Positions 1 to 64,000 of a stretch of DNA of 64,000 bases are shown here, piece by piece. The DNA is from Procambarus clarkii. Lineage: Eukaryota; Arthropoda; Malacostraca; Decapoda; Cambaridae. The first letter of the stretch is position 1, and every line of letters starts with the position of its first letter. The DNA lies in assembly GCF_040958095.1 (NCBI RefSeq), contig NC_091195.1:22137865-22201864 (forward strand). Reading direction: 5' to 3'. Both the position numbers and the translations under genes were made by a program. The notes below the pieces were generated by a model. The model saw only the letters and a list, made by a program, of their open reading frames with translations. It did no database searches and was not told where the DNA came from.

Positions 1-789
1 ATAATATGATGTGTACTATAATATTATACATATATATCAAAGCTATGAGCAAATTAATGAACTCTGAGGCACTATGAATGTACAAGAAGAATGTCAACAG
101 ATATAAGCTATCCGTGAAGATTTGAACAAATGACGGAGGATATGCGAGTGTGCTTGTAACTTCCTACACTGACTGACTTCCCTGTGTAAGTCATTATAAT
201 TTCACATTTCTGGTCACTGAGCAAGATATCCAAGGTGTAAATTTACTCACAAAAGTTACAGCGTCAAAACATCACCAATAACTCTGCAACGGTCTTTGGA
301 AAATTGAAATAGGTGCACCACCGACTTTGCAGATGAATTGATATTGTTCAAAAAATGGTAGGGGGGGGGGACACTATTCCTACTTAACAAAATTTAATCA
401 CAAGAAAATTATGTGAATATTACACTGTAAAAAATTAAATACAATTTTGTTTTACTAATTACTGTTGAAAGGAATTAGTAAAAACAAAGGAATTTTAAAA
501 CTTGTCCAACATAAATGTATTTGTAATTGTCAGTGAGGTGATAGCAATATTATTATATTCACAACAAAATCACAATAATGTGGCATATCTATGAGAATAT
601 TTTGGAGCAGGACCAAAGGAATTGAACGATCCAAGATTTTCTCAGATTATTATTGGAACGTGTAAGATACTCTTATGTTACTAAATAAGTTGGCCCATAG
701 TTCTGTAAATCTTATAAAGTACTAATTGTGATCCCAAAATACAGCCCATGTAAGTGTGTTTATATATAGAATACAAGAGTGTGTGTATA
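1..789. other. AT-rich 3' flank, nothing recognised
   Basis: No coding pattern or classifiable repeat seen. It contains a run of ten G at 361-370. It lies downstream of the TECPR1 3' end. Confidence 0.5.
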
Positions 790-1085
790 CAAAATGTTAA
801 GAGTGAACAAATCTACGCAGTGACAAGGAGTCGAACCTGCGTCCGAGAGCACCCCAGACGCTGCCTTAATCGACTGAGTTATGAGTAAAACCCTGGTTTG
901 TGCCTTGGAGAGACTGCAGGATCCAGTAAGTAGAACTTTGGTTTCAACTCCTTTTGACCATGTCGTAGCTCAGTCGATTAAGGCAGCGTCTGGGATGCTC
1001 TTGGACGCAGGTTCGAATCCTCGTCACGGCCCTTGTGGATTTGTTCATTTGATGCATCACGCAATTGTGATTTTTGTGTGTAAAT
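790..1085. repeat. inverted pair of tRNA-derived SINEs
   Basis: The right copy (about 955-1085, plus) has a tRNA-like head with A box GTAGCTCAGTCGATTAAGG and B box GGTTCGAATCC, followed by a shared non-tRNA stretch. The left copy (about 790-885, minus) carries the same head in reverse orientation. Box spacing is tRNA-like, but the body does not fold as an intact tRNA and runs into SINE sequence. Confidence 0.7.
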
Positions 1086-1223
1086 GTTAAGAGTGTGTGT
1101 GTCATACCTATGAGTCAGAATCACACTACTAGGCCTAGTTAGCAGACACAGTTATAATTTAATTGCTAGAGCTTTTAATTTTGTTTTTCTTATATATCAG
1201 GCAAAATCATTCAGATTTTAATT

Positions 1224-2029
1224 ACCGTATTTGTCGGCGTACAAGAGGCGTTTTTTTATTTGTAAATGTATAAAAAATGGCCCCGCGTCTATTGCAGCCA
1301 TATTACGAATGCGAGACCGAGCGCCATAGGCAAGGGAGCCAGATGAGCATACTAAGTTTGCTAGGCACAAAAATCGTTGCTAATAATAAAATATTGAAAA
1401 CGAGCCAAATTATTACAGTCAATTGTTACTAATAATAAAATATTGAAAACAGGCAGAGTTATCACAGTCTTATCACAAACTTACGAAAAATTGCTTACGA
1501 TATACGTCAGCAGTTATGAAGGAAGCTCACATCTCGCAACCTTACCCAGCATACATAACCCAAATCTATGTCATACATTATTTAATGACTGTGTTACTTT
1601 TAAAACACATTCATTACATAAATGAAAAATGCTCCTAGAAATTTTAAAGGAATGTTCAACTTGCATTCGCCAGCCAGCCATTTGCAATGAGTGAATGACA
1701 ACAAAACCAGAGCGTTATGATGATGCCCCACCACTGAGAGTGCCACCGCCGGGTGCGTAGCCCTGGTGGCCTGATGCAGCAACACAAAACATCACATCCA
1801 GAAATAAAAGTTTCACATCCTGTATAGCAATTCTCTTGCCCAAAATATAAACAACTACACAGCTGATCTTAGAGGAGGTAAGACTTGAGATACAAAATCC
1901 ACTTGAAAATATTTTTCAATAAATGTATGATGAAACAAACTAATATAGTTTTTTCCACAAAAATAGCCTTGTAAATTAGGGGTGTATCCTATGCAAGGGT
2001 GCATCTTTTACACCGGCAAATACTGTACC
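1224..2029. mobile_element. non-autonomous DNA transposon (about 0.8 kb)
   Basis: The left end, ACCGTATTTGTCGGCGTAC, and the reverse complement of the right end, CAGTATTTGCCGGTGTAAA, form imperfect terminal inverted repeats. The interior has no transposase. The end sequence resembles widespread CGTATTTGCCGGCGTATAAG-type MITEs. Superfamily not assigned. Confidence 0.5.
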
Positions 2030-3130
2030 ACACACCGCTAATACTGTATACTATTTAACCTAGTTTTATGTAGGAACAGAGTTTTGGAATAATAGGCATA
2101 TCTGGTTAAGAGACTGTTAGTTCACATTTAAAGTTTGCCTATTTTACTTAGGGTATTCAAATATAAATCTTTAGAAATACAGAAACTGTGCAGCTGAAAA
2201 ATATAAATATATAGAAATAAAGGGCCTTAAAGTGCAGTACATGTGCAGTGAGGCTATTTCATGTCATTATATAAATTGTGAATGATATTTTGAACAAACG
2301 ACATTTTTTCACTTTAATATTTACATTCTTTCATTCTACAGTATTATTCACATTTCTTCCGTCTCCAAGGTAAGACCTCCCTGTCGTATGAAAGTGGGAA
2401 AAGGGGGGTGGTAATAGTGAATAATTAGATGACATCATATGCTTCTAAAGCAAATATTTTGACTGGAAAACCAAAAATACTGACTTCTGTAGTGGCACAA
2501 AGAGCACAATATATTCTTAATTCAAACAGAGAAACTGTATACAAAATATATAACTACAGTACCCTACATGGAAGGAATGCATACACTGTATACTGTATTG
2601 TACATAAAATGACAAATTCTAAAAAAATGCAATAATAAATGGACTAATATTCAAAACTATTTGAGCCACTTTATCACTTTGACGACGATTCCTTAATGTT
2701 ATAAGTGAGCCTTTGCAACGACCTTCGGGTTCTTGATAGAAACTTCATAGGCCATGAACGCTATTTTCTACACAGAACTATATACAGTACTGTATATACT
2801 GTATATATTATATATAATGTATATACACAGTATATATAAATATACTGTACATATACAGTATATATATATATATACTGTATATACACTAGCACACCAGTAA
2901 CTGGCATAGTAGTGTAACAATTTTGTCATCAATCATGGCTAAGCAAAACTGTTCCCGTTACCTCATTTCTTGTCTGCGGTACATCTGACCCATTCTCTAT
3001 GATGCAATACCAGATAAACCAATTAATTTTAACGGGTCTCTCTCTCTTGAACCATCAAGTTCATCTTCTAGCTTTACAACTTCAAGATAATCAGAATCAT
3101 ATACCGTACTGTACAACTGTTTGGTACAAT
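2030..3130. repeat. AT-rich flank with TACTGTATA-rich microsatellite
   Basis: At about 2,780-2,890 the sequence is alternating TATA with interspersed CTGTA/TACAG words. The rest of the interval shows nothing recognisable. Confidence 0.5.
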
Positions 3131-3207
3131 ATATGCCAGAAAATGCAGTATTGTACTTGCCTCGCAAGCACAATTAGGCGAGTACAATACTGCATTTTCT
3201 GGCATAT
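3131..3207. repeat. near-perfect 32-bp hairpin
   Basis: Arms 3131-3162 and 3176-3207 are reverse complements with one mismatch in 32, around a 13-nt loop. It may be a tiny foldback element or a recent palindromic duplication. A small-RNA precursor is possible, but the pairing is more perfect than usual for a miRNA. Confidence 0.8.
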
Positions 3208-3294
3208 GTAACTAATGTAACTAATTTACAAGGATGCTTTAAAGATCTTTTTTTTAAGTATGTTTCATCATAAATATATTGATTGTTATTTTAA

Positions 3295-5018
3295 CCCTTT
3301 AACTGCGCAACGCGCCTGCAGGCCCAGGCTTAGGGTGCGCAACACACCCCCGGGTGTTTTTATTTTTCACGTTCCATTCAAAACTCCCGCGGCTACATGG
3401 GGTTCACATCAGCTTCCTCAGGGGTCTTGTAAACAGACGCCATCTTAAAAAAAATCATGGTCCACATTGCCGGGTGTCAGAGCCTGAGTAGTGAGTGAGC
3501 AACCAAGGCTGGCGCTCGCAGCATGAGCGCACAGCACTGCTGTTCAGCGTGTGACCACAGCATTGCCTAATATTGTCAAAATATATATATAATCTGTTTT
3601 ATTTAGCCATGATAGTATTATAGAAGAGCCCGAGTGTGATAATGACTGGGTACAACGTTCAAATATCAGTGATTCAATGCTGTTCACGATGTTCACAGCG
3701 TTAGCCACAGCACCACAGCATTATTTTGTCCATCTAGGAATCTTCAAACGACTTTTTAGGTTCCTTTTCAAAATAAACTTGTGGTCAATTATTCATTTAC
3801 AGGTATTAGTGACCATAATTGTGGTTATAATGAGCGTTGTGCGTAGGAAGGAGAAATTTTGGTGAGGGAGGGAGGAAGGAAGAGAATTGAGGTAGCCTCA
3901 CTGTGTGGCAGTAACTCATGTTATGCTCACCATGCTAGCTTCGTGGTTCGCTATGGGGAACACACATGTACATGGGTATATACAGTGTGTGTGGAATAGT
4001 GTAATAACAGCACCAGGAGTATGTTGTGAGGAGCTATTTTGGTGAGGAAGGCGACTTCATAATCGTGGCGTCGTCTGCTGTCTGCTGTGTGATTTGTCAT
4101 GCAGTGTATGGTGGCCACTATACTGTTTGGACACAATACCGGCTTACTTGCATAGTTCTGGTAAATAAAACATGTCGATAGGTATATATAACATGTGTAA
4201 ATTGTGTAATAAATACAATAACAGTATGATGGGAGGAGCAATGTTGGCGAGTAAGATGTTGGAGTGAGGGAGGGCTGGCTGGGTGTGGCTGCTCACACTC
4301 GCGATGTTCTGAGTGTGTTGATGGTGAATGTATATAGTGTGTGGCAGTGTAGTGTGTGTACATATGTTGTAAATATACATAAATGAACTTGAAACATTCG
4401 TGTGAATAACTGTATGATTTGGAGGAGCAATGTTGGCGAGTTGGAGGAGTGAGGGAGGGCTGGCTGGGTGTGGCGGCTCACACTCGCGGTGTTCTGAATG
4501 TGTTGATGGTGAATGTATATAGTGTGTGACAGTGTATAGTCTGTAAATAGATTGTATATATACATAAATTAGCATGATACATGGTAAATATGTGTAACAT
4601 ATGTGTACACAAGTGTCATGCACGTAACACAGTGTCTTCGGACAGTATGGATGTTTTACTGCCATAATATAGTGTACGTGTTCATTATACATAGGATTAG
4701 CATGTAAAAACAAATAAAATGTATTTGGAACTGTGCGCAAAAAAAGTGCAAAAATATATTCGCGGCAACTCGCGTGCCCCGCCCCGGGTGCCCCACCGGC
4801 CCCGGGTGCATACTGCTCTGGCGCACGGGGAATTATGACGTCACGGCCCACCTTTCAGACCCCATTGCAGCCAAAATAAGTACAATTTCAAACTTGCGTT
4901 GCTATACCCATATACAGGGAGGGGTTTTTGACACTTTCCGAAGAAAAATTTTTTTCCCAAGGTTTTATTTCCTGCGCACTGGGGGGATGTCATATTTATA
5001 GGCCGCGCAGTTAAAGGG
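3295..5018. mobile_element. piggyBac-type non-autonomous element, TTAA-flanked
   Basis: TTAA sits at 3291-3294 and 5019-5022. The inward ends are CCCTTTAACTGCGC on both sides, with similarity extending further inward. TTAA target duplication plus CCC-starting ends is the piggyBac signature. There is no transposase. The interior holds two diverged copies of a segment about 199 bp apart (around 4,222-4,330 and 4,420-4,530), which explains the coupled minus-strand open frames there. Confidence 0.75.
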
Positions 5019-5530
5019 TTAAAGTGATTTTATAAGGAAAAACATAAGATTTTGTACCTGTAAATACAACTTACATGTGTAAATTGTATTTCCATGCACC
5101 GTTTATCCACCGCTGGATAAACAACATGCTCTCTAGGTGCCAGAAAATACAGTACTTCCTGACTATGATGATCGCATGAGTGACTGCTGGAAAATCTTCT
5201 CAACAATGCCCAAGTAAAGTATTCAATAGTTTTAATCATATACTGTACACTTATGTATTGCACGTTAGAAAACTCGGTATGTTGTGGTTCGACTCAGGCG
5301 TTCACTGCATTGTCAATTTAATATTCATTATCTCTTGTACATTTGCCCTGTATATCCAGCAGAGAAAAAAGCAATGTGGAAACTATGACTTCTACTTGCC
5401 ATATTAACTTTTAATACCGATGTCAGTCTCCAAATAACATAGCCAAGGAATATGAAATAAAATGAAAGTGACGATGTTTCGTTTCATCTTGGCCTGTCAC
5501 CAAGCTGTGACCTTATCAATTCACTACCTG

Positions 5531-5791
5531 GGGCCAGATTCATGAAGCAGTTATGCAAGCACTTACGAACCTGTACATCTTTTCTCAATCTTTGGTGGCT
5601 TTGTTTACAATTATTAAACAGTTAATGAGCTCTGAAGCACCAGGAGGCTGTTTATAATAACAAAAACAATTGATTGGGAGGTTTTCATGCTTGTAAACTG
5701 TTTAATAAATGTAACCAAAGCCATCAAAGATTGAGGAAAGATGTACACGTTCGTAAGTACTTGCGTAACTGCTTCGTGAATCTGACCCTTG
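5531..5791. mobile_element. foldback MITE, family A copy 1
   Basis: A roughly 260-bp element whose two halves are long imperfect inverted repeats starting GGGGCCAGATTCATGAAGCA. The arms include CTTACGAACCTGTACA and TTTACAATTATTAAACAGTT. A second copy is at 31,556-31,817. Confidence 0.75.
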
Positions 5792-6494
5792 ATAAAGAGC
5801 CCCCGGCTAACTGAAATGTCATTATTTTCATTTCATACGAATCACTCGATTTATTTATTTCAGTCACATTATTGTGGCCTATTTTCTGCATCAATGAAGA
5901 ATTATTATTGTAGGATAACAACCATGATATTCACCTGTATTTGATATGTATACCTCGAGATCTTCACAACTCAAGTCTCACATGATATACTCAAAATGTT
6001 GTTGTGTTGGACTGCACCTTTTAAAGACCAGCACATACCCAGACAATGCATGAAGAGAAGCTGCCAATTATTCGTTTTACTAAAAATCTAGTTTTCATTA
6101 TCATATACTTCTTAAGAGATTCTTATAGAAGCAATGGTAGCTATTATAGATGTTATGAGGCATCACATAATGAACAATTTATCTTGTATGCTGGAGTTTG
6201 TTTATTTACGACGGTATGTAATGTGAATGATATCGTGAATGGAGAAGAGATTCATTTATTTTATAAAATTTACAACCTTTCTCCAATTCTTGTTTTATGG
6301 TGTGATGCCTCTTTATCACATCAAAGTGGGGAAATAGGATGATAATGTATGTAATAAAATCCATATAATACTCGAAGGGTTACGTTTAAACAGTTAAATA
6401 CTGAATAGTATGAACATCGTATAAAGGAATCTCAAAAACTTACAATCTATTAACATTACATGTACAAAAGTAAACATTGTTTTTACCTCCATTG
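5792..6494. other. 3' flank and probable 3' UTR of TECPR1
   Basis: AT-rich and non-coding on both strands. The minus-strand sequence after the stop codon is presumably the 3' UTR. No repeat recognised. Confidence 0.5.
6255..6260 (-). promoter_or_regulatory. candidate polyadenylation signal
   Basis: Reads AATAAA on the minus strand, about 235 nt after the TECPR1 stop. The flank is AT-rich with other possible signals further on (for example near 5,850), so this is only the nearest candidate. Confidence 0.3.
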
Positions 6495-6857
6495 TCACGA
6501 TGGAAGAGGGACACGTGCACAAATGGAGCTCCAACCAGTACCTACTGTGTATTCCCAGCTTGTGCCTAATGGACAAGATGGCGATATTCCAAGTCTGCGT
6601 GCAATCACTCCCTGTACTGTTCCCTTTTCTGTGACATAGGAGTCCAACACTGCCCACAGAGATCCGTCGGCACCAACACTAAAACTCGCGATATTTCCAC
6701 ATACCCACTCCCAGCTGGTTCCTTCTGGGAAGAGGGGTAGGACATTTGTCCGACGGTAAAGAGAACCGTCTCGGTCCAAGCCCCACACTGTTCCAGCACC
6801 AGCACTAACTTCTACAAGTGGCTGTCCTGGTGAATCAATGTTGACCCAGTCTGTACC
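6495..6857 (-). CDS. TECPR1: TECPR1 exon w18: last exon, final tectonin repeats and stop
   Basis: Encodes GTDWVNIDSPGQ, VWGLDRDGSLYRRTNV, GTSWEWVCGNIASFSVG, LWAVLDSY, RRLGISP and GTSWEYTVGTGW, then ends SICARVPLPS with TGA at 6495-6497. It matches the human C-terminal blades but lacks the roughly 30-residue Ser/Pro-rich human tail. The join to the previous exon needs no missing exon. Confidence 0.93.
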   Translation of the reverse strand, partial: GTDWVNIDSPGQPLVEVSAGAGTVWGLDRDGSLYRRTNVLPLFPEGTSWEWVCGNIASFSVGADGSLWAVLDSYVTEKGTVQGVIARRLGISPSCPLGTSWEYTVGTGWSSICARVPLPS

Positions 6858-9800
6858 CTGTAACACAATTATGAAATCTGAATTGGAAAAACAGCCCTGT
6901 TTGGGAATGGCAAAATATGGCACTAAGCTAGAGTTAAACTAATATCTGATCTCATATACTGTACTCATATGTAATGGCAGGTTGTCATGATCTACTTTAA
7001 TGATTCACATTCTCTGAGTATGATGGACCCTATTCTTTGTTTACAAAACTTTTGGGGACCTGGTTGTAAACCAAATGGCAGATTGTTTTCCAGGGAAAAT
7101 GAGTAGAGTTAGACTGAAGTTGATGTGTGGGAAAGAAGAGCTCTAAGCCTGCTAACAAGAGACAGAACTTGTTTGCTCCTGTTCACTCCTAAATCTACCC
7201 AGAACACTGATCATACACCAGGCTCTAATTGACTTTTAGCCCCGTGACAAGTACATTAAGGAGCTGGTAACATCTACTTAGTGCTCTGTCTCACCTAAGG
7301 GGTGAGAACAGGTGCTAGATCAACCAACACCAGCCCAAGCCACAGGAAAGCGATCTAGTTACAAAAGGAGTGTACACAGACTGCAATCAATTATGAAAAA
7401 AAGGCATTTGTAGCCATGAACTAAAAGGGTAAACAAAAATGAGGAACATTTACAACCTCAAGTGAAAATCTGGTTTAAAGATAGCCACTGTAGAGCATAT
7501 AACAGACAATACATACATAGCTAGAGCTTGCGTGTTATAACAAGGCCAGCAACAATGCCTCGGCCAGATATGAAGTCCTAAAGGCACTGCTTAGGTACTG
7601 GCCCAACTAAAGAGAACCACGCAATGAAGAAAGCTATGTCAAACAGCCATAGGAAAGATACTCCAAGGATTATTAATTCTCAACAATCGGCTCCAGGGAC
7701 GATAATCCTGGGAGTCAAGCTGAAGCAGTTAACAATACCTTAATGACAGTCACGCAAATGACTGGGTACCACGTCAAGAAGCAAAGAACCTTCTACAGCA
7801 ACACATAGCCTAATGAGATGAATGACAAAAGTGAGGATCTCAATGATCATGAGAAAGATTATAGTAAAAGCAGATCAAAATAAATCCTGATTGTTGGTAC
7901 TCGGTGACTTCAATTTGAAACCAATAAACTGGGTAAGCCAATGAAGCAAAAACGAAGGACATTTGGAATGGCAGATTCGAAAACCTCATCCTTGAGACAT
8001 TCGTGTATCAAAACATTAAGCAGGTTATGAGAATGAGAGATGATGATGTTCCATCAATGATGGATTTGATATTCACCAGAAAGGGGAAAAAATAAAAACA
8101 TTCAGTACCTCTCTCGGGTAAGAGCAGCCCATGTTTTCTTGCAAATAAAATACTGTACTGCATGTAATGTCTTATAATCTAGAAGAGAATGGGGAAAAGA
8201 ACACAAATGAGTTCAATATAGGGGCCTGACAGCCGAGTGGACAGAGCTTCGGATTCGTAATCCTGAGGTTCCGGGTTCGATTCCCAGTGGAGGCGGAAAC
8301 AAATGGGTAGAGGTTCTTTCACCCTGATGCTCCTGTTCCCTAGCAGTAAATAGGTATCTGGGAGTTAGACAGCTGCTACGGGCTGCTTCCTGGGGATGTG
8401 TAACAAAAAGGAGGCCTTGTCGAGGACCGGATCGCGGGGACGCTAAGCCCCGAAAATCATAAGATAACCTCAAGAAGGCCTAACCCTCAAACATACCAGA
8501 AACAAAAACAAACAAGAAATAACTACACGGCAGTGAGGAAAGAGAAACTCTGAGAAAGAGATAGTGGACAAATGTAAAACAGACCTATTCTATAAATTTA
8601 TTAAAAGCAAGCTGCATGTACAGGATGAAATCCAGAGATTGAAAATGGGGGAACAGATTCACACAGAATGAAAAAGAATGTGTAAAACCTTAAATGAACA
8701 GTTCTAAAGTTTATTAATGTAAGATGAGTTTTTCAGAGAACCAGAAACAGTGCCAATTTCAGAGATTATCATAGAGTACATAGAGGTGTCAAGACAAAGT
8801 GGAAAAATGACTCAAGGAGCTAGGAAGACCCAAGGCAGTTGGACCAGATGAAGTTTCACCTTGGGTCCTGAGAGAATGCACACCTGAGCTCACCACTCCA
8901 CTTGAATTGATATTTCAGATATCTTTGTGTAAAGGAATCTTAGCAGACATGGAAAAATGCAACTAGTTCAAGTCTACAAAAATGGTGGCGAGAAGACCCT
9001 CTAAATTATAGACCGGTATCATTAACAAGCATATAGTCAAAACACTGGAAAAAATAGTTGAAACCAAATGGGTTGAATATCTGGAGAGAAATTATACAAT
9101 AACAGACAGACAGTTTAGTTTTCGAACAGGAAGATCCTGTGTAACAAATCTACTTAACTTTTATGATAAAACCACAGAGATTGAGGAAAAAAGATGATTG
9201 GGTAGAATATATCTATCTGGGCCTAAAAAAGGCTTTTTGACAAAGTCCCACACAAAAGGTTGTTTTGGAAATTGGAACATGCTGGAGGGGTGACAGGGAG
9301 ACATCTGACATGGATGAAAATTTTCAAACTAACAGAAAGATGGGGGCAGTAATCAGAAGCAATGTACTGTATTTGACTGGAGGAGTGTTACTAGCGGAGT
9401 ACCAGAGGGTTCAGTTCTTGCACCAATGATGTTCATCAGCTACATAAACGCTCTACCATCTACCAGAAGGAATACATGAACATGTTTGCTGATGATGCTA
9501 AGCTACTAAGGAAGATAGGAGACCAAGATTGTCATACCCTTCAATTGGTCTAGATAAAATAAGTGCTTGGAGCACTATGTGGCAAATGGAATTCAATGTG
9601 AATAAATGCAGCATTATTGAATGTGGTATCAGAGAAAATTGAATTTTTTCACAATTTACACACACAACTTACTAATTATGTTTAAAGCAATTAAAGAACT
9701 CTAACAAAGAAAGAAATCTATGGGTGGCTTTGGATGGTAGAGTGTCACCAGAGGAACACAAAGAACATTGTGCAAGGAGCATATGCATCTGTTTCCAACT

Positions 9801-12800
9801 TCCGAGTCGCTTTTAATTATATGGATAGTGAAATACTAAAGAAACTACGGGTGGTTTTCTGGACTTTTGTGAAACCAAAATTGAAATATGCAGCAGTTGT
9901 ATGGTACCCGGTCGGCCGAGCGGACAGCACGCTGGACTTGTGATCCTGTGGTCCTGGGTTCGATCCCAGGCGCCGGCGAGAAACATTGGGCAGAGTTTCT
10001 TTCACCCTATGCCCCTGTTACCTAGCAGTAAAATAGGTACCTGGGTGTTAGTCAGCTGTCACGGGCTAAAGCCCCGAAATCATCTCAAGATAACCTCAAG
10101 AAGATACTCATATCTCAAGAAGCACATCAATAAACTGGAAAAGGTGCAGCGGCATGCTACAAAATAGCTCCTGGAACTGAAAAATAAGTTACAAAGAAAG
10201 GCTAGAGGTACAAAATATGCCAAAGCTATAAGATAGAAGAAAAAGAAATGATATGATCACCACTTACAAAATAATAACAGGAATTGACCAAATTGACAAG
10301 GAGGAATTCCTAAAACCAGCAACTTCAAGAACAAGAGATCACAGATTCAAGCTAAGAAAACAAGGTACCAAAAAATATTAGAAAGTTTTCTTTTGAAGAG
10401 TGGTAGATGGTTGGAACAAGTTAAGTGAGGTGATAGAGGAAACCAAAAACATCAGTAGTTACAAAGCGTTATATGACAAAAAGAATGGTGGGAAGACTGG
10501 ACACCACAAGCATAGCTCTCATCCTGTAACTACACTTAGGTAATTACTGTTGGGTGAACAAAGGCATTAGGTGAAAGGAAATATGCCCAACTATTTGTAC
10601 TTCTTCTGGGGATAAAACCCATGATCCACAGAGTACGAGTCAAGGCTATGAACCCCACGTGGTGTTGTACATCCCAAACCTGCCGACTCACCTGTGGAGT
10701 CTTCTTCGTTATGCCAAGCCTCAGATGTGCTCGGCCATCTTTGCTCACAGCCCACACCCCACAGCCGTCCACACCAGCACACACGCTGCACATGGGACAC
10801 TCTGCTGGTACCAGTACCCACTTCTCCCCCTCGTGTTTGGATTCCGTCACACCTTGGCGGATCACAACTTCACCCGTGACACTCACGCCCCACACTGGTA
10901 TTGTGCCATCCTCAGCATACTCTGGCTATGGTGAAAAAGATAAAATATTGATTAATCTTCCATGATTTTGTGAAATGAGTATATTCCTACATTTAATGAC
11001 GGGCATGTACTGTACTTAAAGAATTACTATAAATGTAGTAATATAATTACTGTATTAGATACAGTATCTGCATGGATAAAAATGTGCATTACTGGCTTTA
11101 AACAACTGCATAATTTTGCAAACTACTCTTCTGTCATAAAGCAACTTACAGAACAACTTACAGAACCAAGCCAGGTAAATTACAAAAAAACAAGCCATGC
11201 AATTTATAGAAACAAGTCAAGTAACTTATGGTATCAAGCCATGCAACTTACAGAAACTGAGACATGAACAAGTGCCACCTTCTCCATCTGTGACCAGGGA
11301 CCCGACGTCGAGACTCGGCACTTTCTCACCCAGCGGCGGCGACGCACCAGGTCTGTCACGTAGCGGTGGCCATGGTAACTAAGGGGGAAATCTGTGGCAT
11401 ATTGCCACCCTTCACGATCGACTCCTCCTGGGGTGTGATAGTCCACGCACCACTCGCTCGTCTGTTGGCACCCACGCTCAAGTTAGAATTAATTGAATTT
11501 CTTTTTCATCATTCTCCGTATTTGCACTTCAACAGTTCATATATATTCCTTATTTAAAACGTCTTTGGTCATTATAGGCATTATAATATTGAAGAGATGT
11601 TTTATGGTGTATTTTGAAGGTTTTTTGCTTTGTGGATTTATGTCCCTACTATACCCTGTACAAATATTGCACATCTCACCTCACTAACACCAACTGTAAC
11701 CCACACATTAATACTTTTTCACCCTATTTTCCTGTGCAGTGGATTCCTGTTCCTTTCGATCCAGTAAGTGATCAGATGCAATGTAAACAAAGGATTAACA
11801 AGAAATTTATACTAAGGTCACTAGAAAGGTCTAGGCTAAAGTGATGATGAAATCGATCTACTGTACTGGAACAGCCTTATAGAAAACAAGTGTGGGTATC
11901 TGCCTCCTTTGGCATCATTCATCTGATGACTTTCTGCTCTCGGATTGCCATGAAGAATAATATTTAGGAAGTCTTGATTAACCTGGAACACAGACAGGTT
12001 ATACTGCCATTCTGATTTTGACCTTTTTGATAATTATTTGATGACAGAAAGGAAGCTTCATCTACATCCCATCTCAATCAGGTAAAAGCAATAGCGGCCA
12101 TCCATAGTTTTAAAATCTTGTGACTGTGGACTGCTGTAGGAACTAAAGTCCAATTAGCCAGAAAAGAAGTTATGGCTAGAGTCCAATGCCACAATGGGAG
12201 GTCCTAGGTGGAGACCACTTAACCGAGAACAAACCACCAGTGTGCTGTTGGAAAACAGATGGAGCCCCCCCTAGGCAGAGCCATGAACTGGAGAACAATC
12301 CAGACTGTTGCAGTTTTTTGGGGGACGTGTAAATGCAACAAAGTTAGAGACCCGCTGCTCCATGTAATTACCTAAGTGTAGTTACAGGATGAGAGCTATG
12401 CTCATGGTGTCCCGTCTTCTCAGCACTCTTTGTCATATAACGCTTTGAAACTACTGACGGTCTTGGCCTCCACCACCTTCTCACTTAACTTGTTCCAACC
12501 GTCTACCACTCTATTTGCGAAAGTGAATTTTCTTATATTTCTTCGGCATCTGTGTTTAGCTAGTTTATATCTATGACCTCTTGTTCTTAAAGTGCCAGGT
12601 CTCAGGAAATCTTCCCTATCGATTTTATCAATTCCTGTTACTATTTTGTATGTAGTGATCATATCACCTCTTTTTCTTCTGTCTTCCAGTTTTGGCATAT
12701 TTAATGCCTCTAACCTCTCCTCGTAGCTCTTGTCCTTCAGTTCTGGGAGCCACTTAGTAGCATGTCTTTGCACCTTTTCCAGTTTGTTGATGTGCTTCTT

Positions 12801-15800
12801 AAGATATGGGCACCATACAACCGCTGCATATTCTAGCTTTGGCCTAACAAAAGTCGTGAACAATTTCTTCAGTATATCGCCATCCATGTATTTAAAAGCA
12901 ATTCTGAAGTTAGAAAGCGTTGCATAGGCTCCTCGCACAATATTCTTTATGTGGTCCTCAGGTGATAGTTTTCTATCTGGAACCACCCCTAGATCTCTTT
13001 CTTTATCAGAATTCTTTAAAGATTTCTCACATAATATGTAGGTTGTGTGGGGTCTATGTTCTCCTATTCCACATTCCATAACATGGCATTTATTAACATT
13101 AAATTCCATTTGCCAAGTGGTGCTCCATATACTTATTTTGTCCAGGTCATCTTGAAGGGCATGACAATCATCTAAGTTTCTTATCCTTCCTATTATCTTA
13201 GCATCATCAGCAAACTTGTTCATATAATTCTGTATACCAACTGGTAGATCATATATGTAGACAATAAACATCACTGGCGCAAGAACTGAACCCTGTGGTA
13301 CTCCACTCTTGACATTTCTCCAGTCCGATACATTGCCTCTGATCACTGCCCTCATTTTTCTATCAGTCAGAAAATTTTTCATCCATGTTAGAAGCTTACC
13401 TGTCACCCCTCCAATATTTTCCAGTTTCCAGAACAACCTCTTATGTGGAACTCTGTCGAAAGCCTTTTTTTAGGTCCAGATAGATGCAGTCAACCCAACC
13501 ATCTCTTTCCTGTAATATCTCTGTTGCTCGATCATAGAAACTGAGTAAATTCGATACACAGGATCTTCCAGATCGAAAACCATACTGTCTGTCCGATATT
13601 ATATCATTTCTCTCCAGGTGTTCTACCCATTTAGTTTTAATTATTTTTTCCAATATTTTGACTATTACACTTGTCAATTATACCGGTCTATAATTAAGGG
13701 GGTCTTCCCTGCTTCCACTTTTGTAGATTGGAACTATGTTAGCCTTTTTCCACACATCAGCTACAACTCCTGTAAACAGGGATGCCTGAAAAATCAGTTG
13801 AAGAGGAATGCTGAGCTCAGGTGCATATTCTCTCAGAACCCATGGTGAAACTCCATCTGGACCAACTGCCTTGTTCTTATTTAGCTCCTTGAGCATTTTT
13901 TCCACTTCATCTCTAGACACCTCTATGTGCTCTATGTTGTTCTCTGGAATTCTTATTGTATCTGGTTCCCTGAAGATTTCATTTTGTACAAACACACTTT
14001 GGAACTTTTCGTTTAATGTTTCACACATTTCCTTTTCATTTTCCGTGAATCTATTTCCCATTTTCAACCTCTGTATATCATCCTTTACCTGCAATTTGTT
14101 GTTTATGAATTTATAGAATAGACCTGGTTCTGTTTTACATTTGTCTGCAATCCCTTTTTCAAAATTTCTTTCTGCCTCTCTCCTCACTGCCGTGTAGTTG
14201 TTTCTCGCATCTTTGTATCGCTGGTATGTTTGGGGGTTTGGCCTCTTCCTGTATTGATTTCATTTTTGTGTCTTTTGGTCTCTGGCCGTCTCGCACTTTC
14301 TGTTGAACCAATCCTGTTTCCTAGTTCTGCTTCTCTGTTTTGGTATAAATTTTTTTGTGCCTTTATCATATATTTCACAAAACTTGACATACATCTCATT
14401 CACTTCCTTGCCTAGCAACAAGTTTGTCCAATTATACCCACAAAAATAATTTCTAAGGCTGCCATAATGTCCTCTCCTAAAGTCAGGTTTTTCAATTGCA
14501 TCAACCTTCATATTTTCTTCCAGATTATAACGCATTGCATACTTTATTCCCAAAAAGACATAGTCACTTTTACCCAAGGGAGGAAGGTACTGAATGTCAA
14601 ATATTTCTTCCTCAGATAAGTCAAGATAAGTCAGAATGGAGCAGACTGTCTTGACACTCACTGTCATAGGCCAAACTTCCTCCTCTACATGAGAATAAGA
14701 GGAGTCAGCTGCCTGGCTCTGCCAAGAAATGTATTATAATCCATCTCTAAGTCAGAGCTAAATAATAAAAGCTGCTTCATACGAGTCATTAATTCCTCCC
14801 GAGGAGGAATGGACCATTTTCCCACTTGAAAGCAGGGAGAGAAAATTACTCTGGCCTAGATTCAGGCCTCTCATATAACTCCCTCAGCATGTAAAAGCAG
14901 ACCGTATGTGTATAGGCTTTCGTATTTCTTCCAGCGAGATACCGTTCCAACTCGCAAAAATAATAAATGGGATACTGTTGATGATGATGGTTCATGATTG
15001 TATATAGATACAAAACTTTATATAGATCCAAGTTATCACGTCATGCCTGACCCCAAGTCAAGCATATAGAGTAGAAGAGCTCCCAGAACCCCTTCCAGGG
15101 ATACTCCAGGTATCTTTGGAGAAGTGAGTGCTTACTTGGGGCATTTTGGTCCCTTGGTCTTCAGATACAACATAGTTGACTGCACTTATGATACATCTAG
15201 GATAGAATCCCGCCAAACACACGACGAAACTATGACATTGCTACAATGTTCGAACAACTTTTAACACCTTCTAACGTGTAGTAACAAGCATCTAACAAGT
15301 TGTAACAACTTTCTAACATGCCATAACAAGATGTAACAGCTTTGCAACAAGTTATAATAAGGTAACAATAGGGACCATTATGCTGTGTGTTTGCAGAGTT
15401 TCCTTATACAGTACTGGTATAATGTGTGCGGAAATAAAAACCGCTATTTGTCTATGAGTGAGTGCGAGGAAGAGCCAAGCAGGAAGAGATATGACATGCT
15501 ACCAACCAGCAATGGCTAGCTTCTGAAATTACCCTGTTTGAACCAGTACTGATTTTTCTGCAATATATTCAGATTTTACTCTATTTCTTCATAATAAAGA
15601 AGTAACTATCATAGGTTTGCTTAACACAGTTCAGTAATTCTGGTGTTGAAGACTGCCACTTGTGAGCGGGCAGATACCAAACATCATTCCTAAGCTGACT
15701 CGTGTATAATCTATAATGATACTTGAGGTTATTTTGAAATGATTTCGAGGCTTAGCATCTCCGTGGCCGGGTTCTCAACCAGGCCTCCTTTTTGTCAAAC

Positions 15801-18800
15801 ATACCCAGAAAGCAGCCCGTAGCAACTGTCTAACTCCCAGGTATCTATTTACTGATAGGTGAACAGGGACATCAGCGTAAAACTGTCCCATTTGTTTCCG
15901 CCTTCGCCGAGGATCGAACTCGGAACCTTAAGACTACGAATCCCGAGCTCTGTTCACTCAGCCGTCAGGCCCCATGATAATATTTATCATGATGATATTT
16001 TGATACTGGTTATGATAACATTTTATTTATTTTATTTTTATATACAAGAGTTCTTACATCCTTGTAAAGCCACTAGCACGCATAGCGTTTCAGGCAGATC
16101 CAGCACAAGTATGACTAACAATATCACATTTGATTAACCAATAATGATGGCTCTAATATTATTTATAATTACCACTACAACCCAACAGCATTAAGAGTAT
16201 TAATATTATTTAACTACTTTTATCGATTGCTGTCTTTTGTATTTATTAAATAATGTATCCCATTGACTTTTCACATTAAAACCAATATACTGTACAGTAA
16301 ACCTGGAATGTTACTTGCATTAATGTTACAAGCTCTCAAGTCAAGCCTGGCCTCGAGCCAGGCTTGGAGTGTAGAAGAACTCCTAGAACCCCATCAAGCA
16401 GGTGTTATTTTACCCATGATAAAAGCAAGATATTCCTCATACACCTCACCCAAGACCAATGACGGGACTGCAATCTGATGGTCTCCTTTGCACGGTGGTG
16501 ACGTCCTGTCTGGTCGCTCCAAGTGTGGCGGTCAGTAGGAAGTCCTCGGTGGGTGAAGCCAGTCACCGGGTTCCAGCGCTGATTCTCCCACACGTACATG
16601 TGCCGCACATCGCTCATAATCTGCACTCCTGTGTCATTACTACTGGCTGTGGGAGGATACATCCCTTTAATTGACCCAACATGATACATGCTGATTTGTA
16701 AACTAGAGGGTGTGCCTCAGTCTCCATTGTTAAGTCATAACAAGAGTGCTAGTTCGTGTGGAGTAAATTCTTTTATTAATAATGATTGCCCTGAATAGAT
16801 CATCTAATAACAATTATTAAAACCGAGTTAAAATATTACAGTAGATACACGTTAGTCTAACTGCATAAGCAATTGCAAATAGGATATGCAGAGATCAACT
16901 GGAAATAACTGATGAACTAATTATGGATAATTATTTATGGATGCAACCCACAATAGTTGGCTAGGTCCCAGGTACTTATATACTACTAGGTGAACAGTCG
17001 CATTACGTGTAAAGAAATGTGCCCCGATATCTCATCGTCTGGGAATTGTACCTGGGACGGTTGTGAACCAACCGCAGTGGACAGTGCATTACAGCAGCCC
17101 AGCCTCTCCAGAGCTGCCAATGTCGGTAAACTGACGTACTAAATTCCCCAAACCTAACCTAATTGAAGATCCATGAAAAGAAAATTGTACATCACCTCAA
17201 TTTTGCAAGCCACTATGACTTATTACATCAGTTTTTGCCCTCGGGGGGGATTTATACGTCAAAATGCACCATACTATTCGAAAGGACGGGTTGATCACAG
17301 ATACGTGAAGCAACTATATTAATGAACAGCAGTCCTAAAGAAAACCATCCTGTTAGATGGTAGCAAATTAATTTGATATAAATATGACAAATGCCTCACT
17401 TTTATAAAGTCCTCCACCTGTAGCTCCCGTGTAGGTGTAAACATGGAAGTCATGAGATATGCCCCAGGTTACTCCACCAGCTCCACTCTCCACACACTTC
17501 AAGTGTCCGCCCAGGCCTTGCCAGTACCATTCACTCAACTGACGCTCTCCCTGTGATAACATTATCTGCGATAAATATTCAGCAAATGGTCAGATTAATC
17601 ATGGACAAACCATTAATTATCTACCAGAAAACTTGCAAAAAATAATTGATACACTTCTTTAGAAATCAGTTCAATATAATGATTCTTAACATTAAATCTA
17701 TAGACATATACTGGTACTGAAGGTGGTGTACGCACAGCTCCATGGTTGTAGGTCACTGCGTCAACAGTGATGCCTCCTCTCACCACCAAGTGTGTGATTT
17801 TTGCAAATGAAAAACGATGCTTGAAGCTACACCAAAATTTATCGTTTATGGAGATCTGAAACAAGCATGTTATTTTAAAATGATTCTGGATTCTCAGTCC
17901 ACACTCCACAAACTCATATTATTTCAGAGGGGTATATTCATAGTGCTGTGTAAGTAGTATAATACACTATATATAGTACAGTATATTCATAGCCAAGTAC
18001 CTGCTTCTTCACTAATTGTAATGGTCTGAATTAATGTGAATATTCTGTAACTTAAAGTTATCATATTCTTCCAGTTTTTACAATTAAGTAATAGATATTT
18101 ATACTTTAATAGAAGAGCTAACCTTGAAGTCATTGTCGTCACAGACGACCGACACTTCACAGTGAACACCGGGAGACAATCCTGTCAGGTCCTCGATCAC
18201 TTCACTACCCCAGATGCCCTTCTTCTTACTATTAAGCACACTGTTCTGAAATATACACAATAAGAGTCAAAATTCAAGTTCACTATCAAAAACCAAGTTT
18301 ATAAAGTAATGAAGAACCATTTTCTGGTGGGCCCTCAGGAGCCCACCAAACATGATGAAGGTAAAGCTAAGACTTAGGATTATGTACGAAGCCTCCGAGA
18401 TCCGCCCTCACTTCCCGGGAGCCAGGATGAGAATGTGGCTCTCTTTACGAGGCAAGGAGAAGTTGGGGGGGGGGGGTAATGGGCAAACATATGAACTTCT
18501 CCCAAACATAAAATAACTGACGTTGCAGTTAAGAATGAGGAGGGTCTTGTAGTACAGATGGATTCATTCTCGACTCAGAATTGGGGATCCCGGGTTCCCT
18601 TACCCAGGCTGGAAAGAAATGGTTGGGCATGTTTCCTTTCACCTGGTGCCTCTGTTCACCTAATCTACCAAGGCATCAGCTCTTGTGTGGTTGCATGCTG
18701 GGAAGGGTCAGTAATTCAACACTGGGGGACCTCGGTACAAGTGTAGAGTATATATACATATCCCTTACTGTACACACAGGCTTCCTGTCCCAGACGAAAA

Positions 18801-21800
18801 TGAATTAAAAGTGAGCGTGAGAAAGATGATCTCGAAGGTGAGATTTCTAAATGATGGACAGACCCTAAACCTCTCTGACGCAAGAAGTTTATTGCAATGT
18901 CTGGAGGCTTATGAGAACAAATATTTATAAATGCCTTACTTAGCCAAATAAAGGAAGGGAAATAAAAGTCCTGAACAACAGGCTAAATTCTAACTGAGAT
19001 GGACTCCAAAAAAAGAGCTAAACAATCCAAAACTTTGGGAGCTACTGGAGAATACCTCCCAAAAGATGACATCTGCGACAAGGAGGAAACAAGTAATGAA
19101 CAGGGCGAGCCTAACAGTCCGGTAAGAAACCGGAACAAAGTTACACAGTATTAACTAATTACCTAAGTGTAGTTACAAGGCGAGAGCAATGCTCAAGGAG
19201 TCGTCGTCCCAGTACTCATGGTCATGTGACGTGTTGAAATTATTAATGGTTCTGGTGATGCTGTCAAGTCCCCCCATCATCCATCCAGCTCCCCCCCACT
19301 ATCCATCCATCCATCCATCTGTCTGTCTAGCCCAGTGAAGAACCTTTCCTATCCACATTAGCCAAAGGCCACCCCTCCACCTTCAGAAAAATCTTAAGAC
19401 ACAGCTGATACATCAATAATTCTTCACTAACCTTCTCAAAAAATCTTGGATTAATGTGGAGTGCAATATTAGCATCGACCCCTCTTGATGTCTGGAGATT
19501 AATGTGGAACCTTGGAGAGCGGGGGACAAACGTCATTACACATCAGTAATAGAAAAACAAATATTAAAACATTTAGTAAGACAGATCAACAATTTTTGAA
19601 AACATGTTCAGTTAGTCGAGTAACTAAATTTCCATTTGAATAATTTAAAAAACGGAATTTTTCACCCTACGCACCATTATTCTGCAGCCTGCACCCTACA
19701 CCACCATTCTGCACCCTACACCACCATTCTGCATCCTACACCCTACACCACCATTCTGCAGCCTGCACCCTACACCACCATTCTGCAGCCTGCACCCTAC
19801 ACCACCATTCTGCAGCCTGCACCCTACACCACCATTCTGCAGCCTGCACCCTACACCACCATTCTGCAGCCTGCACCCTACACCACCATTCTGCAGCCTG
19901 CACCCTACACCACCATTCTGCAGCCTGCACCCTACACCACCATTCTGCAGCCTGCACCCTACACCACCATTCTGCAGCCTGCACCCTACACCACTATTTT
20001 TCAGCCTGCATCCTCCACCACTATTCTTCAGCCTGCATCCTACACTGCTATTCTTCAGCCTGCATCCTACACTGCTATTCTTCAGCCTGAATCCTACACT
20101 GCTATTCTTCAGCCTGCATCCTACACCACTTTTCTTCAGCCTGTATCCTACACCACTATTCTTCAGCCTGCATCCTCCACCACTATTCTTCAGCCTGCAT
20201 CCTACACCACCATTCTGCAGCCTGCACCCTACACCACCATTCTGCACCCTACACCACCATTCTGCAGCCTGCACCCTACACCACCATTCTGCAGCCTGCA
20301 CCCTACACCACCATTTTGCAGCCTGCATCCTACACCATTTTTCAGCCTGCATCCTCCACCACTATTCTTCAGCCTGCATCCTACACTGCTATTCTTCAGC
20401 CTGCATCCTACACTGCTATTCTTCAGCCTGAATCCTACACTGCTTTTCTTCAGCCTGCATCCTACACCACTTTTCTTCAGCCTGTATCCTACACCACTAT
20501 TCTTCAGCCTGCATCCTCCACCACTATTCTTCAGCCTGCATCCTACACCACCATTCTTCAGCCTGCATCCTCCACCACTATTCTTCAGCCTGCATCCTAC
20601 ACTGCTATTCTTCAGCCTGCATCCTACACTGCTATTCTTCAGCCTGAATCCTACACTGCTATTCTTCAGCCTGCATTCTACACCGCTATTCTTCAGCCTG
20701 CATCCTACACCACTTTTCTTCAGCCTGTATCCTACACCACTATTCTTCAGCCTGCATCCTCCACCACTATTCTTCAGCCTGCATCCTACACTGCTATTCT
20801 TCAGCCTGCATTCTACACTGCTATTCTTCAGCCTGCATCCTACACTGCTATTCTTCAGCCTGCATCCTACACCACTATTCTTCAGCCTGCATCCTACACC
20901 ACTTTTCTTCAGCCTGTATCCTACACCACTATTCTTCAGCCTGCATCCTACACTGCTATTCTTCAGCCTGCATCCTACATCACCATTCTTCAACCTGCAT
21001 CTTACACCACTATTCTTCAGCCTGCATCCTACACTACCATTCTGCAGCCTGCATCCTACACTACTATTCTTCAGCCTGCATCCTACACTACCATTGTTCA
21101 GCCTGCATCCTACACCACTATTCTTCAGCCTGCATCCTACACCGCTATTCTTCAGCCTGCATCCTACACTGCTATTATTCAGCCTGCATCCTACACTGCT
21201 ATTCTTCAGCCTGCATCCTACACTGCTATTCTTCAGCCTGCATCCTACACCGCTATTCTTCAGCCTGCATCTTACACCGCTATTCTTCAGCCTGCATCCT
21301 ACACTGCTATTCTTCAGCCTGCATCCTACACTGCTATTCTTCAGCCTGCATCCTACACTGCTATTCTTCAGCCTGCATCCTACACTGCTATTCTTCAGCC
21401 TGCATCCTACACCACTAATCTTCAGCCTGCATCCTACACCACTATTCTTCAGCCAGAATCCTACACTGCTATTCTTCAGCCTGCATCCTACACCACTATT
21501 CTTCAGCCTGCAAACTGCACCACTATTCTTCAGCCTGCATCCTACACTGCTATTCTTCAGCCTGCATCCTACACCACTAATCTTCAGCCTGCAAACTGCA
21601 CCACTATTCTGCAGCCTGCATCCTACACTACCATTCTGCACCCTACATCACCATTCTTCAACCTGCATCTTACACCACTATTCTTCAGCCTGCATCCTAC
21701 ACTACCATTCTTCAGCCTGCATCCTACACCACTATTCTGCAGCCTGCATCCTACACCGTTATTCTTCAGCCTGCATTCTACACCACTATTCTTCAGCCTG

Positions 21801-24800
21801 CATTCTACACCACTATTCTGCAGCCTGCATCCTACACCGTTATTCTTCAGCCTGCATTCTACACCACTATTCTTCAGCCTGCATTCTACACCACTATTCT
21901 TCAGCCTGCATTCTACACCACTATTCTTCAGCCTGCATCCTACACTACCATTCTTCAGCCTGCATCCTACACCACTATTCTGCAGCCTGCATCCTAACAC
22001 CACAATTCTTCAGCCTGCATCCTACACCACCATTCTACAATAGTTCAATTCTCAAAATTCCTAAGTCCTGTACTATGTAACCATGCTGTTACCCCTTACT
22101 ATATTTCTTTTACTTGCCCAAAGCGCTGTGCGTGTTAGTGCCTTTATATCTTATACATGTTCTGTACCTGTTGATTAACAACCAATAACATGTTCCTATG
22201 TCCATTTATAATTATAACTTTTTTTTTATTATAATCATATAGCACAAACAGGCTCATTTTTTTACACATTTTCTCGGACATTTACTACTGGATTCAATAT
22301 AAACAAAGCATATAGATGATGATTACAAATGGCTACAAATAAGAAACAAGGGGCAGAAGATCCTACTGGTCAGCACTGCTGTGAATCTTGCCCGAGACAG
22401 AGATGAAACAACCTGGTCGGAATCCTCGATTCAAGAGAAAGGTTATTGGTGTAGCTCCTGTCCCTACAGGCAACTGCTGGTGCGCTGCCACCGACTCTGC
22501 ACGCAACTGTAAGTAAAAAAACCAGAGTTGAATGTAATGAAACACCATCTTCTGGGCGAGTCCCGGAGGCTCCCCCAAGCTTACCAGGCTGGTATGTATG
22601 TATGTATTAGACTGTGGCATCAGTCAATTTGAATGGAGTTCTTGCCTACCAGGGACCACAAGCCAGAACCTGGCCCCATCAGAGAGGCACGATAAACAAT
22701 GGCTTATAGAAACCCCCATGTGGTTGGAAACATTCCATGTCTGCCATTGACTGGGTTAGGCACCCAGAAGGGTAGGTGTCCCAAAACAAACACAACCTTG
22801 TTCAAAATTGCTACCGAAAGCCCAACTATCAAGCAGAGCTCCCCAATCTGAAAACAAGCATGACGTCACAACTGCCGCCGCACAGCTGTCTGCCCAGCTC
22901 CAACCTCCATGGGAGGGGGGAAGGGGGAGCCCTAGACCCCCCATGCTGGCCATCCGACCCCAGTTCAGAGGCTGAATATAAAAAAAAACAGCGTTGAATG
23001 TAATGAAACGTGTTACGGTGCCCTCTTCTATTTGCCTGCTTTAAGAGTCATATCAGCTTTCTCTACTGATTCTCTGAGATACAGAGAGTCTGTTGGTATA
23101 TTGGGGACTGACTAAAGAGCCTAAATCTGTACTCCCTTGAGCGCAGGCGGGAGAGATACATAATAATTTACACGTGAAAAATATTAGAGGGGCTGGTCCC
23201 AAACCTGCACACAGAAATAACATCACATGAGACCAGAAAACATGGCAAGATGTGCAGAATACCCCCGTCGAAAAGCAGAGGTGCAACAGGTACTCAGAGA
23301 GAACTCTATCAACATCAGAGGCCCGAGACTGTTCAACATGCTTCCACTACACATAAGGGGCATAACTGGCCTACCCCTCACAGTGTTCAAGAGAGAACTG
23401 GATAAGCACCTCCAAAGGATACCTGATCAACCAGGCTGTGACTCATACGTCAGGCTGCGAGCAGCCGCGTCCAACAGCCTGGTTGATCAGTCCATCAACC
23501 AGGAGGCCTGGTCGACGACCGGGCTGCGGGGACGCTAAGCCCCGGAAGCACCTCAAGGTAACCTCAAGGTAGGTATATGCGGCGACCAGATCGTCGCCAG
23601 ATAAGGGAGAAATTTACATTATAAGTTTGTAGGTAAGGGGAAAGTGACGCCCTGATACAAATGTAATGGTACCCCCCTACCTGCAGATCCGCTATTTTGT
23701 GGAGGACGCTAGCCGAGTGCGGATTGGGTGACTTAGGTCACGGGCGACCAATTAGAGCCCGCCGTGACGTCACAGAGTGCCCCTGGCGGCGCCAGTGGTG
23801 GTAGCGTCAGAGCTGGTCTGACTGCGAGAGGGAGAGGACATTTCTCGGTCAGCTCTCAAGGATTTGAGGCTCTACAAGCCTTACTCAGTGGATTAAACTA
23901 GCCATCGCAGCCCACCATTGTTTTTGAAGACCCTGTGCTTCCGGGAAGCAAGAAGAAACAAAGTTCATTGAGCAGAGAAGTGCCAAAACTTGAAGAGTCG
24001 GTCGGCGACGATGCTAGAGGGGCGCCGCCTGACGCTGGAGGGGTCTGGAAGGTGTGGCGGGCAGGCCTAGCTGTGACCGGGTCACGTTCACTGAGGATTT
24101 TGGAGGGATGACACCATTCCTAGGGCAAGGAGCAACGCCTTGGTATGGATGAGTGTGTGCATACAGTGATTAGCTCAGTACCCACTGGTGAACCAGGATT
24201 GGGATATCTGAAACATTGGGAGTGGTTTGGCGATGACGCGAAGGCTTCACGACACCTGAGGACTTGTGGAACATTCCTGGATCGTCAAGGACCGACTCAG
24301 GAAGCGTGAGAACCTCACACCATCGAGGGACAGGCGTCGTGAGCCAGGAATGTAAAGGTAGATCAATTTCCTTCCCATTACCCCTTGTTTGAGTAGGCTA
24401 GATAGGCCACGATATTTACCTATGTATGTTGCAGTATAACACTGATACATTAGTAGTAGGATAGGCTGCAGGGCGGCTTGTGTTCAGGACTGTTGAAGAG
24501 GACAGTGTGTTTGGACGACGGAGCAGTTGAAGAGGTGGTAGCCGACGTCGACGAAGAGGCCCCTATGTGTGAGAGAGTGGCTTCCTTTTTAATCTGCCCA
24601 GTTGGAGGAGTTGTTGGAGGTCGTGAAAGAAGAGTTGCTGACGATCTCCAGTTTTATTATTCTCATTTTTCCATTCCTGTATTGTTTGTAAATGTATATG
24701 TGATCTTGTAGTTTATGTCAGTAAATTCACACATTTTATCATTGTGTTTAAGTGTGCCTCCATAATAATGTCTATGAGCATACACGAGGGTTATCATAGT

Positions 24801-27800
24801 ACCACCTAGTGAACACCACGTTTTCTACAAAAGGTCTTAGTGGCTGGAGAGTAGTAAAGCAGCACAGACTTATGTACAAGTGTACCCTAGGCTACCTGTC
24901 CAGTATCAGAGCCGGAATGGTGGCAACACTTTGGCAACAAGCAATGTAGTGGCTGGGGAGAGGTAAAGCCACACAGACTTTTATGGAAGTGTACCTTGGG
25001 CTGACACACCAGTGTCAACTCTATAGGAGTAGCAACACTTTGGCAACAAGCAGTATAGAATACACCCACTGAACTGCATTGCTGAGGTGCAGATATACCA
25101 ACCCAGTTGGCGACCTTGTTAAAAGAAGGTAGGGAAGGCAGGTGGGAAAGGAATTCCTGCAAACTTTTTGTCTGGCAGGCAAGACTCAGGGGAAGTTATT
25201 GATAAAAGGTAAGCCTGGGTCTTCCTTCACTTCTCCACGGGTCTAGGCCGGAATTGCCAACAGCAGTTTCCCCGTGGTTGACTGAAGGGCTCCCAGGGTG
25301 AATCAGTGGCACCCCCTACATTGGTGGGAGCAAAAACCTGCGGTGGTGGGTATTACTGGTCCCCTCCTGTGGGACCAAGCGATTCCGGTGAATCCCAAGA
25401 GTGAGAGGGGCTGAGTATTCTGCCTTCTGAGCCCCTAGCAGCCAATTGCTAGCAGAGCCCCAGCCCACTCCCCCGTGACAAACGCCATTTTCTGGGCGAG
25501 TCCCGGAGGCTCCCCGGAGCTATCCAGGCTGAATGGATATGTATAACTTTCTGGCATCAGTCAATGCATGGAGTTCTTGCCTACCAGGGATCATGAGCCA
25601 GATCCTGGCCCCCCTCTAGAGAGGCATGAGGAGCAATGGCCTATAGAGACCTCCCTTATGATAGGGAGCATTCTATGTCTGCCATCGACCGGGATAGGCA
25701 CTTGTTTTTTAGTCCTTGTATGTTGGCAAAGATGAATGAGATTACTCTATTAGGGATAGTTTGACTGGGAGACTTTTTTGGCAAGCCCATTATGCATGTA
25801 CATATTGAGTTTGTTCTGACCAGTGATGATTGTTGTAGGGCAGTTGCCTGTCGTAGTTGTAATTCCTTGTTGGTGTGTAATTGTATCTGTAATTCTGGTA
25901 AGCAAGTTGGTCTGGCATCCCTATATGGTCTACAGGGCCTTTGATGACCCTGTAGATATGTATGCAGATGATGGTCCTATAGATATAAGAGTAAAATCTG
26001 AAGCTAAAGACACAGACGTTAGATGTGTAAAGTACACAACTGTTGGAGAAATATTTAGGCTATGTGTAATTTAGGCAATGTAACATTGGTTAGGTATAGT
26101 ATCACACAGGATATATATATTTATATATAGTATTAAGGACAGGAGACACACACGAGATACTACAGCACTTAGGATCTAAACAAAATTTGAGACGTATTAA
26201 CACTCGCCTCTTCTTCAGTAGTAGAGCAGTCATGTAGAAAGACATCTCCCTGCGAGGTCACAGCCCACACCATGTAAAACGACGGAGAGCCAGTCAAGCC
26301 CCGAAACTGATTACAAGCTGCAAATCGGCATCATAATCAAAACGAGGATATAATGAACTGCTGACATGCTAGTAAACCAGCAAGCTCCAGCAATCTCAAA
26401 GTAATTACAGTTAAACCTAACAATAAAGCAGTTATATACATGTATACATATATTTGATCTGAAGTGTGCATAAATATATATATATATATAATAGCTATAT
26501 GGTTTGATCCACCTACCTGTTGAGATATGATTGAGCCAGTCCTCGGCATCTGTCTCGGTGGAGAAGCAGAGCGTCTTTGGCCTCAGGGGTTCATCAGGAT
26601 GGTACATTGCCACAAGAGACCGACCCACAGCAGACTCCACGCACATGACACTTGTCAGAATCGTACTGCATGAAATTTCTTCCTGTAATGTGAAATCAAT
26701 TTCTTGTGACTATGTTATGTTCTGGTTGTCAGTGTCTATCTTACGTACCCACCTACCCACCCACCCACTACCAACCCTCCACCTACCTGCACAGCAACCC
26801 TTCACCCACCTGCACAGTACCGATCTACCCACCCCTTACCAAGTATTGTATTATTTATATTTACCTAAGTTTACCTGAGGGCCACTAATACTAGTAGTCT
26901 TGATGAGGACAGGAACCTGGCATCTTGTCAAAGGTTCTCCCCATTTTCCCTCATGATCTTTTCCAGCTGTATTTTAAAACCCAGCAGTTTTGGCATTTAC
27001 AGCTTTGGTGGGTAGGCAATTCCACAGGTTTACAACCCTATGGGATGAAAAAGCATCTCCAGTTTCCTGTCCTACATTATGGTTTGTTGAGCTTAACCCT
27101 GTTGCTCCTCGTTCGTGTTACATCTGACCTTTTGAAGAAATTGACCAGATCGACATCCTCCAAATGGTTCAGTATTTTAAAGGTTTCAATGAGATCCACC
27201 CTGTCATGCCTGGTTTGTAGTCTTGTTAGCCCAGTGGCCTTCAACCATTTCGGATTCATGAGATCAAGCTCAAGTACGTTTATTTGAGAGAATAAAAACA
27301 TCTCAAAGGGATAGAGTAGCTCTGGTATGCTTTTTTTGTTGCCCGGTGTTGCACCTTCTCCAGAGCAGTTATGGCTTTCTGAAGATGAGGTCTCCCTGCC
27401 TGGATGCAATAATCCAGGTGGGGGCGCACCAGAGACTTATACAATTGAACGACTACTTTCCTTTCCTTGAAGGTAAAGGTACGCTTGATTATTGTCAGGG
27501 TTTGGTTCACTTTTCTTACTTCCGCTCCCACGTGTTGTGCAACTTTTAGTGAATGATGGATTCTGACTCCAAGGTCCTTTTCTTCATCTATCTGTTGTAA
27601 GGTAATACTGTCAATTTGGTAGTTGTGACTAGGATTGTGTTATGCCCCACATGCAAGGTCTTGCATTTATCAAAATTAAAAAGCATTTGCCAGTCATCTG
27701 ACCATTTGAGAGGTTCATGTAGATCTCTTTGTAAGATCTCAATATCACTTTCACTTCCCACTTTACCACAGATTTTAGTGTCATCTGCAAATTTGATAAT

Positions 27801-30800
27801 GTGGTTTGTAATATTTTCATCTATGCCATTGATGTATATGACAAAGAGGGGGTTGGTCCCAAAATGGACCCCCTATGGCACCCTCCCCTTAGCACATTTT
27901 CCCAGTCAGATTCTTTCCCATTTAGCACAACCCTTTGTTTCCTATGTTTTAACCATTGTTTTATCCATTCCAGTATTTTCCTATTTATTCCATGTGCCTG
28001 TAATTTCCTTGCCAGTCTCTCATATGATACAGTGTCAAAAGCTTTAGCAAAGTCCATGTGAGCTACATCTACCGGAAGTCGATGTACAGGAGTTAGATAC
28101 ATTTTTTTTACATAAAGCAGTACACCTCCTGCTCTTGTTGCTGTCCTTTCTGAACAGTGGATGATACCCTGGGGGGGGGGGAGGGGGGGGGAGGAGGAAT
28201 TCCCCTTCAATAGTGTCCTGTCATCCCCATGTTTCACTTATGCCAATGATGTCTGGAGTCTCGGCCTCAGCATGTGCACACAATGCATCAAATTTATTCA
28301 CCAAGCTTCTGGCACTAGTGTAGAAGCACTTTAAATTTCTTTCGCTGTTCGGCCGAGCGGACAGCATGCTGGACTTGTGATCCTGTGGTCCCGTGGTTGA
28401 TTCTAGGCGCTTGCGAGAAACAATGGGCAGAGTTTCTTTCACCGTATGCCCCTGTTGCCTAGCAGTAAAATAGGTACCTGGGTATTAGTCAGCTGTCACG
28501 GGCTGCTTCCTGGGGGTGGAGGCCTGGTCAAGGACCGGGCCGCGGGGACACTAAAAAAGCCCCGAAATCATCTCAAGATGACCTCAAGATCCTATTGGGC
28601 TGTGAGATACCACCTAGATTCTGAACATAATTATTCTGTTTGTTGTCACTCCAGCTTTGTGCCTGTCCGTCTTCTCAGATATACAGGGTTAGTTCTGCCT
28701 GGCTGGGTGGAGGACTGCGTTCTCTCCTCCATCTACTATTTTGATCACCCGTCTTCTCCTGATTACTAGCTTTGAATCTGTTTGCTTCTAGGTTCGTTAA
28801 TTCCTTAAACTTTCCTCTTAGCACACTTTTTTTGTGCTATTCAACTGTGTAGTATGGGGGAGATATAGACTTCGTTATACCCTTCAAGATTTTTTAGGTT
28901 ATGTACATTGGTTAGTATCTTCCTTCTGTGTTCAAAGTTTACAAGGGTTATGTGTACATATACTGTACTGTGGGCATTCATCTAGCACTGTTTAGAAAAT
29001 ACATAGTTGCCCCTTTGTTTATTTAGTGGTTATATTAATAATAATAATAATAATAATTTTTATTTAGGTAAGGTACATACATAAAGAGAGATTTTACAGT
29101 TTGTTGGGTTAATAGATAGAGCTAGTACATACAATGCCTAAAGCCACTATTATGCAAAGCGTTTCGGGCAGAGAATATCTGAATACAGTTTATGTATTTC
29201 ATTTACAAAAAAACTATATATAAATTTAATTTTAATGACAGTACAGTATTTAATTTATTACCCCAACAGCACCATATTTCACATAACTATAATGCAAGTA
29301 AGACATGCACTCTATTCCTTATATATTGTAAATAACTTGCATCTATATTTATATATTTGATATACTGTATACAGTATTTATGAAAGTGCTACTGCAGGAA
29401 ACATTTGGTTATTTGCTAAACATCAGTACAGAATATAATTACTGTATTGTAAGAGAATGGTAATCCGAATTCTTGCGATCCAGATGAATTTGCGTTCAGT
29501 GTTTTAGAGTAAATGGCGGCAGTCATTAAGGAAATCATTAAAATGCACAGGTAAACAGTGGGAGTATCTGAATCATGGTACAAAAATATTTAGAATTTGT
29601 TCATTTTAAACATTCCTGGCAAGAAATTCGTCCAAGTTGAATGTTCGGTTAACTCGCTCGTATGAGGGCGAGTCTCGTATCATTCGGATTGCTGAACTCA
29701 GACAAAACAGTACAAATAATGAACTCTGCCTCTATAATCCCACATTTAGTAACCAATTTAATCAAAACTGAATTACTGTACTAATATCCACCAAAACCTC
29801 TGGTAAATAATAGGTACCTACCACATGTGGAGATCCAAGAGAGTAGCGTACAATGAGCGTGGCATCCTGCACTTGTGACCTGCGAGAGCCGACCATGACG
29901 AGCTCTAATGATGCTGGCACCCACTGTCCCCCTGCCCACCAGCGGCACTGGCCAGATATTACCCATGATGAGCCTTCAACTGCTTCCTCATAACTAGAGA
30001 AACACACAAGCAATGTAATAAACTTTATAAGGTCACATTGCAAGTATCGTCACATTTACGATACTTGCAAGCACATAGGAGGAGAAGGGAAATGTTCACA
30101 TCTAATAGTATAAATGGAAGAGGACACTTACAAGCTCACTGGAGGAGGAAAATGTTCACAGCTAACAGAGAGAATATAGTACTTACAAGCACATAAGAGG
30201 AGGAAAATTTTCACTCCGAACTGTACCGATGAAAGAGGATACTTATAAGCACACGAGACGAGGAAAACGTTCACACCTAAGAGTACAGATGAAAGAGAAT
30301 ACAGTACTTGCAAGCACATAAGAGGAGGAAAATGTTCACACCTAACAGAATAGATGGAAGAGGATACTTACAAGCATATAGGAGCAGGAGAATGTTCACA
30401 ACTAACAGTACAGATGGAAGAATATAGTACTTACAAGCACACAGGAGGAGGAAAATATTCACAACTAACAGTACAGATGGAAGAATATAGTACTTACAAG
30501 CACACAGGAGGAGGAAAATATTCACAACTAACAGTACAGATGGAAGAATATAGTACTTACAAGCACACAGGAGGAGGAAAATATTCACACCTAACAGTAC
30601 AGATGGAAGAGGATACTTGCAAGCAAATTGGAGGAGAATGTTCATAACTAACTGTACAGATGAGGAGGAAATTTAAAAGTATATTGGTGTAAGAGGATAT
30701 TTTCAAGAATTGTACACGGGAGGAGGAGGAGGAGGACATTTAAAGAACACATAATAAAGTATTCACAATAATACATATTAAGGAGGACATTCTTAAGCAC

Positions 30801-33800
30801 ACAGATGGAAGAGGATATTTATTAGCATGCAGATGGAAGGAATGTAAGTCTAGAATGGATGATGGTAATTGCAAATATTGAGCCAGAGAAAGATATTTAC
30901 AGGTATAGATAAGGAAGCAAATATTTACAAGTATCGAAGTGGAGGAAGCTATTACAAGTGGAGGAAGCTATTACAAGTATCGAAGTGGAGGAAGCTATTA
31001 CAAGTATCGAAGTGGAGGAAGCTATTACAAGTATCAAAGTGGAGGAAGCTATTTACAAGTACAGAAGAGAGGTGGAGGAGGTTACAAGTACAGAACAGAG
31101 GTGGAGGAGGTTACAAGTACAAAACAGAGGTGAAGGAGGATATTTACAATCTCAAAAGCAGTAGTCTTCACTAAACTAATACAATAATTACACATAGCAC
31201 AGCCATGTCAAGTGCATTGTTTTCTTCTATGGCTCACATACCCAGTAAAAGGCTTGATCTCGGTGTTATACCGACTGCGTAAACTCTGCAACACATTAAC
31301 TCTCCAGGGCTCTGTAGACAGCACTGGGGACCCTTCACTCATGAACCTTTAGACAAGAGTTACAAATGACATTGTATTATTCATAGAAACAATAAATATA
31401 CGCTACGTACATATGTTGCAGGAAAACATCCATCATTGAACAGAATGAAATGCCTTGTTCTGGTGGGCTGCCTCAGTGGTTCCCCTGAGTCAGCTGCCTG
31501 TTGCGCTCCAAACCTAGCATGCCCCACCAAGTCCTTGTAAACTTGGAGGTAACCTGGGGCCAGATTCACGAAAGCACTTACGCAAGCACTTCCGAACGTG
31601 TACAACTTTCCTCAATCTTTGACGGCTTTGGTTACATTTATTAAACAGTTTACAAGCATGAAAACTTCCCAATCAACTGTTGTTATTGTTATAAACAGCC
31701 TAAAGGTGCTTCGGTGCTCATTAACTGTTTAATAATTGTAAACAATGCCGCCAAAGATTGAGAAAAGATGTACAGGTTCGTAATTGTTTGCGTAAGTGCT
31801 TTCGTGAATCTGGCCCCAGGCAGCTAGCTCAGGGAGCTACTGAGTGAAGCCTTCCAATTTGCAAAATATACCTTGTTTACGTACATACCAAAGATTTGTG
31901 TGTCTCAGGTACTATACAAGTCAATACAGCTATATAAGCATACATTGTCTAAACATGTCTCTTACTCAAGTATTGAAATACCTGTACTGTCTAAGCTCAC
32001 TTATCTGAATTATATGCGAGTGCATATAATTAACGAAATCATCCGTGTCACGACAATGAATTCAGTTAAGTTTCTCAAAGGGTTGTAAACCCTGGAACCG
32101 CCAACCCGCCGAAGCCGTAAATGCTAAAACTCTGCTGGGGTTTAAAATACAACTGGAAAGGGTCATCTAGTCAAATGGGGGGGACCGTTGACAAGCTGCT
32201 GGCTTCCTGTCCTTATCGAGGCCACTAGTATTAGTGGCCCTCAGGTAAATGCCGGTAAATATGGAAAGGTCCTCCCACCAGATAAGCCAGACATAAGCAT
32301 AAGCAGAATTTTTACCGAAGAAGTCCAAAGGTGAAAATATTCAATTTTGTTGTACTACAACCAACAATTTGAATTTCCACACACACTGTAATTTAAAAAT
32401 ATACCAGTACAGTACTGTAATTTAAATCAGAAGCTTCAGCTTACCTTATAGTTCGTCTTCTTGATTGGTGCTACATACGGTACTGTACAGTATCTTCAAA
32501 TCAATAATCAATAATTCTTGAAAATTTACATAACCTAACTTAACACAACAGTAAAATTACAGTACAGTGCTTAAGCTTGGCAAGGTCAACTTCGACTGCC
32601 AGCTGCTGAAGCATAACTGGCTGAAGGCTTTCTTGGCTTTCTGGCGAGGTTTCATTGGTTGAAGGTTCTTGTCTTGTGGGTTGCATGGGTTGAACGGCCT
32701 TGGCTTGTCGTTATTACCAAATAAGAATTGAGTTTTGCTTGCCTCCTGTATTCATCTCTCTTTGGGTCGCCTCAAGTATGGCACTGATACACGAGTAAAC
32801 TGTATTTATGCCCGAAACGCTTTGCGTAATAGTGGCTTTAGGCATTGTATGTACTAGCTATACCTATAAGTCAAACAATCCTTGTAAATATTTATTGTAT
32901 GTATGTACCTTACCTAAATAAAATTGTATTGTATTGTATTGTATTTGATTGTCTGTGGTGTTGTTAGCACAACCTTCCTCCTCTTAATAACCCCAGGACC
33001 ATTCCTGCTGCTGTCAGGCAGAGTCTTGACAAAAAATGTTCAAAGTTATTATGAAAATTCAAAGGATACTTAAAAATGTTTCACTAATGGCGCAGCATTG
33101 TGGTATAATGTGAGAGTCGAGAGCACGTGACCTGGATGGATCCACTTGGGGCAGGCAAGCAGGCATGTTACATAGGCTGTCAGGTGGAAAAATAACCCTA
33201 AATTTTTAGCAGGAAAGTATTGTCTGTATACTGTACATGGTTTTTAAGAAATTTGGATTTGTTACAATTTGATATCCTTATTTTTTACTGTTATGAATTG
33301 CTTTAACATATTTCTTGGTTATTCTATACATTAAAGATCATAGGCCCCCCCATCCTTAGATAGTCCCCCCCTACCCTGAAGTCAGCCACCCCCAAACACC
33401 TCCCATTACCCCATGCCTCAAGCGACTGCTGTACGGGATTATTACAGTATGGCCCGATGCCTGTGTGGTATCCCAGCAAGATCTCCGGTTATCAGAATAG
33501 CAATTCAGATATGGTGATGTTTTGCCAGAAAAATATTTGGCAGCAATTTTCAACAGATAACTCAAATGTTTGGATCAGTGGGCTTCGGATAAGCGAGCTC
33601 ATACAGTACAGTACTAATAATAGTTGAAAAGGATAAATTTAAAATGTTGATTGTGTGATAGAGGATGGATGTTGTTGAGAATGGATTATAATAAAAGTGT
33701 CAGATTAAAGAGTACAAGACAAAAGAAAGAAGAGGCAGTGAGAATGTACATGCTGTTAGCCAGACAAGCATGCCTATTAACCCTTAAGTCGCTAAGGGCT

Positions 33801-36800
33801 TTTTGGCCTGCAACACTGCCAGGCACACACACAAAAAAAAATCTTATAAACGTGTTCATTTGTGTTCCCTGAGCACTGGGGGATGTAATTCGTACTTACC
33901 AATGACATAAATGAGCCGAGAAGTTGGCCGATTACGTTGATCTTCATTGCTCGAGTGTGGTGCGTCCTGGGAGAGTAAGGCGTGGCTTTGAAGCAGCCCG
34001 AGTTGGCGCAAATTTATTTTCGCTGCATTATTTGCAGTATTTATTGCGTATTTTACAAAAAAAAATTTTCACTGAGGTTGTATAATAAATGGTCACGATG
34101 TTTTATTGTATGGTCATGCGGCAATGTGATGACATCATCACATTTCCACGCTGCTGTCTGTGCAACCCCCCACTCCCTGGGAGAGAGGAAGGGGGAGCCC
34201 CAGACCCTCGCCGGCAATCCAACCAGTAGTTCTTAGGTTGGATGTCAAAAACACGCAAAAACACAGCCGACTGGAAGGAGGGAGAGATGCTCCCTCCCTC
34301 CCTCCGGGTCCCATCCAGAAAATGGTGTTTTATTTCATTCAACGCTGGTTTTCTGGGGAGAGCCCCGTTGGCTCCCTGGAGCTAACTACCCAGAGACAAG
34401 GAAAAACACAAGGACTTACCCGGGAGGCAGTCGGTCCTCACTCCTCAACACGAAGCCAAGACAACTAGCTGCAACTGCCGGCCCAATGCAACGCAGGCCC
34501 TACCAGGTCCAGGGACATTGACAAGGTAGCGACCAGCCAAGACCCTGTTCGACCTCCAAAAACCCCGTGCCCGAATGTAAACCCAAGACATGTTGCCAAA
34601 GCCAAAGCAGCAAACTTACGAACGTCGCAGGCACAAGGAATAGACTGCAGGCAGGCTCGACTCAATAACCCTGCAGACGACCTGAAAAACCCAAGTCCAG
34701 GAACAGGGAAGGAGGGAAACTGGGTCAACCCAAAGAGCATCCCCGACCACCTTAGCCGTGGAGTGCAAATAACAGCAGAGAGCCGCAACCAGATACATGA
34801 TGCACCCCCAGCCTGACCAACCAAGCATCAACAACCCAAGGACCCCTCCGGAAAGCAACAGTCTCATTCTTTGGCAGAAAAGAAGTAGACGGCTGCAACT
34901 AAACAAACCTACCACCAGGACCGAAGGAACAGAAATCCCTGCGCCAGAGGAGAGCATGAAGCTCCCCGACCTGACCCCCAGAGGCCAATGCCAACAATAA
35001 AAAGAGCCTTGGAAAAACAATCCTGAACCAAAGGGGCCACCACAAACTGTGAGGTCGCCCCTTACGAGAACCAGTTTGATGTGCAGAGCGATCACCGTGC
35101 TCCGAAACTGGCACTACTGGCCCACCACGACCCCACCGGGAACGGCATCTAAGGCCACCCCGGAGAACTAACAAGTCCAACATACGGCGACAGCTAGAAG
35201 CAGCTGCTTGCAGATACTGCACAACTGCAGAATCAGCAAACAGCAACAAACAAGAAGGTGATGAAAATCTAAGAGCCAGGGCCCATGCAGATACCATAGA
35301 GTGAGCAAGCACAGACTGCCTGCACACGAGGCGTGAAGCAAAGAACAGAGACACCGCCTCCTTCAGAATCAGCACAAAACAATTTCAACAAGGCAGTCGA
35401 TGCTCGAGATGTCGAGGCAACTGGTACCAATGAATTGGTACCAGACACAAGGCCGGTATCCAGTGCCTCCACATCCTCCTCAAGCCAGTCCGAAGACAGC
35501 TCAAGCAGGGAAAAGAAATGCAAAATCGAAGCCAAATGCCCCGGGCACGCAAATCCTCAGCCACCAGGGACGCCGAAAGGATAGTAACCTGTACATGAAG
35601 CTGCACCTGGCTAATAGCCTTAGGAAGAACGGGGGCGAATAAATACACATCGAGGTGCTCCAACTTGCCCCCCCCAGTTAACCTGAATTGCCGTAGATGT
35701 TTCCCGTCACCATTCAAGCATGCGGGTCCAACGGAACAAGTGCCAGGTCCCCATAGAAAAGAATGGATAGTCTGCAAACCAGGACGACTCCGGCACTTCG
35801 TAATGCACCCAATAAGGAAAAGTAGAACCGAACTCAAACGAGAAAAGGTCCAATATTGAGGCAAAATCTGGGTCATGCAGGACATAAGCTGCAATGGCCT
35901 CCCGAACCTCCTTAGGCAGGCTGCGGGAAGCCGAAAACCTCCAGAAAGAAGGGACCGAAGAACTCAAGGGAACCCGGAACAGAACCTGGGGAGGAGCAGA
36001 ACTCATATCAAATTCGTACTGGGAGGGGGGTAAGAAAACCCCTCCCCTTGCAACAACGAGCCCCGCACCGAGGGTACCAACACCCAAGCGGGGTCAAACA
36101 GGGCCTAAGCCCCCTACAAGTCAGCTCCTCCCAGCCCTGGGACCCTCCACATCAGGCCCCGGGGCACAGTCGTCCCCCAAACCCTCCGCCCCTAAAGAAA
36201 AGGCAGAGTCAATCAAAAAAGCTGGGAAAGGGGGGGGGGGGTTTGCTGGTCAGATCTCGAAGCCCCAGCTGGGCTTCGCCAGTCTGCCAGTTTCGAAGAC
36301 TGGCAGATCAAAAAACTGCCAGTCTCTCACCACCATCTAAACCCTGCCCTGACTCCGAAACCCTCAGACATTTGGGTTTGAGGGTTTCAAACCCAAATGT
36401 TTGGGTTTGAAACCCTCAGAGGAGGGTTTCAAAACCCAAACATTTGGGGGGGAGGGGGAGGAGGACAAACAACAGCAGAGGAAGGATGAGAGAGCGAGGA
36501 TGAAACCAAAGTCGAAGCGATTAACGCCCCGAAGTTTGGGTCCCTATAACCAAAGCAAGGCAGCCTCAGGGCATCGAGAAAGCAACCAACCTAGCACATT
36601 GCAGCAACCGAAACCTTGCATGTAACGTCAAAGCTGCCTGCACCCAATTAACAGTATCAGTGGACCGGGTGAATTGGAGTACCAGCAGGGAACACCACTC
36701 GCAGGATTCTGGGTCAAACGTGTCATCAACCCAACAGGCAGCACGACGGTGAATGTCACCCTGAGACAAGAGGACAGAGCAACCTTCAAGCTCATAATGG

Positions 36801-39800
36801 AGATCGGACCCAGAGGTTGCATCCATTGGACCAATGAGCTCCAGTGGAGTTTTCCAGGGCCCTTAGGCTGACTGCTAAGGGAAGTCCAGGCATGGTACCG
36901 CTAACCAGGTGACCCAAACTACCGCGAGATCATGTAAACCTGAACCCCTGCGACGTGTACAACTACGGGGGCCTAGCAGGGGACCACCAAAAAACAGAGG
37001 TGGAACTACGACCATGGAACAGACCCCCCCACCAGCCAAAATCTAAAAAGAAAAGAAAACCCCCACAAAAGTACAACATCTCCAGGAGGAACAGAACCAG
37101 CCACTATGATAATAGTAGACAAGCTGCACAGTACGTTGCACCCCTACCAGCGATGATACTATCTCCAACCCAGGGCCAAACAGTGGCTAAGAAAACCCCT
37201 GCTGACCCCAAGGGTGGGCAAACACCATGCAGCAAAAGATCCCTGTAGAGGTAGTTCCCTAACGACTTGTGGAAGGCAACCTCAAGACGCAATGGCAGTA
37301 CTTTCAGGTACCTGGAGAAGGGAGCCCTAGGCGCATGCAGCCCCAGTACTTCTGATATTACTCCCGGCTCACATACCACAACACAGCAGAGCAGCACTGC
37401 CAGGGCACAGCACTGCACAGAGACCAGAGTCGGAGTCGAATGACCGCCACGCAACACATCAGCCTTAGAACTGCGGGTGGATAGCCGGCATGGGGTCTGG
37501 GACTCCCGTTCCCCCTCCCAGGGAGGGGGGGGGAGCTGCGCAGAAAGGTGGCGCTGCGGTGGGTGTGACATCAAGCGCATTTGCTCGTTTTCAGATTGGG
37601 GAGTTCTGCTTAGCAGTTCAGTTTTCGGTAGCATTGTTTCAACAGTTGGGGTCTGATTTGGGGCGCTTACATTTCTGGGTGCCTAACTCGAATGACGGCA
37701 GACATAGAATGCTTCCAACCACATGGGAGGTTTCTATTGATCATTGCTCCTCATGCCTGAGAGGGCCAGGTTCTGACTCATAGTCCCCGGTAGACTAGAA
37801 CGCCATTCAAATTGACTGATGCCATGGTCTAATACACACATATCAGCTCCAGGGAAACTCTCCACAGAAATAAATTTACTATTGGATGAGTCAGTACCCC
37901 CTTTCCTGCTAAATTGCCTTGGTGAATAGCTATTTTTTTTAGTTGAAGGTTTTTTTAATACCTCAAATATGAATACATAATTAAGAGTCGACCAGAAGCT
38001 GAATGTTCCGTTCCCACTAACTGTACTATAATAATAAATACAGCTATTCAACTTATGATGAAACAAAAACAACAACAACCCTGCTCGTGCCACTTGGTTA
38101 ATCAGCAAACATAAAATATAAACAAGAACATTTTATTAAAGATACACACAACAAAAGGGGTGCATTACGTATATATGGCTCACTAGCTGTGTGCATGCCA
38201 GGCATTATCAAAACCTATTAATATCCTGCAACCCTTTACAAACAATAAAACACTATATATTAAAGCACTAAGACTATATGCTGCAAAATATTAAAATAGT
38301 AACAATCATTCATATAAAATCAATATATCAAAGAGTATAACAAACTTGATGTAAGAGCTACACAAGAATTCTTCATAATATATACAGTACTAGCAACAGC
38401 AAACGTTGATTTCTCAAGCATAGGTTAAAACAGACAAAGAGACTCACCACTTTGGCATGTTATTAGCTCGTATCCAGCATCCTCCCCCAGTCACCCACAA
38501 CCACAGGTGTTCTGCTTCTAGTGGAAGCAGTTTGTAGTTTGGGCCTTCCTCTCTTGGGACCACAAGCGATCCCCGACTCAGACTTGCTTCACTGCCGGCA
38601 CTACTGCTGCTAGCATGGCGGAGGCGTGACTCGCTCCACTCGAGGCTTGCATGTGTGTTCGGCTGCTGGACACAGGCCGAGACATGTCCCTGATCCTCTT
38701 TTCTCCTAGTGTCACTCACTGCGTTATCCCTTTGGCATTTTATATGAAAATCTTCTCGATTCCTGATGTTCGTCTTGTCATCAGCTTGGCTTGCTGTATT
38801 ATCACTCTCTATTTCAGGAGAACTATTTGGGCTTGCTAACACAGCATCATTGGGCATATCACGACTATTGATGGCTTGGAGGCTGCTGATGAAATCTCCA
38901 CCTTGATCAGACACAACTGATGAGCTGAGAGAGCTGGGATAGTCTTCGGGGTACTGGATTTTGATGCTCGACTCCCTACTGTCATCGTGATGCAGCGTGT
39001 CATTACTTTCATGCTGAACAACAGCTTCTTGTTCTTTTCCATGTTCTTCCTGAATAGGGCTTCTCTCATTCTCTCCGAGAGCCAATATATCGCTACTTTC
39101 CTTGATTGTTCCTGCAGGCTGGGCTCCCTGAAACTGAAGATTATTTAGTACTTTCTCTGCACTAGCCAAGTTAATGTCACCTTCTGCTCCTAAAATGGAT
39201 TTAGTGATGGAATTAGGACTGTCCTCCTGTCCTTTGGCTCCTCTTTCAGTAAAAGTGTCATTAGTTATGCTACTGGGCATTTTTACAGTGGGGTGAGGAA
39301 GTGGGCTTGAACTTGGGCTGGGGTTCACACTTGGAGGCGGGGTTTCGACTGCACCAATGGGAAGGCAGATGGATCGCCAGGTTCGTCCAGCAAGCTCTGT
39401 TTCTGACACGCCTGTTCGTAGCACAATGGTGTGGTCCTCGTTACTTACGCCCCACACCTGAGAGATTGAAAAATCACAAATAAACAAACCAGCATTGAAT
39501 GTAATGAAATGCCTCCACCACATCAGCAGGAGAACCCAAACACAAAAAGACCAACAAGAATAAAACCCTGGGCTTGCCCTCACAACACAGCATCATCACG
39601 GAGTGAACTAAAAGAAAGAACTACCCAAGGGCTACCCTGACAGAAAATGATACGAATTGAACCCCCAAAAAATGCCCTTTGCCACAACAAAAACCTATTG
39701 TGAAGAGGCCCCAGAACCCAACCACCACTGGAAAATGGAAAAGAAAATTAGTTACGGCCCAAGGTCCCCGTAACAGTTGAACTCGACAAAACAACCACCG

Positions 39801-41515
39801 AGTATTCCCCATTTGCCAGCTTCTCATCCCAGAAATGCAGAGTTAACAAGGGCCATCCTAGGCAAGAAGAATGTGGATGTGAATGTGATTAAATGAAAAC
39901 AATGCCAAGCTGAATAGGAACAGAAGGGAAGGGAGAGAAGGAATGAAGAATAGGAAAAGGACCATGGGGTAATGCCCTCAGAGAATAGAGTTCCTCATCC
40001 CGTCAGGGTAGGAACCAATTCAGTGGTAAACCAGCCCGTCCTCCTAAGGCTTCCCAACGTCAAGAAACTGTCATACTAAAGTGCCCTTATCCTAATCTAC
40101 CAGAGGACCCAAAACAGAAAACGGGACAGTATGTCAATTTCGTGAGCCACTACCATTTCCAGTATAAAAATTTTTGTTTTTAGGTAGAGTATACATCAAA
40201 ATGCCACGTTTTATTAGGGGGAATGCGTTGGGTAAACAGATGCCATAACAAAAGAGGAGTTGAAGGTCCCAGGGTAGAAGGGTTAAGTTACCCATAGACA
40301 GTATAGCAAAAGTGGTAATGAATGACCATGGGAATGCAAAAATATTAGATGGCCATCTACAAACTTGCATCACCGCCAGTACGGAACTTGGCTATTTTAC
40401 AAGCCAATTCCAACGGCACGTAACAAAGGATGGGGTCAGCGAAGGAAAATGAGGCAGTGATATAGGCAAAACAAGCGTCAGGCAACTTCACATCACCACC
40501 ACCACAAAGTGACACTTGAATGTGACACCAAAACACCAGCTACCTGCTCAGTGCTCACTATACAAGTGGAGATACATCCAGATCAGAAAGGCCAGACGTG
40601 AAGATCAGAGAAGGCAGAACCAGAACACTGTTAGGCCAATCTGCTGAAAGAGGTGGAGCCACAGGAAAAAAAAAGCGAGTTCAGACACCAGGCCAGAAGA
40701 GGCAGAAACCAAGGCTGAGCCAGTCACTAAGGAGCCAGAAGGATGACCCTCCGGAAGTAAAACACCAGTCTGGACAACACGCGCAGCAACATCCAAACCA
40801 GGTTAAGAGGTACTGTACATGCACCTCCACTTTGACTGCACCCACTCACATGCCAAATAAATGACTGGAACATGGCAATGATAGAAGGAACACTTGTATA
40901 CTTTCTGGTGGGGTTTTTCTTGGATCTAAAGTGATCACTAATCTCCAGACTTCCCTTTGAAGGGACTAGATATGGGTTCTGGTGCATGTGGGTCCTAGAG
41001 AGTCCCGGTGAGGTCCCACAATTACTTTTTTTTTCAGGGAAATTCCTGAACAAGCCATAAGCCTCTGGCTGGCCCACTAACCACACTTGCTGGCTTCCAA
41101 GCTGTAGCGTCAAAGAGCTACTAAGGGGTTCTCTAGTTACAGTATCTACCGAGACATTAACAACACACACACATGGCACTTCTGAGTAGTGTATATAAAA
41201 AGTAAAATATTTGTACACTGCAGTTATTTATAGTTATAAGCATGTTTATTAGATTGTTTATGACCATTATTTAAATAATGGTCATATAATAAATTTAGAA
41301 AATATACTGTAATTTTAGAGGAAAATCACCAAGTATGGGTGGTACAATATGGCAATTGTTTATACAAATTTTTCAATTTGCAAAACTATTTATATCTTTA
41401 GATAATTTAATTTGATTTTTAGCAGAGCAGCTTTCAGTCCTAAAGTCTCCAAAGTCAAAAACATATACATACATACATACATACATACATACACATACAT
41501 ACATACATACATACA

Positions 41516-41549
<34 letters not shown>

Positions 41550-44500
41550 CACACAGTACATAAAACATATCGCTATACATACTGTCCATTTGTTGTACAC
41601 AATAGGTTTTTAGCATGGGGGGCCTGACAGCTGAGTGAACAGTGCTCAGGATTCGTAGTCCTACGATTCCGGGTTCGATCCCAGGCAGAGGCAGAAACAA
41701 ATGGGCAGAGTTTCTTTAACCCTGATGCCCTCGTTCAACTAGCAGTAAACAGGTACCTGGGAGTTAGACAGCTGCTACGAGCTGCTTCCTGGGGATGTGT
41801 GTAACAAAAAGGAGGCCTGTTCGAGGACCGGGCCGCGGAGACGCTAAGCCCTGAAATTATCTCAAAATAACCTCAAGATAGAAGAAGCATTACAGTAAAT
41901 ACTAGAATAGTACGTAAGCTGAGGAATTTCAATGACTTTCATTTTTTGTACAAGAGAAGAGGCATGTACATGTAAGAGGTGTCATGAGCCAACTGTGTAA
42001 AACACACAATACAGACATATGTGCAAAAACCAACATTGGAACAAGCTACAATTTTCACTCTGGTTAAAACAATATACTACAGGCATACCTCAGAATGCGA
42101 GTTTAATCCGTTCCTGGAGACGCCTCGCCTTCCGAAAACTCGCATTCCGAAGTTAATTTCCCCATAAGAAATAAAGGGAAATGAATTAATCCGTTCCTGA
42201 CTACCCCAAAAACCCCACATCAAACTAAATTTTTATACCTAATTTACCTAATTCATCTAAATAAACCTACAAAACTATGTTCCAGTTATTACTTACCTTG
42301 CTGTCGAGTGCTGTAGGCGTATGGAAGATGGTGAGGAGGGGGGAGGAGGAGAGGAGTTACTGTTTGGAAGGGGAGTCCCCTTCCATAATCACATCAGGCA
42401 GTGAGGACCTTTCTGGTGTGCTCTCCCTGGGACGTTTAACCTGAGTGCCACTAGGTCCTGGTTGAGGCTCACTGCTCGATTTCCTCACCACAAATCTGTC
42501 CATGGAAGCTTGCTTTTCCCTTCTTCGCAAGCTCTCTCTGTAGTAAGGCATCACATTGTCATTGAAAAGATTAAGACAACGGCCTACTACAGCTTTCTCT
42601 GGGTGAGTCTGTTCAATAGTTGTTTGAATCTCTTCCCACATCTGACACACCTTCTTAATTACTGCCGAAGGGACATTCGCTGGTGCTATTGGTGCTGCTG
42701 CCACCTCCTCCTCCACTGCAGAATCATTCGCTGCTGTGTTGACTTGCTGTTCCTGTTGAAGGGCTAGGAGTTCTTCGGTGGTCAGTTCTTCGTTGTGTTC
42801 TTCCACCAACTCCTCCACATCATCACCATCCAATTCCAAGCCCATTTGCTGGCCTAGACTAACAATTTCCTCAACAATAGGCGCATCATTTATAGGCTCA
42901 AACCCCTCAAAGTCTAGTTCTCTCACACCTTCAGGCCACAATTTTCTCCAGCCAGAGATCAGGGTTCTTTGAGTCACTTCTTGCCAGGCTTTGTCAACGA
43001 GTTTTAAAGCACTACAAATGTTAAAATGCTCTCTCCAGAACTCTTTGAGGGTGAGGTTTGTGGCTTCAGTCACTTCAAAACATTTCCGGAAATTAGAGGA
43101 GTGAATTAGAGGAGTGGTGTTAGGAGGAAGGAATTTAACTGTGAGGAATTTATTGTATTGAGGCATCAAATCATCTTCCAAGCCTGGAGGATGAGCAGGA
43201 GCATTGTCAAGGAGAAGCACGGCTTTGAGTGGCAATTGTTTCTCCTGCAGATATTTTTCTATGGCAGGGCACAGCACTTCATTCACCCACTCCGAAAAAA
43301 TAAGCCTGGTGACCCATGCTTTTTTATTAGACTTCCACATCACACACAAACGGGTTTTCTGCACATTATACTGTTTGAAAACCCTTGGATTTTCAGAATG
43401 ATACACTAGCAAGGGTTTAATTTTCAAATCGCCACTCGCATTTGAACACAGCACAAGCGTAAACCTATCTTTCATAGGCTTGTGTCCAGGCAAGGATTTT
43501 TCCTCCTTGGTAATGTATGTCCTCTTAGGCATTCTTTTCCAAAACAGTCCTGTTTCGTCACAATTAAACACTTGTTGCGGTAGGTATCCCTCATCCTCTG
43601 CAAACTCTTTAAATTCGTCAATAAATCGTCCAGCGGCTGGTTTGTCTGAGCTGGCTGCCTCCCCATGCCTTGTAACACTATGGATACCACTTCTCTTTCT
43701 AAATTTTTCAAACCAGCCCCTGCTTGCCTTAAACTCTTTCTTATCTGCATCACTCGTTGCAGGGGTCTTCTTTAGAAGGTCTTCGTGCAACACCCTGGCT
43801 TTCTCACAAATAATGGCCTCCGAAACACTATCACCCCTCAACTCCTTGTCGTGTATCCAAATTAATAACAACTTTTCCACTTCTTCAAGTATTTGTGGTC
43901 TTTGTGCCGTTAATGTTCTTACTCCTTTTGCCACATTAGCACTCATAATCTTATTTTTCTTCTTAAGTATAGTGCATATTGTTGATGTGGCTTTGTTGTA
44001 CTGCCTACAAAGTTCAACAACACGTGTACCGTTCTCATGCTTCCGAATGATCTCTTGTTTCTCCTCTATTGTCATCCTCACATGAGCTTTCTGGCCTTTA
44101 TCCTTACCACTGGCTTTCTTGGGACTCATGGTGAGATATATAATAACAAATTGTATAGACAAATCACCAAAAATCCAACAAAACACTAAAAATCAGCGAG
44201 AAGAATTGATGTGGGGGTAGTCACTGAGCGCGAGGCAATGGTAAACTGAGGGGCAGCGGGGCAGAGGGGCGACGATCGCCGAACCACCACGCGCTAGGTC
44301 GGCCTGTACGCGTATCAACAAACTCGCCTCCCGAAGTAACCATCGCCTTCCGAGACAAATTTTTGGAGTAAATACACCTCGCCTTCCGAAAACCTCGCAT
44401 ACAGGGACAATCACATTCCGAGGTACCACTGTATATGTATTTGTAATATAAAACTGAGGGTAGTTTTGTTTTTAAATGTGCTTGTTAATGCTAACAATTC

Positions 44501-47500
44501 CTTTAACCACTGTGCTGCGCCAACCAATAAATCCTGTTCCGAGAGTTGTGCTTTTTTATTTAATTAAACTATATTTTAATGTTATCATCAATGTTTTGAA
44601 ATGAAAATGGCCGATTTTGGAAACATTTTGACATTAACTTTACCTGCATATTTATAAAAACAAAAATATGACCTTAACAATTGCATTACGAAGTTTTTGC
44701 CAAGAACAGGTGCACACTGCAGGGGTTAATGGAATTATATTAAAAGTTAAGTAACAAGTAAATGGGACAACTTTCCCCTGCTGATAATTCTTTTCTTTGT
44801 GGCTACAATCCCTCGACAGCACCACCACCACCTCCTCTTCACACTGCCTTTTCTTTATTACAAACTAGTTTTTCACTGTCATTGGCCATGGGAAACCATG
44901 ATAAACCTGTTCTCAACAATACGAAACCCTTTCCTGTTTCTCCTCTTCTTTTCTATTTGTAAATAGCTGATAAACCAATCCTCATTCTTTCTGCACATTT
45001 CTATTTTGGTCCTAGCAAATGCAGTTGAAGACTCGCATGTGGTGGCCAAACGTGGACATAAAATTTGCATGTGAAACTTACTTGAAAATAATTTGAACAG
45101 TCTTACAACAATTCTAAGAAATTGTATGATAAAGATATCTGGAGGATACTTTCCAAGAGGCCTACTCTTGTTGATAGGAGAAAGGTCCCAGAAGAAACAG
45201 TATGATGATGACACTGATGGAAACCCAACCCAAAAACAATCAATCACCCCTCCATACACACACACACACACACACACTTTTAATCCATAATCATTTTTGG
45301 ATGTTTAGAGAAGGAAATTTCATCTAGGGTGGACCGAGCGGCAGAAGAGATGAAAATCATAGAGAAAATAGTAGGTTTAGGAGAAGGCTCAAAGGAAAAT
45401 GTCAGTGATTTTAGAAGAATAGGAAAATATGAGAAAGAAAAGAACCGCCCCTTAAGGGTGATGTTTAATGGAGTGAAAAACATGATGGAAGTGCTAAGAA
45501 ATGCCAGGAAACTGCAGAGTGATGAGGTTGGCAAACTTTGGTCAATAAGACAAGACCTCTCCAAGGAAGACAGAGAAAAGCTGAAAATGAACCTAATTGA
45601 GGCAAAACGTCTAAATGGGGATAGAAATGAAGAAGACAGAAATTCTTTTTTTTACAAAGTGACAGGGACTGGAAAGCTTGTGAAATGGTACATAAAAACA
45701 AAGCAACAAGATCATTAATGGAAGGGGGGAGTAAAGAGCAAAGGAAAAGGGAACATGTTCCTGAAAATTGTATATACCAACATAGATGGAGTGAGGTCAA
45801 AAACTTTGGAGTTGCAAGATGTAATCCAGCTTAGGGTCCCAGATATTGTTGCATTATCAGAGACAAAACTTGAAGGAAATATAATAAATGAAGTCATATT
45901 CCCAAGAGGCTATTCAGTTTGGAGACGTGACAGGAAAACTAGGAAGGGAGGAGGAGTGGCTGTACTGGTGAAAAAACACCTGAAGGTAAAAGAGTTAATA
46001 TTTGAAAACCCTCGAGATATTGACATAATGGCATTGCAGGTCTGGAATCAGGATGATAAGCTGATAATTGTAAATACCTACAGCCCACCAGCAAGCAACA
46101 CATGGACAAAGGAAGAACTGGATGACAAACGAGAGGGCCTCATAATGGTCATGAGAGATATTATTGTACAAGCAGATAAAGATAAATCACGACTGTTGAT
46201 ACTGGGGGACTTCAACTTTAGAGCAATAGACTGGGAGGCCTATGAAGCAAGAACGGAGGACTTTTGGACATGCAGATTTGTGAACCTCATTCTGGAGACA
46301 TTCTTGTATCAACACATAAAGCAAGCCACAAGAATGAGGGAAGGAGATGTACCGTCAGTACTGGATCTAGTATTCACCAGGAAAGAAGAAGAGATTTTTG
46401 ACATCCAGTACCTTCCTCCCTTGGGAAAGAGTGATCACGTCCTGTTAGACATTAAATATGCTTTAAGATATCATCTAGAAGAAAATGGGGACATTGAAAC
46501 AGTTGATAAACTCGATTTAAGGAGAGGCAACTATGGGGAACTTCGAAATTTTTTTAATGAGTGTAATTGGACAGAATTGTTGCTAGGCAGGGAAGTAAAT
46601 GAAATGTATGCCAAATTTTTAAAACTATACGAGGAAGGCACACAAACATTCATACCAAAACAGAGATGCAGGGCCAGAAAACAGGATTGGTTCGACAGAA
46701 ATTGTGAGAGGGCAAGAGACCAAAAGACACAAAAATGGAATCAGTATAGGAAGAGGCCAAACCCCCAAACATACCAGCGATACAAAGATGCAAGAAACAA
46801 CTATACAGCAGTAAGGAGAGAGGCAGAAAGAAATTTTGAAAAAGGGATAGCAGATAAATGTAAAACAGAACCGGGCCTATTCTACAAATTCATAAACAAC
46901 AAATTGCAGGTAAAGGATAATATACAGAGGTTGAAAATGGGAAACAGATTCACGGAAAATGAAAAGGAAATGTGCGAAACATTAAATGAAAAGTTCCAAA
47001 GTGTGTTTGTACAAAATGAAATCTTCAGAGAACCAGACGCAATAAGAATTCCAGAGAACAACATAGAGCGGATAGAGGTGTCTAGTGATGAAGTGGAAAA
47101 TATGCTAAAGGAGCTCGGTAAGAACAAAGCAGCTGGCCCAGATGGCGTTTCACCATGGGTTCTGAGAGAATGTGCATCTGAGCTCAGCATTCCACTTCAC
47201 CTGATCTTTCAGGCATCCCTGTGTACAGGAATCGTAGCAGACGTGTGGAAACAGGCTAACATAGTTCCAATCTACAAAAGTGGCAGCAGGGAAGACCCCC
47301 TCAATTATAGACCTGTATCATTGACGAGTGTAATAGTGAAAGTATTGGAAAAACTAATCAAAACTAAATGGGTAGAACACCTGGAGAGAAATGATATAAT
47401 ATCAGACAGACAGTATGGTTTTCGATCTGGAAGATCCTGTGTATCGAATTTACTCAGTTTCTATGATCGAGCCACAGAGATATTACAGGAAAGAGATGGT

Positions 47501-50500
47501 TGGGTTGACTGCATCTATCTGGACCTAAAAAAGGCTTTCGACAGAGTTCCACATAAGAGGTTGTTCTGGAAACTGGAAAATATTGGAGGGGTGACAGGTA
47601 AGCTTCTATCATGGATGAAAAATTTTCTGATAGAAAAATGAGGGCAGTAATCAGAGGCAATGTATCGGAATGGAGAAATGTCACAAGTGGAGTACCACAG
47701 GGTTCAGTTCTTGCACCAGTGATGTTTATTGTGTACATAAATGATCTACCAGTTGGTATACAGAATTATATGAACATGTTTGCTGATGATGCTAAGATAA
47801 TAGGAAGGATAAGAAATTTAGATGATTGTCATGCCCTTCAAGAAGACCTGGACAAAATAAGTATATGGAGCACCACCTGGCAAATGGAATTTAATGTTAA
47901 TAAATGTCATGTTATGGAATGTGGAATAGGAGAACATAGACCCCATACAACCTATATATTATGTGAGAAATCTTTAAAGAATTCTGATAAAGAAAGAGAT
48001 CTAGGGGTGGTTCTAGATAGAAAACTATCACCTGAGGACCACATAAAGAATATTGTGCAAGGAGCCTATGCGATGCTTTCTAACTTCAGAATTGCATTTA
48101 AATACATGGATGGCGATATACTAAAGAAATTATTCATGACTTTTGTTAGGCCAAAGCTAGAATATGCAGTTGTTGTGTGGTGCCCATATCTTAAGAAGCA
48201 CATCAACAAACTGGAAAAGGTGCAAAGACATGCTACGAAGTGGCTCCCAGAACTGAAGGGCAAGAGCTACGAGAAGAGGTTGGAAGCATTAAACATGCCA
48301 AAACTAGAAGACAGAAGAAAAAGAGGTGATATGATCACTACATACAAAATAGTAACGGGAATTGATAAAATCGACTGGGAAGATTTCCTGAGACCTGGCA
48401 CTTCAAGAACAAGAGGTCATAGATTTAAACTAGCTAAACACAGATGCCGAAGAAATATAAGAAAATTCACCTTCGCAAATAGAGTGGTAGACGGTTGGAA
48501 CAAGTTAAGTGAGAAGGTGGTGGAGGCCAAGACCGTCAGTAGTTTCAAAGCGTTATATGACAAAGAGTGCTGGGAAGACGGGACACCACGAGCGTAGCTC
48601 TCATCCTGTAACTACACTTAGGTAATTACACACACACACACACACACAGGGAGAGCCAGTCGGCCGAGCAGACAGCACGCTGGACTTGTGATCCTGTGGT
48701 CCCGGGTTCGATCCCGGGTGCCGGCAAGAAACAATGGGCAGAGTTTCTTTCACCCTATGCCCCTGTTACCTAGCAGTAAAATAGGTACCCGGGTGTTAGT
48801 CAGCTGTCACGGGCTGCTTCCTGGGGGTGGAGGCCTGGTCAAGGACCGGGCCACGGGGACACTAAAAAGCCCCGAAATCATCTCAAGATAACCTCAAGAT
48901 AGCCACACACACACACAAGGCATCAAGAGACACATCACCCTGCAGTTGCCAGTCATAACTCACCTGATCATTAGGACCAACAGCCACCATGTTCAACTTG
49001 CCAACCATCAGCAGCCATGAAGTGCCAGTATCCAAATTCTGTTGTCCGGTTTCATTACCGTGCTTTACCCCATCTGTTGTCACGTCCTGAGAGGCCTCGA
49101 GGCCCCTTCTAAACCACACACGGTGATCTCTTGTTATGGCCCAGACTGAATTAACACCAACTGCGACTTGTTGCAAGCGACTGTCCTCCGGTGGCTCAAC
49201 CACAACCCAATCACCACCTGTAGATTACCAAAACACAAATTAACACTATGACATTAAATAGACACAATAGACAACAATAAAATGTTGTCTATTGTGGATT
49301 GTGATACTCTACTTTTACACTGTCATCAACTTGTCATGTATATTTATACAATACCTGCATAAATTAACAAAAATAAAAGGAAAGTTGTAAAAGTTCTTGA
49401 TGTGAATCAGAACAAAGCAAGCAGAGGATGACAGTTATTTCGGTGGCGCAGGTAAGTGTAACACTCCTACCCTTGTGAGTAGCACATTTAAGATGGACAC
49501 TTCAGAAGAATAGTTTATTTAAGCAATTAACACACACAGCACTAAACCAATATGATTATATACGAGTCAGGGTATTTTTAATTATATAATGAGGTTGTAT
49601 TTATTCATGAAAATGAAAGCTTATTGACCTGGCCAATGAGAGGCATACTAAACTTTGTTTAGTATGCCTATGTAAAACAAAGTTTTTAGTAGTCTCCGTG
49701 GTGTAGTGGTAAGACACTCGCTTGGCGTTCCGCGAACGCTTTATGGGTTCGTATCATGGCTGGGGAGCATTTACTGGGTGCAAATCCTTAACTGTAGCCT
49801 CTGTTTAACTCAACAGTAAAATGTGTACTTGGTTGAAACAACGATTCTTCGCGGCGGGGATCGTATTCCAGGGACCTGCCCGAAACGCTACCCATACTAC
49901 TGACTGTACAAGAATGTAACAACTCTTGTATATATCTTAAAAAAAAAAAAAAAAAAAAAAAAGTTCCTACAGGATTTCACTCTGATCGTGCTTTAGAACA
50001 TACCATTACCTTTTATATATTAATGTAATTAGCTGGCACGCATATTCCAAGTGGTCTACACAAGTAAACTGATGCATTCTTCTCCATGTCATGAAAATCT
50101 CCCTACTGAAATACTTTTCCAAGATTACTATACAAATCTATGCATTACCAAATATTACTAAAATCGTCCTCTACCATACGGGCTTGCTAAACGTCAACAA
50201 TTGAGACATGCAGTTTAGGTATCCTTCATGGCAAAATTCATGATTTTAGGGAAAATTCACAAATCTACCTGTTGTTGGTTTCAGAAATCAATGTCCCTAC
50301 AGCGTGGTGTGGTTTCTGACTAGGCCTCTTGGCTGGTGATCTAATCAACCAGGCTGTTGGATGCAGTTGCTCGCACCCTCACTTATGAATCACAGCCTGG
50401 TTAACGAGGTATCCTTTTGAGGCTTTTATCAAGTTCTCTTTTGAAATCCACGAGAGTCAGGTTAGGTTAGTTAGTTAGTTATGCCCCTTATGTGTAAAGG

Positions 50501-53500
50501 GAGGGGTTAAAAAATCCTTGACCCCTGATGTTGATAGAATTCTCTTTCAGCATATCTATTGCACCTCTGCTATTCTATTTCACAATACTGTATCAGGATG
50601 TTTTTTTGGAAACACATATTACATAAAAAAGTGATTAAAAATCCTCATACTTGCATTCAATTGATGATTTCACTATAGCTGTTGCAGTTTTTAAGAATAA
50701 TATAGTATTACAAACACTTCACCCAAACCATCAATATTACACCCAAACCATCAATACTACACCCAAACCATCAATATTACACCCAAACCATCAATATTAC
50801 ACCCAAACCATCAATATTACACCCAAACCATCAATACTACACCCAAACCATCAATACTACACCCAAACCATCAATATTACACCCAAACCATCAATACTAC
50901 ACCCAAACCATCAATATTACACCCAAACCATCAATATTACACCCAAACCATCAATACTATACCCAAACCATCAATACTACACCCAAACCATCAATACTAC
51001 ACCCAAACCATCAATATTACACCCAAACCATCAATATTACACCCAAACCATCAATACTACACCCAAACCATCAATACTACACCCAAACCATCAATACTAT
51101 ACCCAAACCATCAATATTACACCCAAACCATCAATACTACACCCAAACCATCAATATTACACCCAAACCATCAATACTACACCCAAACCATCAATATTAC
51201 ACCCAAACCATCAATATTACACCCAAACCATCAATACTACACCCAAACCATCAATACTACACCCAAACCATCAATACTACACCCAAACCATCAATACTAC
51301 ACCCAAACCATCAATATTACACCCAAACCATCAATATTACACCCAAACCATCAATATTACACCCAAACCATCAATATTACACCCAAACCATCAATACTAC
51401 ACCCAAACCATCAATATTACACCCAAACCATCAATATTACACCCAAACCATCAATATTACACCCAAACCATCAATACTACTCCCAAACCATCAATATTAC
51501 ACCCAAACCATCAATATTACACCCAAACCATCAATATTACACCCAAACCATCAATATTACACCCAAACCATCAATATTACACCCAAACCATCAATACTAC
51601 ACCCAAACCATCAATACTACACCCAAACCATCAATACTACACCCAAACCATCAATACTACACCCAAACCATCAATACTACACCCAAACCATCAATATTAC
51701 ACCCAAACCATCAATATTACACCCAAACCATCAATATTACACCCAAACCATCAATACTACACCCAAACCATCAATACTACACCCAAACCATCAATATTAC
51801 ACCCAAACCATCAATATTACACCCAAACCATCAATATTACACCCAAACCATCAATACTACACCCAAACCATCAATACTACACCCAAACCATCAATATTAC
51901 ACCCAAACCATCAATACTACACCCAAACCATCAATATTACACCCAAACCATCAATACTACACCCAAACCATCAATATTACACCCAAACCATCAATATTAC
52001 ACCCAAACCATCAATATTACACCCAAACCATCAATACTACACCCAAACCATCAATACTACACCCAAACCATCAATACTACACCCAAACCATCAATACTAC
52101 ACCCAAACCATCAATATTACACCCAAACCATCAATATTACACCCAAACCATCAATACTACACCCAAACCATCAATATTACACCCAAACCATCAATACTAC
52201 ACCCAAACCATCAATACTACACCCAAACCATCAATACTACACCCAAACCATCAATATTACACCCAAACCATCAATATTACACCCAAACCATCAATACTAC
52301 ACCCAAACCATCAATACTACACCCAAACCATCAATATTACACCCAAACCATCAATACTACACCCAAACCATCAATATTACACCCAAACCATCAATACTAC
52401 ACCCAAACCATCAATATTACACCCAAACCATCAATACTACACCCAAACCATCAATACTACACCCAAACCATCAATACTACACCCAAACCATCAATATTAC
52501 ACCCAAACCATCAATACTACACCCAAACCATCAATACTACACCCAAACCATCAATACTACACCCAAACCATCAATACTACACCCAAACCATCAATACTAC
52601 ACCCAAACCAACAATACTACACCCAAACCAACAATACTACACCCAAACCATCAATACTACACCCAAACCATCAATACTACACCCAAACCAACAATACTAC
52701 ACCCAAACCAACAATACTACACCCAAACCATCAATACTACACCCAAACCATCAATACTACACCCAAACCAACAATACTACACCCAAACCAACAATACTAC
52801 ACCCAAACCATCAATACTACACCCAAACCATCAATACTACACCCAAACCATCAATACTACACCCAAACCATCAATACTACACCCAAACCAACAATATTAC
52901 ACCCAAACCATCAATACTACACCCAAACCATCAATATTACACCCAAACCAACAATATTACACCCAAACCATCAATACTACACCCAAACCATCAATACTAC
53001 ACCCAAACCATCAATACTACACCCAAACCATCAATACTACACCCAAACCATCAATACTACACCCAAACCATCAATACTACACCCAAACCATCAATATTAC
53101 ACCCAAACCATCAATACTACACCCAAACCATCAATACTACACCCAAACCATCAATACTACACCCAAACCAACAATACTACACCCAAACCATCAATACTAC
53201 ACCCAAACCATCAATATTACACCCAAACCATCAATATTACACCCAAACCATCAATACTACACCCAAACCATCAATACTACACCCAAACCATCAATACTAC
53301 ACCCAAACCAACAATACTACACCCAAACCATCAATACTACACCCAAACCATCAATACTACACCCAAACCATCAATACTACACCCAAACCAACAATATTAC
53401 ACCCAAACCATCAATACTACACCCAAACCATCAATATTACACCCAAACCAACAATATTACACCCAAACCATCAATACTACACCCAAACCATCAATACTAC

Positions 53501-56500
53501 ACCCAAACCAACAATACTACACCCAAACCAACAATATTACACCCAAACCATCAATACTACACCCAAACCATCAATACTACACCCAAACCATCAATACTAC
53601 ACCCAAACCAACAATACTACACCCAAACCAACAATACTACACCCAAACCAACAATACTACACCCAAACCAACAATACTACACCCAAACCAACAATACTAC
53701 ACCCAAACCAACAATACTACACCCAAACCAACAATACTACACCCAAACCAACAATACTACACCCAAACCAACAATATTACACCCAAACCATCAATACTAC
53801 ACCCAAACCATCAATACTACACCCAAACCAACAATACTACACCCAAACCATCAATACTACACCCAAACCATCAATATTACACCCAAACCATCAATATTAC
53901 ACCCAAACCATCAATACTACACCCAAACCATCAATACTACACCCAAACCATCAATACTACACCCAAACCAACAATACTACACCCAAACCATCAATACTAC
54001 ACCCAAACCATCAATACTACACCCAAACCATCAATACTACACCCAAACCAACAATATTACACCCAAACCATCAATACTACACCCAAACCATCAATATTAC
54101 ACCCAAACCAACAATATTACACCCAAACCATCAATACTACACCCAAACCATCAATACTACACCCAAACCAACAATACTACACCCAAACCAACAATATTAC
54201 ACCCAAACCATCAATACTACACCCAAACCATCAATACTACACCCAAACCATCAATATTACACCCAAACCATCAATATTACACCCAAACCATCAATACTAC
54301 ACCCAAACCATCAATACTACACCCAAACCATCAATACTACACCCAAACCAACAATACTACACCCAAACCAACAATATTACACCCAAACCATCAATACTAC
54401 ACCCAAACCATCAATACTACACCCAAACCAACAATACTACACCCAAACCATCAATACTACACCCAAACCATCAATATTACACCCAAACCATCAATATTAC
54501 ACCCAAACCATCAATACTACACCCAAACCATCAATACTACACCCAAACCAACAATACTACACCCAAACCAACAATATTACACCCAAACCATCAATACTAC
54601 ACCCAAACCATCAATACTACACCCAAACCATCAATATTACACCCAAACCATCAATATTACACCCAAACCATCAATACTACACCCAAACCAACATTACCAA
54701 CAATGTAGAGTTAAAACCATAAAAAAAGAAGACTTCAGTAACCAACACTTTTTTTATATGACAGAGTACTGGGAAGATGGGACACCATGAGCAGAGCTCT
54801 CATCCCATAACTGCACTTAAATAATTACAGCACTTCATTTTACAGAACGGTGTCACTAAGCCTGCTTTCAGAGCAGAGGTTCAATGTAAAGAGGACCACA
54901 ATTAAATACAGTCCTGTAATGAAGAATGAAGCAAGGCATTTTACACTTTTTACTACGACAACAAATTTGAATGCTTTGAAAGAAGCTATTAACCCCTTTT
55001 GATATGGCATTTATTTTGGGGCTCCCTCTTAGTGCATGACTTTTTTTATATATATAAAACCCTCTAATTCTCTTGAGTTTGCTCCCGAGATCTGTGAATA
55101 ACAAGTCGTTCACTGTATACAATACAATATGTAGAAAATATTTAACCTCCGATGACCACTAACACACAGGAAAATTCTTATGTAAAGTCTTCCATTAATT
55201 TGGCATTTCAAAAGTCTACAATGTTCTCAGGCCCTTTCTCTTACTCCCCTTCCCTTACCAACACTACACCTATAAATTACCACCTGTCGGACAATCTCTA
55301 GTAACTCCTGTCCTGACAATGGCAGTTCCGTCCCATGTCACTGCCCATATTCGTCCTGAACGCCCAATCGACACTGATGTCACGTCCTGGTCCGGTGGTG
55401 TTGGAATATGCCCCCAGCCACATCCTTCAGGGCATGTGCCATCCACTCCCTCACGAACCATAATCTATTTAAACATTATTACTTATTACATAAATAATAA
55501 ACGAAAGAATTTTTATTTTTTATTTCTAAAATCTCTAAACTTTTGTTTTGTGATACTTAAACATACAAGACTATACAAACTACAAGGGGAATAGTCAGAA
55601 ATGCTTATATATACACACACACACACACACTTAAATGGAGAGGAAATAATGTTTTTATATACAGTACTCACTCTTCCGAGAGCTGTCACACCCCAAACCA
55701 TAAGCTTGTCTGGATCATCGCCAGACACCTCGCCACCACCCACACCAATGTCAATAAATGGTTCCTAAGATGATAATGAGAAGAGCCCCAAATTAGTTAT
55801 CAGCTTGTGGATCAAATGTGTATTAAAGGAAATATATGTACAGTAGAAATTTGGAGTAAAAAAAAAAAAAATCAAGGGTTGAATCTAATACAACAACTTT
55901 TCTGGTGGGCCCCATAGTAGCTAACCAAGCTTAGCTCAGTGGTAAAACAGAGCTCAAGCCCAACACACCAAACCTCCGAGACCCATCTGTCACCTATCAG
56001 GAGCCAGGACCAAAATTTGGCTCCACAGTCTACAAGACGAGAGGAGCAGATCTTCTCTCCTAGGTAAACAAGGCAAATAATAGGTGCTAGAGAGAATTTA
56101 CCCAACAGCAACTAGCGTTTGCCTTATCCAGGTAACTTAAGTCTCCCTCCCAGTCTGCCCTGTCACTCTGGAACCTCCTGTATAAAACCCCCATAACCCC
56201 ACAGGTTCCAAGGAAGGAATAAGAGCGAGGAATATGGACTTACTGGAAGCCTACCAGAAAAGTCTATTCGCAATATAAAATTCTCTAATTATCCCTCAGT
56301 TCCCAAACTTATTCACAATGTGGCCTTGAGAGGGATGGCCGCATTTTTCCACCTCACCGGGTGGTGAGAAACAAAGCCCCGATCTCAAAGGAGCACATAA
56401 AACATTGCCCTGCTCTAGCCACAGGTTAGAGCCAACAATGGTCCCAAGTCAGAGCTTAAAGAAGCCAAAGCCAAACAGTATAAGATGATAGTGTACACAG

Positions 56501-59500
56501 CAACCACAAAATCCTAGAAAAGTATGGAGAAGACAATACAAACAAAAATTTACACAAAAGTACAAATGCTTATGAGAGGAATAAATGGAAGACATACTAA
56601 GCCACCACACATCCATAAAGAAAGACATCAATGTAGCATCAAGGTACACGCCACCCGAGTCTGACACAGGAAACGGGACACTAAGCCAACTAATAAAAAC
56701 AATAAACAAATAAAAACCTCAGAGGAGAGCAGCAAACCATTGAAGCAGAGCACACTGTTGAACCCTGAGGGAAGGCAAAGCCTTGGGAAGAAACAATGGG
56801 CAAGAAGGGCTGGGAACTGGGGCAGAACTGTCACATGGGAGTTAGTAGAACACAGCCCTAAAAATACTCCAACTCGGTCGTCAACAACAGCAAAAAAAGC
56901 AGCTGGACTTGGAAACGAGAGAGATATGAAACTATAATCTCAAGGGCAAGTGAAATATACATTCCATAAATGCTGTGTGCTCTAAAAATAATGCTTCGAA
57001 CTGGAAATGGACATTTGGTGGTGCAGCAAGGGAACATGGGCAGATAGATACATGCCTGGTTGACCAATACCCCAGAGCTCCTGCCTCAACCAGGAATCAG
57101 AGAAATGTGGGTATCAGACTGGCTTAAAAGCCAGAATGGAAGCTACTGACCAGAGTCGAAACACCTGACAAAGCAGCCAATCACACTCACTGCTGTCAAA
57201 ACCCATAAAATCCCTTGCCTCCAAGGAGAGAAAAGGGTAACGAACAAGAGAGATTGATCCACACTAGCAGTTTCACCATCCTGAGAAAGGCATCTGTGGC
57301 TGTAAAAGCATAGGAAAAGGCAAGCCTAGAAAAAGAACCAAGACCCATTCAGAACAGATTGAAGACACACCTTGCACTGTACAAGAACAGAGAATCTTCT
57401 CCAAACAGTGCAAGACCTGCAATCTATCGACCTAACATCTAGGCAACTGGAGTACTTGGATGTGGAAATACCAAACCCTGCTACACACAGCAATGCACAA
57501 TCAAACAAGGCATTGTAGCAGCAACGAAAGAATAACCCCTCGGGAAAGACCTGAAAACTGGTGCAGCCTGCCACTAGTCAAGCACTTCCCAATGATAGCA
57601 AACCTACTTGCCAGAATGAATCTGGGACCTCACACAGCAGCCAGGAAGCAGAAAAGCGCCATATGTATATGATGATGAATCCAATTCAGACATATGGTTA
57701 GTTGTGCAGTAGGTACCAAAGCAAGTCCCACCAAGCAACACTTATAAGATAGGTGAGACAACAAACATGTTTGGGGAAAGGGGTCAAACCCAGGCCACAA
57801 ACAGGGACCTAGAAACACAACAGTAGGAAAGTGGAGGTGGCCGCCAGGTAGTACCTTGAAGGATGATAGGAGAACACATTCATATGAACCAAGAAACCTT
57901 CATGGACAGAAACTAATCAAAAAGGTTCATGGGGCAACCATGGCTCTTTCTCCAGCAATCCCAATACCCTGTGACCTTTCCTACCACTGCAGGAAGGACC
58001 ATGATGGGAGCCTACATCACCTTCAAAGCATAAAGCTTCAACACAGGGAAGAAACAGGGTGTCAATCAGAGAAGCCCTGGAACTCCTGGAAACAAACTGA
58101 GCCCATCCCAAAAGACAACAGAACCAAGCATGGAGTCGACCCCCCCCCCTGGCCACCATCACATCCCCAGAGTGGGCAGCCTGACCGCTTCTGCCAGCCC
58201 CACAGTAGGTAGAGCCAACAACCCAACCTTATGTTCAGCTCAGCAAAACTGTAGCTATTCCCAGACATATTCACCAAATATAATGTAATGTACAACTGAC
58301 TTAGCAATGGTATGGGTAGAGCACAGAGACATGTGCAAAGTGAACATAAACTTTTGTGGAATGCACGGAAAGCATCCACCACACACACAGTAGGGCAGCA
58401 GATGAAGTAATGGACAATTGTAAATGTTGATGACAAAGGGGTGGTACCAGCTGGCCCACAGCTTGAAACAGCCAAGCAGCCCAAACCAACAATGGAAAAT
58501 GAGAAGTGAATCGAGGATAGCTGAAGCAAAAGCAACAGAGGACACCAGCACATATGAGGCCCAAGTGCTGTAGACCAGACATTCAAAAACTTCCACGGAA
58601 AAACAGTTGGGCATCAGCATCAGCATCCACACCACTCACTATGGGCAGGGACCCAAAAAGCCTAACATTAAAAGTGGCCATAGCCAAAGAGGCAACAAAA
58701 CCAGGAACCAATGGAACACACCAGAGAGCAATAATTACCCTTGAACCATGCAGGCCACACAATAGAGACAGTAAGAATGGCCATTGGTGCAAAAGAACTC
58801 TGAAGCACATCCTAGAAAACTGCAAACAGTAATGACAGGTAGACTTCAATGGAAAATTCATAACCGCACAGCCAAACACACTTACCAGATATAAACACAA
58901 TAGAAACCAAGGACTACAGCACCTCGAACCATCCCAGATACTCCAGTTAAATAAGAAGCATTTTGGTAAAGTAGTCATAGACCCCTCAAACATTCAAGGA
59001 GGTTGGAGTGTAAGCATGCTAGGGTCTCAAAAGAAACACACACTACCTAAACACATCCTCGGCTAAAGTGCAAGACCCTTAATGCCCACAGGAGCAGGTC
59101 CCACACAACAAGCAGCTCTTCAATGTGAACAGGCACACTTTCCATTTACAGGGCCCTACAGCGAAGGATAAATTACATGCACAGTCCAAACCAAAGTTAC
59201 TCTAGAGAAGTCGGCTCATAGAGAAGGAAGCCCGCCCAATACCTTAAACCATGTTGACCAAACCACACACTAGAAAGTGATGAGATGACGACGTTTCGGT
59301 CCGTCCTGGACCATTATCAAGTCGATCTGCCATTATTGTGATGAGAGGAAGGAGGCAATGGCAATAAATAGGCAAGAGAGAGAGGTGAGGAGAAGGAAAT
59401 TTTAGAGGAAGAAAAAGCAAGGCAACAGGAATGGAAGGTATCACGCCTCTCCACTTCCTAGTGTGGTTTGGTCAACCTTTTTCAGCCACATTATTGTGAT

Positions 59501-60455
59501 TCCTCATTTGCATCTTAAAACCAGGTATCTCTGGTGTGGTGTAAGGAAATGCAAACGGACGCAAAGAAAAAAAACCTGGCCATGATCAGAACGAAATGGA
59601 ATGCCAGGGCACATGCAAGGTGTGGCATAAACATAAATGTATTCCTGACAAAATATTGTTAAAAGAAGTCAAAACCACTTAACTGAGAGAAGCCAATAAT
59701 GGTCCAGCATAGGCTACAAGTATTGGACAGGATACACCTGGCAAAAGAGTGAAAGGGCAAGCATGGTCGAGACCTTAGATATGACTGGCCGACATATGGT
59801 AGGGAATTTGCCTCGTTTCCTAAGTGGGGGGTTCCTAATTTCCTTCTAGTAGGCCTTTGTTTTGATGCACCTACACGCTCTTGTAAGTTTTCCCTGGTTC
59901 ATGGTTAATCTCTGATCCCCCCCATGCTTCCTTTGCCATGTGGAGTGAGCCAAATTCTGGTCCTGCCTCCTGAAGGTAAAGAACAGAGTCTCAAAGAGAC
60001 CTGATGCGTTGGACTAGAGCTTACTGGAACTAGAGCTAAGCTTAGAGTGCTAGTAATGGGTCCTGCCCAGAAAATGTAACTTTGAATGTGAGAAACTACA
60101 AAGGAATAAAATTAAATGCTTTGAAATGCAGAATATGTACTGTAATGTTTTTATGAAATTACAGTACTGTAAGTGGAAACAAAATAGTATATCCAACCCT
60201 TAGATCCACTGAAACTTTTTCTTTTTTATCAAGAAAACCTGATGTAAACATTGTATGGAATATATTATTTTGATGTCCAAAACCATGGATGAAATGCCTG
60301 ACCTGAGTTGGATCTTGGTGGATAGGTGGCACGGCAGACCAGGTGTCAAGTGCCACATAGCGGCGATAACGAATCCACTTCCGCCGCCGTACACACGAAT
60401 TCCACCTCTTCTCCGTGGTGTATGTCCTCGGGAAATCTATTGCATATGTCCATCC
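6495..60455 (-). CDS. TECPR1: TECPR1 orthologue with embedded galectin domain (18 exons, 5' end outside window)
   Basis: TECPR1 works at damaged or pathogen-containing lysosomes and autophagosomes. In vertebrates it binds sphingomyelin through its N-terminal dysferlin domain and recruits ATG5-ATG12 for LC3 lipidation. Exons in transcript order: 60303-60455, 55672-55764, 55284-55464, 48964-49217, 38448-39457, 31242-31346, 29822-29993, 26517-26682, 26202-26317, 22367-22506, 19432-19510, 18123-18245, 17712-17855, 17400-17565, 16450-16664, 11252-11461, 10692-10925, 6495-6857. All use AG/GT, phases agree, and the sum is 3,924 nt. Order and motifs match human TECPR1 (1,165 residues) except for a galectin insert of about 162 residues and a longer acidic linker. 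The first ~136 residues are off the right edge. Human residues were recalled, not searched. The family call is very sure. The end of 17712-17855 and the end of 26202-26317 are the weakest joins. Confidence 0.93.
6858..7779. other. intron sequence, nothing recognised
   Basis: Part of the TECPR1 intron between the last two exons. No clear element was identified before LINE similarity begins near 7,780. Confidence 0.4.
8219..8477 (+). repeat. tRNA-derived SINE (type 1a) inside LINE
   Basis: tRNA-like head GGCCTGACAGCCGAGTGGAC with B box GGTTCGATTCC. Then the body with AGCAGTAAATAGGTATCTGG, then the tail GGGGACGCTAAGCCCCG. It interrupts the LINE reading. Confidence 0.85.
9902..10106 (+). repeat. 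tRNA-derived SINE (type 1b) inside LINE, internally deleted
   Basis: Head GTCGGCCGAGCGGACAGCAC with B box GGTTCGATCCC and the shared body. The segment between GTCACGGGCT and AAAGCCCCGAAATCATC is missing compared with other copies. It splits the LINE between its KLEYAAVVW-like and PYLKKHINKLEK-like segments. Confidence 0.85.
10692..10925 (-). CDS. TECPR1: TECPR1 exon w17: C-terminal tectonin repeats
   Basis: Encodes VWGVSVTGEVVIRQGVTE and GVWAVSKDGRAHLRLGI, two tectonin blades matching human LWAVSDKGDVLCRLGVSE and VWAVARDGSAFYRGSV. Acceptor TAG is at 10926-10928, donor CAG/GTGAGT. Phase 0 both ends. Confidence 0.93.
10926..11251. repeat. intron with degenerate 22-bp tandem repeat next to the splice donor
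   Basis: From about 11,142 to 11,258 the minus strand reads as roughly five diverged units of the type TTTCTGTAAGTTGCATGGCTTG. The donor of exon w16 (GT at 11250-11251) lies in the first unit. Two further GTAAGTTG copies occur at 11,157-11,162 and 11,144-11,149. Confidence 0.65.
11252..11461 (-). CDS. TECPR1: TECPR1 exon w16: second dysferlin domain, DysFC
   Basis: Encodes TSEWCVDYHTPGGVD, EGWQYATDFPLSYHG and VRRRRWVRKCR, matching human DWFVDFSVPGGTD, EGWQYASDFPASYHG, VRRRCWARKCK. Phase 0 at both ends, donor TCT/GTAAGT. The donor lies in the first unit of a degenerate 22-bp tandem repeat that continues into the intron. Confidence 0.95.
11462..12364. other. intron sequence, nothing recognised
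   Basis: No repeat family or coding pattern that I can name. Upstream part of the 5-kb intron between w15 and w16. Confidence 0.4.
12365..14690 (-). pseudogene. CR1/jockey-type LINE, 5'-truncated, frameshifted
   Basis: Minus-strand RT with SGVPQGSVLAP, FADDAKIIGR, YGFRSGRSCVSN, the maturase-like C-terminus (HINKLEKVQRHATKWLPEL) and WNKLSEKVVEAKTVSSFKAL. The tail at about 12,365-12,415 is the family 3' end. Reading frame is broken near 13,440, 13,678 and 14,187-14,260. The 5' end stops within the endonuclease domain. It is closely related to the plus copy at 45.3-48.6 kb. Confidence 0.88.
14691..15724. repeat. intron with AACAAGTTGTAACA-type degenerate repeat
   Basis: At about 15,210-15,390 several AACAACTTTCTAAC/AACAAGTTGTAAC words sit between ends AAACACACGACG and GCTGTGTGTTTGC. 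This suggests a small foldback element. At 15,050-15,118 is a motif also found at 16,333-16,402 (AGAAGAACTCCTAGAACCCC-like). The rest is unremarkable. Confidence 0.4.
15725..15975 (-). repeat. tRNA-derived SINE (type 1a)
   Basis: Reverse-oriented copy: tail near 15,725-15,780, body TCCCAGGTATCTATTTACTG, and head ending TCAGCCGTCAGGCCCC. Flanked on the right by a separate tail-core fragment. Confidence 0.85.
16020..16110 (-). repeat. retroposon tail-core fragment
   Basis: Carries ACAAGAGTTCTTACATCCTT and CACTAGCACGCATAGCGTTTC, the conserved tail found complete in the SINEs at 49.7 and 63.4 kb. No head present. Confidence 0.55.
16450..16664 (-). CDS. TECPR1: TECPR1 exon w15: second dysferlin domain, DysFN
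   Basis: Encodes VRHMYVWENQRWNPVTGF, THRGLPTDRHTWSDQTG and SRHWSW. This is near identical to human VHIYENQRWNPVTGY and SRGLPTDRYMWSDASG, the DysFN hallmark (E-N-Q-R-W). Phase 1 in, phase 0 out (TGG/GTGAGG). Confidence 0.95.
16665..17399. repeat. intron with decayed SINE
   Basis: Around 16,965-17,105 the sequence GGTCCCAGGTACTTATATACT and a reversed B-box-like segment mark an old minus-strand tRNA-derived SINE. The rest of the intron shows nothing recognised. Confidence 0.4.
17400..17565 (-). CDS. TECPR1: TECPR1 exon w14: second part of the split blade and next tectonin blade
   Basis: Encodes LSEWYWQGLGGHLKCVE, then VTWGISHDFHVYTYTG and GGGLYK. It matches human MFWRQMGGHLRMVE, VVWGIGYDHTAWVYTG, GGGCF. 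The acceptor may be at 17566-17567 (first residues IMLSQ) or at 17551-17552 (first residues GERQ). Both are in frame. The second gives exactly the human blade-loop length if the galectin exons are skipped. Ends in phase 1. Confidence 0.88.
17712..17855 (-). CDS. TECPR1: TECPR1 exon w13: galectin C-terminal strands
   Basis: Encodes ISINDKFWCSFKHRFSFAKI then THLVVRGGITVDAVTYN, the closing strands of a galectin (V-N-G-x-x-F-x-F-x-H-R, then I-x-x-L-x-V-x-G-D-x-x-V). Acceptor TTTCAG is at 17856-17857. The donor is uncertain: CCA/GTATAT ending at 17712 or TCA/GTACCA ending at 17718 both keep phase 0. A third possibility lies further downstream. Confidence 0.82.
18123..18245 (-). CDS. TECPR1: TECPR1 exon w12: galectin W-G-x-E region
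   Basis: Encodes NSVLNSKKKGIWGSEVIED, LTGLSPGVHCEVSVVCDDNDFK. This fits the galectin pattern V-x-N-S-x(3-4)-G-x-W-G-x-E-x-R, then G-x-x-F-E/x-V-x-V-x-x-x-x-x-F. The Trp stacking residue (18210-18212) and Glu (18201-18203) are present, but the final Arg is Ile (18195-18197). Phase 0 at both ends. Confidence 0.88.
18312..18480 (+). repeat. solo arm of an inverted-arm element
   Basis: Begins CATTTTCTGGTGGGCCCTCA and later GCCTCCGAGATCC and GGGAGCCAGGATGA, matching the left arm of the element at 55,886. A run of ten G at 18,468-18,477 marks its end. Confidence 0.5.
19153..19262 (-). repeat. CR1/jockey LINE 3' tail fragment
   Basis: Reverse copy of the LINE 3' end: TAATTACCTAAGTGTAGTTAC, then TGAAATTATTAATGGTTCTGG equivalent to the C-terminal SSFKAL region. 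Heavily 5'-truncated. Confidence 0.65.
19432..19510 (-). CDS. TECPR1: TECPR1 exon w11: galectin sugar-binding core (H-x-N-P-R)
   Basis: Only 79 nt: FHINLQTS, then ANIALHINPRFFEK. The H-x-N-P-R motif carries three of the canonical galactose-contacting residues: His at 19456-19458, Asn at 19450-19452, Arg at 19444-19446. Donor AAG/GTTAGT, phase 0 out. FxINL plus ALHxNPRF is diagnostic for a galectin. Confidence 0.88.
19672..22045. repeat. 27-bp minisatellite array (about 87 units)
   Basis: The unit is CCTGCACCCTACACCACCAT plus TCTGCAG (27 bp, nine codons). It diversifies rightward into CATCC/CTTCAG variants, so the left third is homogeneous and the rest is a mosaic. Because 27 is a multiple of three and stops are rare, several frames on both strands stay open for hundreds of codons. 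I read these as non-coding. It sits in the TECPR1 intron between galectin exons w10 and w11. Confidence 0.92.
22105..22180 (+). repeat. diverged retroposon tail-core fragment
   Basis: TTGCCCAAAGCGCTGTGCGTG followed by GTTAGTGCCTTTA is a diverged copy of the CCCGAAACGCT-type tail core seen at 32.8 and 49.9 kb. Confidence 0.4.
22367..22506 (-). CDS. TECPR1: TECPR1 exon w10: galectin domain, N-terminal strands
   Basis: Begins LRAESVAAHQQLPVG and continues TFLLNRGFRPGCFISVSGKI, then HSSAD. Galectins open with a strand, an LP-containing turn, then G-x-x-I-x-I-x-G-x-(5-8 residues)-x-R/x-F-x-I-N-L. The pattern runs straight into the next exon's FHINL. Phase 0 in, phase 2 out (CA/GTAGGA). The intron before it is 3.7 kb and the one after holds the 27-bp minisatellite. 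Confidence 0.85.
22530..23000 (+). repeat. DIRS-related terminal/interior fragment
   Basis: Contains TTCTGGGCGAGTCCCGGAGG, then CATCAGTCAATTTGAATGGAG and CAGAACCTGGCCCC. The same block recurs at 25,483-25,715 and inverted at 37,665-37,835 at the end of the DIRS-like derivative. Confidence 0.55.
23150..23575 (+). pseudogene. LINE C-terminal fragment ending in the SINE-type tail
   Basis: Plus-strand reading gives GPRLFNMLPLHIRG, TVFKRELDKHLQRIPDQPG and QSINQEAW, a typical decapod non-LTR RT C-terminus. It is followed by GGGGACGCTAAGCCCCGGAA, the tail of the type 1 SINEs. The rest of the RT is missing. Confidence 0.7.
23576..24839. other. unclassified moderately GC-rich block, possibly LTR-derived
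   Basis: Compositionally distinct from neighbours, with no coding frame recognised. TGTTACGG at 23,011 and the general look suggest an old LTR, but I see no paired copy, primer-binding site or polypurine tract. Confidence 0.25.
24840..25057. repeat. 109-bp tandem duplication
   Basis: 24,840-24,948 and 24,949-25,057 align along their length (GTGGCTGG start, GGCAACACTTTGGCAACAAG near the end) with moderate divergence. Confidence 0.65.
25058..25482. other. unclassified intron segment
   Basis: Contains TACATTGGTGGGAGCAAAAA, which faintly resembles the start of an LTR-element interior. Nothing else supports that reading. Confidence 0.25.
25483..25715 (+). repeat. DIRS-related terminal fragment
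   Basis: CATTTTCTGGGCGAGTCCCG, CATCAGTCAATGCATGGAG and CCAGATCCTGGCCCC match the 22.5-kb block. From 25,716 to the next exon nothing was recognised. Confidence 0.55.
26202..26317 (-). CDS. TECPR1: TECPR1 exon w9: first strands of the split tectonin blade
   Basis: Encodes CNQFRGLTG, then MVWAVTSQGDVFLHD and an acidic tail CSTTEEEAS. It matches human AIWSITCKGDIFVSE. I used acceptor TTTGCAG/CTTG, because the nearer AG at 26304-26305 shifts the frame. The donor AGT/GTTAAT is weak but is the only acceptable phase-0 choice. The domain continues after a galectin insert, so this exon ends in the middle of a blade. Confidence 0.8.
26517..26682 (-). CDS. TECPR1: TECPR1 exon w8: second half of PH-like domain
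   Basis: Encodes EEISCSTILTSVMCVE, then RSLVAMYHPDEPLRPKTLCF and the closing helix ETDAEDWLNHIS. The last matches human ATEQDMNDWLALLS, the PH C-terminal helix with its invariant Trp. Phase 0 in, phase 1 out (ACAG/GTAGGT). Sequence identity to human is low here, but length and the helix support it. Confidence 0.85.
26870..28345 (-). pseudogene. second-family CR1-type LINE, internally deleted and frameshifted
   Basis: Minus-strand fragments read endonuclease start (KFDALCAHAE, PDIIGISETWG near 28,230-28,340), RT (MDFAKAFDTVSYERL, WIKQWLKHRKQRVVLNG) and C-terminal region (VVQLYKSLVRPHLDYC, ALEKVQHRATK). Most of the endonuclease and part of the RT are missing, and G-runs around 28,170-28,190 add frameshifts. 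Its 3' end near 26,870-26,900 also occurs at 32,230 in plus orientation. Confidence 0.8.
28348..28590 (+). repeat. tRNA-derived SINE (type 1b)
   Basis: Head TTCGGCCGAGCGGACAGCAT, body TAGCAGTAAAATAGGTACC and tail GGGGACACTAAAAAAGCCCC. It abuts the truncated LINE directly on its left. Confidence 0.85.
29036..29180 (-). repeat. TAA microsatellite plus retroposon tail core
   Basis: ATAATAATAATAATAATAAT is followed by TTTTATTTAGGTAAGGTACA, and AAAGCGTTTCGGGCAG closes the fragment. It is the inverse of the element at 32,810-32,945. Confidence 0.6.
29822..29993 (-). CDS. TECPR1: TECPR1 exon w7: first half of PH-like domain
   Basis: Encodes YEEAVEGSSWVISGQCRWW and on through VPASLELVMVG to VRYSLGSPHV. 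It aligns with human HYEQAVEQSVWVKTGALQWW and the following PH-domain strands. Phase 2 in, phase 0 out (GTG/GTAGGT). A 63-bp minisatellite ends about 60 bp upstream of its acceptor. Confidence 0.88.
30041..30067. repeat. 10-bp-arm inverted repeat
   Basis: CAAGTATCGT and ACGATACTTG flank a 7-nt loop, at the boundary between the minisatellite and the w7 acceptor region. Confidence 0.6.
30068..30740. repeat. 63-bp minisatellite in TECPR1 intron
   Basis: About ten units. The best-preserved three (about 30,413-30,601) repeat every 63 bp and carry ACTTACAAGCACACAGGAGG and AATATTCACAACTAACAGTA. On the gene's sense strand each unit holds a pyrimidine-rich run and a GTAAGT donor-like site. Units degrade toward the right. 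Confidence 0.85.
30930..31145. repeat. 27-bp and related tandem repeat
   Basis: Repeats of AGTGGAGGAAGCTATTACAA plus GTATCGA (27 bp), then a related GAGGTGGAGGAGGTTACAAG unit. Purine-rich on the plus strand. It ends about 100 bp downstream (gene sense) of exon w6. Confidence 0.85.
31242..31346 (-). CDS. TECPR1: TECPR1 exon w6: ATG5-binding-like helix (AIR)
   Basis: Encodes FMSEG to KPFTG (35 residues). The segment PWRVNVLQSLRSRY aligns with human AWRKQIFQQLTERTKRE, the ATG5-interacting region that resembles the ATG16L1 N-terminal helix. The Trp is at 31304-31306. I chose donor GG/GTATGT rather than the GTGAGC six bases downstream, because only the former keeps frame with the next exon and restores GYEEAVE (human HYEQAVE). 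Confidence 0.85.
31556..31817. mobile_element. foldback MITE, family A copy 2
   Basis: Same structure as the 5.5-kb copy: GGGGCCAGATTCACGAAAGC at the left and its inverse TTCGTGAATCTGGCCCC at the right. Arms run through most of the element. Confidence 0.8.
32040..32275 (+). repeat. LINE 3' end fragment (family of 26.9-28.3 kb)
   Basis: Reads a degraded LINE C-terminus (WNRQPAEAVNAKTLLG-like) followed by CTTCCTGTCCTTATCGAGGC and ATTAGTGGCCCTCAGGTAAA. The latter is also the reversed 3' end of the 26.9-kb LINE. Confidence 0.65.
32276..33777 (+). repeat. intron with retroposon tail core and TTGTA microsatellite
   Basis: At 32,810-32,945: GCCCGAAACGCTTTGCGTAA, GTGGCTTTAGGCATTGTATG, then TTGTA repeats, a plus-strand copy of the tail core. 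Elsewhere in this interval I see only AT-rich sequence and TACTGTA words. Confidence 0.5.
33778..34159. mobile_element. possible fragment of piggyBac-type element
   Basis: TTAACCCTTAAGTCGCTAAG at 33,778 and TTCCCTGAGCACTGGGGGAT near 33,866 resemble the end and subterminal region of the 3,295-5,018 element. The right end is not clear. Confidence 0.3.
34160..37835 (-). mobile_element. DIRS1-like retrotransposon derivative lacking RT
   Basis: On the minus strand, 36,087-35,100 reads a gag-like polypeptide in pieces (SFWRFSASRSLPKEVREAIA, LVAEDLRARGIWLRF, ADSAVVQYLQAAASSCRR). It is followed immediately by a tyrosine-recombinase-like stretch (LLLALASGGQVGELHAL, CSFGPGG, stop, then PKNETVAFRRGPWVVDAWL). 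DIRS elements normally place RT, RNase H and a methyltransferase-like domain around these; here they are absent. Stops and frameshifts make it inactive. Ends match dispersed fragments elsewhere in the window. DIRS1-like elements are known in decapods. Confidence 0.6.
37836..38447. other. intron sequence, nothing recognised
   Basis: AT-rich, with no repeat or coding pattern recognised before exon w5. Confidence 0.4.
38448..39457 (-). CDS. TECPR1: TECPR1 exon w5: fourth tectonin blade and long disordered linker
   Basis: A 1,010-nt exon, the largest in the gene. It opens VWGVSNEDHTIVLRTGV (tectonin) then GRTWRSICLP. About 270 residues rich in Ser, Glu, Asp and Asn follow, with Pro-Ser runs, and look intrinsically disordered. 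It closes with PLEAEHLWLWVTGGGC, matching the human DDHPLWAWVSGGGC. The linker is clearly longer than in human and no motif in it is recognised. It ends in phase 2. Confidence 0.92.
39480..41050. repeat. probable DIRS-related or inverted-arm repeat debris
   Basis: AACCAGCATTGAATGTAATG at 39,488 and TTTCTGGTGGGGTTTTTC near 40,900 echo end motifs of the elements at 34 and 56 kb. The interior resembles their non-coding sequence in composition only, so the assignment is weak. Confidence 0.35.
41459..41545. repeat. (ACAT)n microsatellite
   Basis: About 20 repeats of ACAT with one interruption, ending in a short TATACACA stretch. It immediately precedes a SINE. Confidence 0.95.
41619..41880 (+). 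repeat. tRNA-derived SINE (type 1a)
   Basis: Head GGCCTGACAGCTGAGTGAAC, B box GGTTCGATCCC, body GCAGTAAACAGGTACCTGGG, tail GAGACGCTAAGCCCTG. Confidence 0.88.
42080..44431 (-). mobile_element. complete Tigger/pogo-type DNA transposon
   Basis: Flanked by TA at 42078-42079 and 44432-44433. The ends are CAGGCATACCTCAGAATGCG and, in reverse complement, CAGTGGTACCTCGGAATGTG, so imperfect TIRs starting CAG. Subterminal CGCCTTCCGAAAACTCGCAT-like words occur near both ends. Total length is 2,352 bp, with one long transposase frame. Structure fits Tc1-mariner/Tigger. Confidence 0.9.
42357..44129 (-). CDS. Tigger-type transposase, catalytic core deleted
   Basis: Likely start is MSPKKASGKDKG at 44,129 (590 residues). 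An upstream in-frame Met adds 19 implausible residues. Domains in order: HTH_psq (EEKQEIIRKHENGTRVVELC), CENP-B-type HTH (WFEKFRKRSGI), then the DDE core with first Asp in FNCDETGLFW and second in LLLDNAPAHP. After FLPPNTTPLI the family normally has QPMDQ, holding the third Asp, followed by about 20 residues. Here it reads HSSN then FRKCFE, so the motif is gone. The frame is otherwise open and ends with an acidic and Ser/Pro-rich tail. Predicted inactive for cutting. Confidence 0.9.
   Translation of the reverse strand: MSPKKASGKDKGQKAHVRMTIEEKQEIIRKHENGTRVVELCRQYNKATSTICTILKKKNKIMSANVAKGVRTLTAQRPQILEEVEKLLLIWIHDKELRGDSVSEAIICEKARVLHEDLLKKTPATSDADKKEFKASRGWFEKFRKRSGIHSVTRHGEAASSDKPAAGRFIDEFKEFAEDEGYLPQQVFNCDETGLFWKRMPKRTYITKEEKSLPGHKPMKDRFTLVLCSNASGDLKIKPLLVYHSENPRVFKQYNVQKTRLCVMWKSNKKAWVTRLIFSEWVNEVLCPAIEKYLQEKQLPLKAVLLLDNAPAHPPGLEDDLMPQYNKFLTVKFLPPNTTPLIHSSNFRKCFEVTEATNLTLKEFWREHFNICSALKLVDKAWQEVTQRTLISGWRKLWPEGVRELDFEGFEPINDAPIVEEIVSLGQQMGLELDGDDVEELVEEHNEELTTEELLALQQEQQVNTAANDSAVEEEVAAAPIAPANVPSAVIKKVCQMWEEIQTTIEQTHPEKAVVGRCLNLFNDNVMPYYRESLRRREKQASMDRFVVRKSSSEPQPGPSGTQVKRPRESTPERSSLPDVIMEGDSPSKQ
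44505..44728. mobile_element. possible small TTAA-flanked MITE
   Basis: TTTAACCACTGTGCTGCGCC at the left and GCACACTGCAGGGGTTAATG at the right look like short imperfect inverted ends beside TTAA. AT-rich interior. Weak evidence. Confidence 0.35.
45329..45718 (+). pseudogene. LINE ORF1 C-terminal fragment
   Basis: 129 residues including FRRIGKYEKEKNRPLRVMF, NARKLQSDEV and DLSKEDREKLKMNLIEAKRL. This is the nucleic-acid-binding C-terminal domain typical of L1/CR1-type ORF1 proteins. The N-terminal part is missing because the insertion is 5'-truncated. Ends 36 bp before ORF2. Confidence 0.75.
45755..48597 (+). pseudogene. LINE ORF2: AP endonuclease and reverse transcriptase, one frameshift
   Basis: The first frame (45755-47641) encodes the endonuclease (YTNIDGVRSK, ALSETKLEG, LLILGDFNFRAIDW, SDHVLLDIKY) and the RT fingers/palm (NYRPVSLTSV, YGFRSGRSC, YLDLKKAFDRVPH). 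The second frame (47611-48597) continues with SGVPQGSVLAP, FADDAKIIGR and the C-terminal HINKLEKVQRHATKW. The break at 47,627-47,630 is a 4-nt loss compared with the sibling at 12.4 kb, which has two CTGA copies where this has one. No other disruption seen. Confidence 0.9.
48655..48900 (+). repeat. tRNA-derived SINE (type 1b)
   Basis: Head GTCGGCCGAGCAGACAGCAC, B box GGTTCGATCCC, body ACCTAGCAGTAAAATAGGTA, tail GGGGACACTAAAAAGCCCCG, then a short CA tract. It lies between the LINE and exon w4. Confidence 0.88.
48964..49217 (-). CDS. TECPR1: TECPR1 exon w4: tectonin repeats 2-4
   Basis: Begins GDWVVVEPPED and contains VWAITRDHRVWFRRG, nearly identical in plan to the human VWAVTKDWKVWFRRG blade, then LNMVAVGPNDQ. 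There is an extra loop of roughly 15 residues (SQDVTT to QQNLD) before GTSW that human lacks. Phase 1 in, phase 0 out, donor CAG/GTGAGT. A SINE ends only about 65 bp downstream, at 48,900. Confidence 0.92.
49218..49688. other. intron sequence, nothing recognised
   Basis: AT-rich. A small local inverted repeat (ACAATAGACAACAATAAAAT with TTGTCTATTGT) is near 49,264-49,300. Confidence 0.4.
49689..49964 (+). repeat. tRNA-derived SINE (type 2) with poly-A
   Basis: tRNA-like head GTCTCCGTGGTGTAGTGGTA with a B-box-like GGGTTCGTATC. Body with AACTCAACAGTAAAATGTGT, tail core CTGCCCGAAACGCTACCC, and a terminal poly-A of about 23. A minus-strand copy is at 63,405-63,663. Confidence 0.85.
50310..50535 (-). 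repeat. LINE C-terminal fragment (family of 23.2 kb)
   Basis: Reverse-oriented sequence with CAACCAGGCTGTTGGATGCA and ACAGCCTGGTTAACGAGGTATCC. It corresponds to the IPDQPGCDS/AASNSLVDQ region of the 23.2-kb fragment, including the downstream FKRELDK equivalent. Confidence 0.6.
50718..54690. repeat. 20-bp satellite array (about 199 units)
   Basis: Unit ACCCAAACCATCAATACTAC, almost invariant. Two sites vary: C/T at position 17 throughout, and T/A at position 11 only from 52,611 rightward. A 460-bp block (53,121-53,580) recurs exactly at 53,781-54,240, a 660-bp higher-order period. One 1,379-codon frame spans the array because 20 bp repeats yield no stop in any plus frame. It has no coding features. 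Located in the intron between w3 and w4. Confidence 0.95.
54755..54835 (+). repeat. CR1/jockey LINE 3' tail fragment
   Basis: ATATGACAGAGTACTGGGAA, GATGGGACACCATGAGC and CATAACTGCACTTAAATAAT match the LINE C-terminus and 3' end. It lies immediately right of the satellite. From 54,836 to 55,283 nothing else was recognised. Confidence 0.75.
55284..55464 (-). CDS. TECPR1: TECPR1 exon w3: tectonin repeats 1-2
   Basis: Encodes about 60 residues with the tectonin signature (IWAVTWDGTAIVRTGV) preceded by the strand VTSVSIGRSGR. The repeat pattern is x-W-A/G-V-x-x-D/x-G-x-x-x-x-R-x-G-V/I. Acceptor TAG is at 55465-55467 and donor GT at 55282-55283. It ends in phase 1, which the next exon completes. 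Confidence 0.92.
55672..55764 (-). CDS. TECPR1: TECPR1 exon w2: start of first tectonin repeat
   Basis: Encodes 31 residues, EPFIDIGVGGGEV to VWGVTALGR. It aligns with the human stretch from DPFNDLSVGG to VWAVSLQGK, the first strand of the first TECPR blade. Phase 0 at both ends, with donor AGA/GTGAGT. A 207-bp intron holding a CA tract (about 55,612-55,630) separates it from the next exon. Confidence 0.9.
55886..60082. mobile_element. 4.2-kb element with long imperfect inverted arms
   Basis: The left arm (from 55,886: TTTTCTGGTGGGCCCCATAG, AGCTTAGCTC, CAGGAGCCAGGACC, AATTTGGCTC) matches the reverse complement of the right arm (TTTTCTGGGCAGGACCCATT, AGCTTAGCTC, CAGGAGGCAGGACC, AATTTGGCTC) over about 140 bp. 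The interior is rich in purines on the plus strand and has only short open frames that I cannot assign. It may be a DIRS relative or a non-autonomous DNA transposon. It fills most of the intron between w1 and w2. Confidence 0.6.
59252..59478. mobile_element. MITE with GTTGACCAAACCACACACTAG ends
   Basis: Left GTTGACCAAACCACACACTA and right TAGTGTGGTTTGGTCAAC are inverted. The interior has GACGACGTTTCGGTCCGTCC. It is nested in the 4.2-kb element. A partial relative with the same words is at 60,548-60,650. Confidence 0.65.
60303..60455 (-). CDS. TECPR1: TECPR1 exon w1: C-terminal half of first dysferlin domain (DysFC)
   Basis: Encodes 51 residues beginning GWTYAIDFP and including NSCVRRRKWIRYRRY, a textbook DysFC segment close to human TECPR1 residues 137-187. 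The Trp at 60402-60404 (in KRWNSC) aligns with human Trp154, reported to be needed for sphingomyelin binding. Acceptor AG is at 60456-60457 and donor GT at 60301-60302. It starts and ends in phase 0. The DysFN half and the beta-propeller start must lie beyond 64,000, as I found no match between here and the window edge. Confidence 0.93.
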
Positions 60456-60547
60456 CTGTCAACAGTGACCATTACTATAATAAAAATGACTATATAACAG
60501 CCTTCACATGCAGACAATGAGTCACAATAACGTGGCTGAAGATAAGA

Positions 60548-60650
60548 TGACCAAACCACACACCAGAAGATAAAGAAATGACGACGTTTCGGTCCGTCCT
60601 GGTCTATTATCATATGATAATGGTCCAGGATGGACCGATATGATGTTTAA
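60548..60650. repeat. partial MITE related to 59,252-59,478
   Basis: TGACCAAACCACACACCAGA, then GACGACGTTTCGGTCCGTCC. An internal inverted segment then turns back (TGATAATGGTCCAGGATGGA). Confidence 0.5.
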
Positions 60651-60772
60651 TAATAATATGATGTTTTATGAAAATAAGTTCCAGCTCCTATGCCATGGAA
60701 GAAAAAAAATAAATGTAGACCTTGCAAACATTCAATGGGAGATGGTCTTAAGCGACAAAACTCCCACACAAG

Positions 60773-61632
60773 AACATGTTTGCTGATGATGCTAAGATAA
60801 TAGGAAGGATAAGAAACTTAGATGATTGTCATGCCCTTCAAGAAGACCTGGACAAAATAAGTATATGGAGCACCACTTGGCAAATGGAATTTAATGTTAA
60901 CAAATGCCATTTTATAGAATGTGGAATAGGTGAACATAGACCCCACACAACCTATAAATTATGCGAGAAATCCTTAAAGAATTCTGATAAAGAAAGATAT
61001 CTAGGAGTGGTTCTAGATAGAAAACTAACTACTGAGGACCACATAAAGAACGTTGTGCGAGGAGCCTATGCCATGCTTTCTAACTTCAGAATTGCTTTTA
61101 AATACATGGATGATGAAATACTGAAGAAATTGTTCACGACTTTTGTTAGGCCAAAGCTAGAATATGCAGCGGTTGTGTGATGCCCATATCGTAAGAAGCA
61201 CATCAACAAACTGGAAAAGGTGCAAAGACATTCTACTAAGTGGTTCCCAGAACTGAAGGGCAAGAGCTACGAGGAGAGGATAGAGGCATTAAATATGCCA
61301 AAACTAGAAGACAGAAGAAAAAGAGGTGATATGATCACACGTACAAAATAGTAACAGGAATTGATAAAATTGACAAGGAAGATTTCCTGAGACCTGGAAC
61401 TTCAAGAACAAGAGGTCATAGATTTAAACTAATTAAACAAAGATGCTGAAGAAATATAAGAAAATTCACTTTCGCAAACAGAGTGGTAGACAGTTGGAAC
61501 AAGTTAGGCGAGAAGGTGGTGGAAGCCAAAACCGTCAGTAGTTTCAAAGCGTTATATGACGAAAAGTGCTGGGTAGACGGGATACCACGAGCGTAGCTCT
61601 CATCCTGTAACTACACTTAGATAATTACAAGG
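60773..61632 (+). pseudogene. CR1/jockey LINE 3' fragment
   Basis: Starts at the RT catalytic box (MFADDAKIIGR) and runs to the family 3' end. It has a stop after the AAVV segment near 61,178 and frameshifts near 61,340, and is closely related to the 45.3-kb copy. 5'-truncated. Confidence 0.85.
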
Positions 61633-61699
61633 AAAAGCTCAACTGACAGCTGAAGCATACATGGTCTGCTTGACCTGTGAGGAAGGTCAGAAAGAGGAC

Positions 61700-63395
61700 C
61701 ACTCTAGAAAGAGAACACACACGACTGTACAGGGGAAGTAAAAAATAACAGAAATGCTTAGGCAGACAACTATCACAAGAAAGGAAAATAAACCTAAACA
61801 GGGAGATCGAAAAAATAGAGCAAACGAAGCGATCATACGAGTCTGAGGAAAAGGAATTGAAACATAAAGCTATACAAGAGATAAAGAAAAACCCTAAATA
61901 TTTCTTCACATACACAAAATCAAAATCAAAAACCTCCACCAGTATTGCACCTTTAATTACAACCGAAGGGACATACACAGAGGACAACAAAGAGATTAGT
62001 GAAATTCTAAGAAGCCAGTATGAGGCTATGTTTAGCACACCAATAAACAACATGGAAGTTGATGATCCAGACAGCTTCTTAATGAATGACATTCAAGCTG
62101 CAGATAATATAACGGATATTAACACGAACTCGGAAGACTTTAAAAGAGAAACTGACAATATGCCCATGCACTCAGCTCCTGGGCCCAACTCATAGAATTC
62201 AATATTCATAAAGTAATGTAAAGTACCAGTAGCACGAGCCCTCAGCATAATATGGAGAAAGAGCCTGGATATAGGGGATACCAGCTGCACTTAAATCTGC
62301 AGATATAGCTCCTCTGCACAAGGTGGGTAGTAAAGCCTTGGCAAAAAATTATAGGCCAGGTGCACTAACACCACACATAATAAAAGTTTTTGAAAGAGTG
62401 ATTAGGAATCAAATTTCTAGTTTTATGGAAAATGAGGAGCTACACAATCCAGGACAACATGGATTTAGAGTGGGAAGATCCTGTCTGTCACAGTTACTCA
62501 ACCACTATGACAAAATCACAGAAGCTCTAGAAGAAAGGAAAAATGCAGATGTTGTATACACAGATGTTGTATATGCAAAGGCATTCAATAAATGTGACCA
62601 TGGAGTGATAGCACACAAAAATGAGGTCAATAGAAATAACTGGTGAACAGGACGCTGGATACTCAATTTCCTGTCAGACAGAACACAAAGAGTAACAGTC
62701 AATCAAATAAAATCGAGTCCAAGCGCAGTTAAAAGCTTTGTACCTCAAGATACAGTCCTTGCACCACTGCTTTTCCTTATTCTCATATCATATACAGACA
62801 AAAAAAAAATTCACAGCTTCGTGTCATCCTTTGCAGATGACACAAAAATAAGCAAGAAAATTAACTCTGCTGAAGACATTGAAAAACTACAAGCAGATAT
62901 CAACAAAGTTTTTGATTGGGCAGCAGAAAATAACATGAATGTTTAACAGTGATAAATTCCAGGTACTCAGGTACAGCAAGAATGAGAATCTGAAACATAA
63001 TACAGGGAACAAACACAATCGAATCTGTTCATAGTAGGAAAATAGCATGTCAAGGATTTGGGAATAATGATGTCCGACGACCTAACGTTTAGGGAGCATA
63101 ACCAAGCAAATATTGCATCAGCCAGAAAAATGACAGGATAGATCACAGAGAACTTTCAAATCCAGGGATTCCATCACAATGGTTGTACTTATCAAATCAC
63201 TTGTGCTGTCACGTTTTGAGTACTGCTCGATACTTATTTCCCCCCTTTAGAGCAGGAGAGACTGCCGAAATAAAGGGAATACAGAGAACATATACGGCAC
63301 GCACAGATGCGATAAATCACCTAAATTATTGGGATTGTTTCAAAGCTCTCAAAATGTACTCACTAGAAAGGAGACAAGAGAGAGAGACCAAATAA
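61700..63395 (+). pseudogene. second RT-bearing LINE, decayed
   Basis: Reads NPKYFFTYTKSKSKTSTSIAP, NYRPGALTPHIIKVFERVIR, HGFRVGRSCLSQLLNHYDKI and SFADDTKISKKINSAEDIEK. Its C-terminal region is RFEYCSILISPL-like, ending LKMYSLERRQER. This is a non-LTR RT distinct from the main family here and plausibly the parent of the C-terminal fragments at 23.2 and 50.3 kb. Many stops and shifts. Confidence 0.8.
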
Positions 63396-63404
63396 TATAC
63401 ACAT

Positions 63405-63663
63405 TTTTTTTGAGATATATACAAGAGTTTTTACATTCTTGTACAGCCACTAGTACGCGTAGCGTTTCGGGCAGGTCCCTGGAATACGATTCCCTGCCGC
63501 GAAGAATCGTTTTTTCATCCAAGTACACATTTTACTGTTGAGTTAAACAGAGGCTACAGTTAAGGAATTGCGCCCAGTAAATCCTCCCCGGCCAGGATAC
63601 GAACCCATGACATAGCGCTCGCGGAACGCCAGGCGAGTGTCTTACCACTACACCACGGGGACT
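63405..63663 (-). repeat. tRNA-derived SINE (type 2)
   Basis: Reverse copy of the 49.7-kb SINE: tail TACGCGTAGCGTTTCGGGCA, body ACATTTTACTGTTGAGTTAA, and head ending TACCACTACACCACGGGGAC. Confidence 0.88.
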
Positions 63664-64000
63664 GCCCAATGGTGCTAACTGGTTATCCCAAAGCTACCAA
63701 GCAAACAAACCAAAAGCTGGACCTCAGCGACATGTGCAAACACGAGGACCTAGCGAAAGGCCACCAAAATCATACAAGTGGTCCGACAGCCACACGAGGC
63801 AGACCCCCACCAGGCAAAACAGAAGAAAAACAAAAAACAAAAAGCACAATGTCTCCAAGAGAACAGAACCGGTCGCTGTGCATATATCAGACAGCTGCAC
63901 AGTACCTTGCACCCCAGCCAGCAACGATACTACTTCCTAGCCAAGATCAAACATCCCAGCTGAACCCCAAGGGTGGGCAATCACCAAGCAGCAACAGAAC
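63664..64000 (+). repeat. edge of another DIRS-related copy
   Basis: CATGTGCAAACACGAGGACC, AGCTGCACAGTACCTTGCAC and CCCCAAGGGTGGGCAA match 36,955-37,240 of the DIRS-like derivative in the same written direction. It continues past the window. Confidence 0.6.

What the first reader, a model, noticed from the sequence alone, without database searches (positions are those of the whole stretch)
17712..22506. Galectin domain spliced into a beta-propeller blade of TECPR1
Four exons (w10-w13) encode a complete galectin fold with FHINL, ALHINPRF and GIWGSE. They lie between the two halves of one tectonin blade, VWAVTSQGDVFLHD and EWYWQGLGGHLK. Human TECPR1 joins these halves directly, as far as I recall. 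TECPR1 and galectins are separate sensors of damaged endolysosomes in vertebrates. A single arthropod protein carrying both could read exposed sphingomyelin and exposed lumenal glycans together. I have a vague memory that insect TECPR annotations also list a galectin domain, so it may be an arthropod trait rather than unique.
Basis: partly seen in the sequence, partly recalled or inferred. Interest (0 to 1): 0.85.

Follow-up and report, generated by a model that had tools for sequence, protein, structure and literature searches.

The report
Crayfish TECPR1 with built-in galectin
In this crayfish gene the membrane-damage protein TECPR1 carries a built-in sugar-binding galectin domain that vertebrate TECPR1 lacks and that insects and other crustaceans share, so one molecule may read both the lipid and the sugar signs of a burst lysosome.

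Summary
On the minus strand, exons w10-w13 (22506-17736) encode a galectin domain, in frame, inside TECPR1. The 18 TECPR1 exons in the window join to residues 137-1423 of the Procambarus clarkii RefSeq protein, letter for letter. The galectin replaces a link of 14-24 residues in a blade of the second propeller. It is not a crayfish novelty: of 267 TECPR1-type proteins recovered, 100 carry it and form one clade (support 1.0 with the insert columns removed). All named carriers are pancrustaceans. The 167 without it include chelicerates, myriapods, echinoderms, a brachiopod, a nemertean and vertebrates. So it was probably gained once, near the pancrustacean stem. Databases already list the domain. 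Six core sugar-contact residues are identical in 99 of 99 copies with letters there, though crayfish and insect galectin domains share only about 30%. The ATG5-binding helix and most of the sphingomyelin site are conserved. Most likely reading: a damage receptor that couples glycan recognition, in cis, to Atg8 lipidation. Glycan binding, recruitment and any AND-type logic are inferred. Eight literature searches bearing on this showed no paper that describes the fusion; two of their listings were short extracts of long hit lists.

The parts
60303..60455 (-). TECPR1 exon, C-terminal part of N-terminal DysF (contains the equivalents of I142-W154)
   Evidence: exact join to P0001; aligns to 8p5p
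55672..55764 (-). TECPR1 exon, first propeller
55281..55464 (-). TECPR1 exon, first propeller
48964..49217 (-). TECPR1 exon, first propeller
38448..39457 (-). TECPR1 exon, end of first propeller and long linker
31242..31346 (-). TECPR1 exon with the ATG5-interacting helix (AIR)
   Evidence: aligns to AIR peptide 4tq1_B, E 4.3e-4
29822..29993 (-). TECPR1 exon, PH region (by homology)
   Evidence: no Pfam PH hit
26517..26682 (-). TECPR1 exon, PH region (by homology)
26208..26317 (-). w9: first half of the tectonin blade, ends at a GC donor
22367..22506 (-). w10: galectin, first part
19432..19510 (-). w11: galectin, HxNPR motif
18123..18245 (-). w12: galectin, VxN and WGxE motifs
17736..17855 (-). 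w13: galectin, last part
17400..17550 (-). w14: second half of the tectonin blade
16450..16646 (-). w15: C-terminal DysF
11252..11461 (-). w16: C-terminal DysF
10692..10925 (-). w17: second propeller
6495..6857 (-). w18: second propeller and stop codon

Best explanation
This is the crayfish TECPR1 gene. A galectin carbohydrate-recognition domain is an in-frame insertion in a loop of the first blade of the second propeller, probably gained once near the pancrustacean stem. Proposed mechanism: the cytosolic protein goes to damaged endolysosomes or ruptured phagosomes through its N-terminal DysF and PH region; when the membrane breaks open, the galectin binds beta-galactoside glycans of the lumen; the AIR helix brings ATG12-ATG5, and Atg8/LC3 is conjugated to the membrane. 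Shown here: architecture, reading frame, orthology, single clade, galectin fold in a model of the Daphnia orthologue, invariant sugar-contact residues, conserved ATG5 helix. Inferred: glycan binding, place in the cell, order of recruitment, and the link to Atg8 lipidation in crustaceans.
For: Exact splice model. Galectin by Pfam, PDB sequences and fold. H44, N46, R48, N61, W68, E71 identical in 99 of 99 copies with letters there (84 of 84 in the first set), while mean column conservation is 0.51; six of the eight columns at 95% or more in the first set are sugar contacts. AIR Trp kept in 83 of 83 carriers with a letter there; crayfish AIR matches 4tq1_B. N'DysF aligns without gaps to the human sphingomyelin-binding domain 8p5p. 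Insert in a single clade, support 1.0. Knockdown of the fly gene CG32226, listed as the TECPR1 orthologue, reduced autophagosome formation with two or more dsRNAs (PMC4334200, section 7). In ATG16L1-null mouse cells, TECPR1-dependent LC3 conjugation is reported to follow rupture and galectin-3 recruitment (PMC12128658, Discussion).
Against: No binding or localisation data. The crayfish has Ile where most galectins of this set have Arg or Lys at position 73 (72 R, 20 K of 99), although galectin-8 N-CRD also has Ile in that column. Deleting the C-terminal half of human TECPR1, the half that holds the insert site, did not stop recruitment to damaged lysosomes (PMC10481663, passages). Outside the sugar site the galectin is no more conserved than the PH region or the second propeller. 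K153 of the sphingomyelin site is changed in most carriers. One thrips model, P0058, lacks the middle of the domain.
Confidence: 0.6

Rival explanations
1. The galectin binds glycans but for another purpose: capture of sugar-coated microbes in the cytosol, or tethering of glycan-bearing membranes during autophagosome-lysosome fusion, without being a damage sensor.
For: Same sugar-site conservation. TECPR1 is described as a lysosomal tether for LC3C autophagosomes in mammals (PMC7293217, passages). A honey bee gene described as an apparent CG32226 orthologue and galectin-family gene was reported to appear up-regulated in Varroa-tolerant bees (PMC2447852, passage).
Against: Conserved DysF tip and AIR point to the damage and lipidation role.
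Confidence: 0.18
2. The galectin is a structural or protein-binding module that no longer binds sugar.
For: Fast divergence of the domain overall (28-33% identity between crayfish and Daphnia or three insects); Ile at position 73 in the crayfish.
Against: Six sugar-contact residues are identical in 99 of 99 copies, which a purely structural role would not predict.
Confidence: 0.15
3. Artefact: the galectin exons belong to a separate gene or are skipped in most transcripts.
For: w10-w13 are in phase 0 at both ends, so skipping would keep the frame.
Against: The same fusion at the same place occurs in 100 proteins. P0004 (1397 aa) and P0007 (1357 aa) come from contigs of at most 5,274 and 5,016 bases, far shorter than the crayfish gene, which suggests spliced transcripts (inference). 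A galectin-less isoform cannot be excluded: the protein collection is clustered and no RNA reads were available.
Confidence: 0.03

Closest known systems
Vertebrate TECPR1 (ATG12-ATG5-TECPR1 E3-like complex)
   Same: Two propellers, two DysF domains, AIR helix, PH region; orthologous along the chain
   Different: No galectin; 24 residues at the insertion site in the bovine protein P0208
Galectin-8 (damage lectin that acts with NDP52)
   Same: Best sequence and fold match to the insert; human galectin-8 detects lumenal glycans and triggers autophagy (PMC10476172, passages)
   Different: Free protein with two CRDs that recruits an adaptor in trans; here one CRD is fused to the ATG5-binding protein
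Insect TECPR1 orthologues (Drosophila CG32226, also named Pex23)
   Same: Same fusion in the insect proteins recovered, apart from a partial thrips model; the Drosophila protein itself was not among the named hits
   Different: Insect entries mostly have Q, not K/R, at the K153 site of N'DysF

Membership tests
TECPR1 | Tectonin propeller repeats in two halves | tested here: met
   PF06462 169.5 bits with 5 stretches, PF19193 130.4 bits with 3 stretches in P0001
TECPR1 | N-terminal DysF with sphingomyelin-site residues | tested here: met
   8p5p E 4.6e-43. W77, L88, I142, K152, W154 kept; R for K153; P for L89, as in 103 of 104 galectin-less proteins compared. Binding itself not tested
TECPR1 | ATG5-interacting helix (AIR) | tested here: met
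   4tq1_B E 4.3e-4; W, V, L, R at the spacing of the ATG16L1 motif
TECPR1 | PH domain | tested here: inconclusive
   Region aligns to recalled human sequence; no Pfam PH hit; strands plus helix there in the Daphnia model, not searched alone
Galectin | Galectin fold | tested here: met
Galectin | Canonical sugar-contact residues | tested here: met
   Seven of eight in the crayfish (H, N, R, V, N, W, E); eighth is Ile
Galectin | Binds beta-galactosides | not testable with these tools
   Needs protein
Peroxin 23 | Peroxisomal function, orthology to Yarrowia PEX23 | not tested
   A review doubts it for the fly protein and prefers TECPR1 (PMC3837297, passages)

The most novel reading that the evidence does not exclude
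Pancrustacean TECPR1 is a coincidence detector in one chain: lipid exposure (DysF) and glycan exposure (galectin) must both be read before ATG12-ATG5 conjugates Atg8, doing in cis what vertebrates seem to do with TECPR1 plus free galectin-3 or -8. Where sphingomyelin was replaced by ceramide phosphoethanolamine, the glycan arm may carry most of the sensing.
Probability: 0.3. Interest if true: 0.85.

Novelty: new variant of a known kind. Interest (0 to 1): 0.66.

Why it matters
Whether TECPR1 and galectin signals cooperate in mammals is open: one 2025 study suggests that TECPR1-driven LC3 conjugation may need rupture signals beyond sphingomyelin, such as galectin pathways (PMC12128658, Discussion). 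A fusion of the two, gained once and kept in the pancrustacean lineages sampled, hints that they belong together, and the fly gene CG32226 makes the question testable with point mutants. If it works as proposed, these animals have a cytosolic glycan-danger receptor wired straight to the Atg8 lipidation machinery.

Tried and rejected
Crayfish-only trait: rejected. Trait of all arthropods: not supported; scorpion, horseshoe crab, spiders, ticks, an oribatid mite, a millipede and a centipede lack it. Separate gene or artefact: judged very unlikely, see rivals. PH domain by Pfam: no hit. First DysF table kept only 18 galectin-bearing proteins because of a strict regex; replace it, except for L89. 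My first w9 and w14 borders differ from the RefSeq-consistent ones and were replaced. A count of galectin genes in this genome was not obtained (six unanswered family searches); one free galectin-like gene is known. The source of the galectin was not sought. Searches list 120 of 674 and 120 of 376 hits, so 554 and 256 hits were not seen. No named ostracod or collembolan was among the hits, so the base of the clade is open. Literature listings were partial: 25 of 49 papers, 15 of 438, 15 of 1,626.

Full report
Check of the observation. The gene runs on the minus strand. Exons w10 (22506-22367), w11 (19510-19432), w12 (18245-18123) and w13 (17855-17736) are each open in one frame and have AG acceptors and GT donors. 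To test the model I asked for AG acceptors and GT/GC donors within 9 nt of each estimated border and for agreement with the RefSeq protein of P. clarkii found by search (P0001). Exactly one chain of the 18 exons satisfies this; its 3864 nt translate to P0001 residues 137-1423 letter for letter. The window is therefore P. clarkii, or identical to it over this coding sequence. This fit uses the annotation and so confirms it rather than being independent of it. w9 ends at a GC donor (GAG|GCGAGT). The four galectin exons total 462 nt and are phase 0 at both ends.

Where it sits. Between two anchors (V874 and W1049 of P0001), 84 of 85 galectin-bearing proteins could be measured: median 184 residues, 159-196 except the thrips protein P0058 at 113. 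Of 126 without galectin, 125 could be measured: 14-24 residues. The insertion replaces one short loop.

Who has it. Three protein searches gave 268 distinct proteins; 101 match the galectin profile and 167 do not. One of the 101, P0096 from eel, holds six galectin domains and no tectonin domain and was set aside. In a FastTree of the other 267, built without the insert columns and rooted on the brachiopod P0150, the 100 carriers form one clade (support 1.0) with no galectin-less tip inside. Their sister is a group of 19 tips, 14 named (all chelicerates or myriapods) and 5 unnamed; the node joining the two has support 0.86. Named carriers are decapods, a stomatopod, an isopod, an amphipod, a krill, Daphnia, odonates and many other insects. 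P0051 bears a Tk gene label that I take, from memory, for a copepod. A pancrustacean TECPR1 without galectin should have shown up, because vertebrate ones scored 398-432 bits there. Searches list only the best 120 hits.

Does it look functional? H44, N46, R48, N61, W68 and E71 (galectin-1 numbers, recalled) are identical in 84 of 84 copies with letters there in the first set (85 domains) and 99 of 99 in the full set (100 domains). The copy without letters is P0058. Two further bee models, P0076 and P0038, have gaps or odd stretches elsewhere in the domain. V59 is V in 85, I in 11, A in 2, C in 1. Position 73 is R in 72, K in 20, H in 2 and F, I, T, C, V once each; the crayfish is the Ile, as is galectin-8 N-CRD. 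Six of the eight columns at 95% or more in the first set are sugar contacts (hypergeometric 7e-8; too small, because the sequences are related). Crayfish against Daphnia and three insects: galectin 28-33%, N'DysF 57-60%, C'DysF 52-60%, first propeller 40-47%, second propeller 32-39%, PH region 25-34%. So the domain drifts like the less constrained parts of the protein, but its sugar site does not drift. That is what selection for sugar binding would leave.

The rest of the machine. The crayfish AIR aligns to the solved TECPR1 AIR peptide (4tq1_B, E 4.3e-4; the next hits, Dicer, are weak). The ATG16L1 motif residues W13, I17, L21, R24 (PMC6769624, table passage) have counterparts W, V, L, R. 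Among carriers with a letter there, the Trp is kept in 83 of 83 and the Arg in 77 of 84. N'DysF aligns to 8p5p without a gap. Of the residues whose change to Ala abolished recruitment in human cells (W77, L88, L89, I142, K152, K153, W154; PMC10476172, passages), the crayfish keeps W77, L88, I142, K152 and W154, has R for K153 and P for L89; P is also found in 103 of 104 galectin-less proteins compared. Among carriers with letters, W77 is kept in 75 of 75 and W154 in 73 of 77; K153 is Q in 53 of 77 and K or R in 12. The K/R set is the decapods, the stomatopod, two unnamed proteins and one wasp; the named Q set is insects.

Literature. Eight of my ten full-text searches bear on the fusion. I saw listings, and passages or sections of a few papers. 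None that I saw describes a galectin domain in TECPR1; the library lacks most subscription papers, and three listings were cut. Three papers hold one part each: CG32226 as TECPR1 and a positive autophagy regulator (PMC4334200, section 7); CG32226 as Pex23, with doubt (PMC3837297, passages); an apparent CG32226 orthologue as a galectin-family gene (PMC2447852, passage). Protein databases already list PF00337 with the tectonin domains and name some entries 'Galectin domain-containing protein'. So the architecture is on record, although I found no account of it.

Mechanism. In mammals TECPR1 binds exposed sphingomyelin and recruits ATG5 (PMC10476172, passages) and arrives before galectin-3 (PMC10481663, passages). 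In ATG16L1-null cells its LC3 conjugation coincided with rupture and galectin-3 (PMC12128658, Discussion). A galectin in the same chain would tie lipidation to rupture directly; this step is inferred. Against it, the C-terminal half of human TECPR1 is not needed for recruitment (PMC10481663), so the insert may act after recruitment, or not in recruitment at all. Another use of sugar binding and a non-binding scaffold stay open.

Noticed in passing
19709-22036: A 27-bp minisatellite, 86.8 copies, 90% matches, fills most of the intron between w10 and w11; it is the source of the long false open frames there.
   Followed up: partly
42363-44192 (minus strand): Uninterrupted 610-codon frame with DDE_1, HTH_Tnp_Tc5 and CENP-B_N domains, a pogo/Tigger-like transposase by domain content, in an intron between TECPR1 exons.
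   Followed up: partly
12423-13469 (minus strand): Reverse transcriptase fragment (PF00078, 60.8 bits) in an intron; similar frames lie at 13681-14259 (by eye).
   Followed up: partly
60303-60455 and proteins: K153 of the N'DysF sphingomyelin site is K/R in decapods and the stomatopod but Q in most insects. It might track the swap of sphingomyelin for ceramide phosphoethanolamine, but Daphnia (A), an isopod (T) and a millipede (S) differ too.
   Followed up: partly
26202-26216: w9 ends at a GC-AG intron (GAG|GCGAGT) in the RefSeq-consistent model; a GT six bases downstream would also keep the frame.
   Followed up: yes
L001 (G000 contig C60:16520702-16520962): A free galectin-like gene on another contig of the same genome, read only roughly. 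A survey reports malacostracan galectins as single-copy apart from two isopods (PMC5437397, passages); whether it counted the TECPR1 galectin is not clear.
   Followed up: partly
P0096 (Anguilla anguilla, 883 aa): An eel protein with six galectin domains in a row by my profile.
   Followed up: no
P0008 and P0079: TECPR1 entries joined to ankyrin repeats (Petrolisthes) and to a PCI domain (Strigamia); perhaps fused gene models.
   Followed up: no
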